Source: Epinephelus fuscoguttatus
Lineage: Eukaryota > Chordata > Actinopteri > Perciformes > Serranidae
Length of the DNA: 64,000 nucleotides
Assembly (NCBI RefSeq): GCF_011397635.1
Contig: NC_064775.1
Coordinates: 18,272,954 to 18,336,953 of the forward strand
Direction: 5' to 3'
Positions 1 through 64,000 of this stretch are shown here, piece by piece. Each line of letters opens with the position of its first letter. The stretch's first letter is position 1. The translations under genes were made by a program, and so were the position numbers. The notes under the pieces were generated by a model. The model was not told the DNA's origin. It searched no databases and worked only from the letters and a program-made list of their open reading frames with translations.

Positions 1-1492
1 TGCATGTGAGTCCTCATGCACAAACAAAATGATCTTGAAATTCAGAAAGTGTTTAAAAGGTATTTGATGTACTTTCTGAAGCTTGATGCCTTAACTGTAT
101 TGAGCATGCTCCTTTCCTCTGCTCCAATCCCCCCCCAAACTATCTTTTTCTTGATCCATTCATCCTCTTCCTCTCTTCTTGTTTTATGCTTTTTCGTTCC
201 TCTACACTCCACGCACCGCACCTTGTTCTCTCTACTCGGCCTCCCCCTTCCCTACCCTCCCCTTTGTGTCCCCCTGACTGCGAACCCAAAGGTCACCTCT
301 CCCCTGAGAGCCCTGTTTACCTGAACTGCTCCCCTCTTTTTGACATTCGCCTGCTTGGAGACAGAAGGAGGAAAAAGGAAGAACAAATTTAGATACTCTA
401 CTCGGAGGTAGATCTGCAAAACCTTTACAGGCACAGAAAACGAAATGCCGGTTTTCCGCAGAGAGCTTTAATCAGTGGCATGTGACAAGTGCACAATGGA
501 TCTTAAAAACCCTCCCGACATGGCCACGTCTTTTCTTCTTCAAGACATTCTGCGCTGATGTTCAATAGATATACAAGGAGAAATCCATCACTTTACATCC
601 TCCCGCATGTTTAAGCTTTAGCTGAAATGCAGCAAGTTCAAGTAAATTCCCCTCTACTCAATGAACCTTATTGATGAAAACTGGAGCACAACAAGGTGAA
701 AAAAACATCTTAATGACGTGAAAAATAAGTTTGAAATTTCTTGGTCCTTGAAATGCATTCACATCAGGTTAATTGATTCTCCATTTACACATAAAGACCT
801 AAATTCTATGTGACAATTTGCACATCATGTATTTAGCTCCTTGAAAGCCCTTTGTTCTGTTCGCTCCCAGAGGGCTCCTGGGTTTTATATGTCATGAAAA
901 AAAACAAGTGGCCACTTTAAATCAGATGTAGCAGATATACCTACTAGAATGTCTTGCATCTACTCCTGTGTCCATCAGCGTTTTAGTGATGAATGACACT
1001 TTAAAGCTACAACAAGCCGAGCTTCTTTTGCTAATAAGAGCTTTTTAGAAAGGATGGAAAAGTGGTTTTATCATTTTCCTTTGAATACACAGTAAATTAC
1101 ACACATAGTGTATAATAACACTTTGAATATATGAAGTATTAACGTAGGTATCCCCAGACAACTGCTTAGAAAACACATCATCACACCACTGTTGCTCTCT
1201 AATCATCTCAGAATCTTTTGTAAGCACACTGTGTGTGAGATGTGAGCCTGCATGACTTCACTGTCACATACACTGCTAACCATGTGTGTTTATGTTGCGT
1301 GTTATGCATGCTGATGGTGACCCAGACCCCCACAGGGCCTCCCACCCCTCAGGCCCTCCCCTCCCAGGGTGAGGGCAGCAGGATGGGGTCAAACAGACAA
1401 ATCTAGCCCCTTGCTCCATGGAGGCCTGCCCAGGGCCATTAGTATCCATTACCAGGAGGCATGGACAACCACAGCCTGTGGCGTTTAATTTC
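1..1492. other. Intergenic DNA, no gene seen
   Basis: Unique-looking AT-rich sequence with a pyrimidine-rich stretch near 130-260. The open frames here have no splice context and no recognisable protein. I see no exon or RNA gene. Confidence 0.5.
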
Positions 1493-1559
<67 letters not shown>

Positions 1560-1560
1560 A
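1493..1560. repeat. (CA)n microsatellite
   Basis: A nearly pure CA run with one interruption (caaacaca) near its right end. Open frames here that encode poly-(Thr-His) or poly-(Val-Cys) are artefacts of the repeat. Confidence 0.97.
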
Positions 1561-1642
1561 CTCTCGCATGAACAGACTTGCAGAAAAGACAGAGGTCCAC
1601 ATAAAGTGACTAGACTTTGAGGAATAGCCATTTTCCTAATGT

Positions 1643-1647
<5 letters not shown>

Positions 1648-1687
<40 letters not shown>
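1648..1687. repeat. (CA)n microsatellite
   Basis: A second CA run of about 40 bp, roughly 90 bp after the first one and separated from it by unique sequence. Confidence 0.96.
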
Positions 1688-1690
<3 letters not shown>

Positions 1691-1884
1691 TTGGTATGTA
1701 AAAATCCACACCCAGACAAACACACTTGACAGTGAATCAGGTCTCCAGCAGCTTGCGACAGAGGTCCTTACTTCAAACAGACATTCTCAGAGGGAATGAC
1801 CTTCTGGGACTCTGTGGGGTGTGTGCATGTGTGTGTCAATGGGTGTGTGTGGACATTTGGGTGATGAAGGTGAGAGTTTAGTAC

Positions 1885-2075
1885 AGTAAGTAAGTAAAAT
1901 GTATTTGTATAGCGCTTTTCACAGACATAAGCTCTACGATCAAGAGAAAAGGAGAAAACTGAGTTACAGTAGTCAATCCGACATGAGATAAAGGTACGTA
2001 TACCAGAATCAGAATCAGAATCAGAAATACTTTACTGATCCCCGAGGGGAAATTATTTATGTTACAGTCCAGCAG
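1885..2075. repeat. Fragments of common teleost interspersed repeats
   Basis: Two recognisable pieces lie side by side. The first carries 'TGTATTTGTATAGCGCTTTTCACAG' (read in two parts around 1900-1925). The second, 2005-2070, begins with triplicated AGAATC followed by 'ATACTTTACTGATCCCCGAG'. Both motifs recur widely in fish genomes, often beside non-LTR retrotransposon or SINE tails. Family assignment is from memory and approximate. Confidence 0.6.
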
Positions 2076-2476
2076 TTGAAACAGATCTCAGTTTCTTCAG
2101 TGGAAAAAAGATCAGGTCAGCTGCTTGAAGAAGTATTCCAATGCTGGAAATACAGTCTTTTCATAAAACTGGGCTGTCTATTCAGTAGAAAACTAAAGGC
2201 TCATTTATACTCCCTTTATGTATGAAAGTAGATCCATTCTTTTCAAGCATGGTAACCGTCATTGCCCACATACTACATGCCTTGTGTCCTTTTTTTGGCA
2301 TAGATAAATCCAATACATGGCACTAGAGGACAGAGTGCAAAATGTCTGACAACAACAAACATGGTGACTGTGGAGGATGTCGTTATGTTTTAACGGGCAT
2401 GAGCCTCAGTGCTTTTGAAATCACTGACCGGAGAAAACAGAGAAAAAGGGCTGTGGGATTTGCTTTTGCTTTGGAG

Positions 2477-2565
2477 AAACCTACAACTACCAGAATGCAC
2501 GTTTATTGGTCTGCATGCAGACCAATAAATGTTCCCACTTGTGATGTAATGGTAGTTGTTGGTTT
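2477..2565. repeat. Foldback element with perfect 28-bp palindrome
   Basis: The core 2502-2529 is a spacer-free perfect palindrome (left half TTTATTGGTCTGCA, right half TGCAGACCAATAAA). It is flanked by outer inverted arms 2477-2492 and 2550-2565 that match at 15 of 16 positions (AAACCTACAACTACCA against its complement). This is probably a MITE remnant or a foldback sequence. No coding content. Confidence 0.75.
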
Positions 2566-3670
2566 GGACAACATGGCATCCAGATAAATCTTGGTTCATA
2601 TCTGATCAGCGCTGCTTAGTTATACACTTTGATCTCAGTTTTTCAGCCTCCTTTTTCACTATGGCGGCCACTTCCTGTTCACAAACTCTCATATAACAGC
2701 CAAACAGTGTACTAAACTAAGTTTCTGAAGACATTTTAGGCAAGAAATGGGCACTAACATAACAAAATCTTGGTTTATATTTGATCAGTTTTGCAGTTTG
2801 ATCTGAGTGTGGTCTGAATTTGAAAGAGAGAGACAGAGGGACAGGTCTTCCGCTGGATCAGCTCGAATAAAATGCAGAAGTACAATCTGCAGTACATACT
2901 GTATGTAGAACAGCCCTAGCATGTCATCTAGTGGATTTGAGCTGTGAGATTAGCAGGAGGATCCGGGTGCTCACATTGTTATGATACAAACCTGGTTAAT
3001 AAAATCAGTATTCCTTTAACATGGGTGTTGAACAATGAATATTGATCGAATTGATTGAATGAATATTTCCCTTAAAAAAATGCAGATTTAAGTGGGCAGC
3101 AGATGAAAGAGGCTGAACAGTTTGCATAATCAAGGGGGGGAACCTTCTCTGGAGCAACAACCAGAACCTCTGTCCTAACAGCACTGACCTGTAAAAAAAT
3201 TCTGCCATTCAATAATAGCATTAAGGCAGTGTTGGAGCCTCAAGAACCTAGAAGGCTCACTGGGTTTGAATGAGCAGTTGAGTTGGATATCATTCATGTT
3301 ACAGTCAGCTCCTTCTGACATGTCTCTATCACACACAAATGCATGCAAACGATGTGCACACACCTTTCTAGCAAACAGGTGTGGGCTAAATGGTTATGAA
3401 TGGGCTGCTGTACGATCCAACGCAAGTTTTACAGTCGCTAATGTCATTTTAATAGAAACATCAGGAGCAGCAGGCCGACCCATCTGTCTGAGAGAGACAC
3501 AGGAAGTGATAAAGACTAAAAAAAAGAGAAATAGGGACGAGAAGATTTAGATAAACGGATCAGATGCCAGAAAGAGGAAAAAAATATAGAATAAAAGAGC
3601 CTGAGGAAAAAAGATTGAGTCATCACCACATCCTTGGTCGCTCTCCGTTCAGTTCTTGGCTCTTGCAACT
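2566..3670. other. Intergenic DNA, no gene seen
   Basis: No exon-like block with credible splice sites, no clear repeat boundary. Short open frames here are not supported by any recognisable protein. Confidence 0.4.

Positions 3671-3715
<45 letters not shown>
3671..3715. repeat. (GT)n microsatellite
   Basis: A pure GT run of about 45 bp following 'gcaactg'. Confidence 0.96.
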
Positions 3716-3716
<1 letters not shown>

Positions 3717-4817
3717 TGGCATGTCAGCTGTGGCTGGCTAACAAGCTGCACCCTCAACAGCCTATTATCTAGAGCATGGCAACTGGCCCATACCTGCAAG
3801 GTGTGTATGTATGTGTGTGTGTGATTCAGAGCGTGGCAGCTGTGTCATATCTGCGAGCGTCTTCGGGATGCTGTCCTCCACCGTAATGGAGCAGAAAAGG
3901 GGGATTGTGGGAGAGGTGAAGGGCAGAACTGATATCTTCTGCCTCCCTCACGTCTTTTTTCTCTCCCTGTCTCCTCCCCACATGTGAGGATGGGCGGCGT
4001 GGACATTTTGTCTTCCCTCATTGGAGGGCAGAGAGGAGACAGGGTGCCAGAGGCCATATACACACGCATGATTCTACACACACATGCCTACACTCAGACA
4101 AATACACACACAACTGCATACAGACATGCTTGTATGAATTAAATCAAATTGAAAGAAACAAAACACCACTCAGTAATTGAATTCTGTGTTCAAAAAGTCC
4201 TCAAAATGACACGTGTGAGTGTTTTCTGATCTGCCCCTATGTTTTACAGGTACAGGTATGTTTATCCAACTAAAGCTACTTGGTTGAAGTCACAATTTTC
4301 ATTACCAAACTCCATTTTTAATGAGCATTTATGCATTATTTGCCATTCCGTTCATTCAAAGGTGTAGGTTTCATTTCAACATTGGGTTTCTCTGCCAGAT
4401 TTTAAGTACATTTTAGGCAATTTTGAGGAAACAAACACAAAGTTTCCTGCATTTTGGTGAACTGTCATGCATTAGTTTGTGCCTTCACCGCATCATTTGT
4501 CCAAATTAAATTCCTCTGCTGCTTTCACATTTTTATTGAGGAGCACAAATGCACATATTCTGAATATTGAAGGAGACTTGAAATCTACACCTATGTGTGT
4601 ATTTGCACTTTGACATTACCTTTGTATATAGTAGTTGTTTAGCCATTCTCACACAATCCAAATAGCATACTTGCACAGAAGGGATTGACAGAAGAAAACA
4701 TATTCAAGATGCAGGAGCTGATGCATGTTTTTATTTAACATGGAGGACAATGTTAAATCACAACCTAAGTAATTCTTATAGTTTGTTTGGCTGCACTGTA
4801 AACAAAAACATGAATTG
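3716..4817. other. Intergenic DNA, no gene seen
   Basis: Contains scattered short CA/GT runs (3800-3820, 4070-4110) and otherwise unique AT-rich sequence. No gene is visible. Confidence 0.4.
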
Positions 4818-4835
4818 CCCTTCTGTTGCATTTCT

Positions 4836-5009
4836 TTTTTTTGGGCATTTTTAAGCCTTTAATTGATAGGACAGACAAGTGTGAAAGGGGGAGAGAGAGA
4901 GGGAGTGACATGCAGCAAAGGGCCCCAGGCTGGATTCGAACCCGGGCCGCTGCAGCAACAGCCTTGTACATGGGGCGCCTGTTCTACCACCAAGCCACTG
5001 ACCCCCCAA
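4836..5009 (-). mobile_element. tRNA-derived SINE, copy 1, with 18-bp target duplication
   Basis: Read on the minus strand, the element starts with a tRNA-like head: a box A-like GTGGCTTGGTGGTAGA and a box B GGTTCGAATCC about 40 bp later. A CT-rich body follows (CTCTCTCTCTCC), and the tail contains CCTATCAATTAAAGGC and ends in an A-run (the T-run at 4836-4843). The flanks carry an exact 18-bp direct repeat, CCCTTCTGTTGCATTTCT, at 4818-4835 and 5010-5027, which is a target-site duplication from LINE-type retrotransposition. The perfect duplication suggests a fairly recent insertion. Not a functional tRNA: no coherent cloverleaf. Confidence 0.9.
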
Positions 5010-5520
5010 CCCTTCTGTTGCATTTCTGACACTATTACTCAACATATATGTGCTGCCCCAATTTCTTAATCCACGCCTCATTTGCACAAAACTCTGGGAC
5101 GTGTATTATGAAAATACACTCATTACCACCAGTAATCATAGTTATTGCTTAGTCAACCAAGACTGAAATCTTAAGGTTTATAAATTAAAGTTTGGTCAAA
5201 GGGTATAGATGACCCTGGCCCCAAGGCCAAGAGGGGGGCCACGAAAAGGTCTATGGTTAACCCTTAAATGGGATCAAGTACAACAATACTTCCTGATGTA
5301 AATCACTGACTATACAAGTTATATGTATTTACATAATAAACAAATGTAATTTTAGAATAAAAACACACTTCAGTGTGCCATCTGATACCCCCACCCATAG
5401 GTATTGTGAAATGGTGCCGTCCATCTGACATGGGTCAAGTGCATGGTGTGCAGAATTCATAAGTGCCGCTAATGTAAACATGTGAGGTGGACTGCTGCCT
5501 GATAAGCTAAGGAAAAGTTG

Positions 5521-5772
5521 GGGTACAGAGAGATCAAGAAAATGAAAGGAGCAGAGAGGTGATGACCAAATGACCAAAAAATTGTGAAGAAGCACCAAGA
5601 TATGACAGGCAGAGCTGAAGGTGAGAAGTCAGACAGAGTAATTTTTAGTAAGAAAACCTGCTGTAGTAGGCTCAGTTTTAAGCTTTAGTGGAGACACAGG
5701 TATCATATTAAACTAGAAGATTTAATGCATCCATCGGTAATAACCATATTATGGTATTTCATTGGAAATGGG
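5521..5772 (+). repeat. Dispersed repeat family A, copy 1
   Basis: A roughly 250-bp block that recurs in the same orientation at 13209-13453. Shared landmarks are AAGAAAATGAAAGGAGCAGAG, ATGACAGGCAGAGCTGAAGG, CAGAGTAATTTTTAG, ACACAGGTATCAT and GCATCCAT(C/T)GGTA. No coding potential. Class unknown. Confidence 0.75.
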
Positions 5773-7294
5773 GTCGGATTAGGGGCCACTTTTGAAAATG
5801 TTGTCCCTCTGCCCATATTTCTTAACAGCTGGCCTAAGTTAAAGGAAGTGTGGCAAATAAAGTATGGTTAAGGTTTTATTAAGCAATTCCTGAAAAGATT
5901 ATAGTCATGGTTAGGTCGGCAGGGTTTTTTAGATTTTTGTCTCAGTCTTTAGGAGAAACTGCTTATTGGTTGCAGTAAGCGTCTTGTTTTAGTCACGGAA
6001 AAAGGGTTTTGACAAGCAATTTTCATCATAAAAAAACAAAAAATTAACAAAATTAACACCAGAAATCCACAGGATTTTGCTTTTTTGTTCAATTCATTTT
6101 GCATTGATTTAGATTCATACACCAATTATACTTTAGGAAGACCATTAATGCTTGATGTGAAGCAGGGCAAATGATACAAGCTGAAGCTGCACTGCAAACC
6201 ATCAACAACATGTCAGTGTAGTTTTAAAGAACCTAATAGTAAAGAAATGGGAAGCACCGATTATATAAAAGGGTAAATAGTTGCACAAACATAAAAGAGC
6301 AACCACACATACAGTTGAAAATAATTTAAGTATACAGCATCACATATGTTGGATCTGTGTGTGCGGAAGATAATGACGGTGATGAATTTCAGGTAAAGAC
6401 AGGTAGTGCTTCTCGATGTTCAGCTGTGTTGGATTTATCTCCATCCCTCCTTCCCTTCTCCCTCTTTCCCCTTCCCCTTTTCTCTCACTGTGACCAGAAG
6501 AAGTTCTTCTGCACTGGTGCCCCTCCATCCATCCTTCCAAGCAGAAAACCTGCACAGACACACACTCAAGCACACAGACGGACACTCCTCCAACCTACCC
6601 TCCAACGCACATACACACACACCTAAGTCCCACCCCCACCGCATGCATACACACTCACCACCGGCCACACCAGCGGAGGCCTTAGGGCTCAGCCATCTGC
6701 TGCCCACCCAGCCCATCTCCCCCCCTCTGTAGTACCCACCTTCCCAACATATGCAGCCCTTGCCCTGGGTAAGGTGGCAGGGGCACTGGCCTCAGCCCCG
6801 GCCAAGAGACAGGGGTGAAGGAGCACATATGTAGCCCAGACGGTGTGTGTGAGAGAGAGGAGGGGGGAAGACACAGAGACAAATCAAGGATTAGATAGCT
6901 CTCTCCTTGAATCTCTACATCTATTTCTCGCTCTGTCTCACCCATATGGCCTGTTTCTTGCATGTTCACACCAGCTCAGTGGCCGCCAAGGTCGCACCCT
7001 GCAAAGGGCTAGTGAGGCCTCAAGCAAGGCAACTGAAAATGGAGCAGAGAGAGGGAGACATGGAGGGAATGAGGGGGGGAGCTGATGGTGGTGGGGTTGG
7101 CATTGTCACTGAGACACCTCCTTTTTTTTGCGTTCCTTTTTTCTATCCTTCACTTCCTCTCTCTATCTCTTCCCTCTGTTAAATCTTGCCTCAGGCCATT
7201 CTCTGCCACAGAAGGCAGAAAAAACGAGTGTGGCACTTTCATCCTCCCATCATCCTTTCCATCCATCCACCCAACCCTCTGCCTCTTCCGGATA

Positions 7295-7295
<1 letters not shown>
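5773..7295. other. Intergenic DNA, no gene seen
   Basis: Includes a CT-rich stretch (6430-6620) and G-rich purine stretches (6840-7090) that create long open frames without family resemblance. I find no exon with both acceptor and donor here. Confidence 0.4.

Positions 7296-7353
<58 letters not shown>
7296..7353. repeat. (GT)n microsatellite
   Basis: A nearly pure GT run of about 56 bp that ends in gcgcgc. Confidence 0.96.
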
Positions 7354-7359
<6 letters not shown>

Positions 7360-8174
7360 GAACAAGCGGTATGACAGCAGGGGTGGACATTTTGTTTCAA
7401 CGCTAACATTAATTACATTGACTATTCGAAAGTCTTCCATATTTCATGAGTGTTCTTTTGCATGCACAGGAGCCACGCCACTCTCCTATTCTCTTTAGTC
7501 TTCCTGTGCCTCTTTACACGTTCCAGGAAACCCAGCGCTGGTGTCAGTATCAGGTTGGATTACAAATCCAGCAGGGAACTGGGCCAAAAATACCTTGGAA
7601 AGTTCACAAAAGGCAGTTGTGCTAACTGTGGTGGCAGTTTCTGCAGTTGTTAAACTAAGTTCAGGTTCAGTGAAGCTTAGGTTAGGAGATGATATTGTAA
7701 AAACAGTGCAGAACTATTCAATTTGGTATCAGTGTTAATAGAGAAAAGTGACTTATTTTTGGATGAATGGATTAGAGACAATGTTTGTGATTAATTTTAC
7801 AAAATGTCAACAAAAGCCACTAAAGCACACTGTTGGCCACAGAGGAAACAGTACCAAATTACTCATTACACCTGGCTACGAAACAAGACTGGTTAAAGAC
7901 AAAATCCAATGTGCTGATAGTACCCATAATCCCTATAAATCACAGTGAATAAGCCATAATAATGATAATAAAATGTATTTTTTCTGTCATACTTTACAAG
8001 TTTAGTAAGTGTAGGCTGCCAACTGTATTTGAGTAAAATGTAGGGCTGTGCCAAATAGTTCAAAACTTTATTCACAACAGTGACATTTGAATTTTAAAGC
8101 CCAGTTCAGACCAAATAAAGAGGCAACTACTTGCAATGTTCTAAAAACCTGCCAATTCACACCAATGCAACTAG

Positions 8175-8495
8175 GGGAACTGCCCATTGGTTCGACATCC
8201 CATTGTTGCAACCATATTAAACTCATTGTTCCGAAGTCCGTTCCGAAATCATCATGATGCCCTGTGGTTAAGGTCTGGTTAGGTTTAGGCACAAAAACCA
8301 CTTGGTTAGGGTCAGGAAAAGATCATGGTGTGGGTTAAAATGAAAAAGAAAGTGACAAACACATAAGCCGTGAGCCTGCTCCACCTGAAGCTGGTCGCGG
8401 TGCACCATACGCCCGTCACGAGCCGTTCAGCACCGCGGACAGTCGGACTAATGGGATGTCGAACCAATGGGCTGTCGAACCAATGACATGGACCC
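8175..8495. mobile_element. Nested MITE with 8-bp target duplication
   Basis: The direct repeat GCAACTAG occurs at 8167-8174 and 8496-8503, flanking the element exactly. Both termini begin GGG when read inward. A 23-bp inverted repeat (GCCCATTGGTTCGACATCCCATT and its complement) lies at 8181-8203 and about 8450-8472. The interior carries the fish motif TTAGGCACAAAAACCACTT and GGAAAAGATCATGG. The 8-bp duplication suggests a hAT-like insertion mechanism. No protein is encoded. Confidence 0.8.
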
Positions 8496-8767
8496 GCAAC
8501 TAGATGCTACAGTGTATCATTTCTATGCAACAACTCTCTGTACTTTCGTTCTGATTTCCAGCTCTCCAGGCTTATTTTGTGACTGAATATAATTTGTAGC
8601 TTCTTAAATTATGAATGAGGATAGTGATAGTGAGATACCGGTTACAGTTGCATTTGTAGTAGTGATGAAACAGTGAAAAACAAACAAAATGAGAATCAGA
8701 TGGACTGTATTCATAATAAATATGCCACAGTAATATAAATAACTAGCGCATAGTATAAGCACATACA

Positions 8768-8770
<3 letters not shown>

Positions 8771-8797
<27 letters not shown>
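8771..8797. repeat. (AGC)9 trinucleotide repeat
   Basis: Nine uninterrupted AGC units inside the outer MITE. The Cys-rich frame on the minus strand is a repeat artefact. Confidence 0.95.
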
Positions 8798-8798
<1 letters not shown>

Positions 8799-9039
8799 AT
8801 CCCCCCGCACATCATGAGGACAGAATCAGAGGGCTTGGCAGGATGAACATCTGCAATGTTGGTCTGAACTGGGCTTGAATCAACATTTATTCATTCTGTT
8901 TAAACCCAGTATTAAAAGTCTAAAACACAAAACTTACTGAAAAAAAGATAGATGTAATAATTTCCGAAATGTACAATATGTATTTATGAGGCAAAATATT
9001 CTGCTTCAGTCCATATTTGTTAGTGTTAAGCCTTTCAAA

Positions 9040-9860
9040 AACTACATTTTTGGGTGCCATGCCGTTGTTCCGACAGCCCAAAATTCCAAAGCAACAAAAT
9101 AGCATATAGTCGCACACATCCAAAAACCATTTAAGGGAGGTGCTTGACCAACAAGACAGCAGCAAACAATATGAAAAAAAGTTTGCACACAGTACCTCCC
9201 TGAAGTGCAATTTATTAGCACATTCACAAGTGACATTTCGAGCTAATGCTCTACCTCAGACAGATGTGCTAGTGAATCGCACTGAAGGGAGCTACAATGT
9301 GCAGACCCTTTTTCATGTTTTTTATTCCAAATTTCAAAAGCCACATTGGTCGTGAAATGCCCCATTGGACCGAAATCCTACTTCTCCAACAGCTCATTAT
9401 CCCAAAAACAGACGGCCATTGCTCCAAAGTTCCATTTTTTCAAAAATACACACTCCCTGCAGTTGATTTCAGTTTCTCAGCAGTTGAGCCACCAAACTCA
9501 GATATTATTCACTGACCCATCCCTGTTTTTCCAGCAACTTTGTGCCATCAAATGTGGGTGTCTCGGGCAAAACATGATCTTTTCCTAACCATAACGAAAT
9601 GGTTTTTGTGGCAAACTTAACCACATGTTGACCAGGGAGTTGCTGAAAAAATGTAAGATATCTGTGTTTTACAAAAAAAATATAATGCAAACTGTTTTTA
9701 TGGCATTTTGGTTGTCTAATTGCAGGGAGTATGTATTTGTCGAAAAATGGGCAGACAGTTGCAGAAATGGGCTTTTTTTGGGGCATTTTCAGACTAACAG
9801 GGCTTCAGAACTTTGGGCCATCAGAAGAATGGGCAGTCCCCCATTTTCACTGTGGTAAAA
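9040..9860. repeat. Degenerate relatives of the nested MITE, inverted
   Basis: Contains degraded motifs such as CCGTTGTTCCGACAGCCC (9061-9080) and CCATTGGACCGAAATCC (9362-9378). At 9550-9630 lies a reverse-complement version of the GGTTAGGAAAAGATCATG / GCCACAAAAACCA block seen at 8281-8335. Long open frames here are by chance. Exact boundaries were not found. Confidence 0.5.
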
Positions 9861-12183
9861 AAACTGTGTTGTCCCACATGCTGCATACAGAGGGAGGCAC
9901 GCACCTTAATAAATTAGTAGGGTAGTCTAGCAGCACCATAAATTACATTTTTTTACTAAAGAAAGTTGATTTAATGAAAAAAAGACTAACTCATTTAATC
10001 AAATTAATCTCTTTATTCAATAGAGGCTTTAAATGTGAAATAAAAAAGACACTCAGATTTCATGGCAGTCCATCCCATAGATGTGGAAACATTTCTTTAG
10101 AAACCAAAAATGATGGTACTGTAAATAAAATCTATCCACAAGCTGGTCGTTCTTCTGTCTCCCTCATATTCTCGATTTTTTCAATCTGACAGAAGAGTAA
10201 GCTTTTACACACTTGTATGTGTTTGTGTGTGAAAAAGGTGAGTGGGAGATATTAAGCGTGTGTATGTGAGAGGGAGTTTTGTGTTTGTGCGTGTGCTTGC
10301 TGCGTCTGATGGATCAGTGATTAAATAAATAATGGTAACCTTTCCTGTAACCTTTCCCCCCCTCCCCAGCCCCCATCTGACCTTACAAGACCCACGTACA
10401 TTAAAGACTCCTCTCTTTTCCTTCATCTCTCCCCTCTTCCTCACTCCCCTCTCCTCCTTCTTCATCTCTTTTACATAACTTTGTCATTCTTTCTCTCCTC
10501 CTCCTTTTTATGTCATTCCTTTTAGCAAATCCAGAAACTGCTACGTGAGTGAAGAAGGCAAATGTATTCAAGTGAAAAGTATCGTTGCTTTATTATATAA
10601 GTGCTTGAGTAGAAGTTAAAGATCCCCTCCATTCAAAAATTTGTTTTTCTTCTACAATAATTCCTAATATATCCAACCTTGACTACACTGTTTTATACTT
10701 GTGCAAAGTCTGTCACTAGAGAGGTGTTTTTACATTCCTCTACTAAAGGGGGTGACATCTATGCACTTCCCAAGATCAGGTATGTCACCAATTTGAAAGC
10801 TGTCTAATACAGGAAACACGTATTGGCAGGGTAACAGACTTCGACCCAAGACTGGCAAAGAAACCTGAAACCTCCAGGTCAGAGTGGACTTGTCAGTACA
10901 GAGAGCAGAATTAGCATTAGCATAAAGAAAGTTTTGATAGAAAACTTGTTGTGTTCAGTTTTTTAGGTGTAAAGTGAACCCAGGAGCTTCCTTCTACTAT
11001 CTACCAAAAATCGCATTGTTGCAGATATTATTGCATGTTTCGCAACCATTAATACTGTGTTAGCCACTGCCAGTTAGCTAACAAGCTAATAAGTGAAAAC
11101 ATACACAAATTAAAGATCCTAACTACACTTAGCATTCTGATAGGTCTGCTGGTCGACGACTTTGGTGCATAATAGACTCCTCATCTGAGTTTGGGTTTGA
11201 CTGAGGCTCAAATATATGCCTAAATTTCTAACGCTAGCCATCTTGACAGCACTGCTTTTTTATGTGGGAAACCATGTTAAACAAAATATTAATCATAATA
11301 GAGTGTTTTTACATACAGTACATAAAACATGTCTGTAGGAGGATTTAAAGTATATTTAAATTTTGAGTATGAGTATCATCCACTAAAAAGTTGAGCTTGA
11401 CATTATATTCTTGACCTTGGAAACCTGGAGCTGAGAAAACATTTTTAAGTCAGTGTCCACTTACTTGGTTTTGTCACTTGTTTGTTTCCTGTCAGACTGA
11501 GAAAAAGACATTACATCAGTTTTTATAGGTAAAAAGACAGCAAGCCTGTTTACACATAACATGTATCTTGGCCGATTGGATCACAAGTGGACAACGATAA
11601 ATTCAAGTATGAAAGACAACCAACAAAATCCATTATGATCCAATCACTGAAATTACTTGCTGAGGTGGTCTGGGATGCATTTCATCATGTATCTTTTGCA
11701 GTATAAATACTGATGCGTTCTGATGTGTCCCAGGAGAGGACAACGTCATTAATGCAGGGCATGATATTTTGGTCACAGTGTGCTAATGCTCTATAACCCA
11801 GTCCCTTTTTCGACAAGTTGGAGGAAGTGTTTTATGACCGTCCATTGTTTTGCTGAAGAGGGTGTGGACGTTATAATTGTGCATGGGGCCCTTTGACATT
11901 GTAGCAAAAATGACGTGGGCAATGTTTTACTTTATGGTCGCTGTCAGCATCTTCATTTTTCTCTTTTTAACCACTGTTCACTAGTTTTTTCTCCATAATT
12001 CCTGTCCTTTTTTCTTCCCCATCATCCCTGTGATTTCTCTTTCCCTCGCTCACTCACTTCCTGCAGGTCTCTGTTTCTGTTTCCCCCTCTTCCCTTTCAC
12101 CAGTCCAACCCCTGAACCCCCATGGGCCAAAAAAGGTTCAACTGTTTCCTTCTTTTAGCATTAAGCTGTGTGTGTGTGGTTGT

Positions 12184-12185
<2 letters not shown>
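9861..12185. other. Intergenic DNA, no gene seen
   Basis: AT-rich sequence with a CT-rich tract at 10380-10520. I see no exon with both a polypyrimidine-AG acceptor and a GT donor and no recognisable protein. Confidence 0.4.

Positions 12186-12224
<39 letters not shown>
12186..12224. repeat. (GT)n microsatellite
   Basis: A GT run of about 38 bp; short GT/CA runs continue to 12480. Confidence 0.95.
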
Positions 12225-12225
<1 letters not shown>

Positions 12226-13208
12226 TCTTTAAGATCTGCAGGTTCAAACGACTACTCTCACCACGCCTTGCCACTGAACTCACCAAGAGGTCGCTGAGAC
12301 ACCCAAATGTGTGCGTACAAGTGTGAGTGTGTTTGTGTGTGTGCGCGTGTGAGCTGACTCCCTGATCTCCTGCTCTAATACCCTGAGGACCTTTGGTTCC
12401 TTAACTGTAGGAGGTCCTAAGCAACCAAGCCCACACACCCACATGCAAACACACACAACACACACATGCACACACACATCTTCAGAGGATATCAAAGATT
12501 AGACATCAATCATTCTCACCTCTTGAAGTCTTGGAGAACGAGCACCTCATATGAAAGGTCAGTGCACGCCCGGAGAGCGACGACAAAATCAATGTGCAAC
12601 GATGAAGGCAATGATGAGGATGACTGACAGAAGGAAGAGGGTGCCAAAAACAAATAGGTGGAGGGTGCTGATGGTAAATATAAGCACAAGAAGAACAGAT
12701 CTGGGTGGTTTTCCATATTCTTACAGTCTTTCACTGTTTAGCATTCAAACATTTCCTGTCCTAAACCCTTTTCCTTGACCTCAGTGGAAGTGGAAGTGTT
12801 ATGAGATCAAGGACTTACGAAAAGATAACCACAGTGCTAAAACAATCCAACTGCACCTAAACCATGCTACATAATCAATGCTCTCTCATACCTAAATGAT
12901 GGCATAGGTTGATTTCCACTGACTACCAAAACAACTTGTACGAATAGGAAAAATATCATGGTTTGGCATGAAATAAGTACTTTTGTCACCAACAAAATGT
13001 GACATATGTCATGTGACATGCGTCACATACGGCATTTCACATACAGCACTAGCGTAGCATGCTTCACATTCTAGTATACAAGGCTAGATGTAAAAAAGGT
13101 CAACCTTGACCTTGGGATGCCAACACTGGTCTCTTGGGTAAAAGTCCTATGTTTTTTTGACCCATCCTTCACCCTCCAAAAATCAGGAGCTCCTGGCACA
13201 AAAGTCAG

Positions 13209-13453
13209 GGTACAGAAGCAACAAGAAAATGAAAGGAGCAGAGAAGCAATAGCTAAATATCTGGCAAAAAAGTGAAGAAGCAGCAGTTATGACAGGCAGA
13301 GCTGAAGGTGAGAAGTGAGGCAGAGTAATTTTTAGCAAATAAAATCTGTTGTATCAGAATCAATTTTAAAGCTACAGGGAAAACACAGGTATCATTTCAG
13401 GACCTTAGGCATCCATTGGTAGTAAACAACGTTGTGCTATCTTGTTGGAAAGG
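13209..13453 (+). repeat. Dispersed repeat family A, copy 2
   Basis: Same block as at 5521-5772, same orientation, with small indels and substitutions. Its presence twice within 8 kb supports an interspersed repeat rather than unique DNA. Confidence 0.75.
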
Positions 13454-13753
13454 TAGTCAAATAGCACTCCAAATTTATGCAAAATTTGGGCAGGAAAAAA
13501 GTGGTGTATTTAGATATTTCTGCATACTGTGGTCCCTAAACTGTCTTTAAATGTCATAAATTGGGTATGACTGGAAAACAAGGGGTTGACAACCATATAC
13601 TCTTTACACTGTTTCAGTTTTGTACATAATTTGACCAATATTTGAGCAATTTGACCAATAACTGACTAAAGTAGCGCTCAAGATTGAATGAATAAATGAA
13701 GAAAAAAATTATATGATTTGATCTTATGAGTTGATATCATGCAGTAATTTTTT

Positions 13754-13929
13754 AAGATATTTTTTGGGCAGTTTTGCCTTTAATTGATAGGAAAGTTAAG
13801 TGTGAAAGGGGGAGAGAGAGGGGGAATGACATGCAGCAAAGGGCCACAGGCTGGAATCGAACCTGGGCCGCTGCGGCAACAGCCTTGTACATGGGGCGCC
13901 TGCTCTATCCACTAAGCCACCGATGCCCC
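13754..13929 (-). mobile_element. tRNA-derived SINE, copy 2
   Basis: The same family and orientation as the element at 4836-5009: on the minus strand GTGGCTTAGTGGATAGAGCA (box A region), GGTTCGATTCC (box B), CATGTCATTCCCCC, then CCTATCAATTAAAGGC and a short A-run. A probable target duplication CAGTAATTTTTT lies at 13742-13753 and 13930-13941. Its box B is one base off the copy 1 sequence. Confidence 0.87.
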
Positions 13930-13941
13930 AGTAATTTTTTT

Positions 13942-15017
13942 TAATCATTATTTGATTTGACTTTTCTCTAATTATCATTGGAGGGCATTTTTTCAGCCCA
14001 AGACAAACATTTGACTACCTCTGCTTTTCAAAATATAAGGTCTTAACATAGAGTTGATGCAAAATCCATATTATTATTTAGATTATATTCTCAGAAAGTA
14101 TAACATTTTGCATAGTGATATGTTTAGTAACTTCACCCCCCGCCCCCCGATAGGTGTGGATAAGAGGCCTTCTTCTTCCTTCTTCTAATAAGCTGCTTGC
14201 TGACCTATGACCTATGTGGTTGATTGTTTGGTGAGAGCGTGATGAAGTCATGTTGTGTGAACCTAGCTTTAGCCTGGTGAGCTAACATCAGGATTGGATG
14301 AAATAAAGAAAAAAAAAAGTGGAGTATTCATATGTCAACAGTTTTCATTCACTGAGTGATTGTTGGTTTAATCGGGGGTGTGCAGATTTTCACGTGTTGC
14401 CGAAGCATGTGTTTATCAGTGTGTGTTGGCCTTTAATCACATAGCTTGAAAGGAAAAGCCTTTTAACTTGTGTATTTTAAGTTATGTATGTTAGCAGAGG
14501 ATCCATTCACTTTCTTGTTGACAAAGCAGCAAAAAGCTTTGGGTCAAGTGTTGCTCTCACATGTGGCAGTACCAGTTCAGCTAAGATGGGTCAGGTCTTA
14601 ATGATGCTCAGCCCAAGTTTACAACTCAGTTTTAGGCCCGTGCAGAACTTACACCACACAAACCCTCAGCAAACTGTTATCGTCAAGGCTACGATAACTT
14701 TTCAAATTTGCAGATGCAAAAAATAATAGAGTGTTTTCTCTTCTGCTGGTTTGAACTTCAGTGCAGTTCTGTTGTGCTGAACTTTGCTTGGCCTGGAGTG
14801 CTGAGTAACTGATTGAGATAGGAGCAGGAAGCTTATCTCTGAGCGCTTCGTGTTTGGATACGTATGATGTCAGACCAGTTCTCATAATGCTTTCTAGGCT
14901 GCGTGCACAGATAAGCTTTGGGATCTGGAGAAGGTAGAGACATATGCAGGTAGCAAACAAGACACAATTGAAATTGGAGCAAGAGAAAGGGCCCGTTTTC
15001 TGTTTGTTTTTTCAAGT
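13942..15017. other. Intergenic DNA, no gene seen
   Basis: Unique-looking AT-rich sequence without credible exons. Confidence 0.35.
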
Positions 15018-15059
15018 GTGTGTTTGTGTTCGCGAGTGTGTGTGTGTGATGTTCTTCTA

Positions 15060-15560
15060 CGCCGAGCCTACTTTACCTCACCGTACTCCCTGAGCAGTGA
15101 CCGGAGCAGTAAGCCCCCCATCCAAGCACTTGGAAACTGGAACGAGGCGAGGAGAAAGAGAGGATGGATGGGAAAGAAAGGAAACGATGCGATGGGGGAG
15201 AAAAAGGATGGAGCGCAAAGAAAGGGAGGACAGGAGAAGAGCGGACGCAGAGACAGACAGACAGAGCAGCAGCACATGGAACGGCACAAAACGGAAAGAA
15301 CTGACGAACGAATGGAACCAAACGAAAGGAGGAGAAGTGTTGGATTGAGGGATGAGAGGGAAGGCGAGGCCACCTCTTCTTCTCCCTCTCCTCCTCTCGT
15401 CCCTCTTCCCCCCGTGAGAATGCCGCCTGCATGTGTGTATTTTCTTCCTCGTCAGATCTGCCACGCTTTCATTCGCACACAAAGACGGGACGTAGACGTA
15501 CCTGGCACAGGGGGATGTGAAGGAGCTGGCAGAGGTGTGTGTGTGTGTGAGTGAGAGTGT
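15060..15560. promoter_or_regulatory. CpG-richer, purine-biased island; candidate promoter or untranslated first exon
   Basis: CpG dinucleotides are clearly denser here than in the surrounding 15 kb (aacgaggcgagg, gaacgg, ctgacgaacg, gacgggacgtagacgtacc). The plus strand is strongly purine-biased, which leaves frames open on both strands without any recognisable protein. In human the gene upstream of CCDC28A is NHSL1, in the opposite orientation with far-flung alternative first exons. A distal start of that gene is possible here but nothing proves it. Confidence 0.3.
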
Positions 15561-16189
15561 ATGTGTGAGAGAGAAACAGATAAAGAGACACTGGCTCACC
15601 TGCCTGACAGACAAGGGTGCCTGTGAGAGGATGGCCTGTCTGTCTGAGATGTCCCACTTAACACTGACACACACTTAACCTGCTCAACACCAGCATGGGC
15701 TCACTGTCTTCCTTCTCTCTCTGTTTTCCAACACTCACATTCATATAGACACTGCATCTGCTTGATGCTGTTGTTTGAATATATTTCTAGCGATCCAGTA
15801 TCAGCACCCTCATGTCTTTATCTCGCTGTATAGAACTCATTGGAATCATTTTCAAGTTAGGGACCATGAGGCCAGGGGTTGCTGTGGCACTAAATACAAA
15901 ATTGAACTGTATTAAAAGGTTAAGTTCAGTGTATTTCCCCATGTTTCCTTGCCTAAATGACTATGGGAGCAGCAATTTTTGAAACTGGTCCAGTATTGAG
16001 TGCAACGAACTAGGCTGCAATGTAACCACTCTGGGAATGTGCACATTGCCAATGTACGTCCGCTACAAGTGCTTGTTTTTGCCACTGACAGGTTCTGATT
16101 ATTATTCTAAAGGCCTTTGCAAACTGAGTCTGTATTTTTTGTCCGAAATTGTCACGTCTAAAAATAAATACAACCTCAAATTGTATTAG

Positions 16190-16935
16190 TCATGATTGCA
16201 CATTGGCTACAGTTACATGATGGCTTCTCATTCGGAATGAAATGAATCTGAATGAAATCATTCGGAATTAAAGTGTTTCCATGTAGTTTACATGGGAAAT
16301 ATTAATTCTGAATGAAGGTTTACACGGGAGATCTGTTCAATCGCCTTTATTCAGGTCTGCGCAAGGTTTGGGGCAGGGAAGGTTTCTGATTGGATAGGGG
16401 GCGGGGTGGATGTTACGTGTTTACGTTTACCGGAAGAAAACATTGTAGTCCTCGCTCCGGATAACAAGATGCTTGACAGCGCCGTTATTAGTGCCTTTTT
16501 CGGGCGTGTTTTGCTTATATTCTTAAAGCAGCAGTACGACAACAACCTTGTTCTGCTAATGCTTCATCTGTTGAGCAGGAGAAGGGAGGCAGAAGACCGT
16601 GCTGTGGCGAATGGAAACCGGTGAGTGCAACGAGTCCGACTGCTCTAGCTCAGCCCGTTGCTATGCAGCCCGTTGCTGTGCACGCTATATGTGTCATCGC
16701 ACCAGAAGGGCAAGGAAACGAGCATGCGCAGAAAGACCGGAATAAACTTAAAGAGGAATGAGTGTATACATGCACACAAAATTCTTTCATTCGGAATGAC
16801 AAACGGAATAAACCACCCCCTTTAATCGGATTTCATTTTCAATTGGAATGACCATTTTTCAATCGGAATGACCGTTTACATGACCACTTTTAATCGGAAT
16901 GGCCGTTCATTCCGATTAAAAGTGGAATTAAACTG
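16190..16935. mobile_element. DNA transposon remnant, possibly PIF/Harbinger-like
   Basis: Both ends carry arrays of the same subterminal motif in opposite orientation: CATTCGGAATGA / ATTCGGAATTAA on the left (16220-16320) and TTTAATCGGAATG / CATTCCGATTAAA on the right (16790-16930). Each end also has a 'TTTACATGG' type motif. The centre (16406-16621) is an open frame of 72 codons beginning MDVTCLRLPEE and ending in a strong splice-donor context (ACCG then gtgagt). That layout resembles the first coding exon of a transposon gene. Superfamily assignment is tentative. Confidence 0.55.
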
Positions 16936-16959
16936 TCCATGTAAACGTACTGACTGAGT

Positions 16960-19405
16960 CTGAAACTTCATACTGAAACCGTTCATAATTAAAATTTTTG
17001 GATCGATTTTCCACCATTCTTGCATCTGTCCGAGCCTTTAGAGAAGTTTGACCAAGACTCAGTGAAGAAAATGTGGCGGCAGGACACAGACAAGACAGTG
17101 GAACTGGATGTATAGAATCATTTCATAACTCAGATAGTTATTTTCAACAGGTCAGATAGTCATATTCAGGTGGATGATGATGAAGAGGCAGCTATGGTGC
17201 CAAATGAAAGACAGGGAAGGAGTGATGACAGCCAGGTAGGTAACTCCAGTGGAGAGTGACAAAGGAGGAAATGTGTCTTTTTATTTTGTCTCGTACTGCA
17301 AATTTTTTGCAACAAATACAATAATGAAACACATTGGAATGAGTGTGCAAAGTTTGAAAGCTTGTGTGCGTAACGATTTTTTTTTTGGATGATGGATTGG
17401 ATGGACTTGGTGTTCAAAGGTCTGAAGTGTCTGACAACATTATGGAGAGGATCCCTATAGAGGCTCACCTTTTTGATAACAGTAAGATCTTTTTTGTTTA
17501 ACCACAAACAGCCCCAAAATCTAACTATTAACAATAAAATTTAAATAAACAGTAATTTTATATGTATAGTGTCAGCATATTTTCACATCTAACTGGGTGA
17601 ATTAAGGGTTTATTTCAACCAAACCAGAGTTGTTGATTGTTTAAACAATGGAAAGGTGGACCGAGACAAGTTTTGTGAGTTTTATTTTGTGTCTGTCAGC
17701 TTTGAGTGAAATTTGTATTACAATGTTAAAATTACTTTTAATTAGGAACCTCGGCCGAAGGATGAAGTCCCTTTTGTTTTTGGTGCGTTTATTTTTTATT
17801 CTTTATTCTTTCTCCCACTGACCCCCTAAATATGCTCAAAAACTCTCTAGCACTCTCTAGAACCACCTAGACACACTAAAATGGCCACTACGGCCCATAG
17901 GAGTGTCGTAGAAAGATTAAACCAAAACTCACCTAGACCTACAAATCACACACAGACACCCGTGACCTGAAATCCAACAGGAAGTGAGCTAGTGCCTCTG
18001 AAAGTAACATGAGCAAACGTGGAGAAATTGTCAGCTGTGAGCTAGTGTGGAGAGGGGTCTAAAATCTAAAAGTCTAAAACTTTTGTCTTTAACTGTCTAT
18101 GTGAGCTGGAGGCCGAAATGGCAAGAGTCTGAGATCCCGCCCAACACTGCTTGCAGCTTTAATTTAAATGGAGTCTGGTCGGTTTGGCGACGGCGATTTC
18201 GGGGCTGTGTTTGGGTTAAACAAAAAAGATCTTACTCTTCAACAAAAATGTCTATCTCTGTAGGGATCATTTCCATAATGTTATCAGACACTTAGAATAA
18301 CAACCTGAACCTGTCAGCAGCAAAAACAAGCTCTTTCAGTGGGCATAAATTAACAGTGCAAACATGAGTGGTTGCTGCCTGTTTGGCTGCTGCTACCTGC
18401 AGCAGTCTTGTTCAATAATGGACCAATTACAAACTGTTGCTCCCATTATTCACTTAGACACAAAACATGGGAAAACAAGGTCCAGGTTGGAAAAATACCA
18501 AATTTTACCCTCACACTTCTGCCAATACCTGATCTGCCTCAACAACTTTTTGTGACCCTCTGACTTTCCATCTAGTGCCATCATGAATTTGGTTAATGGC
18601 TAAATACCTGCAAAACTAATGACATTCCCATCTGCCTTACCTTAACCTTGGGTTCAGTGCTAATTTGGATATGTTAGCATGCTTAAAAGCTAAACAAAGA
18701 TGGTGAACATAGTAAATGTTATCCTGCTAAGCACCAGCGTGTTGATGTAAGTGGAGCCATACAGAGCTCAGTATTCTTTTTCAATGCTGTGAGCAATACA
18801 AATGAAATTCAACTAGTCTCCAATGTAATTAAGTGAATGCTGAAATCGTATAGAGATAGATATTTAGAAATAAAGACCAAAAGGGGAAAAAAAGCTATCT
18901 GCATGGTTGGGTACCACTATAATACAGTCTTGTCTTTGAATTTTGGGTGGACGAACTCCAGTCAAATTAACTGATGCATGTTAAGTATAGCTGCTGTATT
19001 TTAATAAGAGTTTATCTGCAAGAAAAATACAGGAAAAAGACAAACTGTGGTGAAAATAATTGCAGCACTTATAAGAACAGTACTATTTTTCCTGGTTTAA
19101 TAAGAATTAAGTCCAAAAACACCAACGAGTTAATGAATCCTTTTCACTGGATGAGATTTATTGTTTGAAATACAATTTATGTGCCAATAATTTTCGTTCC
19201 TTTTTTTATTGAGCCGTAGAGTTAAGCTTTGGAGAAAAAAAACAAATAGGCTAAAAAGTCAAATTACTGCCCAGCAGCTGCAGCACAATGAGTTTTGACG
19301 CTGGAGTGAAAATGTGTCCATGCTAAAGAAATTGAAAGGGTCTGCAATGCGACACAAACTAACAATAAACAAGGAAGCAAACAAATTGACACGCACATGA
19401 ATACA
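16960..19405. other. Intergenic DNA with degraded repeat, no gene seen
   Basis: 17810-18000 contains a piece ending AATCCAACAGGAAGTGAGCT, a motif that reappears near 21245 (AATCCAACAGGAAGTCATCC) and belongs to a widespread fish repeat. No supported exons. Confidence 0.4.
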
Positions 19406-19406
19406 A

Positions 19407-19490
19407 ACACACACACACACACACACACATACACACACACGCACACACACACACACACACACGCACACACGTACACACACACAGCAATCC
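19407..19490. repeat. Compound (CA)n microsatellite
   Basis: CA units with interspersed CGCA and TACA variants. Shorter CA tracts follow at 19625-19660, 19730-19745 and 19840-19850. Confidence 0.93.
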
Positions 19491-20119
19491 GCTATGCTGC
19501 AATTAGCTTGTTTTAAAGGAAACAAATAACAGTAATTTCAACAGAACAGCATCCATAACAATTCACCCCTGGAGGGGATCAGCTATTTGAGCACACACTC
19601 ACACTAGAGAACAGGATACATTCACACACAAGGATACACACGCACACGCACGCACACAAACAGTCGGGTATGTGCAAGCTGTCATATTCAAATACAACAG
19701 ACAGACATACAGATGCACATGCATGCTAACACACACACACACCCACACCTCCAGAGCAGCAGAGAGGGTCAGCTCAGTGTCTGAGTTATTACGCTACTTT
19801 GTTCTGCCTCAGTGGGAAGGCTACACTCCGCGCACATGCACACACACACAAAGAATTATTATCACCTATCAACACTCAAGGTGCAAATATAAAAGGGTTG
19901 GTTTGATAATGGATTGAAAGAGATGAATAAAAGATTGGGTAAAAAAAAGATGGGTGGATGAATGGAGAGAGAAAGCATCTGGTTGCTGTTTCTTTGCTTG
20001 TGTGCAGAAGTTTGGCCGAGAGAACCGGCCTCTGTCTCTCCCTCTTTATATGTCCCCACCTTTCCGTCCATCTATCCATCCCTCCCTCTCTGTCTGGGTG
20101 TACAACAATGGCATGAAAC

Positions 20120-20290
20120 ATCTGCGGCTACCAGGTAATTATGGTTGAGCCAAAACAGCGGGCAGTGGCACGCCGATGAGCTCCGGCACCCCGCAATTAG
20201 CCCTGCATCTCCATCTCTCCTCGCTCTGTCGCTCCCCCGATGACCAGCACATTATCTGTCTGAAGAGACAGAGGAGAGTGGAGAGGGGGA
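20120..20290. promoter_or_regulatory. Candidate conserved non-coding element
   Basis: A GC-balanced, non-repetitive block with homeodomain-like core sites (GGTAATTATGG at 20135, GCAATTAGC at 20193) surrounded by CA repeats and transposon debris. No coding frame. It looks like an embedded regulatory element, but conservation cannot be judged from one sequence. Confidence 0.25.
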
Positions 20291-20459
20291 AAAAGACAGA
20301 TGAGTGATCTCAGAGGGACGCTAGTGGTGGGAGATGAGGACATTCACACCACCAATCTGAGTCATGCCTTGTTTTCAAGTCCTCATTGTGGCTTTCTTTG
20401 AATCGTTTTTAGCAGTAATTTGATACAAAATAATTGAAACTGAAGGAATTGTTATTAAT

Positions 20460-21310
20460 TGTTATTTAATTTAGGGGACTAAAGGTGCTCGAATTCTCAC
20501 GAAATTTGCACATGCATCAGATCTAGTGACAAATTTTATGGGTCTCCTGCAAGCGGCAACTTCCAGGACTGAGAAATTAAGCTACGCAGAAGTGCCAAAA
20601 ACCACAGTTCCTTGAATGGCCACTTAAGGCTGGCTCTAGAAGCGAGTCAGTGCCAGTAGACCCCAGTGTTAATATACCAAACTTTATAGCAGAAATAAAC
20701 ATGTTTACAGCATGGCACAAAAGACGGTTTTTGTCTCTGTCATTAATTTCTCTGTTCATGACAGCTGTACGGGGGGCAAATTTTATATAACTCACCCACA
20801 CTGGCTTATGGTTATGGATACTTAAGGTTGAGCCAATTTGAGTGACAGGCTGTCTGTGAAGTGCCACCGCAGTCTGAGAGACAGATCCACCCCCGGCTCC
20901 TCCACAGCTCCACCCTGCCGTCCAAATTTGGTCACCTCTGGCTTCAAAAATCCATGATTGCAATGGCCATAATGCCTAATTCAAAGTTTCAGAACAGGAT
21001 TCCACATTTTTAAGCCGCCAAAGGTACTCCAAAACTCACATAACTTTGTACACACCTCAGAATTGGTGACAAATTTTATATTTTACAGGTCTTGTGCTTT
21101 GGATGTGACAAAAGAGCTCTGTAGCGCCCCCTTCAAAACTTTAACGAAGTAGCCTCTGTGGTACATTTTACTTAGATGTCTAAAAATTGGGGGCACATGT
21201 AACATCCCAAGACTTAAAAATAAATAAGTGTCTTGCGGCAATACCCTAAATCCAACAGGAAGTCATCCCATATTTTGAATTAAGTGTGTGCTTTAAGTGT
21301 ATTTTCTGCC
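20460..21310 (+). repeat. Dispersed repeat family B, copy 1, with flanking fish repeat
   Basis: 20585-21000 matches 23650-24130 in the same orientation. Shared landmarks: GTTCCTTGAATGGCCACTT, GGCTGGCTC, CAGAAATAAACA(T/G)GTTTACAG, TTTGAGTGACAGGCTGT and CAGATCCACCCC. The sequence around it (CTCACGAAATTTGCACATGCA and CTCACATAACTTTGTACACACC, then CAACAGGAAGTCATCC) looks like another fish repeat into which family B may have inserted. Confidence 0.7.
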
Positions 21311-22913
21311 ATTTACAGGGATAATCTTATAATGAACTAATGAATTCAGTGAACAGTGCGGTCGTGGCGAGGTGTCAAAGTCCCATGTTTGTAAGTGGTT
21401 TGTAAATCTACTGTATATGGTCAATCAGGCCCCCAGAAAATGTACCAGGCTTTGGAGCCAATTTTTGTATTAGCCAGTCACCCTTAAAAGACTTTTTCCC
21501 ATAGATTTATATGGCAAAAGAAACATCTGTACATCAGAGAATACATTTTCTTTAGCATCACAGCCTCCGCAGAATGACTTGTTTCACTATTAGGATTTTA
21601 AACATTTGGCCTGATAACATTTAGAAATTAAATCATTTTATCCCCATTCATTTCAAGTTAGCAGAGCATTTAACCAGAAGTAGCCAGCTCAGCTGGCGGA
21701 AGTGTGGAAGCAATGCCGATCATCCGCATACTTTTTTACGCAGCAGTTGTGCCACTGAGCAACTTTCTTAGGATAAAAGGGGCCCCATCTACATCAATGT
21801 ATCCCATTCTCTTTATACATCCATGAGTCTGCCGCATATCTACAGGCCCTTCTACTGACAACAGGAAGTCAGCCTTGTGCAAAAAACATCATCCGATTTA
21901 TATGAATTTACATAGTGTGGTCTATGCATGATATACAGCAACATGACGTATAATTACTGTGTGTTCTCTAGCACCACGGAGTGGACACCGAAAGTGGTAC
22001 AAAATGTAGGATAAGTCATTTTTTAGCACCACACACCACATAGGAAATAATGTAAGTCATGCATGCAATGTCTTACAGTTGCATTAATGCACAGCCACAT
22101 GAACCAGCGTCCCACCAGTACCATCGTCATGCACAAAACCCATTCATCACTGCTGGCATCTTTAATTTATTTTGCTACTCTTTACCCTGTAATTGTTTTA
22201 TGGATGTCTGTGAACTGTGAACACCTGGAAATCCTCTGGTGCTTTGGAGGTGATGTTTTAGGTCTGTGGCAGACGGTTCTGTCTGAACTGTCATGGAGAA
22301 GAACACCATGTACAAAAACTCCCCATTCACTCCCTATAAACTGTTTTTATACTCGGTTCCATCTTTGTACTGAATAGCAGCACTTTTGTGACTGATGAAA
22401 GTAAAGTTTTGGGCTTTAGGATAAAACAGTCTTCATTTATTTTTTTAGAAGTCAGATGCAAATATCTGTCTCATTTTATTTGATTGTGTTGTCTATTTTT
22501 TTTCTTGCCAGTCAGTTCCTATATCTGATTTGACTCTCAGCATATAAAGCCGTAATAAATAAAATTCTGATAGTAAGGAGGATGGGGAATGAAGCCAGAC
22601 AGTCATACTGAAGCTCAATAGTTTAGCAATTCAAATTCAAATCCCAGTTTATTCACTGTTTTCCAAAGTTTTCCATGGGGGCAGCTTCCCTCGCCTTCTC
22701 ACATTTACCATCCACTGTGTCTTCATTACGTGCGTTTGATTGGTAGGTGCATGAGTGTTTGTGCGCACACACACTTACATGTGTCGGTGTGTGTCTGTGT
22801 TAGCTCTCCTCTGTTTGTGCAATTGTTTGCTTATGCATGTGCGCCCCGAGAGCGTATGTGTGTGTTCTGACTGCGGGTGCATTTTATGATGTGTACTTTT
22901 TTTCTCTTCCTAG
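21311..22913. other. Intergenic DNA, no gene seen
   Basis: Unique to mildly repetitive AT-rich sequence. Frames here lack splice context or recognisable motifs. Confidence 0.35.
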
Positions 22914-23034
22914 TCCAGGAGTCCCCGTCAGGACCCCTAGACGTCCCTGTGCCTGCCTGCCAAAAACGTCTGCATCTCCTGGACCCCCTCGAGGCAGGGG
23001 ACAGCCAAATGTCACTTGGACCCTCTACAGAGTG
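22914..23034 (+). CDS. Orphan exon-like block, gene unknown
   Basis: A 121-nt GC-rich block bounded by textbook splice signals: upstream a long pyrimidine tract ending ttctcttcctag, downstream gtgagt. The first frame is closed by a TAG. Two frames are open throughout. One reads QESPSGPLDVPVPACQKRLH then LLDPLEAGDSQMSLGPSTE; the other is Pro/Arg-rich (PGVPVRTPRRPC...). I recognise neither. No partner exon was found on the plus strand in this window. It could be a coding exon of a long gene starting further left, an exon of a non-coding RNA, or a chance combination of sites. Confidence 0.35.
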
Positions 23035-23649
23035 GTGAGTGGAGGACAGGAAGAGGCGAATGGGAGAGAAGGGAGGGGAAGGAGGAAGGAGGAGATGGGG
23101 GATTGAATGAGAGGGGGACGAAAGTTAAAGAGGAGATACGAGGATATGTGAAAGGGAGAAAAAGTTTGAGACGACAGGTGGATGTAAGGAGTAGGAAACC
23201 ACATTAATTTAAATGATGTTTACTGACTACAAATTTATATACTTTATGTTGCTGCTGATCAGTGTCCATAAATTCTTAGACTGATTTGCTTCCTCTGAGA
23301 CAGCCAGTGGTTTTTTGCAGGCTGTATGAAAATGCTGAGACTTTTGTTGAGATCTTAAATGTTGCACTTCATTGCAAGTCCGAATTTGATAATCCCAAGT
23401 CGGTATTTCTGATCTTCCGATCTAAATGTGCCCCAGTGCATCTGCTCAGGAAAACACGGTCACCTGGAACAAACTGACCCAACAAACATTGCCTAGATGG
23501 TGTCCCTGGCCAAAAATGGTCCCAGTCAGATGCCAAAAACTGCAACGTGGTTATGAAGCAGGCAGCCCGATGGTGACGCTGTTTCCACACATAATAACAG
23601 TCCATTCAGACCAAGTGGCGACCTCTGGGGCTGAAAAATGAAGCCAACG

Positions 23650-24140
23650 CAAGTGCCAAAAGCTGCAGTTCCTTGAATGGCCACTTGAGGCTGGCTCAAA
23701 GAGTGAGTCAATCCCCATAGACCCCCATATTAAAATGCCCAGCTGTACAACAGAAATAAACAGGTTTACAGTCTGGTACAAAAAACTATTTTTGTCTCTC
23801 TATAGCTAATTTGCCCTCTTTATGGCAGCTATACAGAGGATGATTTTTTATACAACCCAACCGTTTGCTTTCTGTCAGGGTTAACATTGCTCATAATTAA
23901 GGGCGGGCCGCTTTGAGTGACAGGCTGTTTGCCAATAGTGTCCTCAGCTTCTCAGTCAGATCCACCCCTCACTCCTCCACTGCGCCAGTGGAGGAGTCCA
24001 GTGGAGCCAGTCCATATGTCCAAAGTCACCAACTTTGGACATATGGACGTCCAAAGTTGGTGACTTCTGGCTTCAAAACAAGATGGCGACGCCCGAAATG
24101 CTGAATTAAAGGCTTCAAAATGGGAGTTCACAAACCAATG
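23650..24140 (+). repeat. Dispersed repeat family B, copy 2, with palindromic insertion
   Basis: Related to 20585-21000 in the same orientation. Compared with copy 1 it carries extra palindromic sequence at 23971-24066, between the CAGATCCACCCC and CTTCTGGCTTCAAAA landmarks. No coding capacity. Confidence 0.7.
23971..24066. repeat. Cluster of perfect inverted repeats
   Basis: Three hairpins: 23971-23982 with 23986-23997 (12-bp arms, 3-nt loop); 24010-24026 with 24032-24048 (17-bp arms, 5-nt loop); 24023-24040 with 24049-24066 (18-bp arms, 8-nt loop). All arms are perfect. The second and third share bases, so they are mutually exclusive structures. Confidence 0.93.
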
Positions 24141-25829
24141 GCTGACGTCCATTATTTTTTGAGTCTATAATTCAGACCCTCTCTTACAAACCAGGAAATA
24201 TTGATTTTATTATTGCTATGAAAAGAGCAAATGCATCTTTTATTTTTATTTTTAAATACAACACTTTATTGACAATTTATTAGTTTGGTTGTGAAATAGC
24301 TGTGGTCAGATGGCCATACTGTGACGTCTAGATAATCTAATCTACCAACACGTTTTAAGCTTTTGCTGTTTGTAAGAGTCATAGGTCTTTATCCAGGCTG
24401 TCATTGATTGCATGTCCATGTAAATAGAGAGTTGTGGTGGATGAATGGAGGAAGCAGAAGACTTTCACTGAGAAGATTCTGGTTTGAGTCCTTTGTGGGT
24501 CAACACTAGTTTATTATTTGGTTGTGTCAACATCATTTTTCGATGTTGCTAGGATACATGAGAAAGATGTCCAGCCGGAGGCCGGGTAATGTTGCAGAAG
24601 TCAGCACAACCTTCATGTTTGCACTATTTTTAACCATAACAGGATGTCTTGATTGGCCATTCAAGCAAGGTTCATTGGTGTCAGTGTTTGCTGGGAATGG
24701 AAAGTCTGAGCTTCACAAGCATCTACAGAGGACCCACATCAAATACCACAGCACACTTTGCAAAAAGAAGCGGGGTATAAACACACAACAGCTCAAAATT
24801 GTGTAAATGGGTGCCAAGCGTCATAGTGTGACTCACAGCTACCAGTATACAGTTGTAGAACTTGTGTGCCTTCGTTTTGCTTTGGAAAGTCTATTCATTT
24901 TCCTCTGTCAAGATCAACACATTCTCACTCCAGCCTCGGCACATATGGACGTGTGGTCATGGGTTGTCCACATCAAGATATGACATGCGAGGTACCCTGG
25001 GTGCATTGTTTGTTGATGCTCTGGGACGCCGTGTCAGTTTCAGCCTGCCCTGCATCATGCCAACGTGAAATTTGTTTTTTTCATCTGTCTCTCATGCGCG
25101 AAGTCACTGACCAAGTGCCAGTTTTCAACGACTTCAGAGTTACACTGGATTGTCAAGATCCTTAAAAGGTCTATAAAAGCATAAAAATTCATTTCAATGT
25201 TGTTAAAGCATGTTTTAAAACTTAAGTACTACTTAAAACTCTCCATAAAGTTATAATGAAATAATGAAAAGGTAATTCTGCTTTCGGTTCACTGTGTGCG
25301 CCGCCGTGTTGCTGTGACATCAGGCATGTTTATGTAGACAAACGCAGGTTAGATGGATCTTTCCCAATCCCTCACCCTGATAGACGTACGGCGCCATCGT
25401 GGGTGGCAGCCTGCCTGCTCTTTGTCATCTTGTGTCTTCTTCACTCTTTTTTATTTTTCTTGTAAATCAAATTAGTTAGCTACTTTTCTTGACTTAGTAG
25501 AACAATATGGTGTCCCACGCTAGCTTTTGTTATTCTCACTATTGGAGTTCTTTTATCATGCTTGACTCCCGTCCTGGTGGAGGCGACCCAGGGCTCCATT
25601 GTCTATACCAGGGATCAGCTGATTAGCCTACAGTGCAGCGTGGCCAATGGGCAACCTTAATCATGGGTAACATTGCTAATATTACTTTACTACTCTATTT
25701 TACTCTCTGACTGCTCCTGATAGTCAATGTTAAATTGAATATGATATAACAAGGAGAAATAGTATTGCACATGATTTGAGAATTATATTGTACTACATTG
25801 ACAAGTGATCATGATATCGATATCTTCTT
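24141..25829. other. Intergenic DNA, no gene seen
   Basis: AT-rich sequence; 24895-25075 (CATATGGACGTGTGGTCATG and following) has the feel of a degraded transposable element, but I could not define its ends. Confidence 0.35.
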
Positions 25830-25955
25830 ATCTTATCTCGGCTCGGCTTGTCTCAGCTCCGCTCCGCTTGTTTCGTCTCGTTTCATCTCATCTCGTCTAG
25901 GCTCAGCTTGGCTCAGCTCATCTCCTGTCAGCTTGGCTTGTCACAAGTCGAGATA
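25830..25955. repeat. Degenerate TCTCG/GCTCGGCT tandem repeat
   Basis: A pyrimidine-biased series of variant units (TCTCG, GCTCGGCTTG, TCAGCT, TTTCATCTCA). It is a decayed simple or minisatellite repeat with no coding meaning. Confidence 0.7.
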
Positions 25956-25959
25956 ACTT

Positions 25960-27614
25960 GGAATTCCAATATGAATGACTGTCGGAGGTCTGTATTTTTC
26001 AAAGCTCCGAATACAATCGAAGAAGATGTGTAAGATGTGATATTTGGTTCCCAAACATCAAGTTATTTCAATGAAATAAGCTACAAAACTAACTTTAAGG
26101 TTGCTTTGTAAGACCTGACTCTCCATCCTCTGTTGTTAGACCTACCTTACACTGACAAAAAACATTTGACGTGTTTTTGTCACTGTCAAATAAAAAAGGT
26201 GTGATATATTAAGCAAGTTTTAAATCTCTGAAATGAATTGGAACAAGTGGCTACCGGCAAGTGAGAAGTCTTCTGAATCACCGGTGTGGGTTTTCACTCC
26301 TTTACTTTTAAATGTGAAGAGAACAGCTGCCCAAATTGCAGGGCATATAGCATCAACTGTAACATATTAGATAGTGTGTGCTGTCATATGGCAATACAGT
26401 GTCGAAAATTACACCTGTAGTAGTTGTTTTAAGGTGTGCAGTTACTCTGAGAGGATGCTTTTCCACATTTGTTTGGTGTGTACGGTAATTAAATGTTAAA
26501 TGCAGTGCATGCAGTGAAACACTTTGCACCACATGTAAAATCACGCATCTAAATTACTTTCTGTAATGTTTCTACAGAAGTCAGTCAGGCTTACAAAACA
26601 AATGCAGCTTTTTATTTTACTCTTTTTTTTCTGTTGCCCACCTCCCCCATTCATCTCTGCCAGCCCCACTCTGTGCATGTGAATGTGTCCCTTGCTCTTG
26701 TCCTTGCACGGGGGACAAATGGACGACAAGGACATGACACATAGAACATTTATTCATACAGTAGTTTGAGAATGATTTACTGTGGTCATTCTTAATAAGA
26801 AACACTCACTTCAGCTGTGCCTGTGTGTGTATTTGTGTGTGAGAGAGAGGGGTATATGAGGCAGGTGAAGGAACATGAAGGGATAAAAACATGTCTTATT
26901 CTGGGTCACAGCTGCTAAGATGAAAACACACGCGCGCACACACTTGTAACCTTCTGCTTAACCCTAATTCCCAATAGACCTGCGCACACACCCAGTGTCT
27001 ACTTTACAAGTCCCCTGAGTGTCCTGTCACACTGGGGATATACAGTATCGAACAGGGATGTACATGGAACACGCACATGAATAGAAACAATAGAGCGGCC
27101 TTCAGGCTTTTACTCTCCAATTGATACCGCAGGAACATTTCTGCTCTGATTTATGGGTCAAGTCCACCGAGAGAAAGACTCCAACATGACAAACAGATTT
27201 AATTTCAGTGTGAAATAATGACATTGTTCATGACAGACAAAAACAGAAGCTCTTATTTATCTTAATAAAACCGTGTGGGCTCGTCACACGCAGGTAGATC
27301 ATGTTGTATTTTCATGCTTTTTGTTTCATTTATCTAAATCACTTTTGCTCCCAGATTACAGTGTCTTCTGCGGCTAAAGTGAATCTGTTAAAATGCTGGA
27401 ATAATGTTGCATTAGAAAGGCAGGTAACTTAGAATTAGCAGTAAGACGGGGTGTGTAATTAAACGAGTTGTCATTCATTTACAATCCAATGCATAATTTA
27501 AGCAGCCGCGCACACGAGAGAAGAATGAACTGGCTGTAACTAGTAGCTAGCTCTCCAAACTGCACCTACACAGCAATTACGGATGAGAGATAGGTGTATG
27601 TGTTTCTCTATGTT

Positions 27615-27647
<33 letters not shown>

Positions 27648-30600
27648 ATCCACTAAGTTAATGGCTGTGTGGACGCGACAGTCTAAATGTGTTCATCTGT
27701 AACATTTTATCCTGGTTCACCTCACTCAGCCACTGTCACGCAGCAAATACACACTCAGGCACACACATGGGTTCACAAAGCAGGAAAGGGTAGGAGGGAG
27801 AGAGGAGGGAAAAGACACAGCAACACAGAGAGGAGAGAAAATGATCCGCCAGCATGAGGCCATTTTCCTCAGCAGGTACTTTTCCCAAAACTTTGGAACT
27901 TTTTCAACAATTCAGGGAATTTTTCCATTTTTTCTCCCCCTTTTTAGATGGTTCACTGGTCACGGTACTGTCCTAAAAATAAAAAGGTAATGGCCGATAA
28001 ATGCTTCAGCTGATGTGGTAATGGAAGGGCTGAACAGTGCTGACTATTAAACAATAAAGTCATGAGAATCTCATACACTGGTCATTATTAAGTATTGGCA
28101 ACCGGCTGACTGAAAAGACAGATTGATAACAAGTAATTAAAAAGTCTATCAAAAACCATTTCAGTTCGGCAGTGCCAGGTATAACTCAAGAAACTGGAAC
28201 AGAAAAATTTTGATTTAAAAATACCTCCAGAATAGTAATCACTGTATTTTATATTTCATAAAGAAAAATAAATAACACTTAACAATTACATTATTATATT
28301 ATTATATAACATTTATTATTATTATCATCATAAACATACACAACAAAAATAAATGATAAAATAAAATAAACACAAAAAATAATATATATTACAAATATAA
28401 TAATACATAAAAATAAATGAATAAAATAAAGAAAATAAAATTATAAAAATATATTTAAAAAAATAAAAATGGTGTGGAAAAAAACATTTTAGTTCACTTA
28501 AAATAAAAACCAGACTTTAGAAAAAAAAGAACAAGAACTTACTGAAGCAATATTATCTATGAACAAAACTAACTAAATTAAATAAAAATATACAAGAAAC
28601 ATCTTTAGTGTCTGTCAGTTTGGTTTAATTTGTCAGCACAACAAGCATGAGGAGGCATTGGTGCATAATGTCTATTGAGACTGGGATGTCCACATAATTG
28701 AGTCAGTTGCCTTTATATTGAAATACATCTTCTGTACCTCTTAAATCTTTCTCTGATAAATACCCCTCATATTATCATAAAAAACTAATACCGAGACTAA
28801 TGAAAAACTAAAGTAAAACAAGCAGACCAACTCTGGGAACTAACTGAAACTAAACTGAAATTGAAAAAAAAAAAAAAAATAGAAATGAAAACTATTGAAA
28901 AGTACAAAAATATAGTATAGTCCCAGTATAGTTTCCAGGATCCTATACTTTTTTTTAAATCGTTCTTGATTTCATTAGAAAAGCTAATTTTAAAGGACAT
29001 TTATTGACCCTTGGTTCTTGAAACAGTAAAAAACTCAGTTAATATGCTTCATTAGGACTGTGTGGGTGTGGTTTGATCAGATAACATGAGCAAACCACTC
29101 CACAGCCATCATCGATATTTATTCAAATACAGCAAAATCCTGATTGGTGCCCACTAAAAATAGGTGAGAAGAGCACAGAGACAAACAGAACAACAAATCT
29201 CTCACATAAAGTGTGTTAGTGTAAGTTCCTTATTTTTTGGGTGGTGAACTGATCAACTGTGGAAAGTAAGGACAATTTTCCAATAGGATAGCCATATAGG
29301 ACTAAACCTTATCAAAGCATGTATAGTGGGGAGATGCAGGAACATTTAAACCCATGTCCATCTTGATGTAAAGCAACAGCGATAAGCACTGATCCACCGA
29401 GACACCGGAATCTGATAGAATTTACTGAAATATACATGGAAATCCTGCTACGACTTAGGAGGAAGCAGTAATCTGTGTTAATGTGACATTTTCAGTGAGG
29501 AGGCCACACACTCTTACATCCAGACTTTTACTGTTGCATTATTTCCTGAGCTATGAATCCAAGAGTCATCAAAAAGTCAGATTGGTCTCAACATGACAGG
29601 TGGTTCCAGAATTTGGCCAGTAACAACAAAATGACTTTTACATATTTATATTTATGCTTTTTATTTGTTTTAATTTTAGATATCTTCAGTGGGAACTTGT
29701 TTTGCTTGACCCTCAGCATGAAATCAGAGCTTTGAGCTGCAAACCAGAATTAATTTCTGTTACAGATGAAACATTTATCTGATGCTTTCTGCTGCTTATT
29801 CCCCCTCCTGAGTGACTTATAAAGGCCATCTTGTAAATACCAACAAGACAACAATAATGCAAAGGCAAACACTGAAAATGAGAAAATTTTTTCCTTGGAT
29901 GTCGGTAAAAGTGAATAAAACCAGCTATTTGTGCAGCTATTCAAGACTGTGACTGGAATAGCATCACCTACAGACCCCAAAACACGCAGACCTCATTCAG
30001 TGAGAGAATATTTGGTGTACACTAATAAAGGCTTGAATGGTGCTCTGGAATTCAACTAATAAGCATTTTGAATGTAGTTTATGTTTATGAAAACATTCGC
30101 AGTTAATTAAAATGTACAAAGTGCCCCTTTCAGCATGTTTATCAGGTATTAATACTTTATTAATTTAGATGAGGGAGAGGGGGATCATTGGGTGTTCACT
30201 TATCTCCCCCTTGTGGTTGTTTATTGCAACTACATGTCAGTCACAGTTCACTTTCACAGGGAAAATCCTCTTTGAGATTAAGATTTTGGACAACAGGCTT
30301 CACTCTGTAGACATTTTGTTTTCTTCTATCCCACTAAAACCACCATGGTCATGGTAATATAATTATGATTAACTGTTTTTTATTTGTATGTCTGGAGTCA
30401 TGTTATCAGCTATAGTAATGAACTAAAGTCATGTTTTACAATGCCAGTCTGAACTTTTGAGTAAAAGTAATTAAGTCCTAGGCCTTTTGTTTTTTCACAT
30501 TTTTTTTTAATGTCCCCAGAGAGCATTTTTTGCTTTTTTCTTTTTCTTTCTTAAATGGTTAAATTAAGAAACATCATGAATAAAAAATTATTAAAATTAA

Positions 30601-31000
30601 AAATTCAAGTTACTTAAGTGCACCTAAGTGCTTCACAAGGACATTAAATACAACAGAGGCATGATCGAATAAAAACACAGGAATTATCAAATAAAAGTAG
30701 TCATAAATAAGAGAATATAAGTACATTAATAAAAGTGTACAATATCTCCATAAAATACACAAAAATAGTAGTGCACAAACAACAAAATAAAATACAGGGA
30801 CATTTAAAATAAATAAACAAATCAATTTAAACAACAGTGTGGGCAGGCATGTCGTCATTATGGACAAAAAATAGAAAGAAAATGTAGGCTACAACATAGA
30901 AAGTGTCTTGTAAATGTAAGAAAGGGGATTACGAAAAAACATATTTCTCAGTATTCGAGTAGTTTTGATTTCGATGATTATTTTGGATCATTAATATGTC
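25960..31000. other. Gene-poor intergenic DNA; AT-rich core and possible conserved block
   Basis: 27618-27645 is a GT run. 28270-28480 and 28550-28590 are extremely A/T-rich, with AATAAA-like strings and poly-A at 28863-28880. 27100-27540 is non-repetitive with several TAATTA/CAATTG-type sites and may be a conserved non-coding element. 30610-30840 resembles a degraded interspersed repeat (AAGTGCTTCACAA followed by AAATAC-rich sequence). I find no exon. Confidence 0.4.
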
Positions 31001-31329
31001 TTTTGTATTTTTAATGCGTGAAATAAAGGGGGAGATTTATAAAATCCCCATTTGTGTTCATATTATTTTGCCGGCAAAGTCCTACTGTTCACAAGATACC
31101 CACGGCCGAGTTTGAGCTGTGTTCCAATTCGTTGTGAAGGAACCTCTGAGAGACACTACGCAGAGTAAGTGGGAAACTCTCGTGAAGTTATGGTAGACTT
31201 TTAATAAAAATAAGTACTCTTGTGATATTCCAAAAGTTGAGAATACTGTTATTTTGCCACCATGTTAGGTGAGATGACATACTGTCTTTGAGTTCATAAT
31301 GTAGTGCAGTACAAAGAGATTTGGAATTC

Positions 31330-31764
31330 GGCCATGTTTGGGTGCGTTGCGTCCCACCAAAACAGGAAGTTTTCAGAGTTTCCAGGTTAGCTAACTAGCC
31401 TGCGGGGTACATACGTAGTTTTATATGATTCAATAAGTGTTTATATCGTGTGGAATATCTGTCAGTGCCACAGACGGCTAACCAGGAGCTCAGCAGCAAG
31501 TGTGAGTGAATGTGTCCTTCGGCGTATGTTCGAGGTGTTTTAACTTAAACGGCCACTATTTTCTGAGTCTGGAGATTAGCCGAGTAGCTAGCTTCTAAGC
31601 TAACGTTAGCTTGGTCACGAACCACGGTAATATCTATTGGGGTGATGTATCTGCGTGATTAGATTGATGGTTCTGGATTGAGTTACAGTGCTGTCTGCAG
31701 TGTCTGGTGTCAGCTTGTCGTGCTTTACCCTCTAGCTAACCAGACAGCACCGTAACATGAAGTT
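31330..31764 (+). promoter_or_regulatory. ccdc28a promoter and 5' untranslated region
   Basis: The sequence becomes CpG-richer immediately before the first coding exon and has no TATA box at an obvious spacing. An ETS-type site, AACAGGAAGT, lies at about 31363-31372, a common feature of ubiquitously active promoters. The transcription start is not determined. An out-of-frame upstream ATG at 31757 is described separately. Confidence 0.5.
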
Positions 31765-33433
<1,669 letters not shown>

Positions 33434-34612
33434 TCCTCTTCTCAACCCCATCTGACCCAGACCCGTGCCACCCTGAGGGGCTGCACTTGATAAGGTTGAG
33501 TTGAAGCGAGCCTGAGGCACAATTTCTCTTAAGTATTGTGGCAGAAATGGCAACAAAGCTGTTCACCAGCGTTCACTGTCTGCACAGGGCAATGGATGTA
33601 TTGCAAGATGTCATAACAGGGATGCACCAACAATGTTATATTTCACTGCCAACAGTGAGTGCTAAAGAAGGTGGCTAATATCAAGTAGAAATATTTGGTG
33701 CATCCCTGTCGTGGAGTGTTTAAAGTCAAGTTGTAGGCAGTTCACTTATTACCAAACAGTCTAGATTTGCACTGCATTGCTAACCAAAGTGATACTGATA
33801 TGAAATACTCACCTTGTTTTGTCCAAGGGTTGATTTATTCACCCGTCTATAAAAGGACATTTTCAGTATTTTTTTATCAGCTTTGTTAAAAGTGAACTGA
33901 CCGCCAGCTTGCTCCTTTTTTTCAAACATGTATAAACTCACTCTGTTGCACTTTGTCTTATCAACTGTCACAGGTCAGTGTTTGTAACATCACAAACTAA
34001 AGAATCAGAGCCAGACTTATCAAAGTATAGATACAGATATTATGTTTATAACTGTTTCTCAACATATAGCTTTAAACAGTTTTTATCTGAGACAATAAAA
34101 ACCTCTAGAAAATTAGATGAAATTCTAATTAAAATCATTAATCGGCATAAGAATGAGTAAGAAAATAAGCTGCGACCCCAGTTTGTGATTGACCATATGA
34201 TTCCTTGCTACATGTGAGTGGCCTGATATCACCAACATCATCCAACACCTCATTCAGTGTTGAATATATTTGCACATGTCCATGCAACATGCGAAGCACA
34301 CGGCACATTATCACAGGTGTGTCCGTGAGACGCTGGAATGACTAATCAATCCAAATGTTGACATCACAACCATGCCTTAATTTAATTTAATCATTTTTGC
34401 CTTACTGGTTTAACCTTTGAATCAACTCACATAGAGCAGGTCTGGATTCTGTGTTATGAGATGGTTTAATCATTTGATGCTGCTTTGATTGTAAATCCGA
34501 CTTTATTTTATCACTTCCTGTTTTAACCAGTGTTGTCGGGGGATGTGGGGTTATTTTTAAGTGTTTTACTGTTTTGACTGTTTGGTGATTTTACTTTTAT
34601 TGACTTAATAAA
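33434..34612 (+). terminator. ccdc28a 3' untranslated region and poly(A) signals
   Basis: Two AATAAA hexamers fit: one near 34095 and one at 34607-34612, the latter followed by a GT-rich stretch (tgtgttgtctg). Which one is used cannot be told. No other gene is seen before ect2l. Confidence 0.5.
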
Positions 34613-35190
34613 TGTGTTGTCTGAATCTCTTGGCTTTTAAACCATCCATTTTATTTAAACCATCCAAAAGGGAATGGTGCCAATAAGTGACTCAATTTAT
34701 GAATCCAAATGTCAGGACCTGCAGCGCTCACAGACTTGCAGACTTTGTGGGTGTGTTCCGGGGAAGTTTGCAAGTGTTGCAAGCTGTCCAAATCCACAAT
34801 TTATCTAGTCCACAGGGGACTTCAAGCAGACTTTCTGCAGACAGCACCAGGCGTCCCTGATTTATATACCCAAATTTCATCGCAATACAGACATCATGGT
34901 GCAGTTTTTTGCCTGCAGACTGAAGAAGTAGTACAGTTAATGCTTTGATTAATTAACTGCATCATAATATGAATGGATTTTAGCATGTAACTACAGATTA
35001 TTGATGGACATTTTGCAGTCCAAGTGCATCTTGCAATCCAATATGATGCATTTTGTATTATCCGTCCATAAAGGAATGCATTGATCAAAGAAGTTGGAAA
35101 AAGTGTGGACCACATAAAGTGACAGTATTTGACTGTTGTTAATGTGACAAGCTGCTTTTTGCTTCGTGATCACAGACTTGAACCCATCCT
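34613..35190. other. Short intergenic region between ccdc28a and ect2l
   Basis: Contains a TTAATTAACTGCAT-type AT-rich block and no supported exon. 34720-35000 may be repeat-derived, but I could not find termini. Confidence 0.35.
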
Positions 35191-35407
35191 GTTACATATT
35201 AATGTGCAGGAGGGCTGAGCTGTGTCAAGGAATGTGTGCATCCTTCTGTTGACGCGTCTCTAAGGTTACTAAGAGCAGAGCCGCACACTGGCAGCCTGTA
35301 ATTCAGCATTTGGTCATTACAGAGCTCAAAGTGACAGTAAATGGGACTAAACACATTTAGACAGAACTCGAGGCGTTTTGTCAAAGCGGTTTATCCTGTG
35401 TGAAAAC
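35191..35407 (+). promoter_or_regulatory. ect2l promoter / 5' untranslated region
   Basis: The 200 bp before the start codon is CpG-richer than its flanks (gacgcgtctc, gccgcacac). A weak imperfect inverted sequence GTCTCTAAGGTTAC at 35256-35269 faintly resembles an RFX X-box. The start codon lies in AAAACATGGAG, a strong context (A at -3, G at +4). Confidence 0.35.
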
Positions 35408-38400
35408 ATGGAGACGAACGGGAATGTAACCATTAACTCGGTGAAGCGGTGGCAGCTCCGCGGGACGGACTATGAGCCGCAGCGGATCCGCAGCCTGCGC
35501 TCCGAAACCTGCTTCAGCACCTGGACTCCTCTGAACAACAAGACGAGCAACCTGCAGGTCAGATACCGGCAGAACCTTTACTCAAGGTTCGATAAAGTTT
35601 CATTTGTGTTAGATTTATTTTTTATTAAAAACCACCAGATGGCAGGAATGACCACATTATTATACCACGCAGCCTATATGCGACTCTTTCAGTTTCAGAC
35701 AACTTTATTTATCCCAAATGTACATTGACAAACAATCAGTCCAACAATAATTGAATAGTTAATAAGGGAATGTTAAACATATGGCAATTAGGAAAGGAAT
35801 CCAATAATAAAAATCTTACAAATAAATTCAATAAATAGGTCCTCTAAAAAGAAAAAAATGAGATGTTACCTTTATCCTCCACGTTATTAGTAACATGAAA
35901 TAACAATGATTTAATTGACCAATTAACCTGAAACTGTGCACACAACAAAAGAAATATGCACCAAGTTAAATTAATTATTTGTGTGCAGAGGTGGTTTGGG
36001 GCATCCAGGTTTAAGTCCTCTTGCCAAGGGTTAATGCATACAGATGAAAGCACTTTGCAGGAGTGGAGCACATCTCTGCTACAAATAAACAGTTGTTTTT
36101 TTTCCTAGAACTTACCTTTCTTCTACAATGGCACTGAGAAGTGGTGGAAGTGAGATGTTACAGGCAGAGGGTTAAAGAGGGTAACTAGCAGCATTCACAG
36201 ACAAAGCACTTGTCTTTTGCTGGACACATTTTCCCCACAAATACAACATGCTAATATTCTTAGCACAAGCCTATGGCATTTTACACTGTATAAATTAGCC
36301 TAGCAGTTCACATGATCCTCTATTCATACTGGTTCTAACACTTGCTGGAAAAGTCTGTTTAACACAATTATTTCAATCCAGTTCTATCTATATACTATAG
36401 GTCTCCATCTACATCAGGGGGTGGCTGGGTATTCTTACATGTATCCATCCATCTGTTAGTCTATCATCCATATTCAATGGTTGGACATGTACACAAAAAG
36501 GGTAACCTAGATCCACATGTCAAAATATGAGTGCTGAATGTATGGATATTGACAAGACTGTGAAACTTTGTCAGTAAGATACCTGACAAATTAAAATACA
36601 AAGTATATCTTAATTAATTAAGGACATGAGTTCAAACTGAACATAAGTTTCAAATTTTGCAGGTCACTCTTTGGTGGTGTTGTGGTTAACTGTCCAGAAC
36701 AAGCCTGTGTAACCACATAAAAAGTCCATGTTACAATTTACCCTGTATTAGGTTGTGCTCTGCACTCCCATACTTTCTCATGAATGTGAATAGAAGAAAG
36801 TTTTGACATACACTAAGGTATTTTCTCTTTGCTTTTATTAAAACTTGAGGATTTAATCCCATAAGCACTCAACAATTTGAGCATTAGCAATAATAAATAA
36901 ACAATACTAGTGAATGATTGACAGCAAAAAACAAACACACATAGTCAAATGGGAGGACAGACAACTTTATTTTAGTTACATTTTTTATTTTAATAAAATA
37001 AATATGGGAATCGAAATATGCCTCTCCCATCTCAAGATATCACCACATATAGTTAATAAAAAGCACCCTGGTTTTCTGAAAGGTTGAAGATTAATATTTT
37101 CACCTGACAGAGCAATGGTAGCACTATGTCCTGGATAAAGGGTAATTTTCTAAAGATTACATTAACGCTGAGATTAATCCTCCGCTGTTCCCCCAACATA
37201 ACAAATAACACCAAAAGGCAGTGCTCCAAAAAATGTAAAAGGCAAGCAAGACTTGACCTGGCTCGATTCTTTCATTAATGGCCCCATTAGAGCAATGTTT
37301 CCAGCCATTATCACAAAATCAGTGTACTTCCTTGTCCTGCAGTTTTCATCAGGGATGTGTAGCTTTTGGCAGAGCAGCCAGACTCTTATGCAACGAGGTG
37401 CACCTTCCACACATTCATTACTGACTGTATAAAGACTTTTTTGTGTGTGTCCTTTCCCCTTTTTGTCCCAGTTGTTTGAGGAGAGGATGAACCTTGTGCT
37501 GCACTGGTTTGACCTGTGGACAGACAGACAGAGGAAGCACCTACTGCACTCTCTGCTCACACGCTGCACCAAGTCACAGCTCAAGTAAGGTCTTTTTGGT
37601 TTGTGTCATGAAGTTTATGCATCTTTGCTGGGGCTAGAGAGGTATTGAATTTGTTTCAATACCTGAACAAATGAACACTTCTGACAATGTGAGCAGGTGC
37701 TGCAGGGATTTGCTGATTGAGACCGTTCCTGTGACTCAAGTGGACTTCACATCGGTGCTACCTCGGTTCCTGTCCCTCTATGTGATGTCATTTCTGTCCC
37801 CTCGTGACCTCTGTTCTGCCGCCCAGGTCAACTGGCACTGGAGGATTCTTGCTGAGCAGGTCAGACACCCAGAAGTGAATTTTATTGCTTAAATTAAGAC
37901 ATTTGTTGCTTACCCTCCATGTCCTTCTGCCCAGGACTGTCTCTGGGCCAGCCGCTGCATCGCTAGAGGCTGGTTCCTCCCCTACACTCCAGGAGAGAAA
38001 GAATTTGGAGCATGGAAAAACCACTACGTGTCCTGCGTCTCCATGCTTGACCGGCTCACTCCCCGGGAGGCAGCCGAGCAGTACGGGACCCTAAACCAAC
38101 AAAGTGCTGGGATGACCGAGGAGGAGGAGGAGAGGAGGAAGGAGAGGAGGATCAGGCAGATGATCAGAGACAAACTACAGGAGGAGAAGAGTGAGTGGGA
38201 AAGAAAGAAATCAGAAGAAACAACAGGGTGTCACAATGATAGCAATGCAAAAACTTGTGCTTAGAGACCAGGGATTTTATCTGTTGTGTTTGCAGGACAA
38301 TCTCTGAGAAGCGGGAGAGCCTGGGGCAGCTACACAAAGTCAGAAGGAGCCAAAGGTGGAAGTACCCAGACAGGAAGGCCCAGCTCTGGAATAACACTCA

Positions 38401-41400
38401 GCTCTTGGCCCTCTCTCTCCTGGCCTCAGAGGACTGTTGGGTCTTCCAGCCTCTGTCTCAGCCTGGACAGAGGACAGCCCATGACTGAAGCTCAGAGCTC
38501 GGAGAGACTCCAGGCCTCCAGTCTGAGCAGGTGATTGTCTACACGCCAACAGTGACATATTCACTGACCCTCAATGATATCAGTTACCTGCAATTTAATA
38601 CACAGTACATACAGACAGATTGGATCGCTGAAGCAATAGAAATGATTAAGTTAGAAAAGGTAACATTCACACTGCGAAATAATGAGACGCAATATGCTGG
38701 AGCATGGGAGCTGGTGGAAAAGAACTTAATTTTACTATAGAAGGAGGGGAAGGCAAAAAAGATGCATTTAGTCTCCTCTTTTTCCGATTCAAACAAATAA
38801 TTTGTTGTTTGTTACCTGTGCTGTAAGATCGAAGTAACAATATTCATAACTGATATTGTTTGAGGGGTGCATTGGTAAAAGGTTGGTTTAAATTTGTTTT
38901 GGGAGGGGAAAAGAGATAAAAAAAGATACACTGCACTGAGGTACCTGGTTATTAGAAAACATATGTACAATTTTATGAAACCACAGTGGAAGAGCTCCAG
39001 GGTTCCCACCTTTTTGAAAGTCCTTGACTGTTTATAGTACCCTCTACATTGGCAAGTTTTTTTTGTTGTTGTTGTTGATGATGTTTTGTTTTGTTTTGGT
39101 TTTTTTTCCTTTTTGTGAGGGAAACTGAGATGTGGGGTTAGTATGCTATGTATGTATATCCCTCATGCTGTGATCAAAAATATAATATTAAAAAAAAAAA
39201 AAAAAAAAAAAGTCCTGGTAAGTTATGAAATTAGCAATGGCATTTTCCAGGTCTGGACATGGTTTCCAATTAACCCTTTGGCTTGATTTCTTTCCAAAAC
39301 ATAGGAAGAAAATTAGTTTAAAAAATTAGTTTAAAAAAAAGAAAGAAAGAAAGAAAGAAATGGCCTGGAAAGAGTGCTGAAAAATTCTAATAATTCTGTA
39401 ACATAATTTTAAGATGTGGTATTAATAATAATTATAATAAATATAGTTTCCCCTAGCTTTTTTTATTTTTTCCCTATTTCTTCATTATTATTATTATTTA
39501 TTTATTTTAAATTATTTATCTTAATCTAGTAATCTATCTATAATATTTCTTTTTGCAATTAGTGGGACATTTCTTACCAAGTTGCTTATTGCCTTTTCCC
39601 CTATGTTTTTGAAAAAAACCGCTACAGTTTGCTCAGGGTTCAAAGGTTTAAATACTTGCGAAAGGTGTCTGAAAGTGGCACAAGAAAAGTGATGTCACTC
39701 CAGGTTTCAAAGGGTTAAGCCTGAAAGTCCCCCAATTGGGAAGCACAGTGTGAAACAATACACTGATCACGAAGAATATAGTGATGTTGCACATCAAATT
39801 TAACAGCAGAACCTGGGCTCCAAGGCTGTAAAAACCCTTTTTACATGCCCCAAACACAGCTCAAACAACAACTAAATAAACAACAACAAATCCAACTCCA
39901 TACAGCACCGATACCCTGACCTAGTTGGTACATTTCGGGCGCTAACTCGACCACACACATGCAAAACACACGCCATTCATCTCAAATGAAAGCTGAGACT
40001 CCGCTGTTTCCACACATATGTACCAAAGCACTCTAGCCCAAACCATCAGAGAGCTAGAGGCCAAAGAACAACAACAACAGAAATCTTTTTGCCAAAGTAT
40101 ATTTGTAATATCTCTCTTACCTTGTTGTTATTGCTGTGAAAAGCTCATTCCCGTTTACTGACTTGTTGTCCGTCACTAAAATGAATCTGGGCTGAAAAAG
40201 TTGACGGCCGGAGGTTCCGGGGGAAGCATAACAATGAACACTTACAGCAGCCGACATCGCCCCACAACGTGTTCTGCTGACTCTGATTGGCTTACAGTGC
40301 TGTCAGTCTCGTCTCATCTCGTTTTGGTGGGTATAGCATCATTCTATTGGCTCTAACGAATCAAATGAGGTGTCAAGCACTCAAATCAGCCAAGCCGTCA
40401 CAGAGATATGGGCCTCCGAAGCGCAGTTTCAAATGTAGTAGGTGTGTATGGTCAGTTTGGAGTGGGAAATGGAGGGAAAAAATGAAACGGACAGTTGTAT
40501 GTGTATATCCTAAACATCATCAGGGATTTACAGAAACTAAAAATGAAAGATATAGGATTGTACATGACAAAAATCACATGCGAACATGGTGCAATTTTGG
40601 AGAGCTCGTGTGAATTTTCTGTAATAAAACCTCTCTAAAATTGTTCTGCTTCACTTTATCAGCTAAGGTTAACAGAATGTTTTAGAAAAATGTAGGGTTA
40701 ACCGGGGATTTCACACTGAGATTTGAGGCTCAAAAAATATGTAACTATTCACTGTCAGTGTTGTAAATGTGTGGTAATGCTACTGATAGTAAGTGCTGAT
40801 TAATAGCTAAGCTACGTAAGCTTGAATGGGAGGCTGCTGCAGTACAGTCATACAGCACAGTGGCATCAGACTGTTGTGTCCAACTAAATCAAATCAAACT
40901 TTTGGCTATCAACAGGTTTGTTACATGCAACGCTTGGCCTTACAATAACTGGTGGTTCAATCTCATATACATATTCGATTGTATCACAAGGTATCAGGAT
41001 TTGGAGTGTAAACAATGTCTGGCCAGTGTGTTGGGTCATGGATCCACTTGGACAGGCAAAGTCTAAAGGAACATGACAGTTTTAATCCTCACTTATTGAA
41101 GAGGCCTGCACACTTGGGTTCAGGGAAGGTCGCAAAACAATTAAACATGTCTGTAAAGCAAGCATTTGTTTAACAAGAAATGCATGCAAACTTGACAAAA
41201 TTATACTCCAAATTGTATTAACATTGGATGGATTTTCAGTTTTCAATCCTCCAGAAAGGCGAGCAGCATGATTGTTGCCTGTACTGGCAGGACTGGTCTG
41301 TTGTCAGTGGGTAAATGCTAATTCAGATCAGTAGCTAATCAGCTGCCCGTTCCAGCTTCATACTTAATAGACAGACATGAGAGTGATGTAGATTCTGCAA

Positions 41401-44400
41401 TCTAACTCTCTACAAGAATGCACCAAAGCTGTGAGGTGAACACTAACCACAACTTCACCTTCTCGTTCAGTGAAAGACTGAGCAAAGCCAGTGGAGTGCT
41501 GTCCTCCTTCACCAGCAGACCTACACTGCCACATACAGTGTCACCCATCTATCCGACCACTCCTGCCCTCTTACTGCTCATCTCCAACAGAATCCCTGCC
41601 TATGAGGTAAAACAACAATAAAAAGTCATAACCATCTATTTAAGAGAGCAGCGATGAAGGCTGTGAGTGTAAAAAGAACAAAGCACAGTGGGAAGATTAA
41701 CACAACATTTCTCCCTGTCTGCTCTGTTTCCTTTCTCCCTATGCTTATGTAGCTGGTGCTGAGTGGTGTGAAGGTAGGAGTGATGGTGGTTCTGTACGAT
41801 CACAGAGGGACTCTCACAGCTCTCTTAGCCCAGGTAGAGAGGGCTATTTCCGGGCGGACAGCTCAGAGGCTGGGTCTGCTGGCTCCGGGAGGAACAGAGG
41901 AAATCCATCTGCTTCACAGTGAGAATTAATAATCCTATGTGTGTTAATGTGTGGAAACACCGACAGGGTTAGTCCCAGTCCAACTGGAGTCTCCAGTGCT
42001 AGAAGTTTATCTCTCAGGAAACTGGGAAACACATCTGCTAAAACCATTTCACAGCTTATTGTAGTGTGACAGTAGCTTTTTTGTACACTAATTCCCCAGC
42101 TATCCTGGTGCCCAAGACTAATTACCATAAATCTTCCGTTACATATGAACTCACCCTTTTTTTCAGTCTACTAATGCAGTTCATTTTACCCTTGACTCTT
42201 TAGGTAGTAGCCTATCAGAGAGGACTCTACTGGCCCCCAACCACAGAGAATTCTGGGAAAAACTGTGTGGCTGGATAGCGCCATCTGAGGAGGGAGGGGG
42301 GATTGACATCTTTTCCTCGCTGGCAGCATCTGGTCGGGTGAAACAGATGTTAGGACACACACTTCTCTGTAATCCGTCACAGTCTTTGCATCTGTCTCAT
42401 TAACTTCCACCCTCTCTCTTCTTTCTTCCTCAGCATCAGGAGTGGCTCTCATCCAGACTCTCTCTACCCTGACAGGCCTGGAGGTTCGGGCGCCAGTGGG
42501 TCTTGCCACCGGAAGTTTCCAGAACAGTGAGTCACTCGTGCTGACTCAGACACTGCAACTGAAAAATGTTTGTCAGGAGCCCTAAGCCTAGCATTAATGC
42601 TCTACTGTTAATTGTGGCAGCTATGTTTTTATTTAGTCTTAGTCTTAGTCTTTGCATGTTCTCCCAGTGTCAGCGTGGGTTTTCTCTGGGTACTCCGGCT
42701 TCCTCCCACAGTCCGAAGACATGTAGGTTCATTGGTGACTCTAAATTGCCCGTAGGTGTGAATGTGAGTGGGAATGGTTGTCTGTCTCTATGTGTCCTGT
42801 ACCTGTCCAGGGTGTACCCTGCCTCTCGCCCAGTGTCAGTTAGGATAGGCTTCTGATGAAAAACACAGGTTGAATGTTTTAGATTGCAGCTTTGCTCAAA
42901 GTGTCTTGTGGTCTGATGACATCAATTCAAGGAGTACATCCAGACATGAGCACACTCTGTTTTGCATTTTTATTTTGAGCCAATGCAAGTCAACAACTGG
43001 CGAGCTATGCAGTCAATGAAACGTTTTGAAACCATTTTTTTCACCACCCATAGTACATGACAAAACCAGCCTGCTACTGGTGTAGTCTTGTGGTTCGTGC
43101 AGCAGAGGAAAAACAGCTGCTGCACTGAATAAAAAACGGTCTATAATATTCTCTCTCTCTCTTCTTTTTTGTTAACGAAAAAAGATTTTTTTTTTTTAAC
43201 TATTTTAGTGTGTTTTGCATGTTGACATAGTTATAGTGAGTGTGCTGTAGTATTATTGTTTGTACAGGCGCACTACCACAAGAAAACGCAGGTAATATAG
43301 GTAAGGTGCAGGTGATGAGCAGCAGGTGCGTGACGGGGGAAGCAAACAGTTTTTTGACCATGTTAAAGTATGGCAGCATGAAGCGTTTGTAGTGTGTTGA
43401 AAGTGAAATTGATGAATGGACACTTACCTTTAATGGACACTGAACTGTTAAGTGGAAACTTACCTGAGATGAATTACGGACATACACTGTTTTACCTGTG
43501 TGAAGGTGAGCATGTGTCAAAATAAATGGGTGACTGCACTCAAAGAAACAAATTGGACATTGGTTTATTGCTGTTGTCATTCTCTTGCTTTGTTTCTTAG
43601 TAGACTACAGTACCACCACCAAGTGTAAAGTTACTCTAAAGCATTGCATTAAAGCCACAATATATATATTTTTTTACCCTCTCACAGTCCTGAGCGAGTG
43701 GTCTGACGGCAGTGTGTGCACCGCCCTCTCGAACCAGCACCCAGCAGCCCCGGCTCTGCAGTTCGTGTGTGAGAGCGTACTGCATGGCTGGTGCAGGCAG
43801 GCTCAGTGGATGGAGGAGGCTCTGGGGGAGCTGAGGGGCTCCCTAGGGCCACAGCTACAACGACTGAGCCTCCAGGCCAGGGGCCGAGCTCTGGGTGGGT
43901 TTCACATACAGGTAGATTTTAATGCACATCTGGAGCAATGGCAGGTTTAAACAAATACCTGTGTGCTGTGTGTCCTATAAACTGTCTGATGGACCTGTGA
44001 ATGTATTTATAGGTCATTTTTTGTGGGAGAGAATTTGCCTTGAGGAGCTTTGTGTGTCCAAAGATGTAATCGAGGCTCTGACTGAGGGACTCACAGTGCT
44101 CACAAGACAGGAAGAGGTGAGAATTACTGTGGAAGTGTTTTGTAATAAACAAGAGCAAAAACTGAGATGATGCAAAGTTACTCATGTGCTTTGAAAGTTG
44201 TGTTTTAACTGCAAATAATTTTCTGTTCAGACCAGACCTTTGGAGTTTCTTGCCATGTTCCTGAAAAGATGGCGTGAGGAACAGGAGGGAGAAGAGAGTA
44301 ATGGGGAGGAAAAGAGGAGAAACAAAGAAGCAGATGATTTCTCCTTAACACCACATAGCTTGCAGCTTGAGCTACCACAGGTGTGTGTGTGTGCTTTGTC

Positions 44401-45071
44401 CATTCAGAGAAGGTTGAAGGAACACACAAACAACTTGTTTCTTTCTCTTTGTCCCTAGACAGCGTTAGATTGGAGAGGTGCAGCTGCCAGAGAGCTCCTC
44501 CACAGCGAGTGTCTCTATCTGGGGAGACTGAGCGCTGTGCTGAAGGTAGGTCATTGGTAGACTGCAAAAACATTAAATCAAAAGACTATTCAGCTTTCTT
44601 TCTTTTAGTACATTTAGTGACACTGTCACATGTTTAGCCATTGTTTCAGGAGCAGTCCTACTCGACATGTGGTCTAATCAGACTTTTACAAACACTTCCT
44701 CTGAAACTGAACACATTAGGTAATGCTGTTCAATCAGTTTAGAAAATAGAATAACACTGATTGGAAAAATTGCGGGAAGTTTATTTGAGACATTTTTAAA
44801 CTAGGTGTTTGTTGATGGTTCTGCAGCTGCATGGCATGTTTTTAGTTTTTATTAGAATTTGATTTGGGGAGGAGTTCAAAGTACCTTAGATGCAGAAATG
44901 GTTCAGTATTAGAATACTAACATGTTTGACTGATACCTGTCCCCCCCAATGTGTTGAAGGTGTACAAGGAGCCTCTTACTGCAGCTCTCAACTCCAACAG
45001 AGCCATTCTCAGCCACGCTGACATCCACATTGTCCTCAGCCCTGTCAAACAAATACTGGAGCTCAACAGGT

Positions 45072-45170
<99 letters not shown>

Positions 45171-46678
45171 TGTGTGAACATGATACATGTGAGTGTGTTT
45201 GCTGCAGCGTGTTTCAGGTAGATTTACAGACCAGGCTGCAGCAGTGGGGTGCAGAGCAGTGTGTTGGAGATGTGTTTGTAAAACTGTGCTCAAAACTCAG
45301 AGTCTACAGCAATTACCTCAACAACTACACCACCGCCCTCCGTACCATAGACAAGGTGCCGTCAAACAATGTATATGTGCCATATTTTAGACAAACTGCT
45401 CATCTCTATGATATGTAAGTAAAGGGTGTTGTGTGTCAGTGCAGGGAGACCAAGCCTCCATTTCGGGCTTTCCTGAAGAGAGCTGACAGAACTCTTGCAA
45501 CACACATGCTGAGGTAACAGCACACACACATACACTTGTATCTTTATTTGTCTCCATGGGCATCATTGTCCACACCTGACCATAAGACTATAATCATTAA
45601 TCACACCGTAATGTTTACAGACATGTTATTGTGTTTGTGAAGCCTGCAGGAGCTGCTGCTGTGTCCAGCGTGGAGAATACAGGAGTATGTGACTCTACTT
45701 CAAGCTCTGTCTTTACACACACACCCCAGTCATCCCGACCACACACACCTGTGCTCTGCCCTCAACACCCTGCTGAGATTCAGGGAATTTGTACAAAAGG
45801 TACAACAGAGCTGTGAGTCAGTACCTCATGCTGATTAATAAATAAATGTGGAGTCTGTAGCATTTCTGTGCCATGAACATCAGATGTTTTCTTTTGTGTC
45901 AGTTGAAGCGTAACTCAGAGAGAGACAGGCTGATGGAGGAGACGCAGCAGATGATTCAAGACTGTCCAGTAAAAACACAACTCCCTCTTTTTTCTCATTC
46001 TTTCAAAACAACCCATAAAACTTAACTACTGTGAGTATTTTATGATGAATAAGGTGTGTGTTTATGGTTGTGTGTCTGTCATGTAGAACCTCAGCGAAGG
46101 GAACAGGCAGCTGATAACAACTCAGGATGCTGCTTTGCTCAGGAGCCCTGATGAACAGATACCAGACTCACTCAGGTAACAAATCTATGTTTTAAATGGC
46201 GTCATAACTGATTGTAAATCTAATCACCTGCTTATTTTCGCTCTGTGTGTTTGTGTGTGTGTGCATTATTAGGACCTTTGAGCATGTGTCTGATGTGGGC
46301 CTGTTCCTGTTCAACGACGCTTTGGTGTTGACACGGCGAAATGTGCATCACACACCTTTCACGCTGGCTCACCAGAGCACACACACATTCCTGGCCTCTG
46401 TGGCCCTCGCCAGCGTCGCTGTCAGAGAGATCGCACATTCACGCTGTGAGTTTTTGTCTTGTAGGGACGACAGTAGCGACAGCTTTGATGACTTTCATTA
46501 ATCTTCAGTACATGATCATTTAAGTCTGGTCTTTTTGACTGTAGATGTGTGTCATGCCTTTGTCCTGGAGGGTCCTTGTCGTTCCTGGGTTTGTGCCACA
46601 GAAAGAGGTGAGGAGAGAGAGCACTTCCTGTCTGTGCTGCGTTCGGCCATAAAAGCTGCTCTGACAGAACATCAGTGA
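35408..46678 (+). CDS. ect2l: Epithelial cell transforming 2-like, F-box and RhoGEF protein, complete
   Basis: Twenty-one coding exons: 35408-35557, 37472-37584, 37697-37859, 37935-38190, 38296-38530, 41417-41606, 41753-41918, 42204-42332, 42434-42526, 43688-43894, 44013-44116, 44231-44380, 44459-44545, 44960-45069, 45208-45355, 45440-45513, 45643-45799, 45903-45968, 46087-46175, 46273-46445, 46545-46678. They sum to 2994 nt and 997 aa, with all phases consistent and GT-AG junctions. Order of parts: conserved N-terminus ([17 protein letters not shown]), F-box about 106-150, charged linker, DUF4347-like segment about 355-498, helical segment about 499-650, DH domain about 653-866, PH domain about 867-997. 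Known of the family: a putative guanine-nucleotide exchange factor for Rho GTPases that may also link to SCF ubiquitin ligase through the F-box. Substrates are unknown. Human ECT2L (about 900 aa) likewise neighbours CCDC28A. Confidence 0.94.
37472..38190 (+). CDS. ect2l: ect2l exons 2-4: F-box region
   Basis: Exon 3 holds the F-box core: [33 protein letters not shown], continued in exon 4 by [20 protein letters not shown]. The pattern LP..L...I/V..FL...DL..A..V...W......LW is the standard F-box signature for Skp1 binding. Exon 4 continues with [11 protein letters not shown] and [14 protein letters not shown], then a Glu/Arg/Lys-rich stretch ([14 protein letters not shown]). Introns here are very short (75 bp between exons 3 and 4). 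The exon 3 acceptor (tgtgagcag) has a poor pyrimidine tract. Confidence 0.9.
38296..38530 (+). CDS. ect2l: ect2l exon 5: Ser/Gly-rich linker
   Basis: Acceptor ttgtgtttgcag, donor gtgatt. It encodes a low-conservation linker ([18 protein letters not shown]... to QASSLSR) between the F-box part and the DUF4347-like part. I support it by phase: it is the only frame that connects exon 4 to exon 6 without a stop. Confidence 0.75.
39271..39719. mobile_element. Possible piggyBac-type MITE in ect2l intron 5
   Basis: The block starts TTAACCCTTTG (about 39271) and ends with the complement CAAAGGGTTAA (about 39708-39718), so TTAA sits at both outer ends, as expected for a piggyBac target. A degraded internal copy of the terminus is at about 39640 (GGTTCAAAGGTTTAA). 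The middle is AT-rich, with GAAA repeats and ATT repeats. Identification is tentative. Confidence 0.4.
39720..41416. other. Remainder of ect2l intron 5
   Basis: The intron (38531-41416) is the second largest in ect2l. 39890-40620 looks repeat-like (AACAACAAC tracts, CGTCTCATCTCG) and produces a meaningless open frame. No additional exon is needed: exon 5 ends AG and exon 6 begins A, which restores the frame. Confidence 0.5.
41417..42526 (+). CDS. ect2l: ect2l exons 6-9: DUF4347-like domain
   Basis: Four exons encode about residues 355-498. Landmarks: [14 protein letters not shown] / [19 protein letters not shown] / [14 protein letters not shown], then [40 protein letters not shown], and [20 protein letters not shown] followed by [12 protein letters not shown]4347 in bacterial surface proteins has the same order: a 'vviD.rvpdy..L..gl..g..vvvld...dg..qi...l' strand-loop, an 'i.ihlvsHG' strand, an 'L.......g.di.lygC' segment and a terminal 'LTG.dvaastd.TG'. 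The bacterial His-Gly and Cys positions are not obviously preserved (here APGG and FSSLAA), so any enzymatic role is doubtful. Confidence 0.8.
42640..42860 (+). repeat. Common fish interspersed repeat in ect2l intron 9
   Basis: Carries the well-known string of motifs CAGCGTGGGTTTTCTCTGGG, TACTCCGGCTTCCTCCCACA, ATTGGTGACTCTAAATTGCC, CGTAGGTGTGAATGTGAGTG and GGTGTACCCTGCCTCTCGCC. This sequence is found in many teleosts as a non-LTR retrotransposon 3' part or SINE tail. No function for the host gene is implied. Confidence 0.75.
43688..44380 (+). CDS. ect2l: ect2l exons 10-12: helical linker
   Basis: Exon 10 starts from the phase completed as [20 protein letters not shown] and ends inside GCTCTGG before gtgggt. 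Exon 11 continues [20 protein letters not shown]. Exon 12 encodes [20 protein letters not shown], a Glu/Lys/Arg-rich stretch and [13 protein letters not shown] stronger-looking donor 17 nt downstream of exon 10 (cag then gtagat) is not usable because exon 11 would then hit a stop. Confidence 0.85.
44459..45968 (+). CDS. ect2l: ect2l exons 13-18: RhoGEF (DH) domain
   Basis: Six small exons (87, 110, 148, 74, 157 and 66 nt) encode a DH-type helical bundle: [20 protein letters not shown] (helix 1, with the E..Y pattern), [53 protein letters not shown], and [20 protein letters not shown] (the CR3 region). Typical DH domains have P-x-Q-R-x-x-R/Y in CR3. Here the glutamine place is occupied by Trp (PAWRIQEY), so exchange activity should not be assumed. 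The final helix is [20 protein letters not shown]. Confidence 0.88.
45075..45165. repeat. (CA)n(TA)n compound microsatellite in ect2l intron 14
   Basis: About 44 bp of CA followed by about 47 bp of TA, starting five bases inside the 138-bp intron (45070-45207). The repeat occupies two thirds of the intron between two DH-domain exons. Confidence 0.96.
46087..46678 (+). CDS. ect2l: ect2l exons 19-21: PH domain and C-terminus
   Basis: Exon 19 encodes [19 protein letters not shown], exon 20 [20 protein letters not shown] and the rest of the beta-sandwich to AVREIAHSR, and exon 21 [20 protein letters not shown] plus the C-terminal helix [20 protein letters not shown]. The pattern [14 protein letters not shown] and the terminal W...E...F...L helix identify a PH domain of the DH-PH type. 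Stop codon TGA at 46676-46678. Confidence 0.9.
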
Positions 46679-47531
46679 AGACACCGCGATGACACACCAG
46701 CAAGACAAGAGGAGGTTTGGACACCACTGTTGGCCCTTTTTTACATGAAAATTTTTTTTGTTTGTTCATTTTTAAGTCAGGAAGGGTCTCACTTCTACAT
46801 TAAAAGTGATTACAGAGGTAATCCTTTCGTCACAATAACTACCTAAAAATAACATACAGTAATTTTTTTTTCAAGCTTCTAACCCAAAATCAGTTTTCTA
46901 CTTGCCCTTGTACAAATTACTTTATTTATTTGCAGTTATGAAATACAACAAAGACAACAAAGACGTGCCTTTGAACAATGACCCTGTTTTATCCACCTTG
47001 CTTTTTCAAAATTGTGGCAAACTGGACAATACAAAGTTGGAATTTTACCCACATCCTCTAACGTCACCAAACTAAACTCCTGTTTCCAGGAGAACTGAAA
47101 TCCTCACTTGTGCCTCAGCTCATAAAGTTTGTCTTTAACTGCTGCCATTTTGCTGTGAACGCCCCACCAGTACTGCCCAACTGCAACTTCCACCAACGAT
47201 GCAATGCGACATACTTTATTGTCCCTGTGGGAAAATTCATCTTGAACCCTGGAGCTACACAAGTATTGCTGCCTTACAATAACAGTCCAGAAGAAATGGC
47301 CTACATGACATTTAACTTACCCCGGACATTAATGCAATCCTTAGTTGAGCCCTGCATTATAACAACCACAATCTTTGTTACTGTAAATTTCAACACATAC
47401 AGTACATCTTCACAACTTCCGAAAACCAAGTGTCAACTCAGCATCAACTGGACATGTTTAACCCCGCCACAGATTGTAAAAAAAAAAAAAAAATATTTTG
47501 ATATACATGATATTTGAACAGAATACTGTTG

Positions 47532-47549
47532 AATAAAGAGCTAAATAAA
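47532..47549 (+). terminator. ect2l poly(A) signals
   Basis: Two AATAAA hexamers, at 47532-47537 and 47544-47549, lie about 860 nt after the stop codon and would end a 3' UTR that spans 46679 to about 47570. A piece near 47210-47240 (ACTTTATTGTCCCTGTGGGA) is a common fish repeat fragment inside this UTR. Confidence 0.6.
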
Positions 47550-47570
47550 TCACAATGAATTAAAATCTAG

Positions 47571-48286
47571 TCATTATTCTGTACTCTTGCACTGTAAACC
47601 TGTTGTAGCTTAAGTTAAAAAACTTTTAGTTTTACTAACTTTTTTTTTTTAATGAATAGTTTTGCAGTATATTTCCATATGAATCGCAGTGGATATTAGA
47701 AAGTGATTTGTGTTCTGTTTGCCGGTTCTGTTCTGTCCTGTCTTGTCTTTTGTGTGGAGTAACTGTGTCAAGCACTCTCTGTGTACCTGCTGTGCACTGA
47801 GAATATTGTGGGATTTATTTCTGTTGTAATAATACATCCCCATGAAAACATATTGCCTTCTACTAATTATGTTCTGGAGCTGACCCTGTAAAATTACAAG
47901 TGAATTTTGCTTCTATGCATTCATTCCTTTGACATTAAACCAGTAGCATTAGCTAAACAATCCCAGCATTACAAGTAGCATTCCTCTTTGACAATCAGCC
48001 CTTTAAATGTCAGCTTTAAATATAATATCTCAAAAAGTAATCGTCGTTTGTGTTTCCTTACAAATGTCATATCATATTCATTGTTGTTCCTTGTGATATC
48101 TCCAATTATTGGCATGCATGCATGTTTATTCCAAGTTTTCAGTGTTAATAAATCTTCTATTTTTTCAGTTTCATCCTTTAAATGAGCTTTGATTAACAGT
48201 TTTTTTAATGTTTTTATTTTGATTAATATATACAGCATTTTTTATAATAAGGTCAAATATTTCTCTTGTTCCAGGTATAAAAAGTC
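47571..48286. other. Gap between the convergent ect2l and filip1l 3' ends
   Basis: AT-rich, no exon. The two genes point at each other, and their 3' ends are separated by only about 0.7-1.1 kb depending on which poly(A) sites are used. Confidence 0.5.
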
Positions 48287-48649
48287 TTTATTGATAACCA
48301 AAAATAACACAAATGTCACATTTTAGATATCATCACTATCAATGAGCTGCGGTACAACACATCACTTATACACTTATGTACATTATTGCCACTCATTTAA
48401 AAAATATCCACATGTTCCATCCTTAGAAATGGATCAGTGGCTGTGTCGTTATCTGTACGCCTCAACAGATCAAGTACTGAAAGATCGATACAAATGCCAA
48501 CAATACAAAGAAACATTCATTTTCAGTCAAGTACATATAACAAACTTAATGTTCTAGTATTACTCTTCACTTTTGTTTTCATCACAGTGACATCTTCACA
48601 CACATCTCTGACACTGGAACTACTTTCTAAAATGTTTTGTAGGTTTATT
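48287..48649 (-). terminator. filip1l distal-isoform poly(A) signals
   Basis: On the minus strand AATAAA occurs at 48649-48644 and 48292-48287. These lie about 310 and 670 nt past the stop codon of the terminal exon at 48961-49188. Confidence 0.55.
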
Positions 48650-48960
48650 TACAGCAAATACAGTGTGTATACATTGAACATATTGATACAGAGATCTGTT
48701 GTATTTTGTCTTCAGAGCACCACAGATGAGGATAGCTAACAGTTAAAAGGTTAAAAAAGAATAAAGCGCTACTTTGACAGTTTGATTGTTATTTTTCTTT
48801 TGCAGTCACCAGATAGTTTCATTTTAGATTGTTAGATATTCTTTTTGATATCTGAAGTAACTATGAGGATGATTTAAGTGTCTGTGAAATCTAACCTGAC
48901 CTTCTGTCCCAAAACATCTAAACAAATCTGACGACTGGCTGATTTAAAGCATCACTGATA

Positions 48961-49188
48961 TCACAGTCTGCGGTTCACCAGGTTTGGGTTGTTGTTGTTG
49001 TTGTAGTTGTGTGCTGCAGCCGTGTGTGTGGGCTGCTCTTTCCCATTGGCTACATGAGTGAGTGGTGGCTGACTCTTGCTCTGCTGTCCCAGGCCTGCTG
49101 CCGTGCCGGTTGTCCCTTTCTGGGAGCTGTAGCCTTTCGGCTTGGGGATTCTTGTGGGTCCTGGTCGTCGGAATGCTTCTAGAGGTAT
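48961..49188 (-). CDS. filip1l: filip1l alternative terminal exon with FILIP1-like basic tail
   Basis: Starts in phase 0 after an excellent acceptor and encodes 75 residues: [40 protein letters not shown], and an Asn run (NYNNNNNPN) before LVNRRL. The PTRIPKPKG core resembles the PTPTRIPMSKG motif near the end of FILIP1, the paralogue. The Asn run is encoded by a short AAC repeat (GTT on the plus strand at 48990-49004). Joined to the large exon it gives ...[15 protein letters not shown]. Confidence 0.82.
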   Translation of the reverse strand: MPLEAFRRPGPTRIPKPKGYSSQKGTTGTAAGLGQQSKSQPPLTHVANGKEQPTHTAAAHNYNNNNNPNLVNRRL

Positions 49189-52100
49189 CTGCGGGGAAAC
49201 ACAGACAGAAAACAATGAAGTAAAGTCAGACAAAGAGTGGTGATACTGTACTGTGCAGCAAAGATGAGGAAGAGGTGGTAAGAAAATGGGAGACAGGAGA
49301 GAGTTATATGCACACAAGATACAGACCGTGATTTTGACCTGCCCAACAGGCTAAATTGTTTCCAGTCGCTCAGTTAAGATCAGATGCAATACTTAAAGTG
49401 ACCACTAGATGATATCAAATCATACTCTATGAATGGTGAATGACCACAGGGCCAAACTTTTACTGCATGACTGCTGCACTTTGTCTTTTAGAAGAAAGAC
49501 AGCTTCTTTTTTTCCCCTTTTTCTAGGTCTTAAAAAGGGAGTCCATATAATCCCAGGTGTCCTCAGAGTTACTGCAGGGAGGCCTCCAAATTATTGTTTG
49601 ATAATTTAATGTGTTTTAATTGCATTTTGTTTTTCAAAAATTAAATGGTCTGAAAATACATGTTAACATGAATCCAGAATATTATTAGCAAAGATAAACC
49701 AGCCTATTCATATAAAAACTCATTTCATTTACAGTACACAACATTAATGATAGGCTAACTGTTCCACATGAATCCCTGTGCAGTCATGTGAACTAGCTAA
49801 TGCTAAATCAGTTAGCAGCACCATTCCATGACAGGGAGGTGAACTAGTTCGCTAAGAGTTAGGTACTACTGAAACATATTGGTCAGTTTGCTGTAGTATT
49901 ATCCCAAGCGTAGGGATTTTCTTGTAAGCCACAATGGATCATTTCATAACTTTTTGAGCAGAAGACTCTGACGCCATCCACTTCAGAAACTAACTAACTT
50001 TTCATTCTTACAGAGCATTACACGGTCAGGCACCCTCTTATGTAGCTGAACCACTTATTCAACATTGTGCAAATGCACATTTTCTAAATATTGAGGGAGT
50101 GTGTGTATTTTAAATAATGAGAAATGTGTAAAGGCAACTGTTTTGATAAGCTTTTAAATTATAGAGGGCATTTTCCTCTTTTTTTGTGATATGTCATAGA
50201 CAAAATAATTAGTCAATTAATCGCAAACATAGGCAGATGATGACTTGATAATGAAAACAATTGTTAGTTGCAGCCATAGAAATGTTTTTGTGCTAATTAT
50301 TTACCTCCTGTACTGCATTAAAAAAAAACTCGGGATTTCTGTCTGAAATGTGAAAACATTTTTTCATTGCTGCCCTTAATATAGTCCCAGTTTATCCCAT
50401 TATTATTAATAACAGTGTGTTTGTCGCTTAGAAACCAGTGTTTGGCATTCGCAGCACAATCTGCAAACAAGAAAAGGAAATATCTTGGGAAACATCGCAT
50501 TTCTCAGATTCTAAAACAACTCACTGCTCTGCTTACTGTGTAATCACACTTCAATCAGGGTGTTTACATGTGCAGCAGCGTGCCAGCATACTGAGGCTGT
50601 ATCACTTGTGGATCGGCCCTTATACAGTGGAAACCATATCCTGTTTACCGTGATAAGATGTTTCCACAATTATGAGTAACCTCAGCAACAGGCGGTATAC
50701 TGAGCCATAGACACTCTTCGTTCTTTTACAGTATGTTTTGTGTACTTCTTGCAATAGAGTGAATTATTTAAACAGGGCTTATATGAGCTAATATGAGCAA
50801 TTATCCAAACTACTGTGTGCGTAACGACACTCATCTAATGCAGTAGTCATGTTTCCAGGACTTTTCTCTCCCTTGGACATTACATGCATAAATATGCAAG
50901 TATCTGTATAATACATTATATTATCAAGCAGAGCTTCCTGCACTTTGTCCTAATGCAATTTGAAGATACATCATGTAAAAACGACCTAAAACACTGGGAA
51001 AAATAGGATTTTAGCCAATCCCCACTCTATAACACTTAGGTTCACCATAAAATATAGTGATAAGAACCCTTGAGATACCTTTTTTAAAATTTAGAAATAA
51101 AACATAAAATGTTCTCATTGGAAATTCATAATATGTAAGTTAAAATGCACATATTAGTCGTGTCCCCAAGTTTTTACTCAGTCCTGTTATCCTAACGCTC
51201 TTTGGATGATAAAGGTTCCTGACCCCAGTGCTAGGCTAAAAAATCAGTCCTATTACTTTCAGTCAGTTACTTATACTGTATGGACCATTTTCCATAGAGA
51301 AACCTGTTAAAAACATAAATAAAATGGCCTGAGATTGACCTTGACACATTTCAAATATTTAAACATATGTAGTAATAGACACAGTGCTGAAAAAGAAAAA
51401 AAAACTCAAGTGCAAGTTTGGAAAGTTACAGCATACAAAGGGCACCATTTGGTGAAAAGTCCCCTGTATTTGTGTCGTAATATTACTAAATTTGCTCTAT
51501 AAGTAATAATAAAAAAAAAACAGCAACTCCTTATATCATATATTTAAGAATTTCAAGAGCCTTTAAAATCACCCGTACAAATGAGCAGTGTGTCTCTTTC
51601 TCTCTTTCCATGCCAATAGTTTTTCTTCTCCAGAGACTAAATTACTCTAAATTACTTCTTGGCAACACTCAGCAGGCAGTTTTTTTCTTATCAAGGGATC
51701 TAATTGGCACATAATGTAATTTTCAATCACATTATCACAGCTTGGGTCTTCCTTTTCCTCAGCACCTACTTTAGCAAAATGTTCTGACAAAGTTCTTGTA
51801 CACCACCTCAAATAATCCATTTAAACTGATATTTTTGCAGCATTTTAGATTATTATAACCATCATTTAAAGCCTGAAGGCTATTGAAAGGCAGTTTTTTT
51901 TTACAAGGACACAATGACTGTATGGAGCCAGAAGAGTGACAGTAAGTTTTGGCATCAAATATAAAATTTGGCATTAAAAAAAGGATACAAAAAAAATAAA
52001 AGATAGGTATATGAAATCAAATTTACTTGATTTTAATATTTTTGTTGCAGTCTGGTGGGTTTTTCAATGACAATCTTGTATTGAGACCTCTGTGGATAAA

Positions 52101-55100
52101 TGGGCTCTTGGTAAAACCATCCTAAACAATGAACACTGAAGTAGAGCTTAGATTGGGCCCAAAAAATTCAGCACGACCCAGCCTGAGCCTGTGCACGTTA
52201 TGTCCGGGAATGGCCCGACCCGTCCACTTAACTGTAATTATGGGCCTGAGCCTGATTTAAACCCGACATTTTTCAATAAGTTGGCTGTTATAATTAACGC
52301 TATGGACACACCGAGCACGTTAGTGCCGCGGAAGTCCTGCGAGTGTACTCGCAGGTGCTTGACTGTCCACTCAGGCAGCGCATTTCTCCTGCACTCTCCG
52401 CGCCGGTTAAACATCGACTCCACTCGTCTGTTCCCGTCAGTACTCGTTTTTTCACTTCAACAGGTCATTTTAAACATGAGTAAGTCCATATTTTCATCGT
52501 TTTTTATAACGTAATAAGTTAATGACAATTTGTCATTGCATGTCCATGTATTGAGCGTGCTGGGTAAACACTGAATGAATAGGGCATATTTTTTGGAGGC
52601 ACGGAAAGCCGCTGTCCCTCCCACTTATCTCTACCACCCGACGCAGCTTGGGCTCTGGCTCAGGCAGAGAATCTAAGCTCTACACTAAAGTCGTCCTAAT
52701 CGGGAGAAGTTACATCTGGTTGCAATGTGCAAACCTCATCACTAGATGCCACCAAATCCCCCTAACTCGTACATACTTTTCCTTAAAAGTGGATCTTCAT
52801 CCCTTTTCAAAATTGAAACACCTTTCCCCTATGGGGCAGACAGAACAAAATTATTAGTAAAAATGAAAATCTCTCAGCCAAATCCCAAAACTAGAATTCA
52901 ATGATGTCATATGGCAGAGGTAGGCAATTTGTTGCTCAGGAGCCACATGGGGCTCTTTAGCCCCTCTCCAGTGGCTCCTTGTGCATTTGACAAAAATTAT
53001 ATGAAAATGAATATGAATGAATGTTTTTTTTTTCAGCATTTTAATTTATCATTGTTGTAGTCCTAAAGTGATTCTTACATTTTCCAGCCGTATAAATGTG
53101 TAGCCAGTACACAACAACTCAATTTGCTGAATCTCAATAGCGATGGCTAAGCTTGAGTCTCCTTAGTGAGGCTAGCTATTTATTCCACAACCAAAAAAGA
53201 AAACGTCCTGGAGGAAAATAGAGAATTTCATTATGAGTACAGATTTGTTTGCTTTACCCACTAACAAAGTTTAAGTACCAAGTAATCATAAATAGCCAAT
53301 GCTGTCATAGGGTATAAAGTCTGAAGCTGCTCCATAGACAATTGATTGGGAAAGATGTTATACGTAGGTGACACTGAGAGCACCCAGGGGAACGTTCTGA
53401 GTATATGGGTACATTTTCTGTTTCAGAACTTAGAACACTACAACAGAATAAATCTCATTTGGGTTTAAAAAGAAAACAAACACTCTGTGAGCCCATAAAA
53501 TCAGGCTCCCATTCACTGTCTGTGGAGCAGCTCTAGAATTCATACCCTCTGACATCACAAGTTTGAAACTTCCTCCTCTGGTTTCTGGCTTTGAGAGAGT
53601 AGCTCATGTTCACAGATACTGATTGAACTTCCCTAGTCCATGGAAATAACATACTGTAATTCTTAATTTAGGTGGTGTTCCCCTTTAAGAGCCATTTCCC
53701 CAGTCTCAGTTCCCTTTTGAAACAAAAACGCTTTTTGCAACAGACAAAGAGCTACCTCTCTGACAAAGAAAAATGTGTCATCAATCTGGTCGACACTCCT
53801 GCAGCTGAGTGAAATTGAAACTTTTTCAGTGTTTCCATGAGTTTCATCACACCACTCACTTTATTCCCAAGCAACACAGCAAACGTCTTGCTTGAGAAAA
53901 GCACTTGGACGTGTTCGTGTGCGGCTTGAGGTTTTGAGAATTAACAAAAACCTGCAGTGAACTCTATCCTTAAATATTCATACGGGGTGTACATTTCAGA
54001 ATAAGTGGGGCCTGCGCTCCAGCAAAGCTAATGGGCCAGAAAATCCGTACGGGCTCCACGTTATGGGAGTGTTGTTGATTTTACATGGAAAGAGGCCTTA
54101 ATGTGCGGCTTTGTTCTCTCGTATATCAGTGGTGCAGCAGGAGTTCAACTAAGTACTTCCTTTGCCCTGCACTCTGCAATCCCAGCCCGGCTGTTTCCAT
54201 GGCAACCAAACATGAGGTTTGTTTTGGTGCTTGTGTTGCATTGGGAGAGAGGCTACTTCACAGTGTCTACCCTCTCACACTCAGTGTGGAGCCTTTTGTT
54301 TAGAGAAAGGTCCCATAGCGCTGTTTATTGCCTTTCCCTTGTTTTATTGTGCCGGTCGGTCAAGGTGAGCAAATTCCTCTGCGATTAGTATCATTTAGGG
54401 CTGAAGTAGGAAATCCGCGCTAGCCTGCAATGTGATGCACTTGTCTTTTTTTCTGGCATGCGGTGTGCTAATTCTTGGCTGCACTTTATTTACATCAGTA
54501 GCTGATTGTTTAAAATTACATCACGGTTTTTGATGTTATTGATGCTTTATTTGACCCCCAAAAATGCTGCTTTTAATCAGCAGTATCATTGTGTGATTAC
54601 GACCTCGCTCTCAGCCAACAGAAGCATCACTGTACGCTTTTCAATGAGACACCCTTTGGCTCTCAGAGCGTCACTCGATGCTCATTTTATCAGTCTGGCA
54701 GGGATACCGTGAGCAGATCCTTGGCTGGACCAGATGAGTTCAGTTTGTGAATTGAGTAAGTCTAAAGTGAGTCAGAGGGTAATTGAGGTTGCAGACAGTA
54801 ATCCCAGCTGTTGGACGCTTTCTCAAGTAGTGGTCTAATGAATAGCATCTTGTTTAGCCTCTGCATCATTTCATTGCGCCCAGACTGCTTTGGATCCGGT
54901 TTCTCCAGCTGCGCTCCTTCACACTCATTCGATTTAATGCTTGATTTAATCATCTCCTCCGTGTCACACTGGTTTGTGTGTGTGTGTTTGGGTTGGATTA
55001 CTGCAACAGTTGTCTTGCTCCGTCTAAATGACACTGAGCATTTGGTGCACGCTTTATTGTATTTTGGAGAAGCTGTCACTACAGAGATACTCATCTGCTT

Positions 55101-58100
55101 GTTGTACAACAAAAAGTGATGTTGCATCACATTCAAGCTTCAACACTTTAACTCTTTCGGATCCTTCTAGGGTATCTATGATCACTGTCATCAGACTCGG
55201 CCCAGGTGCACAAACTTATTTGCTTGAATGTCATGATCACGGTGTTCCACATCATCAAAAGTAGACTGCATTAGAGCCACACCCACTTTTTCAGGCAGGA
55301 TAGAAGCATGAGGCACATTTTAATCTATTAATCTATTCAGATTTTTTGTAAAGGGGTGTTATGGGGTATTTATCCATAGTCAGTGCATTACATAAAGTAG
55401 ATGTTTGTGGGCACACCCACAGTTTGGAGAAGCAGCAGGTGTGCCGACACGGAAGCTATGCAATGAACTGCTGTGGACAGGGTCAGCAGCAAAACATATT
55501 TTAGCTACCTAAAAAAAAGGCCCACCTAAAAAATCTACAACAGTGCAAGTGTACGCTACATTGAGAATATTGTGACCACCTTACCTTACTGTCAGATAGC
55601 CCGTTCCAATGGTGTAGCTCTCTTCAAAGCCAGACTCCATTGACAAAAGCAGTGATTTTGGTCTGCTGAACACAGGAGCTGCTGGTGTACAGCTGCCTTG
55701 ATCAGTTAGTTTGTTTGTGTTACTGAGTGATTTTGATGAATCCGAACTAACTCTTTTAAATGTTTAAGTCACATAATAACACAAAGTAGGTAACAGATAG
55801 AGGCAGCATTAGACCAGCAGCTCCTGTGTTCAGCAATGTTAAATAACTGTTTTTCTTAATGGAGTCTGGCTTTTAAAAGAGCAATATAACACTCCATTTC
55901 CTCGCTGGACATTGCTGTATGACAGCAAGGTAAAGCAGTGAAAATACCCTAAATATCACATACAATTCAACAGATATTTATTTATTTTTATTTTCTTGTG
56001 GCTAAAATATATTTTGCTGATGACCCCTCCACAATAGTGCATGTATGTAATACACTGACTATGATAAGTACCTCATACACTTAAGAAGATCAAAACTTTC
56101 CATTTAAAGCACATACTTTGTGTTTTATCAGTTTTTAAAGTAAACATGAGATGTTGTATGACTTATGCACATCAAAATATGAAAGGCTGATAGCATCTAC
56201 CCAGGATTTTTGTTTTCTTTTTTAATCTGTCCATTGGACTGGACAGGGGATCTGGGTGTCATCAGGACATGAGTAGGGAAATACCGATTTATTTATTGAT
56301 CTGATTTATTCTTCTTTAGACTGTTGTGATTTCATTTTCTAATGATACAGTCAGTTTAATATGCATCTTATTGATTATTTGCACAGAATATTAATCTCAG
56401 GAGGTTTCAAACAAACTGTTTTTTGGAGATTTTTCCAGAAATGTAGGCTATTTTGAGTCGTGATGACAAATACAAATTATATATACATTCATGACAAATA
56501 AATTAACTCATGTTTTTTGTTGCCGTTGCCCACTTTTACTATTAGGTGGTTTCTCGCTTTCTCAAATTGATAGAAAAAATAACACATAATAAAGCATTTT
56601 AAACATTGTTATATTTTTTTGCGCATGATTTTTGAATGCATTTAGACTAAAAATCAGTAGAAGCACCACTGCAATTTTTTGAGCATATGTGTGGTCTTAA
56701 AAATGGTAAAATGTGAAGGAATTTCCAAACAATTTGTTTTCTGACATTATATTTTAAAATCTCAAAATAATGTGTAACGTATATTTTTTTTAAAATGTAT
56801 TTACCAAATACTTCTTGCATTAATATCACACAGATCAGGAGAGAGGAACCAACATCACATGTATACATTTACATCATCTAATCACATTTTTCAAATTGAT
56901 ACCTTTATGACAATATAATATAATTGTGCACTCTTAATTGTGTTCCACTCTTTATATTTATTTTTTTACGTAGATCATCTAACTTTTATCTTGACCAAAA
57001 AAAGTCATGTTTTATGTTATTATAAACATTTAGGGAAAAAAATTGTGCCTTACCCTGATTAATTGACATTGGTTTGTGTTTTTTTCCCCTCTCTCTCTCT
57101 TTTTCTTCAATTTTGGTTAAATTTCATTTCCAGTAATATAAAAAAAGCCTTAAAAAGTCTGAAATCTAAGTTGTCTTCAGCGGCAGGAACTCTGAAAATG
57201 ACATAAGAGTTTAGGAAACAAGGAAGGAGGATAGACGCTGGAACACAAGTGACATTGTTTGACTTCATGTCTTTGGACAGTCATCCTCAAATGTGGATGC
57301 TTCGTCTTCGACACAGTGAACAGAGTCAGGAGAAAATCTGATGCGGAGTTTGAGTCAGCATTGTTAGCTTCTGCTCTCTATCAGCTAGACGTTGAACTCA
57401 ATTAGCATTCTGGATGAGTATGAAGCAAAGAACAGCAGCCAGTGTCTGATGCGCTCACACATAATCCCCAGATATATTCAGTGTGTATCAGATTGCCTTG
57501 CATGCATTCTTTGAAAACCAGCTAATCCATCTGAAATACTCAGATAAAGCACAATGAATTCTTGTTTGAAATGTTAGGTTACTTGTGTATCCGTCCTTGT
57601 TAAAAAAAAAAAAAAAAAAAAAAGACATGCATGTGAAGCACCACTTCAGTACAGATTCAGACCTCTCAGTGGCTTCAGGCTGTCATAGATAATAGGCACA
57701 TTACATATTCATATACTTAACTTGTATTATGACTCAGATTCTCACTTTGATTCCAAAAACTACTGCAAGAAAAACTCTGTGGCTATTCAATTTTGGAATT
57801 ATTCTGTCTTTAAGATTTTTCTTACATCGCCTTTGTGTTGAAACATGACATTAATGAATGTGCTGCAACAGATAAAATCATCCCACATCCTCCCCACTGT
57901 ATCCACTCCCACATCCCTTCCATTCCTCTCTTTCAGTCTCCATCCCCTCATCATCATCATCATCATCCTCTGACCTTCGGTACAGATTTGATTTAAACGA
58001 ATCGCACGTACGTGGTAACGTTTCCACTGTGGGCACATAAAACCACATGTAGAAGAATGCATTTACATGGAGGAACATTCGTAAGTTGTCCTGATGATTC

Positions 58101-61100
58101 ATTTCAAAGGACATGATTCATGGGAGAAAGCAAAATAAAACAGAAGTTTTGGGTTACTACCCAACGAACAGCAAGCTAAGTGAGACTTTTTGCTAAAAGA
58201 CCACTGAGGTTAAGCTATCAGCAAATGCATGAGTGTTTTTAAGACCCAGACACTGTATCAGGTTTTCAGAAGGGGCTTTCTGATGTTTAAAGTGTTTCCT
58301 GGAGTGAAATATTAGGTGGCAGCACTCACAAGAATGGGCAAGCAAGGACAGTTTTTCTCTTTTTGGCACTAAAAGATTTGATTTTAAGGATTTTTTTTTG
58401 CCATGCTACATTGATGCCAGATGGATCATTTTTAGAGCTCAGCACCATGTAGGGGTTGAGTGTCTTGCTCAAGGACACCTCAACATGGTGGCTGATGGCC
58501 AAGGAAAACTGAAATTATAGTCTTAATAACCACTGCCTTGATCTGCTGCTCATTTAGTTTGTCATCAACCCAATCACCAGAAAATATGTTGGCATGGAAC
58601 ATTTATGCAAACCACAGATGCGTTAGATTTGCACGTTACTAGGTAGGGGATACTTTGAAACTTCATGTTTCAGCAATGCTGTGGTTAACGTGTGGATTAG
58701 GTTTAGACACAGAGTCCACTTGGTTAGGCAAAGAACATGTTTTTGTTTAAAATACCCCGTTTAGGTGGCACAATATTGGCCAGAAAAGCAACTCTAAAGC
58801 CCTGTTTCCACCGAGCAGTGCAGTGCGATTCAGTTCAGTTTGGCAGAGCAGTGAGTGACAACAGCCCCGCCTACATTTAAGAGAACTGTTTGCAGTGGAA
58901 GAGCTAGAGTCTAAGTACCATGTCTGAAGGGTTACTTTTGCTTCCAAACGTACCATACCGAAAGTGTTTGGTGGAAACAGGGCTTAAAAAACAATCACTT
59001 TTTGGGCCACAATCCCGTCCAGAGAAGCAGCGCCGTCTCAGTAAAACACAACTGCTTTTTGAGCCACTATTCAGGGAGGAAAAGTAGCAATTTCTCAGTT
59101 TTTGTGCATAAAAAGTTGCTAGAAAAACAGTGACAGGTCACAACAAAACACCCATGTTTGGTGCCAAAAAAGCTGCTTGAAACACAGCAATGACTTGCAA
59201 AATCACACCTGGGTTGTTTTTTTTTGTTGGTCTTTAACAGTTGACAAACACTGATATGATATGAGTGACATGTGGTGTGCAGAAATGTACAATGCCAACA
59301 TTTTCTTCTAGCGACTAGGCTGTCATCATCAAGGACAAGAAAGAGATCAATTTGTCTGAATTTGTGTTTTTAGAAAACTTAACACGTGAGTGTTGAATCT
59401 TGTGAACTCATCTGAATTATAACTATGTTTTAGTAGCCTACTTTCATGTTTTAGTAATATATGAAAGTCTAGTGGAAAAGAGCAGCTGTAATTCTACCAA
59501 ATCATGCATTTTTTTTAGATTCACCTCTTCCAGCAGCTTCATGGCGCAGCACTCTGAGGTTTAAAGGTTTCAAGCAGAGTTTCCATGAAGAAAACACCAA
59601 GTTCACATCACGCTGGTTTTCATTCAGTCTTTGGGTTTCTGTGCCCTGGATGTAAGAAGAAACTATGACCTCAGCCTATGATTTTAACTCGAGCAAGAAG
59701 AGAATCCCAGAAGGTTTTTTGTCTTGTAATTTGGTCGAGTATAAGCACAAAGGTTTTTCAGACAACTCTTCCACTTGGGTATTATTTAATTACTTGACAG
59801 TCTTTAAGTTGAAATCTGAGTTGTGATCTTTTGACCACAAACTGTCTAACATAAACACATCTGATTGAAATCTAAAGTGTTAAAAAGTTACTGTGCATGC
59901 ATGAAAAAATCAAATCAAACAACTGATTACAATCTAATCGCATTTTGCTCAGATTATTTTTTTAATTTTACACATTCAAAACATGCTGGATTTAGTGAAT
60001 AAATGAAATTGGCAAGCATGGATGACAAACTATAAAACATAACACTTCTTTTTGCACACTTTAATTCTCAGAAAACCAAACAACTTAATCATAATGCAGT
60101 ATGAGTAATATGAAGTATAAAAACTGGTATGATACATCAGTGTGAATAGTCTGACTACATGGCAAATTAGCCACTGGGTACAATACAGTAAGTGCACATA
60201 TAAGTTAAAAACCTGGTGTTATGTCAAATCAAATCAAAATTTTCTAGTACTTTCAAATGGTATTGTTTTCTCATGCAGGCAAACATTTGAACTTAATCAC
60301 ACAGAACCAAGCAAACCAACCAAAATAAAAAGGAAACATTCAAACCCTGGTTTAAACTCATAAATCAAGTAAAACAGACGTGTAAATGTATCAGGGTATA
60401 GAGCTGGGGTATAAGGGTCTGTGGTTGAGTTGGATCTCATGGGCGGGGTTCAGTAACACAGGATGGGATGGAGGGTTTTGGGGATTATCAGGTCAGTCAT
60501 AGACATTACTTACTGTAATCTGTGATGGCCTTTGGATTGGGGTGGAGGTGGGTTTAATCATGATGCTACTTGTGATTTTGCTGTTGCCTTTGATAGTAGG
60601 AGTGCTGCAGTTTGCAAGCACCTGAGTCCTTTGCTCCTGGAGTCCAGGCGTGTGGCACGGACTCAGTGTTTGCGTTGGAGTGGTGATGCTCTGAATGAAG
60701 GGGCTCCCTAAGTGAATGTGGATTTTGTTGTCCTCCGTGGTAATGACGTTTGGCCCAGAGCTGTTTGACCTCTGGACCTGCCAGTTGCTTTGCCTTTCCG
60801 GGGTCACGCGGAAGACAGCATGCCCTCCGACAACCTCCAGTGGCTCAGTGGAGTGGGAACGTTCAGGGGTGCCTGTTGTCACTGACACTATTTGTATAGG
60901 TGACATGGCTCTGTCTGGTGTTACAGAGCCACAAGAGTCTGGAGTCATTGTTCTCGAGTATGTGGCCATAGTGAAAGGTGACAGGGCTCTGTCTGGTGAA
61001 CATGGCTCATCAGAGATTGGGGAACCTTTTGATTTTGTCGTTGGGGAAATGGATTTAGCAGTAGGGGATATGGAAGCATTCTGGATGATGGTGATTCTCT

Positions 61101-63346
61101 GTTTGGGTGGACCTCCGCTTGTGGGTATGACGGCAGTGCTGGTGAATGACTGGGTGTTTTCTGTGGTCGGGCTGGTGATCTCCAGCGTTGCTGTGTTATG
61201 TCCATGGTCAGGAGTCACTTTAATGTGCAGAGGCTGCCCAGGGCTGTGGGTCAACACAACATCTCCAGGCTGAACATGGTTGCCGTTCTGCCGCGGCTGC
61301 ACTTTGCCATTCACCTGATGGGGTGTGTCTTTGTTTTTAATGAACGGCACTCGTGCTCTTCTCAAGTTGTTTAGATTATTGACACTATTGATAAGTGAGG
61401 GGCTACATTTGGTAAGCTGAAGCTCATTGCTGTAATTTGCATTTTCCTCAGCTTCGCTCTCGTCATACAGCTTACCGTTCACCACAGCACGCTCCAGTGG
61501 GGCCATTGTCTTACCGTTGGGAGACATGAGGTCAAGAGGCTCTGTCTGAACTTCTTTGGTGGAAACATGAAGGTCTGAGAAGCGCCTTCCATTCATGCCA
61601 GGGCGAAGACTTTTGCTGAAGCGTCTATATCTCTCAAGCTCCCTTGTGAGCGTCTCCATTTCTCTGGCCAATTCTTTGTTTCTGACTTCCTGTTGGGTCA
61701 GCTTCCTTTGGAGAGTAGAGTGATCTGTTTTCATGCGACAAATAGACTCCTCTGTCCCCATGTATTCGTGGATCTTCTCTTTCAGAGCTGCTACCTCTCT
61801 GGTCAGATGACTCGACTTTGCCTCCTCCTCCTTCAAGCGTTTATAGAGAACATGCTCTTGGCTGCACTCTTTCTTTTCAGCCAGTTGGTACTTTGAAAGT
61901 TCTTTTCTAGATATTTCCAGCTCCTCCATCAAGGCTTTACCTTTCTCTTGCTCATTGGTGAATCTTTTCTCCAGTGATTCAAACTCCTCAGTTTTCAAGA
62001 GGTCGCCCTCTACCACCTTCATGTCCTTTAACTTGCGTCTGAGGCGTTCAACCTCCTGTGTCAAATCCTTTACTTTGTTGTCTTCTTGTTGGAAGCGGTT
62101 AGCAATAGGTGTTTTGATGTGCTCCTCTTTAGCTTTGCTTCTCATGTACTCTCTTTCTACATTCTCAAGCGACTGCAGCCTTTTCTTCATCATGTTGATC
62201 TTAGACTCCAAATCATTGCTCTTTTCCTCTTCAGCACTCAACTTGGCCTTCAAGTCATCTCTTTCCTTTGTGGCACTGCACATTTTCTCCTCCAGTTCAG
62301 CCTTTGACCTCAGTGCTTTCTTGCTCTCCTCAATCAGCTTCTCTGTGACTGATGTGACTTTGTCCTGTTCAGCCTGAAGCTTGCCAGTGCTGTTCTGGAC
62401 CTTGTTCTCCATTTGCTTGAGCTTTTCTGCCATCACCTTCCTTTCATCCACCAGCATAACTGTCAGAGTCTTTAACTTGGTCAGATCTTCTTTCAGCGTC
62501 AGCTCTGTCTTTCCCAGTTGGCTTTCAGCAGCCTCCAGTTCTTTGACTCTCACTTTCAAGACTTCCAGCTCACCGGTCAGGACCTTTGACACCATCCTTT
62601 CCTTCTCCAGGTTACTTTTGAGTGAGCTGCATTCTTGTTTGCTCTTGCTGAATGCGTCCTCTAGTTTCTCCAAGTCCATAATTCTGTGGTTTAGTTTATC
62701 GACTTCAGCCTTTAAGTTCCGGCTTTGGTTGGCCTCTTTCTCCAGTTTCTTGTTGAGGTCCCTGCAGTGGTCCTCCATTCTGATCAGTTCTTCATCCTTT
62801 CCTTCCATTTCGAGTACCCTTTTACGCAACTCTTCAAGCTCAGACATGAGACTAGAGTTTCCACACTCACCACGGCTAATTTTGTCCCTTAGCTCCTGCA
62901 GTTCCTCGTCAGCTCTGCGCAGGGTCTTGTTGGTCTCCTCCAGCTCATCAAGCTGCCTGCTGAGAGTTGACAGCTTCTGGCGCAGCTGCCTGTTTTGGGC
63001 GTCCTCGCTGGTCAACTTGGCAGTCATGGCGTCTTGTTCCTGATGGTACCGACCGGCTTGGTCACGCAGCTCAGCCTCCAAGCGAACAACCTTTTGCTCC
63101 TCTTCTTGCAGACAGGCATTAGCGGAGCTCAGCTCCTCCTGGGCTTGTGAAGCACTGGCACTCAGTTCTTGGACCTTTGCTGTTTGTTGGTTCAGCTGCT
63201 CAGTGAGACGCTGCTGTTCATCCACAACCATCAACGCAAATGACTTGAGTTTTGTCAGCTCCTCCTTCAGACTGTTGATCTTTTTGTTGTTCTCTTCTTC
63301 CTTCCTTTCTTGGTAGGCCTTTTCTTGATCAATTAACAGCTTCAAC
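48961..63346 (-). CDS. filip1l: Filamin A-interacting protein 1-like, 3' part (N-terminal exons outside window)
   Basis: Two coding exons are visible: 60514-63346 (acceptor ttttacag, donor gtaagt) and 48961-49188 (acceptor tttccccgcag), joined in phase 0. They give 944 plus 75 residues. The upstream exons, expected to encode about 200 residues including most of the CortBP2/FILIP N-terminal domain, lie to the right of the window. The large exon starts with one base finishing an Arg codon and then [18 protein letters not shown] and [20 protein letters not shown], which match the FILIP1L sequence I know and distinguish it from FILIP1. About the first 580 residues are continuous coiled coil, and the rest is a Ser/Thr/Pro-rich tail. 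The family acts at filamin and the actin cytoskeleton; FILIP1L is reported to restrain cell migration and promote filamin degradation. The intron between the exons is 11.3 kb. Confidence 0.94.
49189..52133. other. filip1l long intron, left part
   Basis: AT-rich and without exon-like blocks on the minus strand. Short A- and T-runs are common (51390-51410, 51510-51525, 51895-51905). Confidence 0.45.
52142..52682. mobile_element. hAT-type MITE with 8-bp target duplication
   Basis: Terminal inverted repeats TAGAGCTTAGATT (52142-52154) and AATCTAAGCTCTA (52670-52682) are perfect. The flanks carry an 8-bp direct repeat, CACTGAAG at 52134-52141 and CACTAAAG at 52683-52690, one difference. An 8-bp duplication is the hAT hallmark. 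The 541-bp interior has no transposase motif, so it is non-autonomous. Confidence 0.85.
52691..58794. other. filip1l long intron, middle part
   Basis: 53990-54380 and 54700-54990 are non-repetitive and more GC-balanced than the rest; they could be regulatory elements (for example AATATTCATACGGGGTGTAC at about 53974-53993). 57601-57622 is a poly-A run. No exon found on either strand. Confidence 0.4.
58798..58984. mobile_element. PIF/Harbinger-type MITE with TAA target duplication
   Basis: Perfect 15-bp inverted termini AGCCCTGTTTCCACC (58798-58812) and its complement (58970-58984), flanked by TAA on both sides (58795-58797, 58985-58987). The length is 187 bp, non-coding. The 3-bp TAA duplication and size fit PIF/Harbinger MITEs, which are abundant in fish. 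Confidence 0.87.
58988..60059. other. filip1l intron / possible 3' UTR of the read-through form
   Basis: No exon. 58680-58740, just left of the MITE, holds a degraded copy of the motif TTAGACACAGAGTCCACTTGGTTAGG related to the element at 8281-8335. Confidence 0.4.
60060..60065 (-). terminator. Possible poly(A) signal of the read-through filip1l isoform
   Basis: ATTAAA on the minus strand, about 430 nt after the 60493 stop. It is a common variant signal. No AATAAA is nearer. Confidence 0.35.
60493..63346 (-). CDS. filip1l: filip1l large exon, read-through form ending ITVSNVYD
   Basis: If the donor at 60513 is not used, translation continues seven codons through the GTAAGT sequence, giving VSNVYD and TGA at 60495-60493. 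The human FILIP1L reference protein, from memory, ends SQITVSNIYN, so this read-through C-terminus is the conserved canonical form and the donor sequence is embedded in conserved codons (Val-Ser). The tail contains [69 protein letters not shown] and [17 protein letters not shown], with many Ser-Pro/Thr-Pro sites ([32 protein letters not shown]) that could be phosphorylated by proline-directed kinases. Confidence 0.9.
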
Positions 63347-64000
63347 CTGTAAAAGATAAAAACAAGGCAGACATTATCTTTCCAATTCAGAACTTGCACA
63401 CAGAAAGTAAATGAAAATAGAAAAAATGTTGCTTTATTATATTTTTTTTTTACTTTCCCCCTGTAGTTGCATTTTCTATTAGCTGCATTCAATTTATTTG
63501 CTTGTTAAAATAATTTTAATTAACTTTCCAGTGAACTTCAGAGCAACACATATTTAAAGCCCATGTTTAAAATGTCAGTCTTTATTTGCTTATGGTATAT
63601 ATGAAAGGTGCTGTAGAAACTCTACACCCCCACTGTCATTGCCCATTGGGCCCACTTCTCTGAGCACTGACACATCATAAACACTGTTATTTTCCCCGCG
63701 TTTCAGAGGAGCACTACCGTTTTTATGTCATGGAAAATTTAACACATCATAAAAAGCTTGACTTTAACTCTCTCAGGTTGGTAGTCTGAAATACCTGTGG
63801 TTACTTTTTTTTGTTCCCTTGTTGCCAACTAATTCTCCCATGGTTTGGAAACCTGAGTTACTGCTGTAAATATTAGGCCTTGAATTTAACTTTCAGTTTC
63901 CATTTGAGGGTGTGACATATGAAAAGATGAGCAATACTGTAAAACTTACAAAGATATTTCTACCCAGGATGTTCGTTGATTAAGTTGTCATTGTTCAATG
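63347..64000 (-). other. filip1l upstream intron, continues past window
   Basis: AT-rich sequence upstream (on the minus strand) of the large exon. No further filip1l exon is visible before the window ends. Confidence 0.6.

Follow-up and report, generated by a model that had tools for sequence, protein, structure and literature searches.

FILIP1 is described as binding EB1 and EB3 via SxIP motifs and colocalises with EB3 (PMC10313560), and both FILIP1 and CTTNBP2 are tabled as SxIP proteins in PMC4834103, where the motif is defined as [ST]-x-[IL]-P with acid-free surrounding residues and a basic residue within the four preceding it. The MACF peptide KPSKIPTPQRK was used in the crystal structure with EB1, and the segment following the SxIP motif is critical for EB1 affinity (PMC12695022). 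Carboxy-termini that are alternative by splicing have been described for FILIP1: the form FILIP1-4 lacks exon 6 and has a different carboxy-terminus, and since FILIP1-2 and FILIP1-4 bind filamin identically, the carboxy-terminal end is not decisive for filamin binding in FILIP1 (PMC7244511); the words SxIP, EB1 and EB3 are absent from the main text of that paper. For FILIP1L, for which a length of 893 residues is given (PMC3855469), the available text of the isoform literature, including PMC8138604, PMC3416772 and PMC3855469, contains no description of its carboxy-terminal forms, and a text search of the literature for the tail or end peptides described below found no paper.

The sequence analysed here is a window of 64,000 nucleotides from Epinephelus fuscoguttatus (GCF_011397635.1, NC_064775.1, positions 18,272,954-18,336,953, forward strand). 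It carries on its minus strand the 3' part of filip1l, a gene that extends upstream past the window end. The product belongs to the FILIP1/FILIP1L/CTTNBP2 family by its CortBP2 domain (PF09727): the large exon holds the end of the domain (profile positions 141-187 of 187, E 4.1e-9), an upstream exon at C24:18392865-18393182, about 56 kb past the window, covers profile positions 18-87 (E 6.3e-16), and no exon for positions 88-140 was located. A PDB search with the large exon and the tail as queries gave no match, and scanning viral contigs and, for the large exon only, genome contigs for relatives found none. The elements on which the following argument is based are listed below.

60514..63346, minus strand: last large filip1l coding exon, as far as the Thr codon common to both ends; its acceptor is at 63346 (12.7 bits); 943 whole codons read
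60508..60513, minus strand: GTAAGT, splice donor or, if unspliced, codons Val-Ser; 6.9 bits; nonamer ACAGTAAGT, identical in the C13 copy
60493..60513, minus strand: read-through end VSNVYD + TGA; open frame; stop TGA at 60495-60493
60060..60065, minus strand: ATTAAA, candidate poly(A) signal within the intron, 428 bases past the read-through stop; signal match only
49189..60513, minus strand: intron removed if spliced; 11,325 bases; deduced from donor and acceptor
49189..49248, minus strand: pyrimidine tract and acceptor CCCCGCAG; 11.45 bits, rank 14 of 4,074
48961..49188, minus strand: terminal coding exon; 75 codons, closed by TGA at 48963-48961; counterpart in three paralogous loci
49144..49155, minus strand: TRIP, predicted EB-binding motif of SxIP type; agrees with the PMC4834103 rule; invariant in four of four tails
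48644..48649, minus strand: AATAAA, candidate poly(A) signal, 312 bases past the tail stop; signal match only

By eye, GT-rich sequence is seen downstream of the AATAAA at 48644..48649, and a GT-rich stretch likewise follows the ATTAAA at 60060..60065.

As a first-pass annotation of this DNA had pointed out, the last shared codon, ACA (Thr, final base 60514), is followed directly by GTAAGT (60513-60508), which doubles as Val-Ser codons so that the unspliced sequence reads VSNVYD and then TGA. The donor had been called near-perfect, which is true only of its intron side; with A at position -1 the site as a whole reaches only 6.9 bits, rank 84 among the 3,808 GT sites of the minus strand. The distant phase-0 acceptor that the same annotation proposed is also found, beyond the 11,325-base intron: it reads TTTCCCCGCAG, has 49188 as its first exon base, is preceded 41 bases upstream by a branch-point-like CTGAC, and ranks fourteenth among the 4,074 AG sites of the strand and fourth among those between 45,000 and 60,500. 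The 75 codons that it opens stay open in 816 of 5,000 dinucleotide shuffles, which makes the open frame alone a weak indication, and the +2 frame of the exon is open too, with a codon score of 19.6 versus 14.2 for the proposed frame. When everything downstream was shuffled 300 times, an acceptor of at least this strength joined to 75 open phase-0 codons arose twice, and the G+C content of the exon (56%, against 38% in the intron) is reached by none of 10,776 overlapping intron windows. Taken by itself, the window is only suggestive of a terminal exon. The exon is unlikely to belong to a neighbouring gene; the frames of the neighbours, ccdc28-like and F-box plus RhoGEF, lie on the plus strand.

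The same genome was searched for relatives of the large exon. This returned six rows: the window itself, one relative each on C11, C13 and C14, another stretch of the C13 exon, and a shorter match at C14:17205843. The last was left out, so that three relatives were traced. The large exons form two pairs, C24 (the window) with C13 and C11 with C14 (support 1.0), and Pfam identifies CortBP2 in all three paralogue large exons and no domain in their three tails. We tentatively take the first pair to be filip1l and the second filip1, a naming that depends on comparison with the human sequences; 148 of 256 positions are identical to FILIP1L (DOC1) and 90 of 233 to FILIP1, and by its large exon the window gene is probably the same gene as mammalian FILIP1L. 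In all three traced relatives a short exon containing TRIP at residue 12 or 13 is flanked by a phase-0 donor and a phase-0 acceptor, the acceptor of C14 (7.8 bits) being barely above another phase-0 acceptor further upstream (7.4 bits). Across the four aligned tails the residues T, R, I and P never change, nor does one K.

Selection on the exon is apparent from a 12-codon core picked around TRIP, in which the window and C13 differ at 10 bases, 8 of them in third positions, with 2 amino-acid changes; random changes give two or fewer in 2 of 5,000 trials. Against either C11 or C14 the core shows 6 amino-acid changes, a value reached by 51 and 118 of 5,000, respectively. Beyond the core the two filip1l tails have diverged, with different amino acids at 13 of the first 27 codons. 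The window tail still aligns with the C13 tail by BLASTP (14/25 identical, E 1e-9 as a single comparison); genome-wide, the best other match of the C13 tail is the window tail (E 0.0089), and the sole other match of the C14 tail is the C11 tail (E 5.7e-9). A weak third match of the C13 tail was seen on C3 (E 2.84). Between the pairs, profiles built from the tail and the last 25 large-exon residues give a match that crosses the junction (probability 85.6%, E 5.6e-6), part of this score being due to the shared end of the large exon. Compared directly with the filip1 tail of C14, the window tail gives no BLASTP match, and profiles of the tails alone match only weakly (probability 8.9%, E 0.0037), so the link between filip1 and filip1l tails rests on TRIP, its position and the phase. 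Judged from these comparisons, the distant exon is a real, selected and old terminal exon, in phase and with a core under coding selection, because it has counterparts at three paralogous loci and its core differences are biased to third positions. Since the exon is present in each of the four genes analysed here, its origin is best placed before the filip1l and filip1 pairs diverged. Two expectations of the first-pass annotation, a tail resembling the FILIP1 end and an ancestral FILIP gene already equipped with this exon, are thereby supported, the two filip1-like genes having a TRIP terminal exon in the same place and phase. The filip1-like tails differ in sharing a second block, LESRAESQSM[KR]IE...KS...GGK, which the filip1l tails lack.

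That annotation had further described the tail as a basic, Asn-rich end with RIPKPKG. The basic stretch around TRIP stands. The Asn residues come from an AAC run (49002-48988) not common to the other three tails and therefore probably beside the point. Not recognised in that annotation was the probable identity of the motif: RIPKPKG most plausibly represents a motif of SxIP type, TRIP, for binding EB proteins. All four tails agree with the published rule, and no site of this kind occurs in the 943-residue large exon or the read-through end of filip1l, nor in one N-terminal exon. The large exons of the three paralogues contain four more words of the form [ST]x[IL]P, and three of the four pass the rule. 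A stricter context test, allowing no acid within 8 residues, failed on a Glu located 8 residues upstream of TRIP. A bare [ST]xIP appears in 727 of 20,000 shuffled tails, and 806 of 20,000 carry an [ST]x[IL]P word in the context that the rule requires; among overlapping stop-free intron windows the corresponding counts are 44 of 254 for the bare word and 0 of 254 for the full rule. The filip1l tail shares the pattern xP[ST][KR]IPxP and basic residues with the MACF peptide bound to EB1 (PMC12695022), from which it differs by Thr in place of Ser and by the segment following the motif.

We consider it rather probable that filip1l possesses an optional EB-binding end, splicing adding the SxIP tail and read-through with intronic polyadenylation omitting it; we infer the use of both ends, the EB binding and the cellular effect. 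Splicing from the donor at 60513 to 49188 would give the protein a basic tail that should bind the homology domain of EB1/EB3, and a filamin-interacting protein would thus be linked to growing microtubule ends. If the donor is left unused, translation would run six codons into the intron and stop, and the message, cut at the intronic poly(A) signal, would encode filip1l without the EB motif. The features expected of an alternative last exon with intronic polyadenylation are all present: a donor, an acceptor of matching phase, and a candidate poly(A) signal past each of the two stops. The poly(A) part of this test is weak because such hexamers are frequent in the A+T-rich filip1l intron. That the conserved GTAAGT is a switch for plus-end status, the ancestor always having the EB end, filip1l having gained a fixed non-EB end and mammalian FILIP1L having later lost the SxIP end, is a possible but doubtful extension, its last step being an assumption.

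It is somewhat unlikely that filip1l instead always ends in the tail exon, which may be the case for filip1, and that the read-through frame is an unused intron start. All four genes retain the tail exon, an in-frame stop shortly past a donor is common, and in the filip1 pair the read-through length varies (15 and 4 codons). In contrast, the donor nonamer, with its A at -1, is identical in the two filip1l copies, and their read-through frames both stop at the same codon after a final Asp, the C13 end reading VSGLCD; the conservation claimed earlier for this end thus stands in a weaker form, as a conserved length that sets filip1l apart from filip1. Poly(A)-like hexamers also lie near the read-through stop, at 428 bases in the window and about 111 in C13, against none in the C11 intron and one at 899 bases in C14. 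Moreover, human FILIP1L has forms of 1133 and of 893 residues that end in SNIYN. The human forms diverge after ...QIT, one ending in SNIYN and one having a spliced short end, which is not known to contain an SxIP word.

Two genuine ends with a tail that affects stability or another partner, and not EB binding, are unlikely, even though removal of the last 103 FILIP1L residues increases protein stability in cancer cells (PMC3855469), the well-conserved part is limited to the TRIP core, and SxIP words are short: the only word that never varies among the four tails fits SxIP, context included, and the family members FILIP1 and CTTNBP2 are listed SxIP proteins (PMC4834103). A cryptic acceptor placed by chance before a G+C-rich open stretch, to which the two open frames out of three and the shuffled sequences lend something and which the window alone did not rule out, is very improbable and was rejected given the in-phase counterpart exons at three paralogous loci and the third-position bias.

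If, under the favoured reading of an optional EB-binding end, splicing sets binding to microtubule tips, one gene would supply a regulator on the actin side as well as an actin-microtubule linker, and such an end may bear on the differences between FILIP1L and FILIP1.

After its last codon, the final large coding exon of the filip1l-like gene, whose frame includes the end of a CortBP2 domain (E 4.1e-9), could be continued in two ways, by reading through the donor or by splicing to a short terminal exon. The features concerned are the following.

63346, minus strand: acceptor opening the large exon (12.7 bits)
60514, minus strand: last base of ACA (Thr), which closes the large exon (...QRPSQIT)
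60495-60493, minus strand: TGA of the read-through end, GTAAGT AAT GTC TAT GAC TGA (VSNVYD and stop)
49188, minus strand: acceptor of the terminal exon (11.45 bits, 14th of 4,074 AG sites)
48963-48961, minus strand: TGA closing the 75 codons opened at 49188

Splice sites were scored with textbook frequency tables. The intron would span 11,325 bases. Its donor had been described in the first-pass annotation as near-perfect, which holds for the intron side, GTAAGT, and not for the exon side (6.9 bits, 84th of 3,808). Taken alone, the window is suggestive of a terminal exon and does not prove it. The exon has a G+C content of 56% versus 38% in the intron, where none of 10,776 windows is equally rich, and the codon score exceeds those of all 254 stop-free, mutually overlapping intron windows; the +2 frame is likewise open, with a codon score above that of frame 0, and shuffling the exon left frame 0 open in 816 of 5,000 cases. 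When the downstream region was shuffled 300 times, an acceptor of at least this strength with 75 open codons in phase 0 behind it appeared twice. The Asn run of this tail is a run of AAC triplets (48988-49002, minus strand) absent from the three paralogous tails.

Whether the terminal exon is real is settled by paralogues in the same genome. The assembly (1.05 Gb, 26 contigs; the window is C24:18272954-18336953) contains relatives of the large exon on contigs C13, C11 and C14, each with a CortBP2 match, and a further shorter match at C14:17205843. In the large-exon tree C24 and C13 (53% identity) form one pair, filip1l-like, and C11 and C14 (63%) the other, filip1-like, with support 1.0; identities across pairs are 36 to 45%. 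A short phase-0 exon encoding TRIP lies downstream of all three relatives.

Terminal exons of the paralogues (all phase 0, with TRIP)
C13: donor ACA|GTAAGT, acceptor 12.2 bits, 39 codons
C11: donor GTG|GTGAGA, acceptor 12.0 bits, starts PSSDVQSARSAATRIPVSKG..., 65 codons
C14: donor ATG|GTAAGT, acceptor 7.8 bits, starts TGQDAQPPRTGLTRIPMSKS..., 68 codons

A second phase-0 acceptor (7.4 bits) lies upstream of the one used for C14. On the minus strand the exon-finding filter returned a single match in each 40-kb stretch (C11, C13, C14) and in the window, every time the TRIP exon; on the plus strand it returned 0, 1, 1 and 0 matches in C11, C13, C14 and the window. The proposed likeness of the tail to the FILIP1 end is supported by a phase-0 TRIP exon at the same position in both filip1-like genes. 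The C13 copy, with its shorter tail, has a long branch (0.55 versus 0.15). The filip1-like tails (L010:7574-7768 and L018:8036-8239, minus strand) share a second conserved block, LESRAESQSM[KR]IE[LV][RK]KS...GGK, found in neither filip1l tail.

Selection was analyzed in a core of 12 codons chosen around TRIP. Of the 10 base differences there between window and C13, 8 fall on third positions and 2 residues are altered; random changes altered two or fewer residues in 2 of 5,000 trials. The comparisons with C11 and C14 each show 6 altered residues, reached in 51 and 118 of 5,000 trials. This pattern also favours frame 0 as the probable coding frame. Constraint falls on the core, since 13 of the first 27 codons differ in amino acid between window and C13. 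The two filip1l tails align with 14 of 25 residues identical (E 1e-9); genome-wide, the C13 tail matched the window tail (E 0.0089) and the C14 tail that of C11 (E 5.7e-9), and BLASTP of the window tail against the C14 tail gave no match. Profiles of the two pairs match weakly on the tails alone (probability 8.9%, E 0.0037); adding 25 residues of the large-exon end gives 85.6% and E 5.6e-6, partly due to that end. For the four pairwise tail scores between pairs, 12, 0, 136 and 182 of 5,000 shuffles did as well; none of 2,000 reached the sum of the four. Common descent of the filip1l and filip1 tails is the best reading, because position, phase and TRIP word coincide. Comparison with a human FILIP1 end gave the same answer and was given no weight.

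In all four tails TRIP agrees with the SxIP rule for EB binding, [ST]-x-[IL]-P with no acidic residue around it and a basic one among the four before (PMC4834103); a stricter acid test excludes that of the window, a Glu lying eight residues upstream. Shuffled tails carried such short words by chance in 727 and 806 of 20,000 cases (two tests). No SxIP word was found in the window's 943-residue large exon, its read-through end or one N-terminal exon (C24:18392865-18393182); four more [ST]x[IL]P words, three passing the rule, occur in the large exons of the C13, C11 and C14 copies. The window's TRIP stretch closely resembles the MACF peptide KPSKIPTPQRK (PMC12695022). What the sequences show directly is the exon with its frame, the homology of the tails, selection acting on the core, and the motif.

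Moderate evidence suggests that filip1l also retains the read-through end. In C13 the identical ACA|GTAAGT recurs, and reading on gives VSGLCD and a stop at the same codon as in the window; read-through in the filip1 pair gives 15 and 4 codons. Poly(A)-like hexamers lie 428 bases past the read-through stop in the window, where they are common in the filip1l intron, and about 111 bases past it in C13 (stretch L006); a search of the filip1 introns gave none in C11 and one, at 899 bases, in C14. Of the human FILIP1L forms, some close with SNIYN and others with a short end joined on by splicing. The form studied in PMC3855469 has 893 residues.

The plus strand of region 32028-46501 carries, heading toward filip1l, a ccdc28-like frame (PF13270, E 1.6e-11) together with frames for an F-box and a RhoGEF domain; the latter two probably belong to one gene, likely ect2l. 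This gene and filip1l may be arranged tail to tail, because its last frame (resembling it by eye, no Pfam match) ends near 46501, some 2 kb away from the candidate poly(A) signal of the tail. The filip1l intron upstream of the window presumably holds two Tc1-type transposase parts (L002:6134-6823, L003:1763-2149) with retroelement-like sequence between them, judged by eye.

Alternative carboxy-termini and SxIP binding are already in print for FILIP1: both its published ends bind filamin (PMC7244511), it is described as binding EB1 and EB3 via SxIP motifs (Jiang 2012, as cited in PMC10313560), and it is tabled with CTTNBP2 among SxIP proteins (PMC4834103). A SxIP end of FILIP1L, or its switch, finds no mention in the literature searched, which covered few subscription journals and sources in part; fish gene databases may list both forms. 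We infer that both transcripts are used, that the tail binds EB proteins and that a cellular effect follows. In the most probable mechanism, filip1l would gain or lack an EB-binding end according to whether 60513 is spliced to 49188 or the transcript is polyadenylated within the intron, the large exon being unchanged whichever end is made.
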